Positions 1 through 64,000 of a DNA stretch of 64,000 bases are shown here, piece after piece. The position numbers and the translations under genes are program-made. Source of the stretch: Lactarius indigo (lineage: Eukaryota; Basidiomycota; Agaricomycetes; Russulales; Russulaceae); contig JAFKAC010000083.1 in the NCBI GenBank assembly GCA_025766275.1, positions 186,001-250,000 of the forward strand. Direction: 5' to 3'. Every line of letters starts with the position of its first letter. The stretch's first letter is position 1. The notes beneath the pieces are model-generated. The model had not been told where the DNA came from. It saw nothing but the letters and a program-made list of their open reading frames with translations, and searched no databases.

Positions 1-2579
1 CCTGGGTCGATGCTCACCACCTCAAAAAGATAGAAGGGGAGTGGTACAAGGACGGACGACTGGTGGTCACAGGACCCATGACAGCATACCGGGCCATTAT
101 ACAAGACCATCACGACCCACCGGTACACGGGCATCCTGGAATAAGCAGGACACAACGGATCGTAGAGCGACACCATTGGTGGCCGAGTATTCGCCGGGAC
201 GTGTATGAGTACGTTACAGGATGCGCTGACTGTCAGCGAATCAAAGTCAATACAAGACCAACTCGTGCACCATTACACCCAATCACCGCTGCCAAGGACG
301 CCCCTCCCTTCCATACTATTGCCCTTGACTTCATCACCAAACTACCGACCTCACAGTTGTACGACAGTATCTTGACCGTTACTGATCACGATTGCAGCAA
401 AGCATCCATATTCATCCCCTGCAATGAGGAGATCACAGCAGAGGAAACCGCCATTCTGTACGTCAACCATGTGTTCAAACGATTCGGATTACCGCGTAAA
501 ATTATTAGTGACCGAGACCCCCGGTTCACCTCTAAATTCACACGAGAGATATGCCGTATACTGGGCATCCAACAGAACATCTCTACGGCTTACCATCCAC
601 GCACGGACGGACAATCAGAACGGACCAATCAGTGGCTTGAACAATATCTACGATTCTGGGCCAACGAGCGTCAAGATAATTGGGCAGCGTACCTCCCGAT
701 AGCAGAATTCGCTCACAACAATTGGCCCCACGAACACACGAAACAATCGCCATTCATGCTTTTGATGGGGTACAACCCGACCGCCGATTGGACGGATAAG
801 CCATCTCCAATCCCGAATGTAATCACCAGACTGACACAATTAAAGGAGGCACGCCGGCTTGCCCAAGACCTTATCAAAAAGGCACAGGATAGCTGGGTTC
901 GGCATAAAGATACTCCACGCTATCAAGTTGGTGATCAGGTGTGGCTGGAGGGAAGACATCTACGGACCAATCAACCCACAGCGAAATTGGTGGCGCGACG
1001 CCACGGACCATTTAAAGTGGTACAGGTGATGTCCCCATACAATTACCGCCTCGAACTTCCCACGCAGTGGAGCATCCATCCAGTGTTTCACATCGATCTT
1101 CTCACGCCGTACAAACGTACGGCCTTTCACGGCGAAAACTTTCCACGACCACCGCCGGATCTTGTGGAAGGAGAGGAGGAATACGAAGTCGAGGCCATTC
1201 TGGACTCGCAGCATTTCGGCCGCCGCAAGAAGCTCCAGTACCTCATCAAATGGAAGGGCTATTCGGACTCGGAGAACCAGTGGGTCGATGAAGATGACGT
1301 ATTCGCACCAGACGCGATCAAGGCGTATCAGGAAGGCCGGACGGGTGTACGATCTCTTAAAAGCCAGCCCACGAACGACCAAGGAGAGTATCATTCCTAC
1401 CTCCGATCCACTCAGACGTCTATGCCCACTTCTCCTCTCAGACATGTCACCACGGCGATCCTCCTCGACCAAGTCGCACAAGACGCCGCCAACCTCATCG
1501 AAGACGACGAAGAAACCGTGGTTCAGCAGGTCCAGCTCACTCCGTACACACCTGCAAACATGCGAGCAGGGCATATCACCGCTCAAGAATGGGCTAGCGT
1601 CCTACAGAGGTTCCCCGACCCGACTCACCAGCCCGACGACGAGCAGCAGCATGCCGTCGCTCACATCTTCAGAGACGACAACGGCAATCGAGAACCCGTT
1701 GCCATTATCCCCCCAGGTGACGACCTCATCGGCACGAGGGGAATTCTCCCCGCCGATCGTCCCCTCGAAGACCCAACAGGAGTTAGAAGCAGCGGAGGAC
1801 TGGCGGAGAGTGGCGAAGGAGTGGGCCGACGAACAACTGCGCTTAGCGCAGAGGAGATTGAGCGAGTTACGGCAGCGCAGGCAGCGCTCTCTAACGACGA
1901 GGCTCACGCTGACGACGAAGATTACTACCCGGTCAGACACCCCCTCCTTCGAACGCACAGCCACCCTACTAATCCCCGAATCACCCCATGGCTCGTTCAC
2001 ACCGACGGAACCCCCATGTCTCGAGGACGTGTGCGATTGCCCGGCGTCGCACTTCACACCCCCATTACGCACGACGACGATCCCGCGCAGGTCCTTGCGC
2101 CTGAAGGGTTCAGGGCGAATCGACAGCCCCATTACATTCACTTCCCCATCACCGGACCCGACGGCGTAGAGAGGAACGCCAGTCATGTTCAGATTGTCGG
2201 AGGTGCGAACCCTTTCATACTAGGACTCATCCCCGGTTCTCCCCATCTCTACGGCAAACCTCTCTACGCCTTCCCGATGCTATCGGCTGCGAGACGCGCC
2301 TTCATCGCCCACGAGGATCTAGTCATCCTCGCCTCCGACAAGATCACGGACCGCGCCCTGAACCGCATTGGAGACGAGTCTCTGACTGCGGAGGTGACGC
2401 GTTATCGAGCAGCCGCATACGAAGAAGAACGGCTTGCGGCTCGCATTCGCCAGCTCCAGGCAATGCGACTGTCGGCAAGGGACGACAAGCAGGACTGCAT
2501 CTACCGCTTGGAGAGGGCTAACGTCTTTGAGCGGATTAGCGACGAGCAGTCTACATGGACGGCGAGGGACTTTCGGTGA
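1..2579 (+). CDS. pol: gypsy Pol, C-terminal part: integrase, chromodomain, C-terminal extension
   Basis: The frame is open from the left edge and ends with TGA at 2577-2579. The N-terminal part shows the integrase HHCC zinc motif (HHDPPVHGHPG, then CADC), followed by a DDE core with acidic residues in ALDFITK, ISDRDPRF and GQSERTNQ. An SH3-like integrase C-terminal region contains the PVFHIDLL motif. A chromodomain follows at about nt 1180-1310 (EVEAILDSQ, LIKWKGYS, NQWVDEDDV); such domains target integration to modified chromatin in chromoviruses. Roughly 400 further residues follow: acidic and low-complexity first, then a segment containing the motif FILGLIPGSPHLYGKPLY, and a predicted coiled coil at the C-terminus. 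Protease, RT and RNase H lie outside the window. The ORF is uninterrupted, unlike the equivalent in the copy at 42606-47230. Confidence 0.93.
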   Translation, partial: WVDAHHLKKIEGEWYKDGRLVVTGPMTAYRAIIQDHHDPPVHGHPGISRTQRIVERHHWWPSIRRDVYEYVTGCADCQRIKVNTRPTRAPLHPITAAKDAPPFHTIALDFITKLPTSQLYDSILTVTDHDCSKASIFIPCNEEITAEETAILYVNHVFKRFGLPRKIISDRDPRFTSKFTREICRILGIQQNISTAYHPRTDGQSERTNQWLEQYLRFWANERQDNWAAYLPIAEFAHNNWPHEHTKQSPFMLLMGYNPTADWTDKPSPIPNVITRLTQLKEARRLAQDLIKKAQDSWVRHKDTPRYQVGDQVWLEGRHLRTNQPTAKLVARRHGPFKVVQVMSPYNYRLELPTQWSIHPVFHIDLLTPYKRTAFHGENFPRPPPDLVEGEEEYEVEAILDSQHFGRRKKLQYLIKWKGYSDSENQWVDEDDVFAPDAIKAYQEGRTGVRSLKSQPTNDQGEYHSYLRSTQTSMPTSPLRHVTTAILLDQVAQDAANLIEDDEETVVQQVQLTPYTPANMRAGHITAQEWASVLQRFPDPTHQPDDEQQHAVAHIFRDDNGNREPVAIIPPGDDLIGTRGILPADRPLEDPTGVRSSGGLAESGEGVGRRTTALSAEEIERVTAAQAALSNDEAHADDEDYYPVRHPLLRTHSHPTNPRITPWLVHTDGTPMSRGRVRLPGVALHTPITHDDDPAQVLAPEGFRANRQPHYIHFPITGPDGVERNASHVQIVGGANPFILGLIPGSPHLYGKPLYAFPMLSAARRAFIAHEDLVILASDKITDRALNRIGDESLTAEVTRYRAAAYEEERLAARIRQLQAMRLSARDDKQDCIYRLERANVFERISDEQSTWTARDFR

Positions 2580-2609
2580 GTCTGGGGACTCACGCTGAAA
2601 AGGGGGTGA

Positions 2610-3072
2610 TGTTACGGTTTCGCCTCGGACCCTTACTGTACCGGTTGTGGCTACGGCTGTAAGGTATATTAGTCACGGACTCGGGGTTTACGATAGGAGT
2701 TAGGCGTTGAGGGATGACTCGATCCTAGTACAGGTAGTAGTAGTATTAGGATTGCGGTACTTACGCGATACGTTGGACGCTACGATACGGTGACTCATAG
2801 CAGCGCTTGAAAGCCTGCTCTTCTTGTATTTAAGGTAGCTGCGGAAGACCAAGATACGCCATCTTGGTCTTCTTCAATCGTCACTTCAAACCTCTTCCAT
2901 TCTCATCTCTAAAGACGCGCCTTCCATCAAGGGAAGAGCCTTATCCGAATCCTAGTGTCTGCGTACATCTAGAACCCGCCTTCGAGCCATACGCCTTTGC
3001 GCGTGATCAGCTAAGTCATAAGAGTCGCCTTAAATCGAGCTCAAGTCGAGCTAACGTCGTGACGGCGTTACA
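2610..3072 (+). repeat. 3' LTR of copy A (463 bp)
   Basis: The LTR begins TGTTACGG and ends GCGTTACA, obeying the TG...CA rule. It is nearly identical to the LTRs at 40033-40495 and 47261-47723. It carries a TATA-like TATTTAAG near 2827 and a perfect hairpin at 2844-2872 (12-bp arms GAAGACCAAGAT / ATCTTGGTCTTC, 5-nt loop). The right arm of the hairpin is the proposed transcript start and self-primer. Confidence 0.95.
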
Positions 3073-5385
3073 GTCTACTTTGCCTCTGTGAGTAAGATCT
3101 CTATGTGTGCTGTTCATCATTTCATGCCTTACACGGCCCATGCATCTTCGTTTTTCTTTACTTTACTTTACTTCTGTTTCTATTAAAAATGTAGTTATAC
3201 TGTATTAAAGCACGCTTGTATGTACTCAAAAATGTTATCCAGTTGTGTTCTACTCTCCTCTTGTGTGTGCCTTTGAATCCTCTCAAGTGAAGTTCCCTTC
3301 ACCTTGTCCATCTTTGCTCATCTTCTACAATTGCTCAACTTCATGCTGTTCTTATCACCAACTGAACTGGCCCCTTGGAAATTGTCACCTGACCAGCCCA
3401 CTTAGCCAGATCATGCCTTATCACCCAACCTTTACACCAAGAGTGAGTTGTCAAGTGTGTTGTTCAGTGCCTCAAGAAGGTGGGGTGGTAGCTTGTTTTT
3501 GAGGGGACTTGATTGCCAAGTTGTGGTAAACTCAAGAGTGAGCAGACCTAAGAGTTGCAAGAATTCCTTAGTTGGTACAAGTAGGTCACTGAGTGTGTTG
3601 GTTGGATGATCTTGGGTGTCTGCATTGCCTGAGTATGGCAGGCAGGTTGGTAGGTGTTCACATAGTACTGCAAGGGGGGAGCAGGATGGGAAAATTGATA
3701 TCCAGTCAGGTTTTGTCTTTTAGGGGCTTTCCGACCCCCCCCCCCCCCTTGCCATATACAGAAATTTTGAGTCACATGTTTATGTTTTGCATAAATTTGT
3801 AATATGTTTAAGTCACATGTCATAGAATTTATGTAAACTACATCCGACAATGGCATTGATTTGTCCCTCCTGTGCAGCTATTTTTTTTTTTTTTTTTTTT
3901 GAATCAATTTATATTCTGGAGTAGTACTTAATATAAAGCTGGTCCTATGGTATGGTGTGCTACTACTCTGTATGGAAACTCAGTATATACTGGACTCCCT
4001 CACTGCTTAATTGGATATTCCCAGGTGTGCTTATCTGGCCTCTCAACCTGCTACCCTATTTTTCGTGATAATGGTGAAGGGTGGGACCTTCTGCACTGGG
4101 GCCCCTATAGAACCCACAGTCTACTCTGCATACCCAACCGTACATATAATTGGGATGTAAAGGGACTGAGATGAGGGTAAGTAGACAGCGTGTACACATA
4201 GATTACGAGAGGAGAAGAGTCTATGGGTCCAGGGACCCAGTGCTTGCGTAAGGTTGTAGGGGCAAGGGATTTAAACCTCGCCCACTAGGGGCACCTCCCA
4301 GAGGGACCCAGTCAGAGTTGGTGTGTTATATAAGGTAGGGGACGGGTGAGGTCCCCCAGTGCAGTCTCCCAGTCCATCTGTATGTTATGTCATCCAAATC
4401 CTCATCCCTACCTCCCACACCATCATTGCCTTCCAACCCCTCGGCGCCTTCCCAGGCACACTGACCATGGACCTTCCTTTCCTCACCTTGGCACATGGGC
4501 TTACAACCACGGTCACCTGCCTTATTTGTTAGGACTGCCTGGGGGCCCAATCCTAGCATCACAGGTTGGTGTTGCAACCATCTACAGGGACCCGACCTTT
4601 CATGCCAATTTGAGTGGACTTGCAACCTAAGGGTACCACAGCGAGTTAGGGAGAGACTGTGAGTGGCAGAGATTGAATCGGGGGTGGTGTGGGATTGTTG
4701 GAGATGGAATTGGAGATGGAACAGGGTGATGGTGGGAAGAGGTGGCAGGGGATGCGGTGGTTAGTGGCAGAGCCCAGAAATGGTAATGATTGCGGTGATA
4801 GTTGGTGTCATGGGATGTTGGTGGTGCAGCATGACAGAGCCCAGATAGGAAGTGAGTGCGTGGCCAAGTGGGCTGGTTGTTGGTTGTTGTTGGGGTTCAG
4901 GGTGGATAAGGAAGGTGATAAATGAGTGCCCTCGTCTGTCTCCTGCCAGGATTGAACCAGAGATCCAACACATGTGACATTCCTCAGAATGAGGTGGGGG
5001 GTGGCAAAAGCCCAGTGCACCATCCACCACCCTCCTGCACAGCTATTGCAAGCCCAATTTTGGGTGTGAATTCATAATCCATACACACTTGATGGAACTA
5101 GTAGCTGTGTGAGCAGGAAGCAAGACAGAAAAGACAAGGAAAGGGAAGAAAAATACAAAGAATGCACCCAGACTGTCTCACACCCAGAAACTTGACACTT
5201 CATCACATTTACCCCTATATTGATCTTGGACTCAGTAATTGTAACACCACACATACACATGTTCACCCTGAGGACATTCGCTTTTCTCAGCCAACATCCT
5301 CGACTGCTGACAGCTGGTTTGGGCAATGCACAACTCAGAGACTCTGGAAGAGATGATAGGGGAGCCAAGGTGGTAGTGGCCAGTG
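3073..5385. other. unassigned region, no supported gene
   Basis: No reading frame here has recognisable domains. The stretch contains a 14-C run (3735-3748), a 20-T run (3881-3900) and a TATA-like TATATAAGG near 4327 followed by a pyrimidine-rich segment, which could be a remnant LTR promoter. No second copy of that segment was seen in the window. Confidence 0.6.
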
Positions 5386-5804
5386 TGTTACGGTACAGAC
5401 TGAATGACTCATCACATATGACTCATGACCGGTTATGACTACAGTCCGGTATTGGTATTAGTCATGGACTCTTACATCACATCAGTCAGCACAATAGTTT
5501 ACATGTGATTGTGACTCGTGTATGACTCATTCCTAGGATAGCTGTACTAGGGTTCGAGCTAGTTACACTATTAGTTAGTTACTGTTCTAGCGGCACTTTA
5601 AAGCTTGTGCATATTTGTATAAGTAGTTGCTCTAGAAGACCAAGAGTCCCCATCTTGGTCTTCTTCAATCCACCATCTTGACTTGTCTCTTGTTTGCCTT
5701 AGTCTTCGACTAAGTGTGCTTCCACTCCTACTCTACTCGCCAAGGAGTAGTACTTCTTTACCTTTGCTGCAGTGTGTGCCGGTTGTGCCCCTGTTCAGCT
5801 TACA
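5386..5804 (+). repeat. diverged LTR of the gypsy family (solo or 3' LTR)
   Basis: It begins TGTTACGG and ends CTTACA, like the 463-bp LTRs. It retains the same imperfectly conserved hairpin (5635-5663, arms GAAGACCAAGA / TCTTGGTCTTC) downstream of a TATA-like GTATAAG. The sequence after it lacks the primer-binding segment that complements the hairpin arm, and no polypurine tract precedes it, so it is more likely a solo or orphan LTR than a 5' LTR. The 4-5 bp on each side do not match, so no target duplication is visible. Confidence 0.75.
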
Positions 5805-6442
5805 TTGGGTTGACACATGATCCCCATTCGCCTAACCTTTGCTAAGTTGCCTACGCCTATCATGAGTCCAAGTTGGACTAATGCTGGTGGAGTGTAACAC
5901 AGTGGCATGTCTTTCACTGCAGTCAATTCAGATGGGTGGGCAATAAGATCTGAAGGCCATGTGCATGGCTCCATGCTTGATTTGAGGGCCTGCGCTTGTG
6001 CCTGCACAGATGATTCTAGGGGTGTGGTGGTAGATTTGAGGGCAGATATGGATGATCCGATGGGCAGTATGTTTAATCCATGAGCATGCACAATTTGGTG
6101 TGCAGTCTAAGGTGCAGTCTGTGGGGCAGGAGTTGGGGAAAGGGGTGGAGACATGGATGTGTTTGGATACCAAGTCGGAGATGATGGAGGAAGAGCTATC
6201 AAACAGGGATCAGCCTATGAAGTATGTATTATGAAGGAAATACTGTACTTGGCTCATTCTCTTCATCATCGTCATCTCTGTCACCACCATTGTCACCGCC
6301 ACCATCACCATTGTCATTGTCAAACTCCTGCTCCGAGTCCCACTACATCACGTCCTCCAGATGATGGCCAGAGTCACCATGGAAGTCAACATTGTATGCA
6401 CCTGAGTTGTCCTCTTGATTTTCCTTGTTGCCTGTACCTGAT
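5805..6442. other. unassigned region
   Basis: No coding frame is supported here. A short trinucleotide-like run rich in CAT, CAC and CAG lies at about 6255-6330. Confidence 0.5.
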
Positions 6443-6494
6443 CTAGTTAAGACAAGCTCTTAGTCTGAGAGTGAATTCTTGGACAACATCAGAC

Positions 6495-7055
6495 TCACTG
6501 GAGATAAAGCTGGGCATGGTGTGCCTCTGAGACAGCAAGTGACAGTATATTCTTTGGCTTTGTTTTGTGTTGCTTCTGGGCCTTGAACTGCAAATTCCAG
6601 ACTTTTTGCATACCATCTTTCTCAGATTGAGACAGACAAATTGTGATGGGGAAGTCATCCAGAGATTGGATGCAATGTTGCCCTCGGAAGTGTGCATAGA
6701 GACTGTATGTCCATACAGCAGGACTATTGTCAGGACAATGGGGGCAGATAACTGGAACATTTGAGCAAGGAGATGCCTCAGAAGAAGTGGAGGCAGTTGT
6801 GTAGTTGAAATGTGTCATATTGACACATTTTGACTTCTTGTGGTCCACTGAGACCCTTCCAGCAGCTCCGCGGGCCTTCCTTAGGTAGATCTGGCACATT
6901 GGAGCAGGGAAAAGACACAGCCCACAGAGCTCTTTGGAGCTATCAAGCAGACCATCATGTAGGATGTGTGCACCCATATGTTCAAGGACGCATTGTCCAT
7001 TCTTCCAGTTCACTGTCAACCCACATCTTGAACAGCCTTGACTGTTTATTTCCAA
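6495..7055 (-). CDS. Cys-rich zinc-finger-like protein, C-terminal part (hypothetical)
   Basis: This 186-residue frame contains regularly spaced Cys/His pairs: CSRCG near residue 8, then HMGAHILHD, CGLC followed by C in PMCQ, and a second cluster CPHCPD followed about 20 residues later by HFRGQHC. The spacing suggests two zinc-binding units. Agaricomycete genomes carry many proteins of this general type, often in repeat-rich DNA, but I cannot assign a function. It lies between two gypsy LTRs, and upstream exons may be missing because the next LTR starts about 90 bp upstream of its first codon. It may be a truncated gene. Confidence 0.5.
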   Translation of the reverse strand: MEINSQGCSRCGLTVNWKNGQCVLEHMGAHILHDGLLDSSKELCGLCLFPAPMCQIYLRKARGAAGRVSVDHKKSKCVNMTHFNYTTASTSSEASPCSNVPVICPHCPDNSPAVWTYSLYAHFRGQHCIQSLDDFPITICLSQSEKDGMQKVWNLQFKAQKQHKTKPKNILSLAVSEAHHAQLYLQ

Positions 7056-7145
7056 GTAGTTGGTCTATGTTTTGTCACAGACAAAGCATGCCATCCCTAA
7101 ACAAAGTCACTACATGATAATAGCTAATATATGGTCCTGACATAC

Positions 7146-7734
7146 TGTTATGAATTCTTTACTTTTGGACTCGTTTCTTTCTCACTTTACTTTTCCTTTC
7201 CTGACATCCCACAAGCCCTGTACAATTATATGGACTTTACAATCATCTGGTTCCTATCGCACGCCCTGCTTATCGACGATCTCTTTTGATAAAGCTTAAC
7301 ATGTGCTAGTTTCCATTCCCTTCTCACTCATGCACAAACCCGCATGATTCACCCTTGTTCCAAGTATATCCATGCCTTGTTCCAATTATGTCTCTTCTTT
7401 CGTCTCTCTATCTGGCGATGGCGCCATCTGTTTGTAATGGCCACATAGTCCACATTTGTATTTAACCCTAGCTCTACCTAGCTTGTATGGTAGACTAGAC
7501 TTCTTGTGTAAATACTACACTCATCTAAACACAGAACACCTTTGTGCCTTTCCTGTCTCGCAAACCCCATCTTTGCTAGGTCTTTGCACCTTAGCTTCCC
7601 TCTATAGTCCAAGTGATTTACATCCTTGTGACTCTTGTGCATCATCCTGCTGAAGTCAAGCCTTTGAGCTTGTACTACTGAGCATCGACTGACTTGGTAC
7701 AGGTTGTACCAAACGCCCCTGTAGTGGCATTACA
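7146..7734 (+). repeat. 5' LTR of copy C (589 bp)
   Basis: It begins TGTTATGAA and ends GGCATTACA. A TATA-like TATTTAA lies near 7459. The 11-mer AGACTAGACTT at 7492-7502, about 33 nt downstream, is exactly complementary to AAGTCTAGTCT at 7737-7747, which starts 2 nt after the LTR. This places the putative transcript start at 7492 and the primer-binding site at 7737. No second copy is in the window, so the boundaries rest on the TG...CA rule and analogy with the 463-bp LTR. Confidence 0.8.
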
Positions 7735-7761
7735 TTAAGTCTAGTCTCCCAGCTGCACACT

Positions 7762-9393
7762 GTGGCTCTCACAAGCCAAAGCCAAACCCAGTTTGTCTGG
7801 GAATACCTGGAACAACACCCACAAGATGACCTCTGACCCTCAATCAAAGGAACTGCCCTTTGGAGGAACACCCCACATGACGAAGGGTACTACATCTACA
7901 ACCCTGACAAGCTCACATACGAACCAATCAAATACATTGAGGACCAACATATCTGGGCCTACGTCGCCTATTCAGACTTGAAACACTCTTGGTATTCATA
8001 CAAGCCAGTCCCCACACATCTAGGGTTGGGACCAGGAAAAGGCCATATCCAAGCCATCGACGCTGATTCAGACGTTGAAAAACCCAACTCTGCATCCAAA
8101 GATAATCCCACTCTTACCCCTACAGTTCAAAGACCAGTTGACTTCGCTTCATATGCCAACATGTCCGCAATGCAACTCTTGACCACCCTCACCAGTACTC
8201 AACCCTCAGGAAGCTCTCAGCCTGCAGGATCCACCTCGACGGCCAATCCTTCAGGTAGTGGAGGACATCCTCTGGGAGGAAGTATGCCAGCAAGCAGAAG
8301 CAGCCCTTCAGGAAGCACAGGAGGCCATCATGGAAGCGGTGCACCTGGAGTTGGAGGCGGTGTGCCTGGAGGTGGAGGAGGTGTTGGCAGTGCCACTGCC
8401 ATGGCAGGAGGAGCTCCACCCCCAAATGGATGACTCAGCAGGAACCCACCCCCAGAATTCACCAGAGACTGAGAAACCAATCAAGCATTCCTCAATGCTT
8501 TCGCCCTTTATCGAGGAATGAACCCAAACATCCAACAACTTGTACTCCCCTACTTGCAAGCCATGACCCTACTCCCATATATCAGAGGACCATTGGTGGA
8601 CGATTGGGTGGAAGAACAAATCCAATGGCTGGTAGATCAACTAGCTGGAGGAGTAGCGATGAACACCGAAAATCTATGGAATACCATAGAAAAACACTTT
8701 ATTCAAGCATACACCGATACCACCCAACAGCAGAAAGCATGACACACTATCCAAACTCTCCAAATGGATAAAGAAGACATCGACATGTACATTGCCAAGT
8801 TTTCCAACTTGGCAAATAAAGCAGGATATAACAAAGATGAAGCCACCGCCCTAGAAACTTTCCAGAAGGGACTGCCAGGGGTGCTTGTGGTCAACACAAT
8901 CAAGTTCCATCATCTGATAACATGGGAAGATTGGAAGGCAGCAGTCACCTTCCAACAAGCCGAATACCTCCTCCTCAAGGATAAACTCACCAAAGGAAGA
9001 GGCAACAAGAAGGGAGGAGCTTCCCAGGATCAGTGGCTGTCCACACTAAGCAAAACCAGAGATCCCAATGCAATGGATGTTAGCCGCACCTGAGCCTGTG
9101 CTGCTATGACAGACAATGAAAAGAAGCAGCTCCAAAAGGAAGGAAGATGCTTCCACTGCCGTGGGCAAGGACACATCTCACGTTTCTGCCCCCAGAAACC
9201 AGCAACAACTGCCAAGGTCATGGACACCACTGCCCCAACCACAGCCACCATTTCTATGACAGCTTCACAACCACTCTCAAATGAAGAACAAGCAGAGGCG
9301 CAAGTCACCACTTTATTTGCCCAAAGCCCTGAAGTCCGCAAGCTTATGGTGGACAAACTATTTGGACAGAAGAAGGATTTTCTCAACGCTTGA
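7762..9393 (+). pseudogene. gag: gag of copy C, broken
   Basis: The Gag frame can be followed from a GTG at 7762, aligned with the GTG that opens gag in the complete element, through FVWEYLEQ. After an in-frame TGA near 7834 it continues through a conserved N-terminal domain (GYYIYNPDKL, then WAYVAYSD). A Gly/Ser-rich linker follows, then a capsid-like region shifted between frames (FSNLANKAGYN, FQKGLPG). A CCHC zinc knuckle (CFHCRGQGHISRFC) lies near 9150. There is no ATG between the putative transcript start and about 7825. The lesions make it non-functional. Confidence 0.85.
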
Positions 9394-9485
9394 ACCTGGT
9401 GGCCTGGGCTAAAGCTCTTAAACTTAGTGTGTATACTAGCAGATTCTGATCTATGTGAATTCCAGTTCTTTTCAAATCTGTGCAC

Positions 9486-10282
9486 ATGATGGCTGAACAA
9501 AATGTCCTAATCGATTTGGGAGCCACAGACAACTTCATAAGTATGAATCTCCTGAAATGGCTCAAAATTGCCTGGTTACCCACAGAGAGATCCATCAAAA
9601 TATGGAATGTGGATGGAACCCACAATCAAGGAGGAGAAATCACCTCCTTCACAGACCTGACTGTACGAACTGGAAGCAAAACCCAAAATCTCCGATTCCT
9701 TATCACTGACCTAGGAAACAACAAGGTTATCCTAGGATACCCTTGGTTCACAGCATTCGAGCCAAAGTTTCATTGGCAGGACGCCACTATTGACGAAGAA
9801 TTTCAGCCAGTCGTAGTCACCAGCCTCAATTTGTCAGATGAAGCCATGCCTATGGAATCTACCATTAAGGCATTGGAGACGTATCAACTTGATGAATTGG
9901 CTTGGGAACAACTAGAACGAGAAGATGACCTGCATGTCTGACTGTGCAAAACCACCACAGCTTTGGAGCTGGCCCAATGAGAAGCGGCTAAGAAACCCCA
10001 AAGAACCTTTGAAGAAATAGTCCCCAAAGAATACTGGAAGCATTGAAAGGTCTTCAGTGAAGAAGCATCACAGTGATTTCCCCATCAAGAATGTGGGACC
10101 ACACGATCGACTTAATTCCTGATGCCCCCAAAACCATGGACTGCAAAGTGTATCTGTCAACAATCCTGGAGACTGAAAAGCTCTCAGAGTTTGTTACCAA
10201 ACACTTAGAAAAAAAAATATTCAACCATCAAAATTGCCCTATGCATCCCTGTTCTTCTTTATCAACAAGGACAGGAAGTTAC
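9486..10282 (+). pseudogene. pol: pol of copy C: protease and start of RT, truncated
   Basis: The aspartic protease domain is recognisable (IDLGATDNF, then RFLITDLG and ILGYPWF), but the catalytic triplet reads DLG instead of DSG. Downstream frames are interrupted by stops at about 9940. Further on, the RT N-terminal region can be recognised by comparison with the complete copy (MWDHTIDL, DCKVYLS, PYASLFFFINKD). The gene ends where the LTR at 10283 starts, so RT lacks its catalytic residues. Confidence 0.85.
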
Positions 10283-10555
10283 TGATGAACAGCACACATG
10301 GAGATGATACTCACAGTGACAAAGGAGACTGTGGTGAGATATCAAGAGTGGCTGGAAGCAGAGGTGAACAGGGTGAGTTGCAGGTGAAGCAAGAGAGTCT
10401 GGCACACAACAGTGAGGGAACTGATGTGGACCAGGAGCGTACAAGCACTACTACTTATACTATACAGGAGGGTGACACAAGTACAAGAGAAGTAACATAG
10501 GGTCACAGAATACAAGAGACGTTGTTCTACATGTGGGACAAAGGAGTGTGCTATG
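10283..10555 (+). repeat. 5' fragment of LTR family L2
   Basis: It starts TGATGAACAGCACACAT and matches the first ~270 bp of the solo LTRs at 12275-12890 and 20675-21296, including CTGGCACACAACAGTGAG and the block ending GACAAAGGAGTGTG. Similarity stops near 10555. It interrupts the RT of gypsy copy C, so L2 inserted after that element. Confidence 0.8.
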
Positions 10556-10799
10556 TCGCAAAATCCTGGAGCACCTTATAATTGAACTGGCTTATAATTA
10601 AGATTGTAAGGTAATTTCAAGGCATTATTAAGGTCTTAAAAGCACATTAGAAGCACGTTGCTTGTAATTATAAATATCATAAGACTTACCAACAATTACA
10701 AGCTATCATAAGACTATCATAAGGGAGACAACGTATTATAATAAAGTCGCACGATTGAGAAGGTACATTATAATCAAATTATAATTGCCAGAGGGCCCT
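10556..10799. other. AT-rich segment
   Basis: AT-rich DNA with repeated TTATAATT and ATCATAAGAC words, lying between the L2 fragment and the SCC3 relic. No gene is supported; the repeated TATAATT words hint at a small decayed transposon. Confidence 0.4.
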
Positions 10800-11720
10800 C
10801 AGAATTCTTTGAACATCTCGTTGTTTCTGCCACTGAGATTGGCGTGCTATATATTACGACGGATGTGATGGCAATCATCCAAACTTGGATTACTTGCATG
10901 TCCTCATCACAATGTGTTTTTGATATACAGCTAATACTGTCGTTGCTCTAGAAATACTGATGTCGCTGCTTTTGTAGATAAGGAGGCTGGTGTCCTGGGT
11001 AGGCAAAGGGCTGGGGAGAAGAAACGTACAGCGAGAAACAAGACCATGGCCACCACTAGCCGAGAGAAAGAGCCGGAGAATAGAGCGGTAGAGGTGCGCA
11101 AGTGGAAAACAAATTTGGCCAAGTTCTTGAAGGAGCTCGTAGATAGGTACACGCTTTGTTCATTGAGATCGGTTGGTTTTCCTACATGAGCAATTCCATC
11201 GCATTTTCATGAACCATTATCGTGATCTGGACCCATCTATTCATGCGGAGTGCGTTCGTTCCATCGGTTTATGGTTCAAAAATACCCTGGCCACTTCCTT
11301 GACGGCATGTATCTTCGCTACGTCGGGTGAGTCCTCTCGGATTCTAATACTTAAGTCCGTCTGGAGGCTGTCAAATCACTCTCTGGCGTCTACGAGAACA
11401 CGGACTACATCAGATCCATACAGACCTTCACAGAACGATTCAAGCCTCGTCTTGTCGAGATGGCGGTGTGGGACACGGAGCTCGCTGTTCACGTTGCTGT
11501 CATCGGTGCTGTCGCTGCGCGTCGACTACTCGAGGATGAACAGCGTGAGAAACTGTGCATACTTGTTTTTGATGAAGACGCCAAGGTCCGCAGGGCTGTT
11601 AGTGAGTTCGTCAGAGGCGTGTGGGCCGAAATCGTTGAAGAGATGCTGGGGAATGGCAAGGGCAAGCAGGAGCGCACACGCACAGGGGTCAAGGCGACAA
11701 AAAAGTCGACATTAGTAATA
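10800..11720 (+). pseudogene. SCC3: cohesin subunit SCC3/STAG, pseudogene fragment
   Basis: Joined frames match the STAG region of the cohesin subunit Scc3/SA. Recognisable blocks in order are YITTDVMAIIQTWITCMSSS (about 10845), DVAAFVDKEAG (10960), KWKTNLAKFLKELVDR (11100), HRIFMNHYRDLDPSIHAEC (11200), the YLRYVG and VLSDSNT blocks, VRLEAVKSLSGVYE, and FDEDAKVRRAVSEFVRGVW (11570). Lesions are evident: frameshifts near 10950 and near 11277 (a run of five A where six would keep frame), TGA where the family has Trp just after YLRYVG, and TAA after SDSNT. One intron at about 11150-11193 still has GT and AG. Start and most of the C-terminus are absent. Scc3 joins the Smc/Rad21 ring and is normally essential, so a functional copy presumably exists elsewhere. 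Confidence 0.85.
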
Positions 11721-12269
11721 AGCGGACGTTGGCACTGCGCACGGTTTCCCGACTAGACAAGCGCCAACCATCATCGGTTTTCCTTCGTCAACCACTGATC
11801 ATGAACCCCTCGAATACACGTAAACGAGAGCAGCTCCCAGACACCCCACGAAAGCGTCGACGGATCGTGTTGAATGTCGGTGAGTACTCGCACTCGAATC
11901 TGCAGGGAAGGCGAATTGGCTGACTCGAACCTCGCCTAAGTGGACCCTGGTCCTGTTGCTCCTGCGGCCCTCCCGCCACCGCCGCCGCCTCCCACCCCAG
12001 TTCAAGAAACTGACCCACCCCAAGGCGATTCTCCATGCGGATGTTTGATCTCACCCGTGCCAGAGCGCAACAATAGGTGGGTCTTCTGCGCTTGCCTGCT
12101 GTCCCAGGCTGACTCTCCCTCCATCAATTTGACAACTCCTGCACGTCAGATCTGTGTACGCGTTCGTGGGCAGCAGGAATGGGGAATAACAACCCTTAGC
12201 AATAGTATAGTGAAGTTGGATTGTTCGTAGTTGGATGGAATGCGCACGCGTTTGGGTGTCTTTATGGTT
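11721..12269. other. unassigned region
   Basis: Short frames with basic (TPRKRRRIVL) or proline-rich sequence follow the SCC3 relic. They could be remnants of exons, but no family is recognised. Confidence 0.4.
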
Positions 12270-12274
12270 TCTGC

Positions 12275-12890
12275 TGATGAACAGCACACATAGATAGCTT
12301 ACTCACAGAGGGACAAAGTGTTCTGTGGTGAGACAAGCTGGGTGGCTGGAAGCAGCAACAGGAAAGTCTAGCAAGGTAAAGCAAGGTGTCTGGCACACAA
12401 CAGTGAGAGAACTGATGTTGGTATTACAGAGGAGGAGACATACCTGGCACACAACAGTGAGAGAACTGATGTGGACCAGGAGCGTACAAGCACTACTACT
12501 TATACTGTACAGAGGTGTGACACTAGTACAAGAGTGGTAACGTAGAGTCACAGAATACAAGGAGCGTTGTTCTACATACAGGACAAAAGGAGTGTATGAA
12601 AAGAGAACAAGGCGACTAGAACAAAGAGAGTCCAGACAAAGATGATATCATAATGACATCACAATAAAGATAAGAACTAAAGAAGAACAAAGGACTGAGT
12701 ACAATGAAGTGTTCGGAGTGTTCTACATGATGTCATAGTACATGATGTCATACATGACGCAATGATCAGCGCTAGATTGTACAGATCAAATGTAAGTAAT
12801 CTACAAGTCCATTTAATCTAATCTAAAGCAGTCCATGCTGCAAGTCCGGTCCGTATGAGCCGCTAAGTGCGCAAGGGTCACTTATCAACA
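12275..12890 (+). repeat. solo LTR of family L2 (616 bp) with 5-bp target duplication
   Basis: It begins TGATGAACAG and ends TTATCAACA. TCTGC occurs immediately before (12270-12274) and after (12891-12895), an exact 5-bp target-site duplication. The same sequence recurs at 20675-21296 with its own duplication, and 5' fragments lie at 10283 and 60175. No internal retroelement DNA is present, so it arose by LTR-LTR recombination. Confidence 0.93.
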
Positions 12891-12895
12891 TCTGC

Positions 12896-13558
12896 CTCCC
12901 TGTGAGGTACCCCCCTTTACGCCTGGCTCAGATGTGTTCTCGTTGATGTGCGGTGACGTTCGATCAGTTCCTGTGGAAACTGCGTGCGTGCTCGCGAAAG
13001 GTTGTCTGGGAGGAGGCGGTATGTTACGTGGGGTGTTGATTGTTAGCACTGTTGACACGTTCCGTGGCAAAATGTACCTCTTTGCGGGATTGGGCTAGCT
13101 CGTGTTCCAGTTCCATGCACAACTGGCTAAGATCCGCATTTGCCATGCTTAATTTGGCGACTTCGGCAGTGTACCTCACCTGATGGCTTCAAGGACATGC
13201 TCGGCAAACTCACCGCGAGCGTCACGGAGGCCAAGGAGGTACCGCCAGATATCCCGTGAGACGGCGGAGCGTGTGGGGTACCAGCGGGACTCGGTGTGGA
13301 CCCCCCAATTCTGATGAATGCTAGCAGATGTGATGCGGCATCTCTCGTATGGCCTTCTGCACGTTCTTGCAGAGTTGGCGTATCTTGGGCTTCTGCTTAC
13401 CATCGGAGAAATCTCTGGCGGCGGCTGGTCTCAATACCCTAAGAGCACGATTGCGAACTTGGTTGTCGTTCTGCACAAGTTTTCATCAATGATGATGACC
13501 ACTTAGATCGATTTTTCATTACTGTCGACAAGAGAGTGGCTATTTCGGTTCAGAACAA
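12896..13558. other. unassigned, possible decayed minus-strand coding remnant
   Basis: On the minus strand a short frame around 13040-13150 reads like a coiled coil (MANADLSQLCMELEHELAQS), and a Ser/Pro-rich frame lies at 13200-13330. Stops separate them and no family is recognised. Confidence 0.35.
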
Positions 13559-16500
13559 TTAAACAACTAACCAGTGAAAGCATACCGTGACGAAAGCATT
13601 AGCCAATGAAATATGAAATGGATAAATGAGTCTTACCTTGTACATTAGTCTCCGATGTAGTAGTCCTAAGAGGGGAATAAGCCAAATGGGATCAGATGTA
13701 ATATAATTGCAAATACATTGCTGTTCGAATATTTCGTTACAACGAATGAATAGGTTGCCGCTGTGGTCAATGACATCCATCACGAAGTAGTCACCAGACA
13801 TATTATCGAAGGTTTGAATGAGTGGCGCACCATGCACAATTGACTGCGCAAAAAAGAACTCTGTTGATGACTTGGAGCGGAGACGACGAAGCCTCAAATT
13901 GACATCCTTGGACCGTGGTTGGCTTGCGGCATCAAGGGGGCACACCAGGCAAATAGGGAATGTATAATCTGCGACTGAGGTGGTGAATATAAACAGAAGC
14001 TCCGCAAAAATGAACCCATTTGTTGTCTTGAGAATAATGAAATCGCATCTCTCGAGGCCATGGAATCGCGGGCTACAATATAGGTAGTCCAGGTATTGTT
14101 TCCAGTCGACCATCGATTCATAACATACTTTCATCGACCTGTATTCCGTGATCTTAAAAGGCTATGAGCCAAAATACCAGATTAGATGCGAAACTCACCT
14201 TGTCTTCAGCCTGAAATTCAACGCGCATACAGCCTGGTGCAAAAGTGAAGTCATACAATGGCATTGTGTTAGTCAACCATGCCGCGAGCCTCACATGGAA
14301 GTTCCTGAAAGTCTTATTTTGAACCCCCAGGGCTTCAAGAGCCCCAAATGTGACAGGAGACTGTCGTGATCGCAAAATAACAGCCCCGGCATCGAACGTC
14401 GACCTTCTCTTTTGACATGATGGACCATCTTGTACTGGGGGTTCTACGGAGGAACCAATATCTTGTTCCTGAGTGCTCCCCAAAGCGTCGCATCCAATGT
14501 CATCATCGTTCGTCGCCGCCTCACATATAGCTGCGTCGAGTTCGTTGATTTGTTCCCAAATCAACACTGCAATGAGCAAAGTGTGTTCGTGTTTTAAGAT
14601 CTATTTTTGAGAGATCATCACAAATTGAATAGATAAAGATAAGGTATGCGACGAACCTGAGATGCAACACGCTTGAAATTGGTCCGATTTAAGTACAGCT
14701 TCCTGAGGAAGCCATGCATCTTCTCATTTGGCTTCATATTGTAGTTACGTGAGGTACCTTTCGCTTCGATATCGTCGAAGCTGTGGACCAACGCGTGCAT
14801 CTTGGGGAAGTTCCAGTTTTTGGCTGTGGTTTTACTCTGCGGATCCTCCTCCAATTTATTACATAATTCAGTATACTCCTGCTAAATAGATCAGTACCAC
14901 CGGATCATCAAAAGAGATTGAGTACCTTCATGAGGGTCCCAAACCTCTCTAGTTCGCTCCGCCCAGCCAGAATCGTCTCCTCCGTGTGTACCTCTAAAGA
15001 TAGAAGTAAATCCAAGATGGAAAAACTTCGCAGGCAGAGTAGTAACTTCCACTCTTCTTTATCTTTGTCTGGGGGAAAAAGGTTGTGTGCAGCAAAGACC
15101 ACAACCTGAGTTTGTCAGTCGATGAGATGAGGCCGCATATAATTGACACACCTTGGATATATCCTCGTTCTTCCCACCGTCTGTAAAATCCACATGCATC
15201 ACTTCAGAAAAGTGATTTAGACCACGCCAGCGGGGCGCAAGATTGAACCTGAGGGAGTGGAGTGAAGTTAGCGCTGGGACATTGACTTGTATGAGACGGT
15301 AAATAGTATAGTACTGTTGTTCGAGTTTCGTTGTGGCAGCGCGGCCTATTAGGGTATCCTTAAAGAGACCCTTGAACCTCTTCCATAAATGATTCCCGAA
15401 TATGCCATTATTGTTCGCGTGAAGCCTGTCAAATGATAACACGCGATATGGGTCGGAATTGTTGACATGCCAGAACACATTCTAGACCCACCGTTACACA
15501 TAATTAATGGACAAAATAATCATGAGACTCACATTGACATCACGAATCCCATATCTAGAGAAATGGTGCTTGCGACCCCTCTTGTCGAAGGTTCTCCCTT
15601 CTTCAATAAGTTCCCGCATCCGTTCCATTGTCCTCAGTGGCCAAGTTTGTGAGACATCAGCGAGCTGGTGGTCGGGGACGAAACAAATCGGGCAGGGCAT
15701 TTTTCCACGAGCACCCTGGATTAGAGACATAACGCACCTAATACATTGGGGTCAGTCAATTCAGGCGGTGACAGAGAATAAAATATGTATTACTGTTCTT
15801 CATAGTTGGCAGATAATGTGATGACGCCAGGGAAAAATTGCTGTTGGGTGCCATCAGCACACTGAAGCCAGCAGCCCACCTTAGATTTGTCGACAATGGA
15901 TTCGATTATGTAGTAAAATGCACAATGCCAGACCTCGCGTTTGAAGTTGGTGAATTCGGTCTTCCCAGAGCCCTCTGCAGTTTCCCGGATCTAGAATGAG
16001 TGTTACGGTGCAATATCAGATACTTATTAACCAGAGAACTTACATCCGGCAACCACCCGATAATGCGCCCACCGCCAACGCCGCTATTGCGATTCCGAAT
16101 CTCAGCTGGTAGATTCGCACAGCGAGCGATCACTGGGTAAGCTTTTTCTGTGCCAAAGCTTGACAGCTTCGACTTATCCGCATAAAGGATGAAGCATAGC
16201 GGGCGCGCACCCTTGGGGATCCCGGACTACAACGATAATTTGTTCAACAACAAAAAAGGTATACGGACTCGACTGTTACAAGGGATAAATAGTAATATGC
16301 GTACTTGAAAGTTCCAGAACGAGCCCGCGGTCCAAGGCTCGTCATATACACGAGAGATATTCTCCCCGTCGTGCTTAAAAACCTTCTGCGCGTCCCATTC
16401 GAAATATTGGGTCAATTGCGGGTCCATGATGAGGTCGACTGCCCAGTCCCATAGTGGACGATAAGGTATCTCAAACGTCCGATCCACACCATCGTAAGGG

Positions 16501-17321
16501 ACTGAAATATTGCAGAAATCAAACTAGACCTTGAAAATATTAGTGACTAAACTTCAGTAGAATTCCTGCGCTTACAGCGGTCAGTTGAAGCGATGCGCGC
16601 TCCCACGCACCCCAAATGTCAGAGTAATTTGAGAAGGTAAGTTTACCCTTGCCCTCGATACAGAGTCTGACAACTTCAATGAGACGCTCAGTGCGATCCT
16701 TGTTCATCCCGGCCTCCATGAGAACCTCCGAGAACAGGAAGTCTTCGCGCATTTGAAAGAATGGACGCCATGGCTCAGCCTTAGGGGGACTGGGACGTTT
16801 GCGTTTGCAGCTGTTATCGCCAGGACCTTGTGGCGCTCGTCCACTATTTGGATGGTATTCGATTGTAAATGCGGGGGGTCTCGCAGGGGGGCCAGTCGTC
16901 ATTGTGACAGAAGGGGGTGTTGGTTCACGCACTGGGTGGGTGATCACATCAACCAATAGGTAGGAAGATCGAAATACTACGTACCTGCTGTTTCAAAGCC
17001 CACATCAAAGTCCATCGGGTCAGCAGCAATGAAGTCAAAGGTTTGGGGTTCGTCTGGAATGGCGACACCTGGGGCTGAAAACTCTGGATCGTCGGTCAGT
17101 ATATCAAATATGATATGGTGTGTCCATCACGTACCATCGTGACTTGCCTCTAGTGTGCGAAGTCTCCTCTCCCGGGTCTTCGCATAGTTTATTTCCCCCT
17201 GGCGTTCCCTTCGTTCTCTCTCACATTTCTTAATATGGGCTGGAAGATTCTGGGTGCGAAATGAAACGCGACATAATTGACATTTCTTTACCTTGCTCGG
17301 GGATTGACTCGCTTTTGGCAT
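13559..17321 (-). CDS. Plavaka/KDZ-type DDE transposase
   Basis: This multi-exon minus-strand gene starts at ATG 17319-17321 (MPKASQ). The first exon carries a CxxC...HxxxC zinc finger (CQLCRVSF, AHIKKCE). After a Pro-rich linker comes the helical PWRPFFQMREDFLFSEVLM region. The catalytic core has the Plavaka hallmarks ILYADKSKLSSFGTEKAYPV, GGGRIIGWLPDV, a WLQCADG block, and CPICFVPDHQL. Further exons contain DPYRVLSFDRLHANNNGIFG, VVVFAAHNLFPPDKD, FPKMHALVHSFDDIEAKG and MKPNEKMHGFLRKLY. Candidate catalytic acids are the Asp in ADKS and in CADG. The C-terminal exon ends around DHSGNLFIRCNEIF; the true stop is uncertain. No stop interrupts the exons I could follow, so it may encode a full transposase. 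I found no terminal inverted repeats by eye. Confidence 0.75.
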
Positions 17322-17411
17322 AAGTAGAGGGAGTAGAGCAAAGAGTAGGAATGGTGGGTGGTCAGAGAAAGTGATAATATAGTTATTACAGTAAGCGTGG
17401 GAGATCAACAA

Positions 17412-18222
17412 AGACCAATATTACGTCAAATAACACCAGCCAATATTGTCTCATCATTATTAATCACTTCCACGCCAATCCAGCACCTGCCCTGTGCTGC
17501 ATTTAATTGGACCATTGTAGGTGCGTCGTGACTATTCTTTTAATTGATTGTGATTATCTGACTTTCCATGTAATCGTTCTAGATAAAGCTGGTCGTCTTC
17601 ACAAGCACACCAGAATCAACAATCTCAATTGGGTACCAGGACAAGTTTGGGACTTTGTCCAATGGCGCAAACCCAATGTTACTGCGATCGGGGGTTTTAT
17701 GTGGCTACCCCCAGGTTGTCTTCACAAGCTTTGGGAAGCAACGCTAATACATCAGCTGATTCAGAGGACGGAACTTTTGTCAACCCCAGTGACACTCGCT
17801 GCCAGGAATTTTCCCATATCGCTACCACCTATGTCTCCAATGAGGTCGCACACAAGTATCAGCACAGTAACCATGTAGCCGACGAACTCGCGTCCTTTTC
17901 CCCTATCATCAGGTACTGTACCGATCTTACTATCAGCACCTCCTTCACTATTACATTCGTTCTAGGTTGGACCATTCCTTGGACCGAGCCGAGATCTTAA
18001 CTGGAGACGTGCCCAGATATCAATGTAAGTATGTCTATTAATACTTGTGTGCTGCACCCCCGATCTCCATTTACCAGGTGGCTTTGTACGTGGACAGTGG
18101 ACAGGGTCTCTCGGCTGAATTTTTTTATTTGGGGGTTGAGAGTCCATTATAAGGATTATAAGGTAGTTGCATAGCTAATCCACTGATCTCCACCCCCCTC
18201 TCGACTTGCAGAACTTTTTTAC
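17412..18222 (+). other. intergenic or upstream exon region, uncertain
   Basis: Overlapping plus-strand frames at 17507-18000 look partly coding in composition (for example TYVSNEVAHKYQHSNHVADEL) and are flanked by GT/AG-like sites. They could be 5' exons of the gene starting near 18223, or an unrelated relic. No family is recognised. Confidence 0.3.
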
Positions 18223-19404
18223 ATGGCTTCCAATGACGATGATTCGTCCTCTTCATGACGTGGTCCCTATGGTTCAGACCTGGAAGACAACGAGGTCAAT
18301 TCGGCGCGGATGTCTATGGTGTTGACACTTCCGCCCAACCTTTCGAATCAGCAATTGCATGAGGTCAGTCATATGAATTTAGTCTTGTGTCGTTTCTTAC
18401 GCTAATTTGACTCACCTCTACTAGATGCTCAAAGCCAGCCAGATTCATCAGCAAATGCTCAGCAATGAGTTGAAGGCACTAAGAATCAACTACGAAGAAC
18501 TGGAAGAGGTGAACAAGTCCACGAAAACCGCAAGAGCTGCGAGGGGGTCGTTGGAGGGGGAGTCGAGGGAGATATCGCTTGCCAGGGGTAGGTTTTCCAT
18601 AGTCGGTGAGCTCTGGGTTAAAAAAACCACGCTTGGAATCCCTTTCCCTGAACACCTTGACCCACTTGATCCCTCATGCTACAACGATCCTGCTGGTGGT
18701 TCTGAAGCGCGTGGTGTAATTGCCGAGTTGTACAGGGACCTTAAGCCACATCTCCGGCTGGCACTTGCAGACCCTGATCGAAGCATGACGTTCAAGAACA
18801 TTGTAAGTTTTTGAATTTTCTCCTGGCGCATCTGATTAATTTGCTGCGGTGTAGTTTCTCAAGCAATTGGATCAAGAATGTGCAAATTCAGCACATGCAG
18901 TGCATGCCTATGTGCCCCGTTTCTTCGACGGCCTCAACCTCAGCTTGGCTCTGTTTGCCAGGAACTTTGATCGCACGACTTCTCTGGAGCTTCAAAAGCT
19001 CCTTGGAAGCCCAGCAAAACCCGGCATGACATATGCGCCCTTTCCACGGCTCATTTTCCCTGACTATGATGTCAGCAGCCACTGCCCATACCGGTCTATG
19101 GTACTTGTAAAAGTGTGTATGGTGGCCTGAGTTTCATAGCCATATAAACCACTGACACATTTTTTTTAGTTCCTTAAACTCATTTTTTATGGGCCCTCAT
19201 CAATCGATGGTGAGGCCACTGTGAAACGCTTGACAAAGGGAGTGATCTGGGGCGTCAATTCGGCCACTCTGGGAATGATTGCAATGGCAGCCACCCTGGT
19301 AAGTAATGAGCATTTGTATCTAGTGCCTTCCTTTGCTAACTTGATAATGTAGCTCATGTATGCATGCAGCCCAGACCAATCTTTTTCAGAGAGGATGTTG
19401 GGAC
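18223..19404 (+). pseudogene. hypothetical Agaricomycete protein, 5' part, split by hAT insertion
   Basis: Exons can be followed: MASNDDDSSSS with an in-frame TGA at 18256-18258, then NLSNQQLHE, an intron ending CTACTAG at 18424, and a coiled-coil exon (QQMLSNELKALRINYEELEE). Further exons contain HLDPLDPSCYNDP, VPRFFDGLNLSLALFARNF, YAPFPRLIFPDYD and KFLKLIFYGPSS with GT-AG introns at about 18803-18854 and 19111-19169, then ACSPDQSFSERMLG. The last exon is cut at 19404 by the hAT element and resumes at 21549 in frame (SERMLG joins PSHIPWGQ). I recognise the general shape of a large family of hypothetical proteins expanded in mushroom-forming fungi, but no function is known to me. If 18223 is the true start, the TGA is a second lesion; otherwise translation could start later. 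Confidence 0.65.
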
Positions 19405-21540
19405 TAGTGATTTCCCGGCCCGGCCCGGCCCTATGATTGGGGTCACGGCCCGGCTTTAGGTGGCCCACGGCCTCACAATGTGGAGGCCTGAGCCTCTGCC
19501 TGCAGCCTGTGATGGCTTCGGCCTGACACGGCCAGAAAGCTCACGGCTTAGGCTTGCCACGGCCAGAAAGCCACGGCTTCATCACAACCAAGTCCCTGAT
19601 AGCTGCTAAATCTGCAGGGTTTGGGGTAGGGTGGGTGGAATGTCACTGAGTGTCGCGCAGGCCTCTGCGGGGCGTGAGATATCATAGACAGGTGTGTAGC
19701 GGTTGCGAAAGCGTCTTGATCGAAGAGCTAAAGCCGCGCGCAAGTGCAGCGAGGTCGGGAATATGAATTGGGTTGGTTGGTTGCAGGCAGTCGGAAACAG
19801 TCGCGCACGCTTCAGCGCAGCGCGAAACTTCGTAGAGGCGGCCGCAAAAGTCGAAAACGCGTCGGGATTGAGTCTCTAAGGCCGCGCGCAAGTGCGGCAT
19901 GCTGGGGAACTTGGGAGATGAACCTTGCTGAACTCAAAAGTCCGAAATCTGTAGGGGGAAGTCTAATATTAGAAGTCTGATGTGTGAGGTTGTAGTTACA
20001 TGAGGCGTATACCGGGGAAAGTGGGCTAAGGTACAGGGTGCATTAGATAACAAGGGAGAGGGAATGCTAAAACGCAAAGGGAGGAATCTAGTGAAATGCA
20101 CTACAATGATACCTGGGGATGTGAAACTGCTCGCGCAGGCCTCTATGAGGCATAGAATATCATACATAGGTACGTGGTGATTGTGTACACATCTGTGCCA
20201 AATTTCTAAGGCCGCGTGTGAGTGCATGTGAGGTTGGGAGAGGGTACACAGGCCTGCAGGGTCAGGTGGTGGAAGATGGTCAGAAATCGTCGCGCACGCT
20301 TCTGCACAGCATGAGACGTCGTATCGGTGGCTGCCTGGGCCGTTAATATGTCAGAGTTTAAAAGCTAAGCCCGCACACAAGTGCGGCGGGGTCGGGAGAG
20401 GGTATAGAGAACCAGCTGGGTCGGGTGATCGAAGGTAGTCGGAAACAGTCACGCACATTTCTGCGCGGCACCAAACATCGTATCGGTGGCTGCCTTGGTT
20501 TAGAATGTGTCAAGTTTGAGTAGCTAAGCCCGCGTGTGAGTGCAGCATGCTGGGGAACGCAAGGGGCAAGCTACACTGAACTCTGGAGTCTGAGGGGGAA
20601 AGCTTATGCTATCACTTTTGTCCAAGGTGTAAATGTTGTAAATACATGAACTATATACTAGGGAAGGAAAGAAGTGATGAACAGCACACATAGGTAGCTT
20701 ACTCACAGAGGGACAAAGTGTTCTGTGGTGAGACAAGCTGGGTGGCTGGAAAGCAGCAACAGGAGATCTAGCAAAGTGAAGCAGAGGTGTCTGGCACACA
20801 AGCAGTGAGAACTGATATTGTTATATTGGAGAAAAGGGAGCTTACCTGGCACACAAGCAGTGAGAACTGATGTGGACCAGGAGCGTACATGGTACTCTAC
20901 TTATACACTTTCTGGTAGTGACACTGTACAAGGGATGTAACACTAAGTCACGCAGTACAAAGAAGTATTGTTCTACAAACGGACAAAGGAGTGGACGTTC
21001 TGAGAACAAAGAAAGAATAAGGAGAGTCCAGAAGCAAATGATATCATAGTGACATCATAATAAAGATAAAGCTAAGTACAGAACAAAGGAAAGTACAAAG
21101 GCGTTATACAACGCAGAGTCTGGATGTATGATGTCATAGAAGTACAGTGATGTCATAGATGACGCAATGGTAAGTCCAGATTGTACAGATCAATCAGTAT
21201 CTAATCTACAAGTCCTGTATATCTAATCTTAAGCAGTCCATGCTGCAAGTCCGGTCCGTACGAGCCGCTAAGTGCGCAAGGGTCACTTTATCAACAAGAA
21301 GAAATGGAGTGGCAAGATGAAGGGAGTGAAAGTTTCATTCAAGGGACCCTCAGTTCTGGGCCTAGAGACAGACGGCCCCAAAGATGAAAGCCGGGGCTGC
21401 AGGCCGTGCAAGCGGCCTTCCAAATTTGAAGCCGGAGCCTTGGGCCGTTCCAGGCCGCCTCCTCGGCCCAGCCTGGTCCGGCTTCTGAAGTGCTGGCTTA
21501 GGCTGGCTTCTGGCCTATGAGCCGGGCCGGGAAATCACTA
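19405..21540. mobile_element. non-autonomous hAT element with 8-bp target duplication
   Basis: The ends are perfect 20-bp inverted repeats starting TAGTGATTTCCCGG at 19405 and ending with the reverse complement at 21540. GTTGGGAC flanks both sides (19397-19404 and 21541-21548), an exact 8-bp duplication typical of hAT transposons. The interior encodes no transposase. It consists of GC-rich imperfect repeats of about 140-160 bp with a recurring word like GTCGCGCACGCTTCTGCGC (near 19656, 19798, 20130, 20287, 20447). Excluding the solo LTR inserted at 20675-21296 and its duplicated 5 bp, the element is about 1.5 kb. A related block is seen near 58225-58350. Confidence 0.93.
20675..21296 (+). repeat. 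solo LTR of family L2 (622 bp), nested in the hAT element
   Basis: It begins TGATGAACAG and ends TTTATCAACA. AGAAG flanks it exactly (20670-20674 and 21297-21301). The sequence is highly similar over its full length to the solo LTR at 12275-12890. It inserted after the hAT element landed, giving a relative order of events. Confidence 0.93.
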
Positions 21541-21970
21541 GTTGGGACCAAGCCACATTCCATGGGGGCAGTGTTTTAACTGCCATAAACGTGCTATCCT
21601 TAGTTTTCCTGCTACGCATCGCAAAGACCAACTTTCCTGGTACGACAAGGCACTCTTCGGGAAGGATCTGGATTCTACAGAGTCGTCATCATCAGATAAT
21701 TCGGGGCCTAGCACGTGCAATGGCTATGCCAATGACTCAGACATCACAGACCTAGTCAGTTGTCTCGGCCAAGCAAAAGTTCACTCTCCAGCAATTCAAC
21801 CTGACCCACTACCATTGACAGTCCCTCGTAGCCTGTCCCCTGCCCCATCTTCTGGCCAGATGGAGCGGCTTGAGCCTGAGAAAGTTGCAGAGGCTAATGA
21901 GCCGCAGAATGTGGTGCGGACTAACAAGCCCACCACTCGCAAGCCGAGGAGGAAAAATACCAAGAAATGA
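21541..21970 (+). pseudogene. 3' part of the hAT-split hypothetical gene
   Basis: Past the duplicated GTTGGGAC, the frame continues as PSHIPWGQCFNCHKRA, which joins directly to the exon at 19404 if one copy of the duplication is removed. It then runs through a Ser/Pro-rich tail (STESSSSDNSG, PRSLSPAPSSGQ) and a basic end (KPRRKNTKK) to TGA at 21968-21970. The perfect rejoining shows that the insertion lies in an exon and that this downstream part has kept its frame since. Confidence 0.8.
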
Positions 21971-22439
21971 TACTAGCATAGATACATTCGTGTTCTTTCC
22001 CTACAACGTCCCTATATTTTTCGAATCAACGACGATTGATTTCTTTCTGGCAACAGTTAGTTTTCTGGTCACGTGATCAGAAAGTTGGAATTAAGACGTC
22101 TGAGTCACGTCTGTTCTCTTTCTCTTATTACCTTGATCACCATTGACACTCCCTTCTTCTTCTCCAGCCTTGCCATCAACGTCAACTCCCCCTGTCACTG
22201 GTCTGGTGTCCAGCATCTTATCCAAGCTACCTTCTGAATCCCCGTGCTGGACTCGGAGCACATGATACAATGTAAGTTTGTCGCTTTGCCATTGACACCC
22301 CTCCAGCGCTATACTGTCAATGTTTGCGGCCTCATCTCTTGGGACATGCACGTCGACTGGGTCTTGACACGAACGTTTCCGGTATTTAATTTCCTTGCTA
22401 AACTTACCGTGAGATTAGTTTTACTGACTAGTCGTTCCC

Positions 22440-22900
22440 CTGGACCGTCGCACCTACCTACACCGCGCAATTCAAGTCTGCCACCAATACCCCTCCCAAC
22501 CGCCAACGCTGAGGGCTCAACAATGGGCCGCGTGCGCAAGAGCATCAACTATGCCGAGCCAAAGCTCAACACATGCGTTATCCCATTACACCCCTCAGCT
22601 TTCCTGACTCCTTATAACAGAAGATGCGCAAACCTGACCCATAACTGCGCCCGCAGACATCCCCACAGTCACGGAGCGGCGGTGTAAATCGCACCTGTGC
22701 CTGCCTGTGGACGATGATGAGGAGAGCAATGGCGCACAGGCAGACGAGGAGCCTCTCGCGGGATCGAGGGTGCGCGCGGGCCTGGCAAACGTTGATGCGT
22801 GTCGGCAGAGCGCGGTAGTCACCGCCTCATGGTGGTCTCTCCCTGTCACAAGCCAGGTACGTCTCGCAAGCTTCCGGTCACCTTTGCCGCCGTTGCTAAT
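22440..22900 (+). pseudogene. SGO1: shugoshin C-terminal fragment, probable pseudogene
   Basis: The frame containing MGRVRKSINYAEPKLNT at about 22524 matches the conserved C-terminal shugoshin box, a basic motif ending in NYALPxLNTKMRRP in this family. The next part, KMRKPDP, is found about 45 bp downstream after a segment ending in AACAG, as expected for an intron. The donor is not GT (ACACATGCG), and after PDP the frame hits TAA unless shifted by one base, where an acidic segment (PVDDDEESNG) continues. No N-terminal coiled coil was found upstream. Shugoshin protects centromeric cohesin. I read this as a decayed fragment. Confidence 0.5.
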
Positions 22901-23321
22901 GGCACTCCCGATACCTCGACACTGTCCGCGGGTCACGCAAGTTATCACGTCGCCGTCACCTCCGATCCTCATTAGACATTCCCTACAACACAGCATCAGG
23001 GTACATGCAAGCCACCACGACTGCATGTGTCTAATAATCATTGTGCGTAGTTTGATGGGAGATTAATAAAAGGGGATTAGAATATAAGACGAAAATAATA
23101 ATAGTTTGAATATCGGTAAGAGAATAAGAAGGAAGATAAGACGGGCAATAAGAAAGAAGATAATTACAGTATTCTTATAATGTATATTATATTTATAATG
23201 TCTATTATAATCTTATTGTGATTTATAATCAGGCGATCAATCTGGTAATACCGCGTGTTCCTTTTAATAAATTCCGAGGCCTTATGATTGATTATAGTGC
23301 AACTGACAGATCTGACAAGCG
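22901..23321. other. AT-rich unassigned DNA
   Basis: Strongly AT-rich with runs such as AATAAGAAGGAAGATAAGA and TATTATATTTATAATG. No gene is supported. It borders the foldback element. Confidence 0.5.
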
Positions 23322-24967
23322 AATTATATATGGACGAATTATAACTAGGTTCATGGTTCACAGTGGGTTCTGATTGGAAATTTGACTTAGGGTTACCATG
23401 TATATCCAAATAATGACTCTTCATTTGACCATCATGGTCAAATGCGGGACCATTACTTGGCCCGCGTTTGTCCATAATGGTCAAACGCGGGCCTGTATAG
23501 GCACACTGGACATGCCATTCAACTCGAAATACAATAAAACATATACTTCGAGTACAAACATGACCATAGGCCTTCATTGATACAGATAGACTTTGGAGGC
23601 CCGCATTTGACCATGATGGTCAAACGCGGGGCCATTACTTAAAGTGTAGTTATATAGTATGGGTCTCTCTGGTCTTGTTATCTGACCTCCTGGAGTGGAA
23701 TTGATTGATTATACATTGGGGTTATATTGTGTCTTCATCTGTTACCAGGGAACTATTTGCTATGTGGAGTTGGGGGTTATATTGTTGTTAAGTAAGGTAG
23801 AAAAGGTGTGATGTTATGTTGACAGCCTTTATAACTTGCAAGGTCAGGTAGTAATATTGGTGATAGTCTGTGTTCTATTAGGGAATCATATCTGTGAGAT
23901 GTGCATAAGGAGATTTCCATTATCTGTGACCCATTTGTAACATATACCAATGGCAGGCACAATGTGCTGCTCTGTATAGCATGGATTGCTCGCACTGCTC
24001 GCTCTCCGGCATACAGAGCAGCACATTGTGCCTGCCATTGGTATATGTTACAAATGGGTCACAGATAATGGAAATCTCCTTATGCACATCTCACAGATAT
24101 GATTCCCTAATAGAACACAGACTATCACCAATATTACTACCTGACCTTGCAAGTTATAAAGGCTGTCAACATAACATCACACCTTTTCTACCTTACTTAA
24201 CAACAATATAACCCCCAACTCCACATAGCAAATAGTTCCCTGGTAACAGATGAAGACACAATATAACCCCAATGTATAATCAATCAATTCCACTCCAGGA
24301 GGTCAGATAACAAGACCAGAGAGACCCATACTATATAACTACACTTTAAGTAATGGCCCCGCGTTTGACCATCATGGTCAAATGCGGGCCTCCAAAGTCT
24401 ATCTGTATCAATGAAGGCCTATGGTCATGTTTGTACTCGAAGTATATGTTTTATTGTATTTCGAGTTGAATGGCATGTCCAGTGTGCCTATACAGGCCCG
24501 CGTTTGACCACCATGGACAAACGCGGGCCAAGTAATGGTCCCGCATTTGTCCACCATGGTCAAATGCGGGCCAAGTAATGGCCCCGCGTTTGACCATGGT
24601 GGACAAATGCGGGCCAAGTAATGGCCCCGCGTTTGACCATGGTGGTCAAACGCGGGTCAAGTAATGGTCCCGCATTTGACCATCATGGTCAAACGCGGGC
24701 CAAGTAATGGTCCTGCATTTGACCATGATGGTCAAACGCGGGCCAAGTAACGGCCCCGCGTTTGACCATGATGGTCAAATGCGGGCCAAGTAACGGCCCC
24801 GCGTTTGACCATGATGGTCAAATGCGGGCCAAGTAATGGTCCCACATTTGTCCATGGTGGTCAAATGAAGAGTCATTATTTGGATATACGTGGTAACCCT
24901 AAGTCAAATTTCCAATCAGAACCCACTGTGAACCATGAACCTAGTTATAATTCGTCCATATATAATT
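23322..24967. mobile_element. foldback (palindromic) element, copy A, about 1.65 kb
   Basis: The ends are long inverted repeats: AATTATATATGGACGAATTA at 23322 and its complement ending at 24967, continuing through about 110 bp per side. The centre is a second, nearly perfect inverted repeat with arms at about 23464-23978 and 24011-24527 around a 33-nt spacer, so identical short ORFs appear on both strands. Between inner and outer repeats on the right lies a 43-bp tandem array. No protein is encoded. A partial second copy is at 58632-60011. The left and right boundaries show TA-rich sequence, so the exact target duplication is ambiguous. Confidence 0.9.
24497..24868. repeat. 43-bp tandem array, each unit a palindrome
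   Basis: About eight or nine 43-bp units, each holding a near-perfect inverted repeat of about 30 bp of the form CCCGC(A/G)TTTGACCATGATGG with its complement, separated by a linker like ACCATTACTTGG. Variants alternate TTTGACC with TTTGTCC, and GCATTT with GCGTTT. The left arm of the same element holds only about two units. Confidence 0.92.
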
Positions 24968-24969
24968 AG

Positions 24970-26214
24970 AGCACGACCAACCAGACAAGGTTCAATCCAT
25001 GGAACAGCTGCCTGGTTTCGCCGCTGCCGCCGGTAAAGAAAGTCACATCTGGAAGCTCAAGTGGGGTCTATATGGCATGCGTCAGTCGTCCCGGATTTGT
25101 AACAAAACCCTACACGCCTCCTTTCTCTCGTGGGCTTCAAATGGGCGGAGTGCGATTGGTGCATTTATACACGCGTTACTACTACCGAGACGTCCATAGT
25201 GGCAGCGCACGTGGGCGACATGCTCGCGGTCTCGTCTAACTTAGTTTACGCTGAGGTCGCCTTATTTCATAGTCAGCTGGAATCAGCCTATCTGATCACC
25301 ACGCTGGGGGAGGCAAAACTCGTCGTTGGTATCGCTCTCCGACAAGACAGGGCTAACCGAACCATCTACCTGAGTCAAACTGCACTTATCGACAAGATAT
25401 TGCGACCTATCACCGGACAGACGCAAGGCCTGCCTCGACGCTGATGACTCATGGCGCCCACTGGCAACTACTACCGCCGGACCCTCAGACGCCATTAGAC
25501 GAGTGGGAGTAAGAATGCTTGGATCAACTCCCGTACAGATCACTGGTGGGATCGCTGATGTACATCGCAAGCGGCTCGCGCCCAGACATCGCCTTTGCCG
25601 TCAGTAAATTATCTCGGTTCCTCAACTGCTATCGCGAAAATCACTGGACGGGCAGCAATACGCGTCGTGTGGTCCCTAGAAAGAACCCGGAAATGGGCAT
25701 TGCGTCTTGGCGGCACCGATACAACTCCGAACTTGCTGGGCTACAGCGATTCTGACAACGCCAATGACCCAGGCCCGCAAGGTCGGCGATCCGTCGGCGG
25801 CTACTGCTTCTCACTCGGTTCGGGAATAGTCTCGTGGTCATCGAAGAAACAGAAGACTGGTGCTATGTCTACTTGCGCGGCGGAATATGCCGCTGTTTCT
25901 GGGGCAAGCAGAGAACTCGTATGGATATGAAATCTCTTGACTGAGCTTGGCCACAAGCCCCGCTACATTGCGGCAACTTAGCCGCAGTAATCCTCAGTGG
26001 AGATCAAGCTTTTCATGATCGTGTAAACATCTCGACGTTCGGTACCACTGATTACGAGTATGCGTCGATAATGGGGTGTGACCCAAATTGGTCCCGCGGA
26101 CAATATAGCGGACGTGCTCACGAAGGCGCTTCGCGAGCCTACGTGGCTTCATGGGAGTTGCCAGCGTTGATGACTAGGTGGCAGCATTGCACCCAAGTGC
26201 ACGCTGAGGGGGAG
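24970..26214 (+). pseudogene. pol: Ty1/copia Pol remnant (RT-RNase H)
   Basis: Frames give copia RT blocks: MEQLPGF, WKLKWGLYGMRQSSR, ECDWCIYTR, then the active-site region reading AAHVGDMLAVSS where copia elements have YVDDM, so a catalytic Asp and Tyr are lost. RNase H follows: PYRSLVGSLMYIASGSRPDIA, GYSDSDNAND, VSWSSKKQKTGAMSTCAAEYAA. Frameshifts and stops separate these blocks. The sequence begins abruptly next to the foldback element at 24967, and a purine-rich tract ending GAGGGGGAG precedes 26215. Confidence 0.88.
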
Positions 26215-26600
26215 TGACATACCATAGAGCGGACTGCGGAAGGACAGAATCTCAATGTGTTTTTTGTTTTTGACCGGCACATGTTTGCGTTAAAAGATCC
26301 ATAAATAATGCTCGTGTAATTAGCTCGTACTTTACATTGTATCCCCTCAGTTCGTTCGTCCAAGCGTACTGAGGGATCATTTAGGAAACAATAGGTTATG
26401 GCCCTGGGTGTACACAGCCAGCACATCGTTAAAGCAGATCCATTCCCGCACAGTGTGATGTGCAGTGACGCCACTGCTTCATTGCTGCTGTAGCGGGCTG
26501 TGCGTAGATTGCATCCTACCGAATAACGATGGTGCGGCATGTGGGAGTCCCGCGGTGCCCCACTGCACGCAGCAGGAAGTTCCCGCCATCAGCCCACGGC
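26215..26600 (+). repeat. putative 3' LTR start of the copia remnant
   Basis: TGACATACC follows the polypurine tract GAGGGGGAG directly, as expected for a copia 3' LTR. The 3' end cannot be placed because there is no second copy in the window; the end given is a guess. Confidence 0.35.
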
Positions 26601-26753
26601 ATCTGCGTCGGAGCTGCCGTCTCTGCCTCTAGAGCGACCCCACATTCCGAGGCTGCGTAACGATATTCCTGAGCACAATGCCACCACATCATTTGTGTTT
26701 TTTGTTTTATATCTACGACAGCCCGTACACAATGGAAGCATCTTTGTCATAAT

Positions 26754-28406
26754 TTACAGAAAATCGGATTTTTCGAGGCCAAAGGCCACCCAGGCACCCT
26801 CTGACAGTTTGATACTCTTGTACGGAACTGATGGCTTGTCAAATTTGAGGTGTCCAGAGCATTGTCCATCTACTCCTTTGTAAGAACACCCCATTGTGAT
26901 ATCCCTACCTAACTCTGACGAGGTCCCCTTGCCCTTTTGATTCCATGCTTGGATGCAATGACAAGACGGGCACTGATATGGCACCTGATTTCCCCATGGT
27001 TGAGTGCGGGAATGTGTCCATTTCAGCAAGCAGTTTTTGACCTCAGAGTCACATGTCCAGAAGCGCATAATACCGGCGTGGCGAGAAAGTTGCGAGGTGT
27101 TCAGGCATAGCCCAACGACACTGTCAAAGCTCCGGCCCCCAATAATGGTATGCTCGAAGAAATTGAGCAAAAAGCTGGTTGCGAATATGGGGTGAAAGGC
27201 GGGAGCGTCGAAGGCGAATAAATTGGTTGGCTTCCAACTGCCAACTTGAGTCAGTGCAAACTGAAAAGTGAAAAGAAAAGAATAAAACCTACACATTGGC
27301 AAAGGATTTGACCTTCTCCATAGAAGAGGGTACATTGACTAGTGCGCCACAGCAAAAGAAAAACCAGTGTGCGTCAAGTGTGCAAATAACATCCAAGATT
27401 GGTTTCCTGATCACTTGGAATACCCACTGCTTACAAGGCATGAGATGGGAAAAGCATGAGTGAAGCTACACACCTCATTGATCTCAAAATGACTGCTTGC
27501 AGAAGTTGCGAGATGCCCTGTGTCGTTTGCAGTATGTGTCGTGATAAGGATGATCACGGTCTTAAGAGTTGAGCTGGGATATGAATGAAGCGAGAGCTTG
27601 CTGCAATACTGGCCTGAGGAACTCACCTATCTCTTAAACGTCTCGCGATACTGTCTGTCTTTTGTCTGTACCCGCGCTGACTTTGAGCCAAATCAAACAC
27701 CACGTCCTTGAAGATTAGTGTATTAGTGTCCCCTTTGGGAAAGAAGGCGGTGGCAAACGGCCCCAAGATCTTGCCGAGATCAGCCATATCGAGATTGAAA
27801 TTTCCAAGACGGAAATTCAAAATTGCGACGCCATCGCTCAGGAATTTCAATCGTGGAATGACCTGTGCACTACCACGAATTTTAACTGGAGATCCAAAGG
27901 CAGGCTCCCCAGGTGTCCAAGTCTGGGTCTTATTTGGAGTGCAGCCATGACTCGAAATATAGAAGCCCTTAAAACGTCTGAGTCCAATTATGACCTTAGA
28001 TCAGTGTCGAACATACATAGTATGGGCTGGGTTTCTTTGCCTTACGATCGCCATCCTGATGACATGGGGGGCAGATGAACAACACATCTCGACTGTTGTA
28101 AATAGATTGATTGCTAGAGGCCGCAGGGATGTTCAAGCACTGGGCCTCCGACTCGGGACCAAAACAGATCGCACGCGAACAATTATCGCACATCAATAGA
28201 TCGCCACCATTGCCACACAAAAAACAGTACTAGTAGGTCGGTTAGATATTACAACGATATGTAAATTAGTCATCACACAATTGATTTACCTGATCAGACA
28301 GCATCGGCGTGGGATCATCGTTCCTGGCATCCTGATGGTTTGCGTCTACCAGCGAGTCTTGTTCCATTGCGTCCTCAAGGTCAAGTCCTTGCTCGATGTA
28401 CGACAT
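26754..28406 (-). CDS. PHD-finger protein with possible caspase/CHAT-like core and C-terminal zinc ribbon
   Basis: A multi-exon gene without visible lesions starts at ATG 28404-28406 (MSYIEQGLDLED). Exon 2 encodes a PHD-type finger: CFLCGNGGDLLMCDNCSRAIC and later FICPPCHQD, with the Cys spacing of a histone-reading PHD. Exon 3 contains GFYISSHGCTPN and a beta-rich region. The next exons have a hydrophobic strand plus His (TVIILITTHTANDTGHLAT), then WFFFCCGALVN; a His after one strand and a Cys after another is the pattern of caspase-like peptidases. The C-terminal exon has CPSCHCIQAW paired with CSYKG...CSGH, probably a zinc ribbon. Introns are short GT-AG (for example about 28229-28288). 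The stop is at 26754. Frame is kept through every junction I followed. The peptidase assignment is an inference from motif order only. Confidence 0.7.
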
Positions 28407-28639
28407 AGTGGGGGTGTGGTGCGATTTATGAGGACGTAGTCCAGAGTGGAAGGTGTAGACTGAGGGACGAGGGGGCAACGTGAGATACTGGCGCGGCTGA
28501 TAACAGTGCGGAGTTGGTTCGGTGATAGTGCGTGAGAAGGTGATGGGTCAGTAACTGCCAAACGTGTCAGACAGTTGTTCGAGGGTTCGTTCATACGTTC
28601 ATAGTCCAAAGGTCCATGGAACCTCAATTTCTGTCTTTG

Positions 28640-31220
28640 AGTCACGACCTTGCTCTTCGGGTGCGGTGTGTAAGTTGAAACGCGGACTCGACCATGACAT
28701 GGCAGCTCCTGAACACCTCAATGGGAGGCGGTTGCTTGCAGATGTAGTCGATGTTGCTATTCGGGCCACTCCCCGAATAAATGACCTGGAAGCCGGCGAT
28801 GGTAAGTCTTAGTTTGTAACGCTTGTCTGCTCACCTTTGTATATAGATTATTCCGCTCTACCAACCAGTCAACAGGTCGGAGGGCGTTGGGCTTCCCCGT
28901 TGGGTTACGCAACAAATTCATGAGGACAAGATGGCTGTCGTTTTCAAATGAGCACCCCAACTCGCTGGCTTCCGCATGGAACTCACCTCAGAGCAGGAGG
29001 ATACACCTCGTGTAAGTTCTTCATAAACCTTGCCAATTGCGACGCGTGCTTATGTTTTCCTGTGGCGCAGAAGATATATATCCATGGCAGGAACGAGGCC
29101 TCAACACGACCAACATCCCCAGCGTTCATGGCATTACAGAGGTCAACGTAGAGGAGGTAATCCCGGTTTCGCAGGGTCTGGTTCTCGAATTGTTGATCTC
29201 TTTCGGCTTCAGGTTTTGTGTGCGACTGTGATAGGCCCTCCATCGTCGCCGCATACTTCCGAACGATCTCTTCGGAAATCTTGGCAACTAGGCCCCAGTC
29301 CGGCTTTGATTCTGCGAATGCCTCAAGAGATGTCCATTTTTCTGGACCCAGTGCAGAGACCTCAAGCCGCCAGCACTCAAGGATGGTGGCGCGTAGTTCA
29401 TGATGGACCGCATCACGCATCCGGCGAAAAGCCTGGCTTAGTGGCCATAATGCCAGCCTCGCGGGGCCGTAGAATCCCCACATGCTGGTACGTGCTGTTT
29501 AAGTCACTGCGCCCTTCCTTTTCCCGAAGATAAGTCCTCCGCAGAGCACCCACGCAGGCCATCTTATAATGAAATAGCCCCAACAGGAAGATGGCGAACT
29601 GAAACCGGTTTTTAGGTGTGTCTTCTATGCGTCGAGAGTCCCTGATCGTATCCAGGCGTTCCTTCGCCAAGGGATCTCCGTGGACGAAGGGTACAAACTC
29701 AGATATGTCAACATTTCCACCGGTCGAGAACCCAGGACCGGTAGCGCCACCTAGACCACCTTGCTGGAGTAAGTTTTCCATAACTTCAATACTTCCGTCG
29801 ACTGGTTACTGTTTAATCTTCATGGACCTCATAGGTATCCGCTCTGTCCTTGTCAGTGAAATCGCGAGGACTGAGTCAATCGTCCCAAGGCTCTTGGACG
29901 GTTTTCCAAAATACTGGCCATGGTTCACCAGGATTTCTTGTACGTGCCACGCGAATGCCTCTTGCTGTGGACTGATGTCTCTTCCAGGGCTTGGTTGATT
30001 GTGGCGGTCTGTCAGGTGGTATTTCACCAGATCAAATTCGTCGAATACCGCGGGTGTGGCCAGGGGTGAAGGATTTCGAGGGCCCTTCTTCCACAGTTCC
30101 TCAAAACACCGCAGCACTTCAATATCTTCGACGCCCACAAGTGGTATTGCTGTAGCAGATGTAGCGCTCATGAATGATGGCCGGTGAGTGAGCGTTGGTT
30201 CGGAAGTCTTGAGATTGGTATCAAAATTGTCATAGGCAATGGCCGCTTTGAGCGAGCGAAAGACGGCCTTTGATCCCATGTGTACTGCCGTTCGACATTG
30301 ACTTCACGGCCCTCTGGATGAACTTGATACTTATTGACAGACCTGCGTGCGCGGGGGCTTCGATGGCACGCTGAGGGACATTCGCCGAGTGTACGAAGAT
30401 CCCCACGATGCTCTGTAAGTGATTGCAGTCTTTGTTCGCGCTCTTAAGGATGATACTGGCACAGACAACCGTTTTCTAATGAAGTTGGAGTACGCTGTGT
30501 GTAAGTAAACAATATGTGATGTTGTTCAAATGGAGCTGCGATGCACAATGACCCGAAGGGCTATGTTCTTTGCAGATACATCTTTCTGCGTTCTCTTCCG
30601 AGGGTGCCTCAAGTTGTCTTCCGAATCCGAATCCAAGCCAATACCAGCATCACTTTCAGTCTCGCTGGCAGGCGTTTCTTCACCGAGCTCTCCAAGATTT
30701 CTTTCGGATTCATCAAAGACCCCATGCAAGTCGACGGCCATGGGGTCAACTATGTGACATGGATCCTGCTTGTCGAGTGTGCCAAGTAAGGTGAATATGA
30801 ATGCCCGCAGAGTCGGGGCAACATGCCGAATCTTTCCTGCAAGTTGGGGCGTGAAAGTTGACTCGACTTGCTCCACGGTAGCAGCAGTTTGCATGAAACC
30901 GAAGGCCATGGTCTTTATTCGTCAACTCCTCAGCTTCTCTCCTCAGCACCAGGTGTGTATTCTGAAGAGCCCAAGCAGATACCGAAGCAGAAGTTGGGAT
31001 GTGATTGACAAGGTGGGCGCATACATTAACAGCCTTGCGCTCCAGTTGGTCTTTGGCTGACTGTACTGCTTGATATCTCAGATCGCGCGTTTGGGAAGCA
31101 AGGACATCCTCCGCTAGTGAGGATATCGAGTACCTGTGTTCAGAGAGATGACAGAGGACAGTAATGAGTTCAGGGGCGCACATGTACTGCGTATGGCAAG
31201 GTATAGAGTCTGCAGTCTGG
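28640..31220 (-). pseudogene. DUF6589-type protein with an in-frame stop
   Basis: Minus-strand exons match the DUF6589 family of Agaricomycete proteins. In order they contain AIAYDNFDTNL, IPLVGVEDIEVLRCFEELWK, MRSMKIKQ, TAA at 29806-29808, then VDGSIEVMENLLQQGGLGG, FQFAIFLLGLFHYKMAC, YQHVGILRPREAG, and FLPWIYIFCATGKHKHASQLARF. Next come NLLRNPTGKPNALRPVDWLVERNNLYTK and a short last exon. The upstream part (AEDVLASQTRDL, an acidic SETESDAGIG stretch) is compatible with the N-terminus. The frame on either side of the TAA is the same, so a single base change explains the stop. Other exon junctions look normal. Function of the family is unknown to me; it is often near transposons. Confidence 0.7.
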
Positions 31221-32329
31221 GACCTCCAAAGGACTTCATGCGCTCATGGATTTGGGCGTATGTACATTAATTAACAATTCCCGGTATAGATACGCACATC
31301 TCAATAATAAAACAGCAGATATAGCGACGAAGGACCTTCGATGTGCCACGCCCTGGAAAACGCCGACACAAAAGTCCCCAGTCGGTCCCAAGCGTAATGA
31401 GACGCGAAGTTTGGATATAATAGGAAGGTGAGGGCGCACGCGTCTCTTACGCGCGAGCCGACGGGAGGGAGTCTGGGATACTTCCTACTTCGTCTTTGTT
31501 TGGAAGTTGGCACTCAGGACTTCTCAAGGTGACAAACGGTGGGTTTGGCATCATTTGGGGAGGCAAAGGTTCGATCAAGGAGAGCCAGGAGTATCTGGTC
31601 AAATAATGAACTTAGCAAGCCAGGCTTTGTGCTTCTTGCATCGAGCGATGACTAAAGTTTGCCGTGGAGTTTTCACCTCGGAGTTGACCCTGCTACTTAG
31701 GATATACATAGCCAGACCAAGCGCTTGAGCTGGAGAAGAAGAGCACGTGCTATGAGTGAGTGATGGTCTGCACTTGGCTACTCTGTCTGAAGATCTGTGC
31801 TCCTGGTGCCCTTCACGCCCGCCGTAGGATTTGGGACCGCGCTAAAAAGAAGGGCGGCTGCCACCCTTCAATTGAGGTCCCCTTTGCAGCAGGATCACCG
31901 GCCCTAAGGTAGGGTATGAAAGTCCACTGACTCCACATTTGTGGCTTCAAATACCGAGGCTAGATGCCCGGCGGCACCTAACTCCACAAAGATCATTTTC
32001 ACTCGCGCACCCCCCACCCCCACTCATCCCGCCGCATTGCGCGATGGGGCGACCGGCCCTATTGCCGATTCTGGCCCAGCTTAGGCCCCGCCGGACAAAC
32101 CTGTGGCAGGTGGGCGGGGGTGGGCTGCAGGCACTTACTTGCATCACCAGCCCTGCCCCCGCTCCTGCAGCCATAGCCGAGGTGATGCGCCCCCCCTGCC
32201 ACCCCTTGGCTGATTTCAGTGGGCTACGTGGGGTGCGGGGGAAGCAAGCGCGGCACCAGGGTTGGCACCGGCTACTTGTCCCCCCTGCCTCCGCCCCGGT
32301 AGGGCAGGTGGTGGTGGGTGTGGGTGGTT
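31221..32329. other. unassigned, becoming GC-rich
   Basis: No supported gene. From about 31990 the DNA becomes GC-rich and leads into the minisatellite. Confidence 0.5.
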
Positions 32330-32935
32330 GGGGTGGGGGGGGTGGCAGGCGCGGCACCAGCTGCTTGCCCCCCCCCCACCCCTGTGCCAGCGGGGTGGGG
32401 TGAAGGGGGCAGGCGCGGCACCAGGGTCGGCGCCAGCTGCCTGCCCTCCTTCCTGTGCCAGCGGGGTAGGGTGGGGGGGGGAGGGGGGGGAGGGGGCAGG
32501 CGCGGCACCAGGGTCGGCACCAGCTGCCTGCCCTCCTTCCTGTGCCAGCGGGATAGGGCGGGGGGGGGGAGGGGGCAGGCGCGGCACCAGGGTCGGCACC
32601 AGCTGCCTGCCCTCCTTCCTGTGCCAGCGGGATAGGGCGGGGGGGGGAGGGGGCAGGCGCGGCACCAGGGTCGGCACCAGCTGCCTGCCCTCCTTCCTGT
32701 GCCAGCGGGATAGGGCGGGGGGGGGAGGGGGCAGGCGCGGCACCAGGGTCGGCACCAGCTGCCTGCCCTCCTTCCTGTGCCGGCGGGGTAGGGCGGGGGG
32801 GGGGGGGCAGGCGCGGCACCAGGGTCGGCACCAGCTGCCTGCCCTCCTTCCTGTGCCGGCGGGGTAGGGCGGGGGGGGGGGCAGGCGCGGCACCAGGGTC
32901 GGCACCAGCTGCTTGCCCTCCCCAGGAGGCACAGT
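32330..32935. repeat. G-rich minisatellite, units mostly 74-79 bp
   Basis: GCAGGCGCGG starts units at 32345, 32409, 32496, 32575, 32653, 32731, 32807 and 32881, giving spacings of 64, 87, 79, 78, 78, 76 and 74. Each unit has GGTCGGCACCAGCTGCCTGC followed by a run of 8-10 G on the plus strand. Length differences are mostly in the G-runs. Long open frames in several frames on both strands are due to the absence of stops in this composition, not to coding. Confidence 0.93.
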
Positions 32936-33182
32936 AGGTGGGGGAGAAGGAAGGGGGGGTTCGGAAGTGGCCGAGCAAGTTGATATATCGCGCCACTCCG
33001 CTCCCACCCTAAGTAGCACGTGCCCACAGGGCCAGGGGGCGCCTTCGTGCCTTCTTCTGTCACACCGCGGTGACCGGTCCGCGGAGCCGATTGCTGACCA
33101 AGTCGAGCACGGCGGTTCCCACCCTGGGGTTGGGGCGTTTGGTGGCGCAGACTTGGCGCCAAGATTTATCGGGTAAGAGCTA

Positions 33183-33894
33183 CTATCAGTTCCCACACCT
33201 CTGCAAAAAAACGGTAATCTTTTTTTGTAGCTTCAACAACACATCGTAGCTACTTCATTCTGTACATAGTAATAGATATGTTTATATCCCACCAGAATCA
33301 TATTTTTATTTATTTGTTTCTGAATCCGTTCAATGTGGAGCAATGAGTACCACCTCTGCAGCTTTTGGTCACACTTTGTCACTGTGGCGGCAGACTAGTG
33401 GCAGGCGGAGTGGTTGGCATTTGGCAAAAGTGGCGATGCGAGTCAGTCCGAGCCTGCCATGAAAGTTCCCTGTGCCGAAGGTGCCGTTTTGTGCCTAAAG
33501 AGGAGTTCCAATTGCTTGCCGAATTGGGTCACAGTTTTGTCACCTTTCCATGGGCTTCGGTGAGCTTTTTGTCTCCAGCTTGATCGCCTCCGTCTGTTGA
33601 CTCCAAAATTTGTAGAGTCACTGTAGTAATGGATAGTAACATCACAGTGAGGCGAGGTCCCGTAGGAATGTCGGGATCGGTCAGATCTGGGGGGGTAGGG
33701 ATGCTTTTGAGACCACCCCATTACCTTTGTCGATTTTTAATGACCACGATTTTTCTCTGATCCTCAGTATACTGTGTGATCTTGTATCTACATATGTTAG
33801 AGAATATAGTGTATTTTGTTTGGGGAGAAAGGAAACTGGGAAAGTACTGATCTACTATGATCTTTCAGAATTTGCAGAGGTGTGGGAACGATAG
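33183..33894. mobile_element. Tc1/mariner-type MITE (712 bp) with TA duplication
   Basis: The left end CTATCAGTTCCCACACCTCT is the near-perfect inverted repeat of the right end (one base shorter: CTATCGTTCCCACACC in reverse complement), 24-25 bp in total. TA flanks both sides (33181-33182, 33895-33896). There is no transposase. The interior is AT-rich and contains a segment at 33530-33620 resembling 37440-37530. Confidence 0.8.
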
Positions 33895-34002
33895 TAGTCT
33901 ACAGCTGGACACTTTACTCCGCCGCCAACCGAATGCCCTTTTCTGCCACATTTGGATGGGCGTTTTGACGGGTCGGGCTATCCACAACTGGTGCAGCATG
34001 TG

Positions 34003-35080
34003 AAATCGGGTGTACGATTGCCCCCCGTCTCGCCGAGGACGGCTTCGATGTCGCAGTCAACGACGTATCAGGTACCCTGGGATTGGATGGGCTTGTCAAA
34101 GAGATTGAGGGCAAAGGGCGGCGCTCACTTGGCGTCCCCGCGGGTGTCTCTCTGGAACCAGAAGTGGAGAAGATGGTTCAGACAGCCATGCAAGCCTCGG
34201 CGCGATAAGTTGGTGGTGCTGTAGCGGCGATTGGCAGTTCTGGCACTCACACTTTCAATAGATGGTGGCAAATGCGGGAATAATTACCATTGAGTCATTT
34301 CTGAACGGTATGTTTTTAGAGAAGGCACTAGCCTTGCATTACTAACTAGGGGCGTCAGCAGTTACCGTTGAGAGCTTCGACCGGTTGATGGCGGTCAATG
34401 CTCGTGGCACAACGCTGTGCTACAAGCACGCCGGGAGGCAAATGATCGCACAAGGCCGCTGTGGGCGTATCACCGGTACCCACCACCCAGTCAGCTTCAA
34501 TTCTAAAATTTTCACATTGACCCGCGGTTACACCAGGGGCGGCTTCGTTATCGGGAAAACAGGGTCGTTTCTTCCCCCCTATGCGCTGTAGCGGGACGGA
34601 GTTCTAATACGAACGCAGCCCCAGGCATCATCCTGGCGTACAGTGCAACCAAGTTTGCTGCTTGCAGCCTCACGCAAGCGGCTGGCACATCTTTTTTTAC
34701 CGAACTAGGTGCTTCGCTCTCATTGGCTGGCGCTGGGGGGTGTCTACAGCCCGGGAGTTTGGCAAGTACAGGATCGCCGCGAATGCGTATTCTCCCGGAC
34801 TAATGGGCACCTCTATGAGCCAGTTTCTTCTCTTGTTTGAGCGCTGCTTCTCACCCTCCAATAGTTCATCCGCTGAGAGCCACCGGTGGGACTAGCCCGA
34901 TACCGCTTGATGCCGTGAGCACACCCTTGACCTGCGCAATGAACTTTAATGTGAGCGAGGTTTTAGGCCACTGCGAGTGCACCGGTTCGGCGCCTTGGAA
35001 CACCAGAGGACACGGCCGGCCTCGTGTCTTGCTTTGCCTCGGATGGCGCTAGCTTTATCACCGGTGCGCAAATATCTGAG
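34003..35080 (+). pseudogene. short-chain dehydrogenase/reductase (acetoin reductase-like), pseudogene
   Basis: Scattered in-order blocks match a classical SDR: IAPRLAEDGFDVAVNDVS, GLVKEIEGKGRRSLGVPAGV, EKMVQTAMQAS, then VANAGIITIESF at 34260, FDRLMAVNARGTTLCYKHAGRQMI at 34378, AYSATKFAACSLTQAA at 34637 with the catalytic YxxxK, EFGKYRIAANAYSPGLMGTSM at 34750, and SDGASFITGAQIS near 35040. Blocks fall in different frames with stops between them, and the N-terminal GxxxGxG nucleotide site is missing or unrecognisable. Confidence 0.82.
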
Positions 35081-35324
35081 GCACGAAACCATTAATTAGC
35101 GCTACCTGTCGCTGCCGTGCTATATGAGGGCCAATGCGTACGCTCCGTTTCTTTCAGGCCCCATACTGGCTCCCATAGCCATTCTGATCTGACGTCACAA
35201 TAGGTCTCGCTGCGTGGAGGTCGCTACTTTGATTAAATACAGCGGAGAAACGGAAGGATGCGGTGGAGGATTTATATCTACTGGATTGTCGACGGCGGTG
35301 TGTTGGCTGGTGTCTTGGTGCACC

Positions 35325-37112
35325 GTTCATACGGTACAGCCAGCTGGAGAACGGGAGAGCGCCGTCCCGTGCACTGAGCGGTAGCAGTGGTCAGAGAGTC
35401 GCCGGTGGCGAGAAATTTGAGACCCACAGGGCGAAAGATTGGCGCGACGCAGCAGGCGTCTAAAAAGGCTGCCAGCCCAGCCGTAACTCGCTGCCAGCCA
35501 GGGGGAAGGGGCAGAAAAACGGGCTATACTAGAACCCATCACATACTGTGCTATAATGATGAGCGACCGTGTGGCAAGTGTGCCCTTTTGACTGAAGCTA
35601 TTAAAGGAAATCTGAGCCATGGGTAGACCAAAGCTGCTATTCACGATGCCCCCGGGGTCCTGGCCCGTGCAGAACGCGAGAGTCGCAACGGCCGCTATCT
35701 CGGGGATTCGGATCAAGTCGCAGCCCGGGCGATAGGGTGAGGCGTACCCCGCCCAAGAACCCCACCCATGCCGATGGCCCAGGTGATGCCCCATGGAACA
35801 GCAATTGCTGCGTTCGAAGCCTCCTCAGAGATATGTACAGCGGGGTCAAACGAGCCTGTATGGTAAGGAGGAATTGGTCTGTACGCGGTCACAAGCGCTG
35901 ATTTGAAAGGCAAGACGCACATACGGTCCAAAGCGGTGCCAAGAAGCTCAAGATAAACGCAAAGCCATCTGTTCAGTCACACGCTGTAGTTCCTAGGTCA
36001 GTGTTCAGTTGCCACATGAATTAGGAGTGGACGCCCAATTCGTGAAGTTTCCGGGGGCATAGCTTGTGCTATTCTTGAGCTCCCTGGGAGTCGCAGCAGG
36101 GGGCGCGATAATGACAGCAGGACAGAGCCTGGGAGGTATTGGGATTGAGCGCATCGCACAAAATGGCACCTGGAAAAGAGCTCACAGCATGCCCAATGCA
36201 GCATACGCATTCTGCAATCGTGCCAATACATTTGTCCCCAAACAGCATATAACGGCATGACTAAGCACGATGCTGATGTACACGCCGCTGCAAGTAACCC
36301 CGGTGAGCAAGTCGGAGCGAGGAATAGGAGTGGAGCAACAAAAAAAGTTTGCGAATTCGTAGGGGTAAAGGAACCATGCGACCCGATGCCAGCCGCAGCC
36401 ATGATTTGAATCGCTGCACCCCAGTCAGCCGAAGCAACCGCACCGATGGACCTAATGGTATTGGCATCTGTGTAAGAGAGAAAGGTAAGACGGTGTCACC
36501 ACTCCTGACTTGCGAGACTGACATCCGACGATCCAAGCTAGGAGATTATGCCATTTTGGGGAGGATAAAGAGCGCGTCCAAAAATACGACTGTTGTCACG
36601 TGCAGACGAAGTGAGCGGGTCAATGATTTTGGGCGTCAACATACGCCACCTGATGTCGGAGCTGCTGAGGCAAGTTCTGCTACCGACAGGCCGACGATGA
36701 AGATGAAAAAACTGGCGACGGCCCACTAGAGAAACCGCTGAGTACGTTGTAGGATTTTTTGTAAGGAGTGAAGCGAAACGGACCCCCCAAACCATAGCCG
36801 CAGGACCACCATTCGGTAACGAGTAAAACAAGACCGAGCTGCAGCCAGAGACTACTTGGTAAGGATGCATGGGGAAAGGAGAACTGGGACAAACGCGATA
36901 GGTGGCAAGAGACCAACGATGCTAAATGCGATTCTGAAAACCTGAATGAGGGGGTTGGTCCCTGAGTAAGTGACGGGGAAATAAGGACGAAAAAATACCT
37001 CGATTGGCTTGAAGGCTCGCCAGAATTCCTGCTTGTAACCGAGCTCGGCGAGTAGCTCTTCATCAGCACTGGCAATGGCTTGTTTGCGCCGTTTTCGAAT
37101 GTCTGCCGACAT
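35325..37112 (-). pseudogene. Uga4-like amino-acid/GABA permease, pseudogene
   Basis: Minus-strand blocks match an APC-superfamily permease. The N-terminus from ATG 37110-37112 reads DEELLAELGYKQEFWRAFKPIEVFF. Later blocks are VLFYSLPNGGPAAMVWG, AELASAAPTSGGV followed by a stop, LSHAVICCLGTNVLARLQNAYAALG, ATPRELKNSTSYA, HISEEASNAAIAVPWGI, GGIVNSSFGLPMAQI, FNSFSQKGTLATRS, and ARDGALPFSSWLYRMNGAP near 35340. At least several frameshifts and stops separate them. HISEE is a typical marker of fungal GABA/choline-type permeases. It and the SDR relic next to it lie on opposite strands and converge. Confidence 0.83.
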
Positions 37113-38864
37113 CGCTTGACCTTATGCTTGGAGCCTAGAGAAAGAAAGACCGAACTTATAAGAGGTTGGGGAAAAGTGGGGCTTGAGAAAAAGGGGGCCC
37201 GATGGGGTTCCATAGAGATAAGAGGGTGAATAGATAACATGGAAGGAGTGGAGACGAGCGCTCATAGCTACAGTACTGTAGTCTAAATCACTGAAGAAAA
37301 TTGAATCGGTGAAGACACCGTGACCGCATTTATTTTCCTGGTCAGACACACCCTCTTGATTCGACCCGAATTCGACCCACACCCGACCCCTGCCGGACCG
37401 CTGGTGACTAATCCTGACTTTCCTTTTTTACTGGGCGTCACGTGTCTGTCACCTGTGGGATGCTTTTCACTTCGTTCCTTTCCACAAGTTGATCGCTTCA
37501 ACCTGGTCAGTCCAAAATTGTCATAGTAAGTCTCCTTTACATGCACTAACACCCTGTTTTGGCAGATCTCTACTTTTTCTGGAAGATCATTGGGATCTGC
37601 GTGCACAGAAAGGTTGTGCATTTGCAATAGCTTGTATGTGATACAGTAGTACGTTACCACGCCTTCATTCACCCCAACCGCTTCACAGCTGCCCCGCTCC
37701 ACGCTCCACAACTGCAACTATCCATAGAACTGCATACAGAAGACCATGTTGGCTGACAAGGTGCCCTTTGATGCTACTGCCCCAGTCATCACCATCGCCA
37801 CATCGTCGTTGCAACTCTGAAGCTGCCGTTTTACAAACCAGTGTGTACATCCTGCCTTCGCCTTCTCCCCCGCCTTTACGCCTCATGACCGCCTACCTGT
37901 CCCTCATACCCCTCGAAGGTACACGCGAGTCGCTCACTGTACTTACTGTAGTACCACCCGCAAAAAGGTAATGTTTATCCCTGCCATCTCCATTCCAGCT
38001 CGCGCATCCACAGGGCACCCTTTACACCCGCCAGTACATCACCACTTACGAGTTACCACTCCCACTTTGCGCCACTTACAAAACATTTAGCTTTGTTTTG
38101 TTTTTTCTTGTTTCCCTCCGTTCTGTCTCATCGAGGGTAGGACAACGGCAGCCACAACATTGCCGCCGTTCCTTGCGCGCATGAAAGCACTCCCATTCGC
38201 CAGTTGCTACCGCATCGACTCCTTTGCCCATGCAACGATGCACCGACCCCGTCTTTCCCAACTGCCGCTACCCCATCGCTGTACCTGGTCATTGCGGCAA
38301 CTCCCCCGCCTCCCCGGATCACGTTGCTACCACCCCGACTCTGTTGCCGACAGCAACGGTGATGGCAATTACAACGACGCAACCACAGCGACGAAGTGAC
38401 GATAACGCGACCATGGCCATGACAACCGCGACGACGAAGCGCGCGCTGAAGACAGCCGCAGCCACAGCCGTAACGGCGATGATCGACGACGAAGTGCGCG
38501 ACGATGAAGCGCACGAGACGGCGGCGGCGAGGACGGCGGGGACAGCATATCCAGCGTAGTGATATTCAGCTTAGTGTGTTTTAGTGTTTACGCAGAAGAC
38601 ATTATTATTTCTCATGTTCTTTGAATGATCTTTCGAGTGACCCTCTCAGTATCTTTCGCCAAGCTGCAGACCGGTAAGTATCCTTCTAGCAGAACTTTGA
38701 AAGGTATTGCACATCCAGGGGTCCTTCGGAAGATTTGGGCCATGCTTACCGAAAGCAAAAACCCCTTTCCAGCTTCTACCGCTTCTGCCACGTCTGGAAA
38801 CTGAGAGGGGCTCAAAAAAGTGACATGTTTTTTCTGATACGTGGCTCCCACCGCCAGCCAGGCT
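37113..38864. other. unassigned region
   Basis: No gene is supported. A perfect 14-bp palindrome CTACAGTACTGTAG lies near 37264. The segment 37440-37530 resembles the MITE interior at 33530-33620. A stretch rich in CGACG/ACAACG repeats occupies 38340-38540. A minus-strand frame at 38612-38851 may be a decayed exon. Confidence 0.4.
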
Positions 38865-39040
38865 TACGACACGCCAGTGCGATAAGGTGGAGATGGAAAA
38901 GGGTATAGGAAAGGAACAGCAGAAGGGTAGGCAGGAATGAAAAAAAATGAGGACGTGAACGCTGACAGGCACGAAGGAAGGAGCGATGAGCTGGCGTAGA
39001 AGTTTTGTTAAGGAGCCAGAGCGAGACGACACGCTGTCGT
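38865..39040 (+). repeat. dispersed 170-bp segment shared with 54960-55150
   Basis: Words such as GATGGAAAAGG, CAGCAGAAGRGT, GACGTGAAC, ACAGGCACGA, GAAGGAAGGA, ATGAGCTGGC and GACACGCTGTCGT occur in the same order at 54960-55150 on the same strand. Here the segment lies upstream of the SNF2 gene; there it lies next to a paralogous fragment of that gene. Confidence 0.7.
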
Positions 39041-39412
39041 GCTGCTGTGGAATCAAGTGTGGGATTAAAGCTGAAGCTGAAGTGATACTAGAAAAATCCA
39101 TATGGAAGGGCGACGTGGAGCAAGAATGTGGAGGGGGCGACACAAGAACGAACGCTACCATGCATGGCTCAAATGAAGTGATCCGAGAATCTGCCGGGTA
39201 GATGATAGGAACCTTTTGACGAGAACTACGTGGCTGCCACCAACAACGCTGACGTGGAGATTCAATGATGTGTATGTGAGGGATGGGCCTTTGAGGCACC
39301 ACGCTGGTGGGGGAGGAGGTATATAGTGCGGGGTGTCTGTCAACGCAAACTCTGCGAATCCCACTTTTCTCAGGCTGAAAACCAGGCACTTTTATTTTGC
39401 TCTCACCTTGCT

Positions 39413-40032
39413 ATGCCCTCTGGAACGGTCGCCGATGCAGTCTTTGCTATTGGTAAAACCATATGGGACTACCCCGTTTGGAGAGAGCGTACAAAAGACG
39501 CTGTCCCACCTTTCTCCGCCGATGCCTCGACAGAGACTGGACTAGATCCCCGCGAGCTGGAGGCTGTGAGAGCGCTGGCCAGCCGGGTGCACGGAATGAC
39601 AGCCTATCATGAACGGATCAAAGAGCTCGCCCAGGAAGAAGACAATGACAAGGTGGGGAAGGACGCATGGGTGAAGTGGTTCAAGACAAAATACCCAGGC
39701 TGGCGGGTTCGGAAGGATGTGGAGGCAGTATTGGACATACACGGACGCCACCCACGACAGATGGTCATGGGATTTGGAACGGTGAGTCGAGGGGATAATG
39801 ATTGCCTTGTGTATGTGAGCGCTCAATGAGTTGTATTGCCCAGGTAGACAAGGTGCCGACGATGAAGGACGCCCAGATCGGACAAGCAGTGGAAGCAATC
39901 GCGGAGGCGTTGTTCGGCAATGACGCGTTTGTGGACCCTGACATCGCACACCCATTTGTCAAACCTGACATCAGCAGCTTCGTCTCGACGTTGCTATCGT
40001 ACATTTGGAACCAGACGCGAAAGGCAGTGAAG
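39413..40032 (+). pseudogene. SNF2-family ATPase gene, 5' part, cut by chromovirus insertion
   Basis: ATG at 39413 opens MPSGTVADAVFAIGKTIWDYP. Exon 1 ends at 39781 and a 62-bp GT-AG intron runs to 39843. Exon 2 (VDKVPTMKDAQIG, ALFGNDAFVDPDIAHPFV, SYIWNQTRKAVK) is interrupted after codon AAG at 40030-40032. The N-terminal region has no domain I can name; a diverged relative is at 54246-54870. Removing the element and one GAAG duplicate rejoins KAVK with TQYARLEKGKEEVK in frame at 47728. As it stands, the frame continues into the LTR and stops at 40095, giving a protein of about 190 residues without the ATPase. Confidence 0.9.
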
Positions 40033-40495
40033 TGTTACGGTTTCGCCTCGGACCCTTACTGTACCGGTTGTGGCTACGGCTGTAAGGTATATTAGTCACG
40101 GACTCGGGGTTTACGGTAGGAGTTAGGCGTTGAGGGATGACTCGATCCTAGTACAGGTAGTAGTAGTATTAGGATTGCGGTACTTACGCGATACGTTGGA
40201 CGCTACGATACGGTGACTCATAGCAGCGCTTGAAAGCCTGCTCTTCTTGTATTTAAGGTAGCTGCGGAAGACCAAGATACGCCATCTTGGTCTTCTTCAA
40301 TCGTCACTTCAAACCTCTTCCATTCTCATCTCTAAAGACGCGCCTTCCATCAAGGGAAGAGCCTTATCCGAATCCTAGTGTCTGCGTACATCTAGAACCC
40401 GCCTTCGAGCCATACGCCTTTGCGCGTGATCAGCTAAGTCATAAGAGTCGCCTTAAATCGAGCTCAAGTCGAGCTAACGTCGTGACGGCGTTACA
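40033..40495 (+). repeat. 5' LTR of copy B
   Basis: TGTTACGG...GCGTTACA, 463 bp. It contains the TATA-like TATTTAAG, a perfect hairpin at 40267-40295, and no ATG downstream of the putative transcript start at 40284. Confidence 0.97.
40249..40294 (+). promoter_or_regulatory. LTR core promoter, putative transcript start and self-primer
   Basis: GTATTTAAGG at 40249-40258 is a TATA-like box. The 11-mer ATCTTGGTCTT at 40284-40294 lies about 34 nt downstream. It is the right arm of a 12-bp hairpin and exactly complements the segment AAGACCAAGAT at 40498-40508. In the diverged copy C the equivalent 11-mer (7492-7502) has the same distance from its TATA box. The transcript start itself is inferred. 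Confidence 0.65.
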
Positions 40496-40497
40496 TT

Positions 40498-40508
40498 AAG
40501 ACCAAGAT
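40498..40508 (+). other. primer-binding site for self-priming (11 nt)
   Basis: AAGACCAAGAT starts 2 nt after the 5' LTR and pairs perfectly with 40284-40294. No tRNA 3'-CCA complement (TGG start) is at the LTR edge. In Tf1/Tf2 of fission yeast the first 11 nt of the mRNA fold back on the same position to prime reverse transcription. Confidence 0.75.
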
Positions 40509-40515
40509 ATCCATT

Positions 40516-42507
40516 GTGGCGACTGTTAACACCCGAGAACAGTGGACGAGCTTCCGTCCTTATCATTTAGACCGGAGAGGAGACCGTAACGTACCAACCC
40601 GATTCTTAGGAGCAGCCAGGTGGAGAGATCGAGGAGACGAAACCGGATATTTTGTGGAATTCAACGGACCTACGAGGTTCAGACCTGTTGAGTTCAATTT
40701 TGATCACCTGTGCTGGGTGGAAGTTACGTGGAATCCTATAGACCACCGCTGGGACGCCGTTAGGCCAGCAGGAAGACAATACCAGTGCGACATCGACGCA
40801 CGCGAACTCAATTCACGAGCCGACTGGGGCCCCATTGACGGCCAGCTACGGGAACACTCAACTGGAGAAGCAGTTAGTGAGGAAACTGAAGAGGACGAAC
40901 AAAGCGAAGAAAACCGACCTGCAAGTGTCGGGCCTATCGAACAATATACTATCCAACGAGCTGAGTCCCTGCACATCTCAGAACAACCAGAAGTCATTCA
41001 CGTACGATCACCGGCAGCAGAAATGGCAACCACCACTATGACAGCCGAAGAAATTATAACAGTTAGGGAACAAGCGGCGCGAGAAGCGGCCGAAGCCATT
41101 AGACAAGAATCACAGCGGCATCTTATGCCTATCAACCCTGAAACAGGGCACCGTATGACTGCAGACGACGCAGCAATCTTTCGGGCCATTGGACCCGACC
41201 AAGGAGACCCCCCATCAGGGGATGGAGGGAGACGAGGAGTACCGTTGGACCCCCCACCGGGATGGGGAGGACCACCCGGAGATGACTTCCCCCGACGTCC
41301 AGGAAGAGGAGGAAACCCGCCTGACCTCCCGAACAACCCACCAGAAGGAGGACCCCCGGGAGGGGGAGGAGGCGGTGGTGGAGGAGGAGCAGGGGGCGGA
41401 GGCCAAGGACATGAAAAACTAACCGGTGAACCTCCCACCATCTTTGACGGCGATCGTACTAAAGTGGATTCATTCCTCACACAATGGCATGTCTATTGGG
41501 GGATGAACCTCGACACCCCTGTCATGCGCAACGACTACCGACGGAGCCTCTTGTTTCTGTCTTATATAAAAGGGGTATCAGTCAGCGAATGGGTACTTTC
41601 GTACCTCAAATGGCTCAACCGGCAGATACAACGAGGGATAGACCAGCACACGCGCGATCTGTGGAACGCAGTGGCAGAGGGATTTAACCAAAGGTTCGTC
41701 AACACCCTCGAACGCGAACAAGCTCAAGCGCTTCTTAGAAAAGGGCTCAAGATGGTTGACGGAGATATTGACAAGTACGTCAACGAGTTCGAAGAAGCCG
41801 CCAGGAAGGCCGGATACCGTCTCAATGACCCCCAAACAATCGACCTCTTTACCAAGGGGTTGCCCAAGAAACTTTACGAAAAAACCTACGATTTGGACGA
41901 GCCGGAGACATTCGATGAGTGGAAGCGGGCGACGCTCCGGAGGCAGCGCAATTACATCCACATCCGTGCGCGAGTGGATGAGTATAAAGACAACAAGCCC
42001 AAAAAGACAGGAAACGCCGGATGGACCGTCCCCCAGAATCTCGCCAACCCATGGGCAATGGACACCTCCACTGACCGAACCAAGGCACGACTAGCGGGAT
42101 CGGAAGAGATCGATTATGGCAAGCCACCATATACTAACTCACCCCCCTTCCCGCCGAGAGGAGGGCCAGGAGTCCGGGGTCGAGGAAGGGGAGGGTCGCG
42201 ACGAGACCTAAGGACGGTGTTGTGTTACAACTGTAACGCGCCAGGCCATCTCTCACGAAATTGCCCCCATCCTAGGCAGCCGCGACAGTGGCAACCACAG
42301 AACCCCGGACCCTCCAGTGTCCGGATGACGGAAACCGACTACTACGCACAGGAATCGCCGCCAGCCCAGATACAAGCTGCCTCAACCAGCAAAACCGCCG
42401 AAGAACGTGCCAAAGAATGGCTCACCGGAGTCGCAAACGCGCCCGACGAAGTAAAAGACCTGATATTGCAGGATCTGTGGGGAAAGGAGGGTTTTCAGAG
42501 CGCCTGA
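40516..42507 (+). CDS. gag: Gag polyprotein, probable non-AUG start
   Basis: The frame runs from about 40486 to TGA at 42505-42507. The first ATG anywhere after the putative transcript start is at 41023, in frame. The 170 residues before it (WTSFRPYHLDRR, GYFVEFNGPTRF, LCWVEVTWNPIDHRWD) are conserved in diverged copy C, so they are coding. I place the start at GTG 40516, which has A at -3 and G at +4 and is matched by GTG at 7762 in copy C; ATT at 40513 is an alternative. After the N-terminal domain come an acidic linker, a Pro/Gly-rich stretch (residues about 235-300), a capsid-like helical region (FDGDRTKVDSFLTQW, FNQRFVNTLEREQA, LFTKGLPKKLYEK), an RG-rich stretch, and a CCHC knuckle at residues 570-583 (CYNCNAPGHLSRNC). 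Confidence 0.88.
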   Translation: MATVNTREQWTSFRPYHLDRRGDRNVPTRFLGAARWRDRGDETGYFVEFNGPTRFRPVEFNFDHLCWVEVTWNPIDHRWDAVRPAGRQYQCDIDARELNSRADWGPIDGQLREHSTGEAVSEETEEDEQSEENRPASVGPIEQYTIQRAESLHISEQPEVIHVRSPAAEMATTTMTAEEIITVREQAAREAAEAIRQESQRHLMPINPETGHRMTADDAAIFRAIGPDQGDPPSGDGGRRGVPLDPPPGWGGPPGDDFPRRPGRGGNPPDLPNNPPEGGPPGGGGGGGGGGAGGGGQGHEKLTGEPPTIFDGDRTKVDSFLTQWHVYWGMNLDTPVMRNDYRRSLLFLSYIKGVSVSEWVLSYLKWLNRQIQRGIDQHTRDLWNAVAEGFNQRFVNTLEREQAQALLRKGLKMVDGDIDKYVNEFEEAARKAGYRLNDPQTIDLFTKGLPKKLYEKTYDLDEPETFDEWKRATLRRQRNYIHIRARVDEYKDNKPKKTGNAGWTVPQNLANPWAMDTSTDRTKARLAGSEEIDYGKPPYTNSPPFPPRGGPGVRGRGRGGSRRDLRTVLCYNCNAPGHLSRNCPHPRQPRQWQPQNPGPSSVRMTETDYYAQESPPAQIQAASTSKTAEERAKEWLTGVANAPDEVKDLILQDLWGKEGFQSA

Positions 42508-42605
42508 ACCCGTCGGCCTGGGTGAGGGCTCTAAATTGTAATTCTGTAATCATGACGCGCTTTCGTTCTCTTTGAATTCCAGTCTCGATTCGTACGAATT
42601 ACCGA
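42508..42605 (+). other. gag-pol junction, 98 nt, conserved with copy C
   Basis: After the gag TGA, the words TGAACC, GGCCTGGG, GCTCT and GAATTCCAG recur in the same order in copy C (9391-9480). The stretch has an intron-like GTGAGG...TTCCAG layout (about 42522-42582), but removing it does not bring gag into the pol frame. Pol may be made by reinitiation at ATG 42606 or from a spliced RNA. Confidence 0.5.
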
Positions 42606-45600
42606 ATGGCCGACATAAAAGCATTGGTGGACTCGGGAGCCACCGACAACTTCATACACCCGAACTTCATCAAAAAGATGGGTATAGGGGTCCAGCAACT
42701 GACCCGACCGCGAAAAGTCTGGAATATAGACAGTACGGAGAATAAAGCTGGGTCCATTACTCACTTCACCGATCTGGATGTATACGCCAATGGGTACCAC
42801 AGAACCATGAGATTCCTTATCACAAATCTAGGAAACGAAGAGGTTGTCCTGGGATATCCTTGGTTGGCAACTTACGAACCAACCATTAATTGGAGAGACG
42901 CGGTCATACACGAGGAGGTCATGCCGGTCGTGATCAGCACACAGGACAGTCTGGACCGTCACACCGTCATCGCGACCACCCTAACTAACGATGAAAAAGA
43001 GGCGATAGCCCTTGAACTAGACGAGGAGGACACGTACTTGCGAGCAACTACGTCCACAGAATTGGCCATCCAGGCCAAAGGAGAAGAAAAGCCCGTAGAA
43101 CTGCCGGCAGTCTACCACGCCTTCCAACAACTCTTCAGCGAAGAAGCGTCACAACGATTCCCCCCCGCAAGGCCGTGGGACCACGCAATAGACTTCAAGC
43201 CGGGGACCCCTTCAGCAATAGATTGCAAAATATACCCATTAACGCAAGAAGAAGAAGGGAAGCTCAAGGAATTTCTGGACGAGAAACTACAGCAGGGATA
43301 TCTGCGACCCTCCATATCCCCGTACGCATCATCGTTCTTCTTTGTCAAAAAGAAGGATGGAAAACTACGCCCCGTACAGGACTACCGCACCATCAATTCA
43401 TACACAATACGGAACCAATATCCACTTCCCCTAATTCAAGACCTCATTTACGACCTCAGCAACGCCCACATCTATACGAAGCTCGACATCCGTTGGGGAT
43501 ATAATAATATCAGGATACGAGACGGTGATCAGGAGAAGGCGGCCTTCAAGACCAAGTTTGGCCTTTTTGAGCCAACGGTGATGTTCTTCGGTCTTACCAA
43601 CTCGCCGGCAACCTTCCAAACGATGATGAACCACATCTATCGTGATACCATCGCGAAGCACGAACTCCGTGGAACCGTTATCCGTGTCTACATGGACGAC
43701 ATTGGTATCGCTACACGGGAAAGCGCTACGACCGCTGACCACATAGCCGCGGTAACAGACGTTCTTCGCGTCGCTCAGGAGCACGATCTCTACTTCAAGC
43801 TTGAAAAGTGCCTTTTCCATCAACCTCGGATGGATTACCTGGGGGTAATCCTTGAAAAGGGGGTAACACGTATGGACCCGGTAAAAGTTCGCGGCATCAA
43901 AGACTGGCCGACACCAACCAAGGTCAGGGACGTGCGGTCATTTTTGGGTTTCTGTAACTTTTACCGCCTTTTCATCCGAGGTTTCGCAACCCATGCACGA
44001 CCACTCAACCGGTTAACGAGGAAAGATGCCGAGTGGAACTGGGGAGACGATGAAGAGCGAGCCTTCAAAACCCTCAAACGACTCGTAACGGAAGAACCGG
44101 TACTAGCACACCCCAACTTACAAGACCAGTTCGAGTTAGAAGTCGATGCGTCAGGATTCGCGGTAGGTGCAGTACTCCTACAAAAGAAAAATGACGGTCG
44201 CAAGCATCCTATAGGATACTATTCGGCAACGCTGAATGAAGCGGAGCGAAACTACGACATTTACGACCTAGAACTTCTCGCCATCGTCAAAGCCCTTCGT
44301 CACTGGAGACCTCTGCTCGCAGGGTCTCCACACAAGATCAAAATATTCTCAGATCACCTAAATCTCCAGTACTGGAAAACCCCGCAGAAGATCAGTCGAA
44401 GGGTCACTCGAGAAGTGCTAGAATTGATGGAATACGACTTCGAGATCCATCACATCAAAGGAAAGAACAATGGCAGAGCGGATGCGCTATCACGACGGCC
44501 AGACTACAACCAGGGAGAGGGAGACAACCAAGGTGTGATCGTCTTACCTCCGGAGGTATTCATACGAGCCACTAATGCTGCACGCACGTTGGAAACACAT
44601 CCGATGATGCAACCGCCGAGGCGACGACAAGACCCCGCCATAATCAAGACCTGGGTCGATGCTCATCGCCTCAAAAAGATAGAAGGGGAGTGGTACAAGG
44701 ACGGACGACTGGTGGTCACAGGACCCATGACAGCATACCGGGCCATTATACAAGACCATCACGACCCACCGGTACACGGACATCCTGGAATAAGCAGGAC
44801 ACAACGGATCGTAGAGCGACACCATTGGTGGCCGAGTATTCGCCGGGACGTGTATGAGTACGTTACAGGATGTGCTGACTGTCAGCGAATCAAAGTCAAT
44901 ACAAGACCAACTCGCGCACCATTACACCCAATCACCGCTGCCAAGGACGCCCCTCCCTTCCATACTATTGCCCTTGACTTCATCACCAAACTACCGACCT
45001 CACAGTCGTACGACAGTATCTTGACCGTTACTGATCACGATTGCAGCAAAGCATCCATATTCATTCCCTGCAATGAGGAGATCACAGCAGAGGAAACCGC
45101 CATTCTGTACGTCAACCATGTGTTCAAACGATTCGGATTACCGCGTAAAATTATTAGTGACCGAGACCCCCGGTTCACCTCTAAATTCACACGAGAGATA
45201 TGCCGTATACTGGGCATCCAACAGAACATCTCTACGGCTTACCATCCACGCACGGACGGACAATCAGAACGGACCAATCAGTGGCTTGAACAATATCTAC
45301 GATTCTGGGCCAACGAGCGTCAAGATAATTGGGCAGCGTATCTCCCGATAGCAGAATTCGCTCACAACAATTGGCCCCACGAACACACGAAACAATCGCC
45401 ATTCATGCTTTTGATGGGGTACAACCCGACCGCCGATTGGACGGATAAGCCATCTCCAATCCCGAATGTAATCACCAGACTGACACAATTAAAGGAGGCA
45501 CGCCGGCTTGCCCAAGACCTTATCAAAAAGGCACAGGATAGCTGGGTTCGGCATAAAGATACTCCACGCTATCAAGTTGGCGATCAGGTGTGGCTGGAGG

Positions 45601-47230
45601 GAAGGCATCTACGGACCAATCAACCCACAGCGAAATTGGCGGCGCGACGCCACGGACCATTTAAAGTGGTACAGGTGATGTCCCCATACAATTACCGCCT
45701 CGAACTTCCCACGCAGTGGAGCATCCATCCAGTGTTTCACATCGATCTTCTCACGCCGTACAAACATACGGCCTTTCACGGCGAAAACTTTCCACGACCA
45801 CCGCTGGATCTTGTGGAAGGAGAGGAGGAATACGAAGTCGAGGCCATTCTGGACTCGCGGCATTTCGGCCGCCGCAAGAAAGCTCCAGTACCTCATCAAA
45901 TGGAAGGGTTATTCGGACTCAGAGAACCAGTGGGTCGATGAAAATGACGTATTCGCACCAGACGCGATCAAGGCGTATCAGGAAGGCCGGACGGGTGTAC
46001 GATCTCTTAAAAGCCAGCCCACGAACGACCAAGGAGAGTATCATTCCTACCTCCGATCCACTCAGACGTCTATGCCCACTTCTCCTCTCAGACATGTCAC
46101 CACGGCGATCCTCCTCGACCAAGTCGCACAAGACGCCGCCAACCTCATCGAAGACGACGAAGAAACCGTGGTTCAGCAGGTCCAGCTCACTCCGTACACA
46201 CCTGCAAACATGCGAGCAGGGCATATCACCGCTCAAGAATGGGCTAGCGTCCTACAGAGGTTCCCCGACCCGACTCACCAGCCCGACGACGAGCAGCAGC
46301 ATGCCGTCGCTCACATCTTCAGAGACGACAACGGCAATCGAGAACCCGTTGCCATTATCCCCCCAGGTGACGACCTCATCGGCACGAGGGGAATTCTCCC
46401 CGCCGATCGTCCCCTCGAAGACCCAACAGGAGTTAGAAGCAGCGGAGGACTGGCGGAGAGTGGCGAAGGAGTGGGCCGACGAACAACTGCGCTTAGCGCA
46501 GAGGAGATTGAGCGAGTTACGGCAGCGCAGGCAGCGCTCCCTAACGACGATGCTCACGCTGACGACGAAGATTACTACCCGGTCAGACACCCCCTCCTTC
46601 GAACGCACAGCCACCCTACTAATCCCCGAATCACCCCATGGCTCGTTCACACCGACGGAACCCCCATGTCTCGAGGACGTGTGCGACTGCCCGGCGTCGC
46701 ACTTCACACCCCCATTACGCACGACGACGATCCCGCGCAGGTCCTTGCGCCTGAAGGGTTCAGGGCGAATCGACAGCCCCATTACATTCACTTCCCCATC
46801 ACCGGACCCGACGGCGTAGAGAGGAACGCCAGTCATGTTCAGATTGTCGGAGGTGCGAACCCTTTCATACTAGGACTCATCCCCGGCTCTCCCCATCTCT
46901 ACGGCAAACCTCTCTACGCCTTCCCGATGCTATCGGCTGCGGGACGCGCCTTCATCGCCCACGAGGATCTAGTTATCCTCGCCTCCGACAAGATCACGGA
47001 CCGCGCCCTGAACCGCATTGGAGACGAGTCCTCTGACTGCGGAGGTGACGCGTTATCGAGCAGCCGCATACGAAGAAGAACGGCTTGCGGCTCGCATTCG
47101 CCAGCTCCAGGCAATGCGACTGTCAGCAAGGGACGACAAGCAGGACTGCATCTACCGCTTGGAGAGGGCTAACGTCTTTGAGCGGATTAGCGACGAGCAG
47201 TCTACATGGACGGCGAGGGACTTTCGGTGA
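42606..47230 (+). pseudogene. pol: Pol polyprotein, broken by two single-base insertions
   Basis: From ATG 42606: aspartic protease (VDSGATDNF, residues 8-16), RT (KKKDGKLRPVQDYR, catalytic YMDDIGI near residue 361), RNase H (LEVDASGFAVGAVLL near 510), integrase zinc motif (HHDPPVHGH...CADC) and integrase core D791, D852, E888 with the expected D-35-E spacing. The frame breaks in the chromodomain: GCAAGAAAGCTCC at about 45875-45887 has one extra A compared with copy A, so Pol ends at 45941 in the wrong frame. The original frame can be followed again from 45811 on in another frame through the extension. A second extra base (GAGTCCTCTG at about 47028-47037, copy A GAGTCTCTG) shifts it again before the C-terminus at 47230. 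Confidence 0.93.
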
Positions 47231-47260
47231 GTCTGGGGACTCACGCTGAAAAGGGGGTGA

Positions 47261-47723
47261 TGTTACGGTTTCGCCTCGGACCCTTACTGTACCGGTTGTG
47301 GCTACGGCTGTAAGGTATATTAGTCACGGACTCGGGGTTTACGGTAGGAGTTAGGCGTTGAGGGATGACTCGATCCTAGTACAGGTAGTAGTAGTATTAG
47401 GATTGCGGTACTTACGCGATACGTTGGACGCTACGATACGGTGACTCATAGCAGCGCTTGAAAGCCTGCTCTTCTTGTATTTAAGGTAGCTGCGGAAGAC
47501 CAAGATACGCCATCTTGGTCTTCTTCAATCGTCACTTCGAGCCTCTTTCATTCTCATCTCTAAAGACGCGCCTTCCATCAAGGGAAGAGCCTTATCCGAA
47601 TCCTAGTGTCTGCGTACATCTAGAACCCGCCTTCGAGCCATACGCCTTTGCGCGTGATCAGCTAAGTCATAAGAGTCGCCTTAAATCAAGCTCAAGTCGA
47701 GCTAACGTCGTGACGGCGTTACA
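47261..47723 (+). repeat. 3' LTR of copy B
   Basis: 463 bp, with four transitions relative to the 5' LTR (three in the block at 47538-47548, one near 47690). At those sites the 5' LTR agrees with copy A's LTR, so the changes occurred in this LTR. The hairpin is at 47495-47523. Confidence 0.97.
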
Positions 47724-50700
47724 GAAGACCCAATACGCTCGGCTGGAGAAAGGCAAGGAGGAAGTCAAACAGGAGTATGAGAGTAAGTAACAATGCACCT
47801 TCAGTGTATATTGACGATGGACCGCTTTCTAGAGCTCAGTCGTTTCGATAACGACTACAGACCAAAGGCGGCCGATTTTCAGCCGTGGTTCAGGAAAGTA
47901 GACCGCCTGATGGTGCTCGCAACTGCCTTTGGGGACAAGCCAAGTGGGGACGTGTTGAAGGAACAGCTGGGGAATATCGGAGAAATGTATAAAGTGCTCA
48001 CTGGGCAGGTCGCCCCTGAGACGGTCAAAGGTGAGCCTGGTTAACTTGGCGGTAACACGCGCACTCGATTACAGGGGCGTGAGACTGACGCCAGCCACCT
48101 TCCCTACCACAGGACTGAACAAAAATCTTCGGGATGCGGTGATGAGGTTGGCGTCGGGTAGAGAGGTCGACATAATGTGCCAGCAACTGTCAGAACGCCT
48201 GGAGCTGGAGAAGGCCCACATGGAAGACGAGGTGGTGTTCGACTTTGCGCCTGAGCCCGCGATGGACTGGTCTGAGGGGGTGGAACACCTGCAGAAGAAG
48301 ACACCTGAGGAATTGTACCAACTGCTCGGGTTGGAGAGACACGCGATCCCATTCTTCAGGGATGAAATTTCTGAAGAGCTTGACACACCTGGGGAATCTG
48401 GTGCCAGTAGAATGGAACCATTTTCCTTGCGATGGCACCAACTCGTCAGGGTTACAAGGATGGTCGAACGCGCGCAGGCGTTGCAACCTGTCTTGTTGAT
48501 GGACGACGTGGGGCTCGGAAAGACTGTCCAGGTCCTAGCCTTCTTTGCAATGCTGGCGTACTACCGTATGGTGCACAGGGAGAGCGGGAGATACCCAGGG
48601 ATGTGGGGTAAGCAATATTTATCGTGCAATAAGTTCAGAGACACCCAAGATGACACATATGAAAGGGACGACGAATGGATGGTCAGACTGGGCTGGTAAA
48701 CATGCCATGCTACCCGATCACCCGTTCTTGATTGTCGTGCCACCACCTCTTTTGGACCAGGTGACATCCGAGTGTGTGTGCTTTCTGCAAGCTGGCTTGC
48801 TGGATGTGGTCAAGGTCACTGGAGGGTTGTTGCAGCGCAAGGGATTATGGACAGAGGTGGCTGAACGGTCAAAGGTGGCCGCAGGCATGAGGCTGTATGT
48901 CACGTCCACATCAGTGAGCACGCGTTTAGCATGAGCCATGTCTATAATTACAGAGGGGATTGGCTGACAGTCGGACGCTGCAGGCACTGATGTCGGATTC
49001 TAGCTTTGTCCATGTACTGCATGGCTGAGGTAAGCCGACGATGGCAGCACGTGCGGGTGCGCATGAAGGGCAGTCCATCTTTGGGCGACAGTATCTCGCG
49101 GTCGCGATCGACGAAGCACATGGCTTCAGAAATGCGAACAAGCTGTATGGTGTGGTGCGTGCACTACGGGAGAAAACTGATATATTCATTGGGATGACGG
49201 CGACACCGGTGACTATGCGAGCTGATGTGCGTATACCAGAGGTTGAGTGTGCGCGCATTTGAGAGCTAATGATGACCTCGACCGCAGGATTTGTGGCACA
49301 TCGGGAAGGCTCTTGGGCTGCCCCAATTTGATGATGCTTATGACCATGAGTTTGATGAGATGAAGAAAGAGCTAGGTCGTGCCAAACGAGCAGACAACAA
49401 GCAGAAGAAGGCAGCCAATCAGGACGAGCTGGAGGGGCAACTGCGTGCACTCATGGAGGGTGAGAAGGATGCACCGCCGACAGAAGTACACACCAGGTTG
49501 GAGACTGCGTCGTGGATCACGAAGATTCGGGAGAAGTACAAGGGGGCTGTAATACGGCGGACGGTGAACTCACTGGACTTCATGGACAACACAATCTCTG
49601 GACTTGAACCGTATGAGGAGCATAAATGTGTGGTCGAGTTATATGACCACGAGTACGACGCATTGGAGACACTTTCTGAGCAAGCAATTGACGACAAGTC
49701 ATTCGTGAAGCGGTTTGCAGGGGAGGTGAGTGTCAATGTGCCTTCATTCGAGAGGAAGGGAACTGACCCATGACACAGAAATTCTACCTGAAGATTCGGC
49801 AAAGTCTGCTCCACCCTTCCTGTGCGAAGATTGGACCAGCGGTGAAAGCCGACGACCCAGACTTATACAGAAGGGTACCATCGGCAAAGCTCGACTCACT
49901 TGTTGAGATCCTAAAGCACCACTTGGCAGAGGACAGTGCACCGATGATATTCCCAACGCGACATATCCCGTGGTCTCACTCAGTGACCAGCTCATCTCAG
50001 AAGCAGCAGCGGCAACAGCAGGCATCTACATTGCTTGACAAGGTTATCATATACGCATACTTTACGACCGCATTCAACTTGATAAACATGGTACGTCCCC
50101 AAACATAGCACCAAGGAGTCTTAGACGTGTGGCCGAATATCTAATTGCTGATCATTATATGCCACTGGCAGGTACTCGAAGCGAACAAGATCAAGATGCT
50201 TTGGATTGATGGGTCTATGCCACTGCGGCAGAGGATAGAGAAGCTCAAGCAATTCAAGGAGAGCAGACGCGATGGAAAGCGCGTTCTGCTCATATCAAAT
50301 GTGGGCTCAGTGGGGCTCAACATCGCATTCGCAAATATTCTCATTATCGTCGTATGTACAAATGATCATGTGACCAAAATAACTGATATGTGATGCAACA
50401 ATCATAGGACGTGCTATGGTCTGCGCTGGATGACCAGCAGCTAATTGGGCGTATTTGGAGGCACCCCCAGCCAAAGACTGTGAAGGTCTATCGGCTGATT
50501 GGGGCGAAGTCTCCTGACATTTTCCTGAACAACATATCATTCAGCAAGGGCTTCATACTGGAGTCATTTGCCAACATCAGAGACAAGCTCAGTGAGTGTG
50601 GAATGAGGTGGAAAGATGGAGAACTTGAATGCTGACAGAGAGTGACTAACAGGGAAAGCGCTGGAGCTCGGTGATGAGGAGGACATCACAGATGACATGG

Positions 50701-51827
50701 TGGTCGAGCTTCCAGACGAGGAGCCAAGCGTGTCCAACAAGAAACGCAAGGTGGAAGCGTTACCGAAGGGGAGGGAGCAGAAGACCAAGACCGCCGCAGC
50801 ACCACATGCCAGTAGACGGGGGAAGCCAAAGCAGGCAGAGCCAAGAACAGAGGTCGAGCCTGCTGCTGGCTCAGTGATTTCGACCTCGAACGCACCAGCG
50901 AAGAGTTCGAAGGGCAAACATACACAGGAGGTAGTACCTGAGTAAACTCTGCATACTGAGGGCTGAGGTTTCCCCTTTGCTGCAGAAGTCCACCTCCGAC
51001 CAGAGAGAGAAGGGCATTCCCAAGACCATTGCAGAGCTGGAGGAACTGATCCCACCATTCAATCTGCCAACAGGTGTCATCGACCAGGTGGACCCAGATT
51101 ACGACGAGCAGATAGAAGAGCTCAAGTCCTCTGCCAACCCAGACATGTTCAAATATGTAAAGGCCTGCTTACTCATTCTTGGTGACCACCGTGGTGCGCT
51201 GAGAGACGCGAACCATGCTGAGGGTCTGTGGCTTCTGGAAGCAAGGGAACAAGCGTTGCGAGCCTTGTCGGAACAATATGTGAAAGCAGCAATAGGGAAA
51301 GATATCCCTGCAGTGCAGGTGGATGCAGATATGGACATGGTCATCGGAGGTGAGTACCAGTGAGTGATGGGACTGTTGTGCACAAGAAAAACTGAATACA
51401 TAAAGCAGATGGTGATCTCTTTTCCGACTCTCCGCTCACTGAATTGGCGAGCCTTCCTGGCACTAGCACCGATGAGTTGGGAGCAACCTCTCTTTCAGCC
51501 GGCTCTAAGCGCAGCCACAGCCTGAGCCAAGCAAGTTCGTCAGGAAGCGAGCGGTCGTCGAACCGACAGCGAGTGGGCGCGGGCAAGTCCAAGTCCAAGT
51601 CACTGACTGGGAGCAAGGAAGGTGTGACGCAGAAGGGAATGTACAGGCAAGGTAACAGCTCTGGACTATCGATGCCTGCCACAGATGAGCAGTTCCTGAG
51701 TGTTGAGACGGGCCCATCTTTGCGTCCGTTAAAGCACAAGGCGAGCGCGAAACGATTTTCCCCGGACTCGTCCACATCATTTAAGGACTTTGGCAAAAAG
51801 TGGAAGGGCAGCCAAGGCAAACGGTGA
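47724..51827 (+). pseudogene. SNF2-family ATPase gene, 3' part (helicase core)
   Basis: After the GAAG duplicate, exon 2 resumes at 47728 (TQYARLEKGKEEVKQEYE) up to 47782. Phase-consistent introns are 47783-47832, 48031-48112 and 48608-48665. ATPase motifs: I LLMDDVGLGKTVQ (about 48500), Ia FLIVVPPPLLDQ, II AIDEAHGFRN (49110), III GMTATP (49192). The second RecA lobe has KVIIYAYFTTAFNLI, MLWIDGSMPLRQRIEKLKQF, VLLISNVGSVGLNIAFAN and motif VI DDQQLIGRIWRHPQPK (50435). The C-terminal part is basic and Ser-rich (KKRKVEALPKGREQK, QASSSGSERSSNRQRVGAGKS), ending GSQGKR at TGA 51825-51827. SNF2 ATPases remodel chromatin or displace DNA-bound proteins; the exact subfamily is not clear. All motifs look intact, so inactivation by the insertion seems recent. 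Confidence 0.92.
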
Positions 51828-52309
51828 GCTTCCAGAACAGTTCGATGGTCCAGGTGTCTTGTCCCCGCACCATTTTGAGCGCTGGGCGCTGGGCCTCCGT
51901 GCCTGAGCTTTCTTTTAGTCATGTAATTACAAACGTATTTCGACCGGATTATCATACCGTACTACCATGTGGAGTCATTGTGAACAATAGATCAAACTCA
52001 ATGCATGATGAACAGCAAGAAAAAAATAAAGGACAGCAAAGATGTTGTGACATCAAGGCCTTGATCGAGGCGTCGAGTAATAAGCCAATATGCACTACGT
52101 TACCATAAATCTGCCAGGCCTGACATATCTGGGTACTTAATTATGTATATTCCTTGCGAGTCACTTCCGTGCTCTCCGTTCTAGATTTGGTGCGGGCTGC
52201 AGGAGGGAAGGGGACTGGTGCATGGCAGAGGGAGGTGTACTAGCTATGAGGATATATAGTTTTTATATATTGTACTGATAGGTTATGAGGGGTTTGACTA
52301 TACTTAAAG
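51828..52309. other. unassigned, downstream of the SNF2 gene
   Basis: The stretch likely contains the gene's 3' untranslated region; AATAAA-like AAATAAAGG occurs near 52025. No gene is supported. Confidence 0.4.
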
Positions 52310-52770
52310 CAAAGGCGTCCAGGACGCCACACACATACAGACATAGGCTCTTTCCAGTCTGTGTGGTCCACTTGGACAAGACACGACACACATAACTTAT
52401 ATGTAACACATTGAAGGGAAGGGGTTTTGAGAGTCAGGACGTGATGTGTGCGCAGGCGTCCAGGACGCCACACAGAGAGATGACACACATAACTTATATG
52501 TAACACATTGAAGGGAAGGGATTTTGAGAGTCAGGACGTGATGTGTGCACTGGCGTCCAGGACGCCACACAGAGAGATGACACACATAACATACTGGAAG
52601 GAAGGATATTTGAGAGTCAGGATGTGATATGTGCACTGGCGTCCAGGACGCCACACAGAGAGATGACACACATAACATACTGGAAGAAAGGAAATTGAGA
52701 GTCAGGATGTGATGTGTGCACAGGCGTCCAGGACGCCACGCACAGACTCTTTCTGGTCTGTGCATCCCAG
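52310..52770. repeat. minisatellite, 85-97-bp units with a 15-bp palindrome
   Basis: GGCGTCCAGGACGCC, a perfect palindrome around one base, occurs five times (near 52315, 52456, 52553, 52639, 52724). Between copies lie CACACAGAGAGATGACACACATAAC and GAGAGTCAGGACGTGATGTG blocks. Intervals are 141, 97, 86 and 85 bp. The outermost copies share a further TCTTTCCAGTCTGTG-type segment. Confidence 0.9.
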
Positions 52771-54245
52771 TCGGGCTGGACATGAGAAGCACTCGTCAAT
52801 CCCATATACACCTATGCAGAGTGTGTACCCCAGCCTAGGTGACGTGCCTGATGGCCTACTGTTCAGATACAACCAGGAATGGGCAACGAGAGGCTAGTCA
52901 CAGCAGTTTGATAATTTAATACATTCTGATTCTGATTCCTGTTCAATTGGGAACTAGATGTCGACTTCGTCAACTGTGACCTAGCCTATCCCGATTTTTG
53001 GCTTTCTGTGGGACCGTGTGTGGGTGGACTTTCGGGCACAATGTAGGGTTGACTTCACTAAAGATGGGACAACTTACTGTAATTCATCCTAACTCACGAT
53101 CAAACTCACGATCACAATATGGCTGGTGTAGGAGCGCGAGAATGCGCGACTAAGTACACAGTAAGTAAAAGTACCATAAGACGGAATAGAGTAAACTACT
53201 AGCCTCAGCCGTTTGGGAGAAAAGGCTGAGGTTGTACTACGTGAGCTGCGAAGTATTTGTGTAAGGGAAAATTATATTTATAGAGTATATTTTGAGTCCG
53301 CAGTCGAGCAGCTGAGCCTGACCTAACGCACTCATGTGTTTCTAGTTCGGCCGGCCCGAGACTGTCCGATGCTGGTGCGTCGTGTGTGGCTGAACACTCC
53401 AACACCGTGACACCTTGAGCAGGCAGTGCAAAATTCGTGCATAAAGTGATACAAAAATAAGGTCCGAAAGGGTGGGAGAGAAGATAGGATGATTGGCTTG
53501 CGTTACAGAAGTGTGTTGTGGGAGGAAAGGAATGCGGGATCAAGTGCGGGATCCTTTAAGTTGTGGTTTGGATGGCCAAAGTGTGTCTGAAGAGACCCGT
53601 TTGTTGTGGGGATCTTGCAGTGAAAAAACCTGGGATAAACAGTGCCCACAAAGAGATTGAGATGATGCACCACCGTGACCAAGACTGTGACCCTCGTATC
53701 CTGTACGAGCAGCAAAAAGTACGGCCTGCAGACGTGAATCCCAACACCCCAGTTATACAGATACATAGACCAACATACGCCTGCAGATATCATAAACTGC
53801 CTCCACAACAAAAAAAGCAAAAAATAATTAAATTGGTGTTAGTCCTTTTAAGCTGACAACGCGCTCGTGCTCACAGCCGGCTCGCAACTGCACCCACCCA
53901 CCATTTGCGCGACGCCACTACTGAATTCACCACCACCCGATGTCGACCTCAGGTTGACCCACAGCCACTTGCGACTATGGCCACAACTGATGGAGGTCCG
54001 ACGCAAGCCAATCCAGCACGTGCTACGACGATGATGCAGCCGTGACAGGGTTAGCAGGGAAGGTGGGAGGTGCTCCACATTTGTTGGTGGGGATCAGTTT
54101 GTACGTGACCATGTCGTATTGTAGCTGTTTGGCCACTACCTCCTCAGGAGTTGACTCATGGTCTCGAGAAGGGAGATGGGTCTGTGAGCTTTTAGTGCAA
54201 GTTCCGTACAGCGCTCATTTGTATTCGGGTGAAGTATCAGACATT
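52771..54245. other. unassigned region
   Basis: No frame with recognisable domains. The DNA is of mixed composition without obvious repeats. Confidence 0.5.
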
Positions 54246-54870
54246 TTAATGATCAGTTGCTACTGCGGAATGCCAAACAATGTGGAGCAGGTCTACGATG
54301 AACTTGTGAAGTTCACCCTTCACTATTGGTTGGGGGATTGTTGGATTCATATATGCATCCACACCAAAAAGTTCCTCAGCGACGAATGGGACCAAAGGGA
54401 TGAGGTCATCCTTGATGAAAAGTAAGCAGAGGGGGATGAAGGTGACAATAATTGTACTGACCATGCGAGCCTCGGTAGGATATCCGTATGTCTGTGAAGG
54501 GTGACGACCGAAGCCGTACAGGATTCGCTCAGTGTCAATCTGAAGACTCCAGGACCGAATGTGACCATTGACCCAGGCGTCCCAGGCGTCAGGGGCATGT
54601 TGAAACTTCGCGAGGGACTTTTGGGCCCGGAGAATGAAGCGTATGCGCTCATCATAGGTGGGAAGTGAATGAATGTCATATGTGAGGTTCTTGATGACCG
54701 TGAGCTGCCAGGAGGCAAGATGGGTATTGGCAGGAGTAGCGTTGATGTCGAAGGGAGGGACGAGATTCTGAGTCCTGAGCTGCCAGGCCTGGAAGACCAG
54801 ATAGAAGGGCCTACGGCAAGAATTACGTCCGAAAGACGTCGAGCTGACATTGATTGTGGGATGGAGTGGC
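54246..54870 (-). pseudogene. diverged paralogous fragment of the SNF2 gene's N-terminal region
   Basis: Reading the minus strand, SARRLSDVILAVGPSIWS parallels SGTVADAVFAIGKTIWD at the start of the SNF2 gene. YDERIRFILRAQKSLAKF and DAWDAWVNGHI parallel YHERIKELAQEE and DAWVKWFKTKY. ELFGVDAYMNPTIPQPIVKG parallels ALFGNDAFVDPDIAHPFVKP, followed by FIVDLLHIVW against FVSTLLSYIW. The frame shifts once near 54800, and an intron-like segment remains at the position of SNF2 intron 1 (near 54470). No helicase domain follows. It may be a pseudogene or a free-standing N-domain protein. Confidence 0.6.
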
Positions 54871-54959
54871 AAAATGGCAATGGTGCGCATATGTATTGTC
54901 ACGGTTGCGGATGGGTCTTATAATGAATACACAGGTACAAATTACCAGGGGGGGTAAGG

Positions 54960-55150
54960 TTACGGCACATGGGCACGATAAGGTGGGGAAATGGAAAAGA
55001 ACATTAGAAGGGACAGCAGAAGAGTGGGCAAGAGTGAGAAAATGAGAAGACGTGAACTTTGACAGACACGATTCAGAAGGAAGGAACAAATGAGCTGGCA
55101 TAGAGGTTCTGATAAAGACACAGCGAAATGACACGCTGTCGTAGCACTAG
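54960..55150 (+). repeat. dispersed segment shared with 38865-39040
   Basis: Same-strand similarity to the segment upstream of the SNF2 gene, ending in GACACGCTGTCGTAGCA. It borders the paralogous fragment at 54246-54870, but its orientation relative to that fragment is opposite to the orientation at the SNF2 gene. Confidence 0.7.
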
Positions 55151-56340
55151 GTATACATCAACATTGAACTCAATGCACACTCGCCTCTCGCCCCCCATGC
55201 CAGCCACGTCCAACTCACACACCAAACACACCAAACAGAAGCACAACTTGGCCAAACAGTTGCCAAATAGACACGTCAGTCAATTCGACACAACAGCACA
55301 GCAACCACCACCAAACATGAATATACAATATCCAAGCAAGGACAAACTGGACACGTCAGCTCACTGCTCACCAACACAAACACCCTGGAAGCCTCTGACG
55401 AAGAAAACAAAACTGTCAAAGCCACTGGAAACACGTCTTGTTGGGCTACGGCCCGGAACGGACAAAGTCCGGCAAACTGAGGCTAGATTGACATATTAGA
55501 TAATCGTAATATTAGCGTAGTTAAACGATTATCTATGAATAATATCTAGGAGAGAGGAGCATACGCTCTCCTCAGGAACTCCCACTCACACATTGTTCAC
55601 CTATCCAGCTGCCCGCCTCCGTAAAACTCTATAAGTCTTCCACCCAGAGCCCCCCCCCCCCAACTGGCTCGAGATCTGTGAGGTTTTAGTGGGTAGGAGA
55701 CCACACTGCACCTAACCGCGGCTGCCCTGTGTCTGAGTCCCACACTATCCCCCCTACCAGGGGATGTGCGTAAGCGCATTTTCCCTCACAAACCGGTTCC
55801 CCTCTAGGCCGGCAACACAGTGTGCTAGGTAGAGCTGATGGTAAATCTCCTACTACTTAGCACTTTATTTACGGGTATTTAGTCGTCTACACGTAGACAA
55901 ACTAGATATCTAAAATAAAAGTGCCCTTCTAAAAAAAAAAGAAACAGTACAAACGTTTCGAATTTGATTAGCAATCATTTCCTAAAAGGAAATGACGCAG
56001 CGGTCACGTGACTTTGCGTGACGGATTCAGCTAATTTGCGCGACGCGACACGTCTTCACTTTCTTTCCCTCTACTACCATGTCTTCCCTCGCCACGACCT
56101 TCCAATCTTCTGCAGGGGATAATTATCCCACATGGTCGTCGTGTCCACGAATTCGTGTTCATGCTTCCAGACTGCATGCAGTATTGGTTTGGATGGCTTG
56201 GATGACTTGAACCTACCGTGACACGCTGTACGCGCTGTACTCTAGATATTTTTATCCAGATGTGCGCGCCTCCCTGTGTTCGCACCACCCCTCATCTCTG
56301 TTGGCGAGCTAGCTCCAACCGGCACACTATGACTATTCGG
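55151..56340. other. unassigned region with a short hairpin
   Basis: An inverted repeat TAGATAATCGT (55497-55507) / ACGATTATCTA (55524-55534) could form an 11-bp stem with a 16-nt loop. A run of 10 A lies near 55932. Frames at 55128-55499 are Thr/Lys-rich without a recognised domain. Confidence 0.45.
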
Positions 56341-57010
56341 GGCGCACACCTCCGCATACCACCTGACGTGAAGGTAGCATCGTTCGTCTGAGCCCCCAGG
56401 AGTGCCGCCGCCACTTGCGTGTGCTGTTCTGCGTATCTCGCGACACGCAGAGGCCACTGTAGAGTGGCGTAAGCCGATGCTTGCCGGGCTCGGGTGTGCC
56501 CTTCGACCGCGGTAGGTAGCGTCCACCCGTTCGAGTCCTCATAGGTGCCGCCATTCGCGTGCATCGTTCGACCCGTCTCGCGACTCGCACGCAACTGTAG
56601 AGTAGTGCCAATTATCCGAGCCCTGGGCATGTCGGACTTGCATGTGCCCATCAACCGCCAATAGGTAGCACCATCTGTCAGAGTCCTCGGGAGTACTGCC
56701 ACTTGTCTACTCGAGTCCCTAAGAGTGCTGCGCCACTCGCATGCACCCTTCGACCCATCTCACGACATGCAGAGGCCACTGTGGAGTAGTGCCATCCCGG
56801 TGTGCGCCGGAACTTGTGTCTGCCCTTTGATCGTGGTAGGTAGCACCATCTGTCCGAGTCCCCGGGAGTGCCACCACTCATGTACGCCGTCCAACTTGTC
56901 TCATGACACGCACGTCACTGTAGAGTAGTGTCATGCTTCTGGGTCCCCAGGCGTGCTGGCCTTGGGGCGCTTTTTTGACTGTAATAGGTGGCACCGTTCG
57001 CCCGATCCTG
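56341..57010. repeat. degenerate tandem repeats of about 138 bp
   Basis: The word (C/A)ACTGTAGAGTAGTG or near variants occurs at about 56454, 56592, 56776 and 56915 (spacings 138, 184, 139), followed each time by similar blocks such as GGTAGGTAGCACCATCTGTC, GAGTCCCCGGGAGTGCC and CATGCACCCTTCGACCC. The longer second interval contains an internal duplication of about 46 bp. The similarity between units has decayed. Confidence 0.75.
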
Positions 57011-58631
57011 GGAGTGGTGCACCGGCGAACAGACTCCGTCAACGAAACCAAAGAACCGGAAGGACAGGGCAAACGGTGAGCGTCGCGGGGCAAAGGCCAG
57101 CGGTGAGAGGAAGACGGCAGCACCATTTGGGCAGCGCAAACGGTGAGCGACACACGGAGCATGCCCTGGTGGCGGGAGAGGGAGTGGCAGTGCACGTCGG
57201 CAGCGCAAACGGCGACTGTCAGGATAAGTTTGGCCAGTTGCGCTGTTCCACAGTCTCTTCTGTCATGCAGGGACATGCGAAGCAGCCTTCTCTCCCAGCA
57301 CTAGCCGGTCATAGCTCCTCTTTGCCGACTTGGTTCTACCAGGAGTTGGGATTTCAGGCGAGCCATCTCGCCGCACCTCTCTCAGTAGCTGAGCGGCCTC
57401 TTCAGTGAGTGGAACGAAGCCTGGTGGGCGTCGACCTTTGTTTATCTCGAGAAGTATTATCCGCCCCAACACTTGTCGATGGAATAGTATTTCAGAAGAA
57501 AGGGCTGTTCTCTCTCTAAAAAAGATAGGATCCAGGTTCTTCAGACCAGTTGAAAAGGTGGGCAGACAGGTGGCAGCACGCAAGAGAGGAATGAGGATGT
57601 GCCACTTCGCCCGTTCACTCAAAGACAATACTCTAAGGTACTGCTCGTCCCTCGCTTCGCCTCATACCGGCCAACTTGGCATTTTGAAATTGCTCTGCTC
57701 ACCCTTACATGTACTCGATGTGTATAAGGCTCAGCTTTTGTGCTCAATAAAGGACATAATTCCCCACATCGTACTTACTCTTGGTCTCACTTGCTCTTCT
57801 TGAATGACTGCAAAGCTTGTCAGGGTCAGTCTGGTCAAAGGCACCATCACAAAGGTCTGTAGTGCACGCTTTCTCGCCCTCTTTACTTTCTTACAGTCAC
57901 TTTTCGCATCCCCTTGTGTGCACAGAGCTTTTCCCGCTCTCACTGACTCATAGTTCTCTACACATCTTTCATGTGCATTGTGGCACAGAACCCAATGTAG
58001 TGCCATCGCTCTGTATAACTATATTTGAACTGAATAATCTTCGCAGTAATCACTGTATTTGATGACAATCTCTGTATACAACAATCTTACTCAATTGCCT
58101 ACTGTGCTTACATGTTTTCAGGATCTTATCTGCTGGAAAATGCCCTACTGATACCCTAAACTGCCAATGGGCACTTCTATGTGCAGCCTAGGGATACATT
58201 GGGTTCTGGAGGGGGGGCGTGAAGCCATGTTTCAGGTCGTGCAGGCCTTTGCGGGGCTCGTAACTTCGTATAGTGGTTTGTTTGAATCAGAGACGTGTCG
58301 CTCCAAAGGAACTGAGGGCGCGCGAAGGTGCGGCACACTGGGGGACGATGAGAACAAGACGAACTTGCCCTACAGAGCTCTAAGCCCTGAGGGAAAAGGA
58401 ACTAATATTTGCTGACTTAATAGGTGTAGATACAAGAAGTTTTTACACTGTCAAACAGAGATGTAGATCTCAATGTGTAGTGGAGGCCAGGGAGAAACCC
58501 AGCGGGGTCACAAGACAAGGGGAAGGTATACTGGCCGGAGTGCGGGAATGTCTGGTCCGCCAGTGCGGTGCGGGAAAGTAACTAGGAGATGCAAAATGAC
58601 AGTTTAACCTAGCCAGCCATGAGCTATGTGT
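57011..58631. other. unassigned region
   Basis: GCAAACGGTGAGCG recurs at about 57071 and 57138 and, changed, near 57203. The segment 58225-58350 resembles the interior repeats of the hAT element at 19.4-21.5 kb (GTGCAGGCCTTTGCGGGGC, GCGCGAAGGTGCGGC). No gene is supported. Confidence 0.45.
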
Positions 58632-60011
58632 ATTATATATGGACGAATTATAACTAGGTTCATGGTTCACAGTGGGTTCTGATTGGAAATTTGACTTAGG
58701 GTTACCACGTATATCCAAATAATGACTCTTCATTTGACCACACATGGACAAATGTGGGACCATTACTTGGCCCGCATTTGACCATGATGGTCAAACGCGG
58801 GGCCGTTACTTGGCCCGCATTTGACCATGATGGTCAAATGCGGGACCATTACTTGGCCCGCGTTTGACCATGATGGTCAAATGCGGGACCATTACTTGGC
58901 CCGCGTTTGACCATGATGGTCAAATGCGGGACCATTACTTGGCCCGCGTTTGACCATGATGGTCAAATGCGGGACCATTACTTGGCCCGCGTTTGACCAC
59001 CATGGTCAAACGTGGGGCCATTACTTGGCCCGCATTTGTCCACCATGGTCAAACGCGGGGCCATTACTTGGCCCGCATTTGACCATGGTGGACAAATGCG
59101 GGACCATTACTTGGCCCGCGTTTGTCCATAATGGTCAAACGCGGGCCTGTATAGGCACACTGGACATGCCATTCAACTCGAAATACAATAAAACATATAC
59201 TTCGAGTACAAACATGACCATAGGCCTTCATTGATACAGATAGACTTTGGAGGCCCGCATTTGACCATGATGGTCAAACGCGGGGCCATTACTTAAAGTG
59301 TAGTTATATAGTATGGGTCTCTCTGGTCTTGTTATCTGACCTCCTGGAGTGGAATTGATTGATTATACATTGGGGTTATATTGTGTCTTCATCTGTTACC
59401 AGGGAACTATTTGCTATGTGGAGTTGGGGGTTATATTGTTGTTAAGTAAGGTAGAAAAGGTGTGATGTTATGTTGACAGCCTTTATAACTTGCAAGGTCA
59501 GGTAGTAATATTGGTGATAGTCTGTGTTATATTAGGGAATCATATCTGTGAGATGTGCATAAGGAGATTTCCATTATCTGTGACCCATTTGTAACATATA
59601 CCAATGGCAGGCACAATGTGCTGCTCTGTATAGCACGGATTGCTCGCACTGCTCGCTCTCCGGCATACAGAGCAGACATTGGTGCCTGCCCATTCGGTAT
59701 ATGTTACAAATGGGTCACAGATAATGGAAATCTCCCTATGCACATCTCACAGATCGGATTCCCTAATAGAACACAGGACTATCACCAATATTAATACCTG
59801 ACCTTGCAAGTTATAAAGGCTGTCAACATACATTACACCTTTTCTACCTTACTTAACAACAATATAACCCCCAACTCCACATAGCAAATAGTTCCCTGGT
59901 AACAGATGAAGACACAATATAACCCCAATGTATAATCAATCAATTCCACTCCAGGAGGTCAGATAACAAGACCAGAGAGACCCATACTATATAACTACAC
60001 TTTAAGTAATT
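58632..60011. mobile_element. foldback element, copy B (right part missing)
   Basis: The left end ATTATATATGGACGAATTAT and the following 90 bp match copy A at 23322. A 43-bp array and the inner inverted repeat (arms about 59114-59630 and 59665-60011) follow. The right arm stops after CTTTAAGTAA at about 60010, where copy A continues into its array and outer repeat, so this copy is truncated. Small differences from copy A lie near the centre. Confidence 0.88.
58731..59145. repeat. 43-bp palindromic-unit array in copy B
   Basis: About nine or ten units; TTGGCCCGC starts at 58810, 58853 and 58896 confirm the 43-bp period. Here the array is in the left arm, whereas in copy A the long array is in the right arm. 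Confidence 0.92.
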
Positions 60012-60174
60012 GATCAATTCCACCTGAGGTAACTCTGTATATACATCCAACTCAGACCAAGTTCTCAGGTGAGACTTTTTGGCCTGAGTCTCTCTGTCCT
60101 TCAACAAGCTTCCTATCATTACATTTCTCATACAACCTCAGTCCTGTCAATAAGCTACAGTGTAACCATGTCGT

Positions 60175-60490
60175 TGATGAACAGCAGACATAAGAGGCAT
60201 ACTCACAGTGGCAAGGTAACTATGGTGAGATATGCTAGAATGCTGGAAGCAGAGGTGAACAGGGAGTTTGCAGAAAAAGCAAAGGAGTCTGGCACACAAA
60301 CAACACAGAGTGAGAACTGATGTGCATCAGGGCATACAGAGTGTTCTACTTATACTGTACAGGGGTGTGACACTACTACAAGGAGTGTAACACAGGGCCA
60401 CAGAATACAAGGAGTGTTGTTCTACATACAGGACAAAGGAGTGTGTAAAATGGAGAACAAGGCAAATGTAGCAGTATGACTTATCATGAC
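60175..60490 (+). repeat. LTR family L2, shortened or diverged copy
   Basis: It begins TGATGAACAGCAGACAT and keeps the L2 order of blocks (CTGGCACACAAACAACA, TACTTATACTGTACAGGG, TTGTTCTACATACAGGACAAAGGAGTGTG, GAGAACAAGGC). It ends around TTATCATGACA near 60490 without the last 300 bp seen in full copies. No matching flanks were found. Confidence 0.75.
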
Positions 60491-61249
60491 AACTGGACCA
60501 ATGGGTTCTGAGTATAGTAGGACAGATTAGATTTAGTGTTTGATGATAGTAGGATAAACATCTTGCAAAAGATGAGGGTAAGGATGGCAGAAGACAAGAC
60601 GTCTGGTGTGAAATGATGTAGAGATTTGTTGTTGGTGAATGAGTAAGGGGCAGGGTGACAATGTGGTGTAGGATGTGGAGATTGTGAGGTGATTTAAATC
60701 TGTGAAATGCCTTGGCAAGCCATTTAATGGCTTATTCCCCTCTAAGGCTTGCCAGCCTTGTAAGATCCAAAAGCACTTAAAATTCCTGAAAGCCCTCATA
60801 GGACTTGAAATCAGTCAAAGTCCACAAAAGGTCCACCAAGCCTCATTGAACTTATCATTTCCAGCTAATGCCAAATAGTCTGTGTGAACCTCATGAGGCC
60901 TTGTATTCTTGGCTAAGCCTAACATTGTCAGCCAGGCATTGCTTACATTGTTATCATCCCACTAACATTTATGTGTACATAACAGCAAATAAAGTAATAC
61001 ATTATATTATCATAATATGATACATGACGTGAGCAAAGTATCTAAAGCACCAAAGCCAAGAAGGCAACAGAGTCCATAGGGGCAAGCAACAGGGTCCAAG
61101 AGACTGAGCATGATGAGCCAAGATCCAAGCAGTACAAGCACCTTGAGACACAGTCCCAGAGCCACAGAAGTTGAGCCAAACCAAGGCAAGGAGACAACAC
61201 ACACTGCAGTCTACTCTTCAGATGGTCGGTGCCATTTCGCTGCACATTC
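60491..61249. other. unassigned region
   Basis: No coding frame is supported. The words GGCTTGCCAG and TTGCCAAGCC-like pairs near 60715-60765 form a weak inverted repeat. Confidence 0.4.
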
Positions 61250-62650
61250 CAATCAAGTGAGTTTGGCCTTTGACCAACTGTCATTGTCACTTTTCTGTGG
61301 ATGGTTGTCACCCTTGCCTTTAGTACTTGGTTTGTCGAAGAATATCTTTCTGTGCAGTGGGCTGTTGTTAGACATGTCTGAAAGTAAACTCAATACATAC
61401 TGATTCCACCATGCCAGCGTTTCCATAGCCCATTTGTTGTCACTGTCTTCAAACAGTTCTAGAATAGCAAGGTAAAAGTCTTGTAAGATAAAGTTCCTGT
61501 CTTTAGTGCCCCATTCTTTACAAGAGGAAAGCGCAAACGAGCCTAACAGATTTTGAATGAATAAAGACAAAATGGGACCATACCTGAGCAACTGCATATG
61601 TGATTGTTGAAGGTGTCACCTGGGTCAAGCTGTTGATCTTGGCAACAGTGGACTTCCTTTTCTTGTCAGTGGGTTCCCAAAAGCCATTCCCCATGAAGAT
61701 GCTTTTGAACAACTATGTGGTCAACAGGAACTGAAAGCAACATCAGAGGGGAAATAACTTACCCATAAGCACAGGGGTGACTGTAATAGGCCTTGCTCAA
61801 TATCCCAATCCTCCAGATCAGCTTCAAAAAGTTTATCTGCCTTGTCCTTGTTATAAAGGAAGTTGGGGAGGTCAGTGGCAGTGATTGGGACCATGCCACC
61901 TGTGATGTTCTCAAGAAATCTACACACGGACATCAGTACAGAAGAGATAGGTCATCAAGTATGTACATCAGATTATGGTCAAAGACATATATGAAGGCAC
62001 AGGGACAGAGTGCATGCACTGTACTGACATGGTTGAACCCATGGCCCATCTTGTCTCACAGAACTGGCTCACCAGCTTGAGCATTGCAGGTGAAGAACTC
62101 TGAAATTCCTTCCTTCATCTTGTTTGTATCTTGCTGTCGAGCACTCTGCGAATCCTTATCCATCTAATACAGACAATGAGTAGTGACATGATGAGTAAAA
62201 ATATTCTTACCAGTGCAATAAGATCCATGATTGATTCAAAGTCATCACCAAATTCTTCAATTGTCTTCTTGAAGTTCAGCACCTGAGCAAGCACCCCATG
62301 ATATAGCTTGATATATGTGACATGGTTTGCATTGTTGTCTTCCCTGTTGGTGTAGTCAGTGGGTATATGTGCCAAAGAAAAGGGACCCACCTTTCATTGT
62401 CCTCCATTGTTTTAATCTCAAAGAAACCATCCTCAGCCAGTCCAATCTGGAAGGCCTCATTAAGGTCCAACCATGTCTGTATACACAGACCATCCATCCA
62501 TCTACCAGCTTTCTTGTAAGCTTTCAGTGTGTCTTGTTTTGTGGTCCTGAGGCTGTTTTTGAGATGATACACTGCCAACAATGGTTGCACTGACTTACAT
62601 GGTACAGCCTCACTTCCATTTCTTCCTACCAGCTTTAACCAGTAGGGCAT
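61250..62650 (-). pseudogene. hypothetical Agaricomycete protein (DUF6698-like), decayed
   Basis: Minus-strand exons in order: MPYWLKLVGRNGSEAVPCKSV, YKKAGRWMDGLCIQTWLDLNEAF, EIKTMEDNERW, YTNREDNNANHVTYIKLYH after a frameshift near 62355, VLNFKKTIEEFGDDFESIMDLI, and an intron near 62165-62213. Next is MDKDSQSARQQDTNKMKEGISEFF, with an in-frame TGA after GEPVL near 62062. Then come RFLENITGGMVPI, DWDIEQGLLQSPLCLW, KSTVAKINSLTQVTPSTITYAVAQ, RFALSSCKEWG and LFEDSDNKWAMETLAWWNQ. The final blocks resemble the fungal family catalogued as DUF6698. The frameshift and stop indicate a pseudogene. Function unknown. Confidence 0.6.
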
Positions 62651-64000
62651 GTCACAGTAGCTTGTGTCCCAATTTACACTTCATTCTAGGGTCATGGTCT
62701 TCTTGGTTGTTCTCACATTGCTGTGGAGTCTGTAGTCATCTTGATTGCTGCTTCTGTCTTCATCAGACTGTTGTGGGGATGTAGATAGAGGAGAGTTGAG
62801 AGGGTAGCAGGGTTGCTGCTGGTGAGCTGTTGCATAGGTGGGTTGGATATGAGAAGGTTGAGGGCAATGGAACATGGTGGCCAAGTTCAGGAATGACATG
62901 TTAGTTGACTTAGTGATTTTTCTGATTCCTCAGATGTTGCTGGCTCAGCCAACACTTGAACATCACAATGGGCCTCTGAGTTGACTTTACATGTGGACTA
63001 CTCTGTGCCATTTCTTCTGACTCGTGGCCCCACACTTATCCAATACATGGTTGAATGTGATTGATGTGGAGTAAAGCTTACCAATGGAACTGCTTGAGCA
63101 CATAGTGTTCACCAGATCCACTGCAAAAGGAATGTGCCAATGAAGTTCAAACCACCTGAGACTCAAAACCTGAGATTGAAAAGTCAAGCTGCACAGATGA
63201 GTCCTAATAATGTTAGCTCTTAGTCCTGTCTTTAGGTTTCATTTCATTGATTTTGCAAAATGACTGGTCTGAAATCTGCCAGGACACTGTTGATATTGGG
63301 CTGGAGGAGGTAGAGGTGCTTGGAGATCCAGACTTTGTAAGGGGCAGCTTGGTATGTTGATCCTCCATTGTTTCACTGGATGCTAAATTGATTGTACACT
63401 CAAGAATGTTGACTGCAACAATGACAATGAGCTAGATGGCCCAGACCCAGCATCTCTTCCAGCACCCACCATGCTCCTGGAGCCAGAGCATATTGAAGAG
63501 CATGGTGATGGAGATATAGATGCCCCTGTTGCTTTGCATTGGCCCACTTGAAAGCAGCACATTCCTGCTTGGTTTGGGAGGGCAAGTGATCTACTTCTAT
63601 TGGCACAGATGGCAGCACTAAGCATCTATAGCCAATCAATAACACCAGATCCTCACCCTCACCTTCTCCAGTATTGTCTACTCCCTCTTCATGGCCCATG
63701 TCTTCAATGCAAGTCAACAATCCCACTCCCAGTCCTTTCATCTGTGAAACCATACCAAACCAATTTGGGCTATTCCACTGTTTCACCAATTGGCCATCCA
63801 ATGATCCAAAAAATGGCATTACAATTGAAGATCTCACCGATGCTCCAATGTTTATCAACAAAACAGACCATGACTCTTGCCAATGCAATGACTCCTTTGG
63901 TCTATCAGGGACACCAAAACCATTTGCACCTTATTTGAATGCATTGGTATATCATCTGATGAATTGGTTCTACCAGACTGGTGCAAACACACTCAACAAT
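62651..64000. other. unassigned region at the right edge
   Basis: No frame has recognisable domains. A minus-strand frame at 63400-63888 and a plus-strand frame at 63600-63938 overlap in opposite directions; neither looks clearly coding. Confidence 0.4.

Follow-up and report, generated by a model that had tools for sequence, protein, structure and literature searches.

Retrotransposons in the window

The window, the whole 64-kb stretch of DNA analysed here, carries on its forward strand the two Ty3/gypsy-type retrotransposons designated copies B and C. Copy B is bounded by two LTRs of equal length that differ at 4 of 463 positions, and GAAG stands on either side of the element as a probable target duplication. 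The features of copy B are as follows.

40033..40495, + strand: 5' LTR, 463 bp, TG...CA
40250..40256, + strand: TATA-like box TATTTAA
40268..40278, + strand: repeat of the PBS 11-mer within the presumed U3, with a possible hairpin to the R start
40284..40294, + strand: putative self-primer ATCTTGGTCTT, the presumed R start as placed by its distance from the TATA box; invariant in 21 copies
40302..40307, + strand: R arm of a second duplex, CGTCAC, paired in 21/21 copies
40482..40487, + strand: U5 arm of the second duplex, GTGACG
40498..40508, + strand: putative PBS AAGACCAAGAT, 2 nt (TT) past the LTR end at 40495
40516..42507, + strand: gag frame (Retrotrans_gag, CCHC zinc knuckle)
42606..45941, + strand: pol frame (protease, RT, RNase H, integrase, SH3_Tf2-1)
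45811..47172, + strand: chromodomain-bearing frame, in a frame different from pol
47249..47260, + strand: purine-rich tract AAAAGGGGGTGA, assigned by sequence and adjoining the 3' LTR
47261..47723, + strand: 3' LTR, 463 bp

The domains of the pol frame follow the Pfam order protease, RT, RNase H, integrase, which is that of Ty3/gypsy elements. A Tf2-1-like SH3 domain (PF24626) follows the integrase core with 61.3 bits (cut-off 30), and the chromodomain (PF00385) scored 38 bits (cut-off 25.1) in its separate frame; in relatives such as P0001 the chromodomain shares one protein with RT and SH3. P0001 was also the best of the 120 relatives listed for the RT-integrase part of copy B, with 72% identity over 99% of its length. 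A named relative among those listed comes from the mushroom Lyophyllum shimeji (46%) and is labelled 'tf2 155 kda protein type 1-like'. The PDB search gave Ty3 (7q5b) as the nearest solved sequence and beyond it only RT or integrase chains of retroviral or other origin, and an IMG/VR scan with the pol protein returned no relative.

The gag frame of copy B is open from close to the PBS, and its first in-frame ATG is residue 170, counted from the GTG at 40516; gag may use a non-ATG start codon or start elsewhere. Another LTR matching that of copy B lies at 2610-3072. A B-type LTR match with a PBS was found 7.2 kb upstream of it, outside the window (C274:181606), and positions 1-3072 are probably the 3' part of a further B-family element.

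Copy C is diverged from copy B, with 40.7% identity in the protease part. Self-comparison of positions 5000-15000 detected no second LTR for it. Its features are as follows.

7459..7465, + strand: TATA-like box TATTTAA
7492..7502, + strand: putative self-primer AGACTAGACTT, the presumed R start as placed by its distance from the TATA box
7514..7519, + strand: R arm of the second duplex, ACTACA, paired in 29/30 copies
7720..7725, + strand: U5 arm of the second duplex, TGTAGT
7737..7747, + strand: putative PBS AAGTCTAGTCT, after TTACA-TT, with the LTR end at 7734

Complementary pairs in the window

The original prediction held that in both copies the 11 nt next to the LTR are the exact complement of an 11-mer downstream of the TATA box. 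Both pairs were recovered at these positions and with these letters: 40498-40508 with 40284-40294 in copy B, and 7737-7747 with 7492-7502 in copy C. The spacing was also as described: each PBS begins 2 nt past its LTR, and the upstream 11-mer lies 34 nt (B) or 33 nt (C) past TATTTAA.

The whole window was scanned blind on both strands, taking every k-mer 0-2 nt past any ACA and searching for its complement 100-420 nt upstream, with a TATA-like box required 31-38 nt before that complement. At 11 nt, exactly two pairs were obtained on the + strand, those of copies B and C, and no pair on the - strand. Reverse, complement and direct controls at 10 nt gave 0, 0 and 0 matches on the + strand and 0, 0 and 1 on the - strand. 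The sole other 10-nt match of the scan (24118/23861, found from the - strand too) lies inside a long inverted repeat.

The window also contains arrays of a 43-bp repeat at 24366-24966 and 58640-59240, situated inside a pair of long inverted copies separated by about 34 kb, whose arms measure 857 nt and are 97% complementary.

Elements sampled by integrase domain

A sample of elements was drawn from the genome through their integrase region, independently of LTRs. The PF24626 search listed 150 integrase matches, from which 20 were picked with preference for long frames and varied scores, and the 2.2 kb upstream of each was fetched without consulting the LTRs. A complementary pair of at least 10 nt directly after an LTR-type end was present at 15 of the 20 loci. 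The TATA box was in place at 14 of these 15; at the remaining one (L107) its position falls beyond the fetched piece. With a 10-nt threshold, the reverse, complement and direct controls scored at 2, 2 and 3 of the 20 loci; lowering it to 9 nt gave 5, 2 and 5, and none of the control matches had a TATA box in place. As this control is not built into the sampling, it is these 15 of 20 loci that allow the statement that such elements generally hold a pair.

Five loci had no pair at the expected place (L097, L094, L089, L103 and L106). L097 at first gave an apparent match; it proved to be an F4 element on the opposite strand, the same place as L161 of the F4 set described below, and stands outside the 15. 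At L094 the LTR is interrupted, as judged by eye, by a reversed B-type LTR. Nothing was recognised in the 2.2 kb upstream of the integrase at L089, L103 and L106.

The 15 positive loci comprise L099 and L102, both of family C, together with representatives of five further families, F3-F7. The pol protein of copy B is 37-48% identical to the 150 listed integrase loci where the match covers at least 378 residues, including 43-46% for F3 (L062, L065, L074) and F4 (L071). Identity to L086 was 55% over 357 residues, and higher values came from shorter pieces only.

Families and conservation of the two sites

Together with B and C, the genome thus holds at least seven families of the probable self-priming type, each with a primer/PBS pair of its own. 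The sequences for the five additional families are given below.

Family F3: primer/PBS sequence AAGCTCGACTT
Family F4: primer/PBS sequence GTCTACTCTT
Family F5: primer/PBS sequence AGCTTTGGCTT
Family F6: primer/PBS sequence AGACTTGGCTT
Family F7: primer/PBS sequence AACTTGTCCT

The presumed primers and PBSs were compared across families in a matrix restricted to two windows, TATA +24 to +56 and LTR end 0 to +16. Primer-PBS complementarity was 10-12 nt on the diagonal for the seven families and at most 7 nt off it, except between the F4 subfamilies, and shuffled sequences reached 9 nt in 2 of 2000 trials. The true assignment of primers to PBSs also had the lowest summed duplex energy among all permutations of the seven families (1/5040). 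Since F3-F7 were found via complementarity itself, both tests are partly built in and speak for the family specificity of the pairs, not for their presence in every element. Positions were constant in all nine rows compared: the PBS arm starts 1-2 nt past the LTR end, and the other arm lies 33-35 nt past the TATA box. The primer ends in CTT in six of the seven families.

These results bear on a trivial origin of the pairs, namely chance, or a duplication in which the PBS copies a palindrome of the LTR. Copy B does offer material for such a reading, as a third copy of its motif lies within the LTR at 40268-40278. Copy C lacks a comparable hairpin, its longest U3-R match being 4 nt, and the integrase-sampled loci carry the arrangement far above their controls (15 of 20 versus 2, 2 and 3). 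Disfavoured by the cross-family matrix as well as by these counts, this origin has a next to negligible probability.

Within families, alignments were made for B, C and F4. For B, 26 of the 40 matches listed reach the PBS, and 20 of the 25 others were aligned with the window copy (mean pairwise identity 0.93). For C, 30 copies including that of the window were fetched and aligned from among the 41 matches listed (0.80). The F4 set consists of 19 others reaching the PBS among the 40 matches listed, together with L092, L101 and L104 (0.78). Primer and PBS were invariant in 21/21 copies of B, the pair was kept in 30/30 copies of C (perfect in 29, with one G-U in L023), and all ten pairs were kept in 22/22 copies of F4; these copies were found with DNA queries spanning both sites, so that broken copies are under-sampled, and some are identical to one another (L017-L019), which makes the counts neither unbiased nor independent. 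In family C, 11 of 350 overlapping 11-mers were fully invariant over the 30 copies, every one of them overlapping primer or PBS (starts at 7490-7498 and 7734-7735). Searches for further copies listed 40 matches for F6 and 41 for F5.

The predicted covariation between primer and PBS was therefore borne out in part. Across the seven families the two sites differ together (10-12 nt of complementarity versus at most 7 nt), a result resting on seven between-family comparisons with five of the families found by complementarity. No covariation was seen among the copies of B, C or F4, because both sites are without variation there, the single G-U of L023 excepted, and nothing is left to covary.

Two further observations concern single families. 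In F7 (L096, L105, L107), the LTR contains two copies of the 10-nt primer sequence at a spacing of 65-67 nt, and only the first copy lies at the usual TATA distance. In F4 (L092, L145-L163, L101, L104), CTACTCT was noted by eye downstream of the PBS in 16/22 rows; it can pair with AGAGTAG in the PBS, and a local hairpin competing with the primer is possible.

Host tRNAs

Priming by a host tRNA would require either a PBS located further downstream or the use of an internal tRNA fragment. The search of the same genome gave 63 tRNA matches; one gene per distinct score and length was retained, giving 36 genes, among which the labels Met, Pro, His and Asp do not occur. Since mature tRNAs carry a terminal CCA, genes missing from this set leave intact the result that no TGG occurs within 20 nt past the LTR end in any of the nine rows (seven families).

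What the tRNA reading can draw on is a TGG 21 nt past the LTR of copy B, where 7 nt match the CCA terminus of a single Ser tRNA, the longest CCA-anchored match obtained, and TGGs at 28 nt in C and 35 nt in F5 with fits of 5 nt. A match of 7 nt that includes CCA and lies 21 nt off the LTR is short, however, and in the six remaining rows the first 40 nt are free of TGG. Matches of PBSs to the interior of tRNAs (6-8 nt) were at the level given by random 11-mers. The expectation that no host tRNA would match agrees with this outcome, none of the 36 genes giving a convincing PBS match. With no TGG near the LTR in nine rows and no fitting tRNA in the set, tRNA priming was rejected, and we regard it as very improbable. 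Self-priming in its place is supported by the family-specific pairs, by 15 of the 20 integrase loci and by the lack of a tRNA-type PBS.

Possible additional leader duplexes

A second potential duplex joins R, a few nucleotides past the primer, to the part of U5 about 15 to 9 nt upstream of the LTR end, with a complement of 5-7 nt. It was found in six of the seven families (7/8 rows, with F4 as two rows); F7 has only 3 nt. Permutation of the family assignments matched or exceeded the true pairing in 2/20000 cases by length and 5/5040 by energy (seven families), figures that are optimistic because the windows were chosen after the duplex had been seen in the sequences. One off-diagonal combination, F7 R with C U5 (-13.2 kcal/mol), was stronger than every true pair. 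An unconstrained search was uninformative (4-7 nt on the diagonal versus 3-6 nt off it), in contrast to the position-constrained test.

The F4 alignment gives a closer view of this duplex, which is whole in 21/22 copies; L104 has one mismatch. The common form is TCCGA/TCGGA (16 copies), and three copies carry TCTGA/TCGGA with a T-G pair. Changes on both sides were found in L146 (TCCAA/TTGGA) and L101 (TCCAG/CTGGA), and at the level of the aligned sequences the F4 duplex shows compensatory changes.

A third duplex, downstream of the PBS, is weakly supported by the permutations (1437/20000 by length, 36/5040 by energy). The candidate CTTGTG/CACAAG of the window's copy C has one mismatch in its six pairs in 29/30 aligned copies and was dropped.

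In predicted folds of the natural leaders of the seven families, the mean pairing probability of primer with PBS was 0.89-0.99. Among the parts of the 'pretzel' described for Tf1, the central duplex can be drawn from the sequence in seven families and the U5-side duplex in six, and the R:U5 duplex resembles one of the two outer Tf1 duplexes.

Long R:PBS and R:U5 duplexes would also suit packaging, and the pairing could accordingly be a leader RNA structure for packaging, dimerisation or translation while something else primes. This reading leaves the location of both arms without a reason: in nine rows one arm sits 1-2 nt past the LTR end, at the point from which minus-strand DNA has to be primed if a proper LTR end is to result, and the other sits 33-35 nt past the TATA box, where the RNA 5' end is presumed to lie. 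We consider a purely structural role quite improbable, and priming by the RNA 5' end the preferred interpretation.

Possible hairpin at the presumed U3/R border

In family B, the 11-mer AAGACCAAGAT is repeated inside the LTR (40268-40278), and this repeat, like the PBS, is able to pair with 40284-40294. The result is a perfect hairpin at 40268-40294 over the presumed U3/R border, with a copy of the PBS as its U3 arm. The U3-R complement is 12 nt in B, 7 nt in F4, 7 nt in F6 and 8 nt in F7, and it is short in C (4 nt), F5 (4 nt) and F3 (5 nt). In F4, GAGTAG occurs inside the 35 nt before R in 20/22 copies.

Permutation tests of the U3-R pairing gave 50/20000 by length (F4a and F4b as two rows) and 26/5040 by energy. 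Mismatched family pairs reach 10 nt in this comparison, and the U3 arms sit at differing distances from R between families. In the B alignment, the U3 arm is altered in 3/21 copies, two of them with a broken pair, and all pairs are standard in 19/21; unlike this arm, the primer and PBS never changed in the 21 copies.

The U3 arm would be missing from the RNA 5' end but found in the 3' LTR, and could in this way single out the 3' copy of R. A rather doubtful proposal built on this sequence arrangement is that the arm locks the 3'-LTR primer copy in a hairpin and thereby frees only the 5' copy for the PBS. If true, the U3/R lock would be a built-in means of distinguishing both R copies.

Relation to known self-priming elements

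Published accounts of Tf1 describe an RNA 5' end of 11 nt complementary to a PBS beside the LTR (PMC10085805, PMC7175516, PMC4600332), and one of them presents self-priming as a common feature of Tf1/sushi elements and two outer duplexes in Tf1 besides primer:PBS (PMC10085805). For Tcn1, a gypsy element of the basidiomycete Cryptococcus neoformans, Tf1/sushi-like self-priming has been proposed (PMC7175516). Self-priming is predicted for most Tcn1-clade chromoviruses of mosses and club mosses, and these elements group with Tf1/Sushi (PMC6317226).

As far as these accounts go, Tf1/Tf2 and the Tf1/sushi group (Tj1, Tosmo1-3, Tcry1) resemble copies B and C in their chromovirus domains, in an LTR ending in CA and in an RNA 5' end, presumed in the present elements, that is complementary to an LTR-adjacent PBS. 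They also have extra duplexes between R and sequence adjacent to the PBS, for which six of the families described here offer a U5-side candidate. Several differences can be named. The host is an agaric mushroom, judging from an RPB2 fragment whose best named matches are Marasmius (93%) and Mycena (89%), with another sequence reaching 97%; this supports a basidiomycete host. Family B has a copy of the PBS in U3. Tf1 and Tf2 are described with one frame, whereas copy B has gag and pol in separate frames, and a counterpart of the reported Tf1 duplex downstream of the PBS finds weak support in these families. Tcn1, likened here by its description, is likewise a basidiomycete gypsy element with a self-priming proposal; the moss and club moss elements share the prediction, as their source gives it, in plant hosts. 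The families described here are very probably additional self-primers of the Tf1/sushi type, by a mechanism that is itself already known. In the open-licence literature, which most subscription journals fall outside, we found no title on a primer/PBS comparison across the families of one agaric genome.

Proposed mechanism and significance

Judged from sequence, copies B and C are, with a probability of about 0.9, chromovirus-type Ty3/gypsy elements that start reverse transcription from their own RNA, as Tf1 does. Transcription would begin at the 11-mer, as its distance from the TATA box suggests, which would make the 11-mer the RNA 5' end. Folding of the leader would then pair this end with the PBS, RNase H would cut after about nucleotide 11, and the freed 11-nt RNA would prime minus-strand DNA. 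During plus-strand synthesis the primer RNA would be copied, and every new PBS would be a copy of the R start. Recopying of the PBS from R in each cycle would explain why primer and PBS stay matched while the families drift. If Tf1-type priming holds, copying would uphold the match whether or not selection acts.

At least seven lineages with different putative primers in a single genome amount to a set of natural mutants for a mechanism established on a yeast element. The fixed parts are the site 1-2 nt past the LTR, the CTT end of the primer (6/7) and the R:U5 duplex at its set place (6/7), and what drifts across families is the letters of the primer. A single mutation in R would suffice to change the primer, provided that every cycle makes the PBS anew from the primer RNA. 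The set of families in this genome makes it testable how a primer that is bound to match its target can change.
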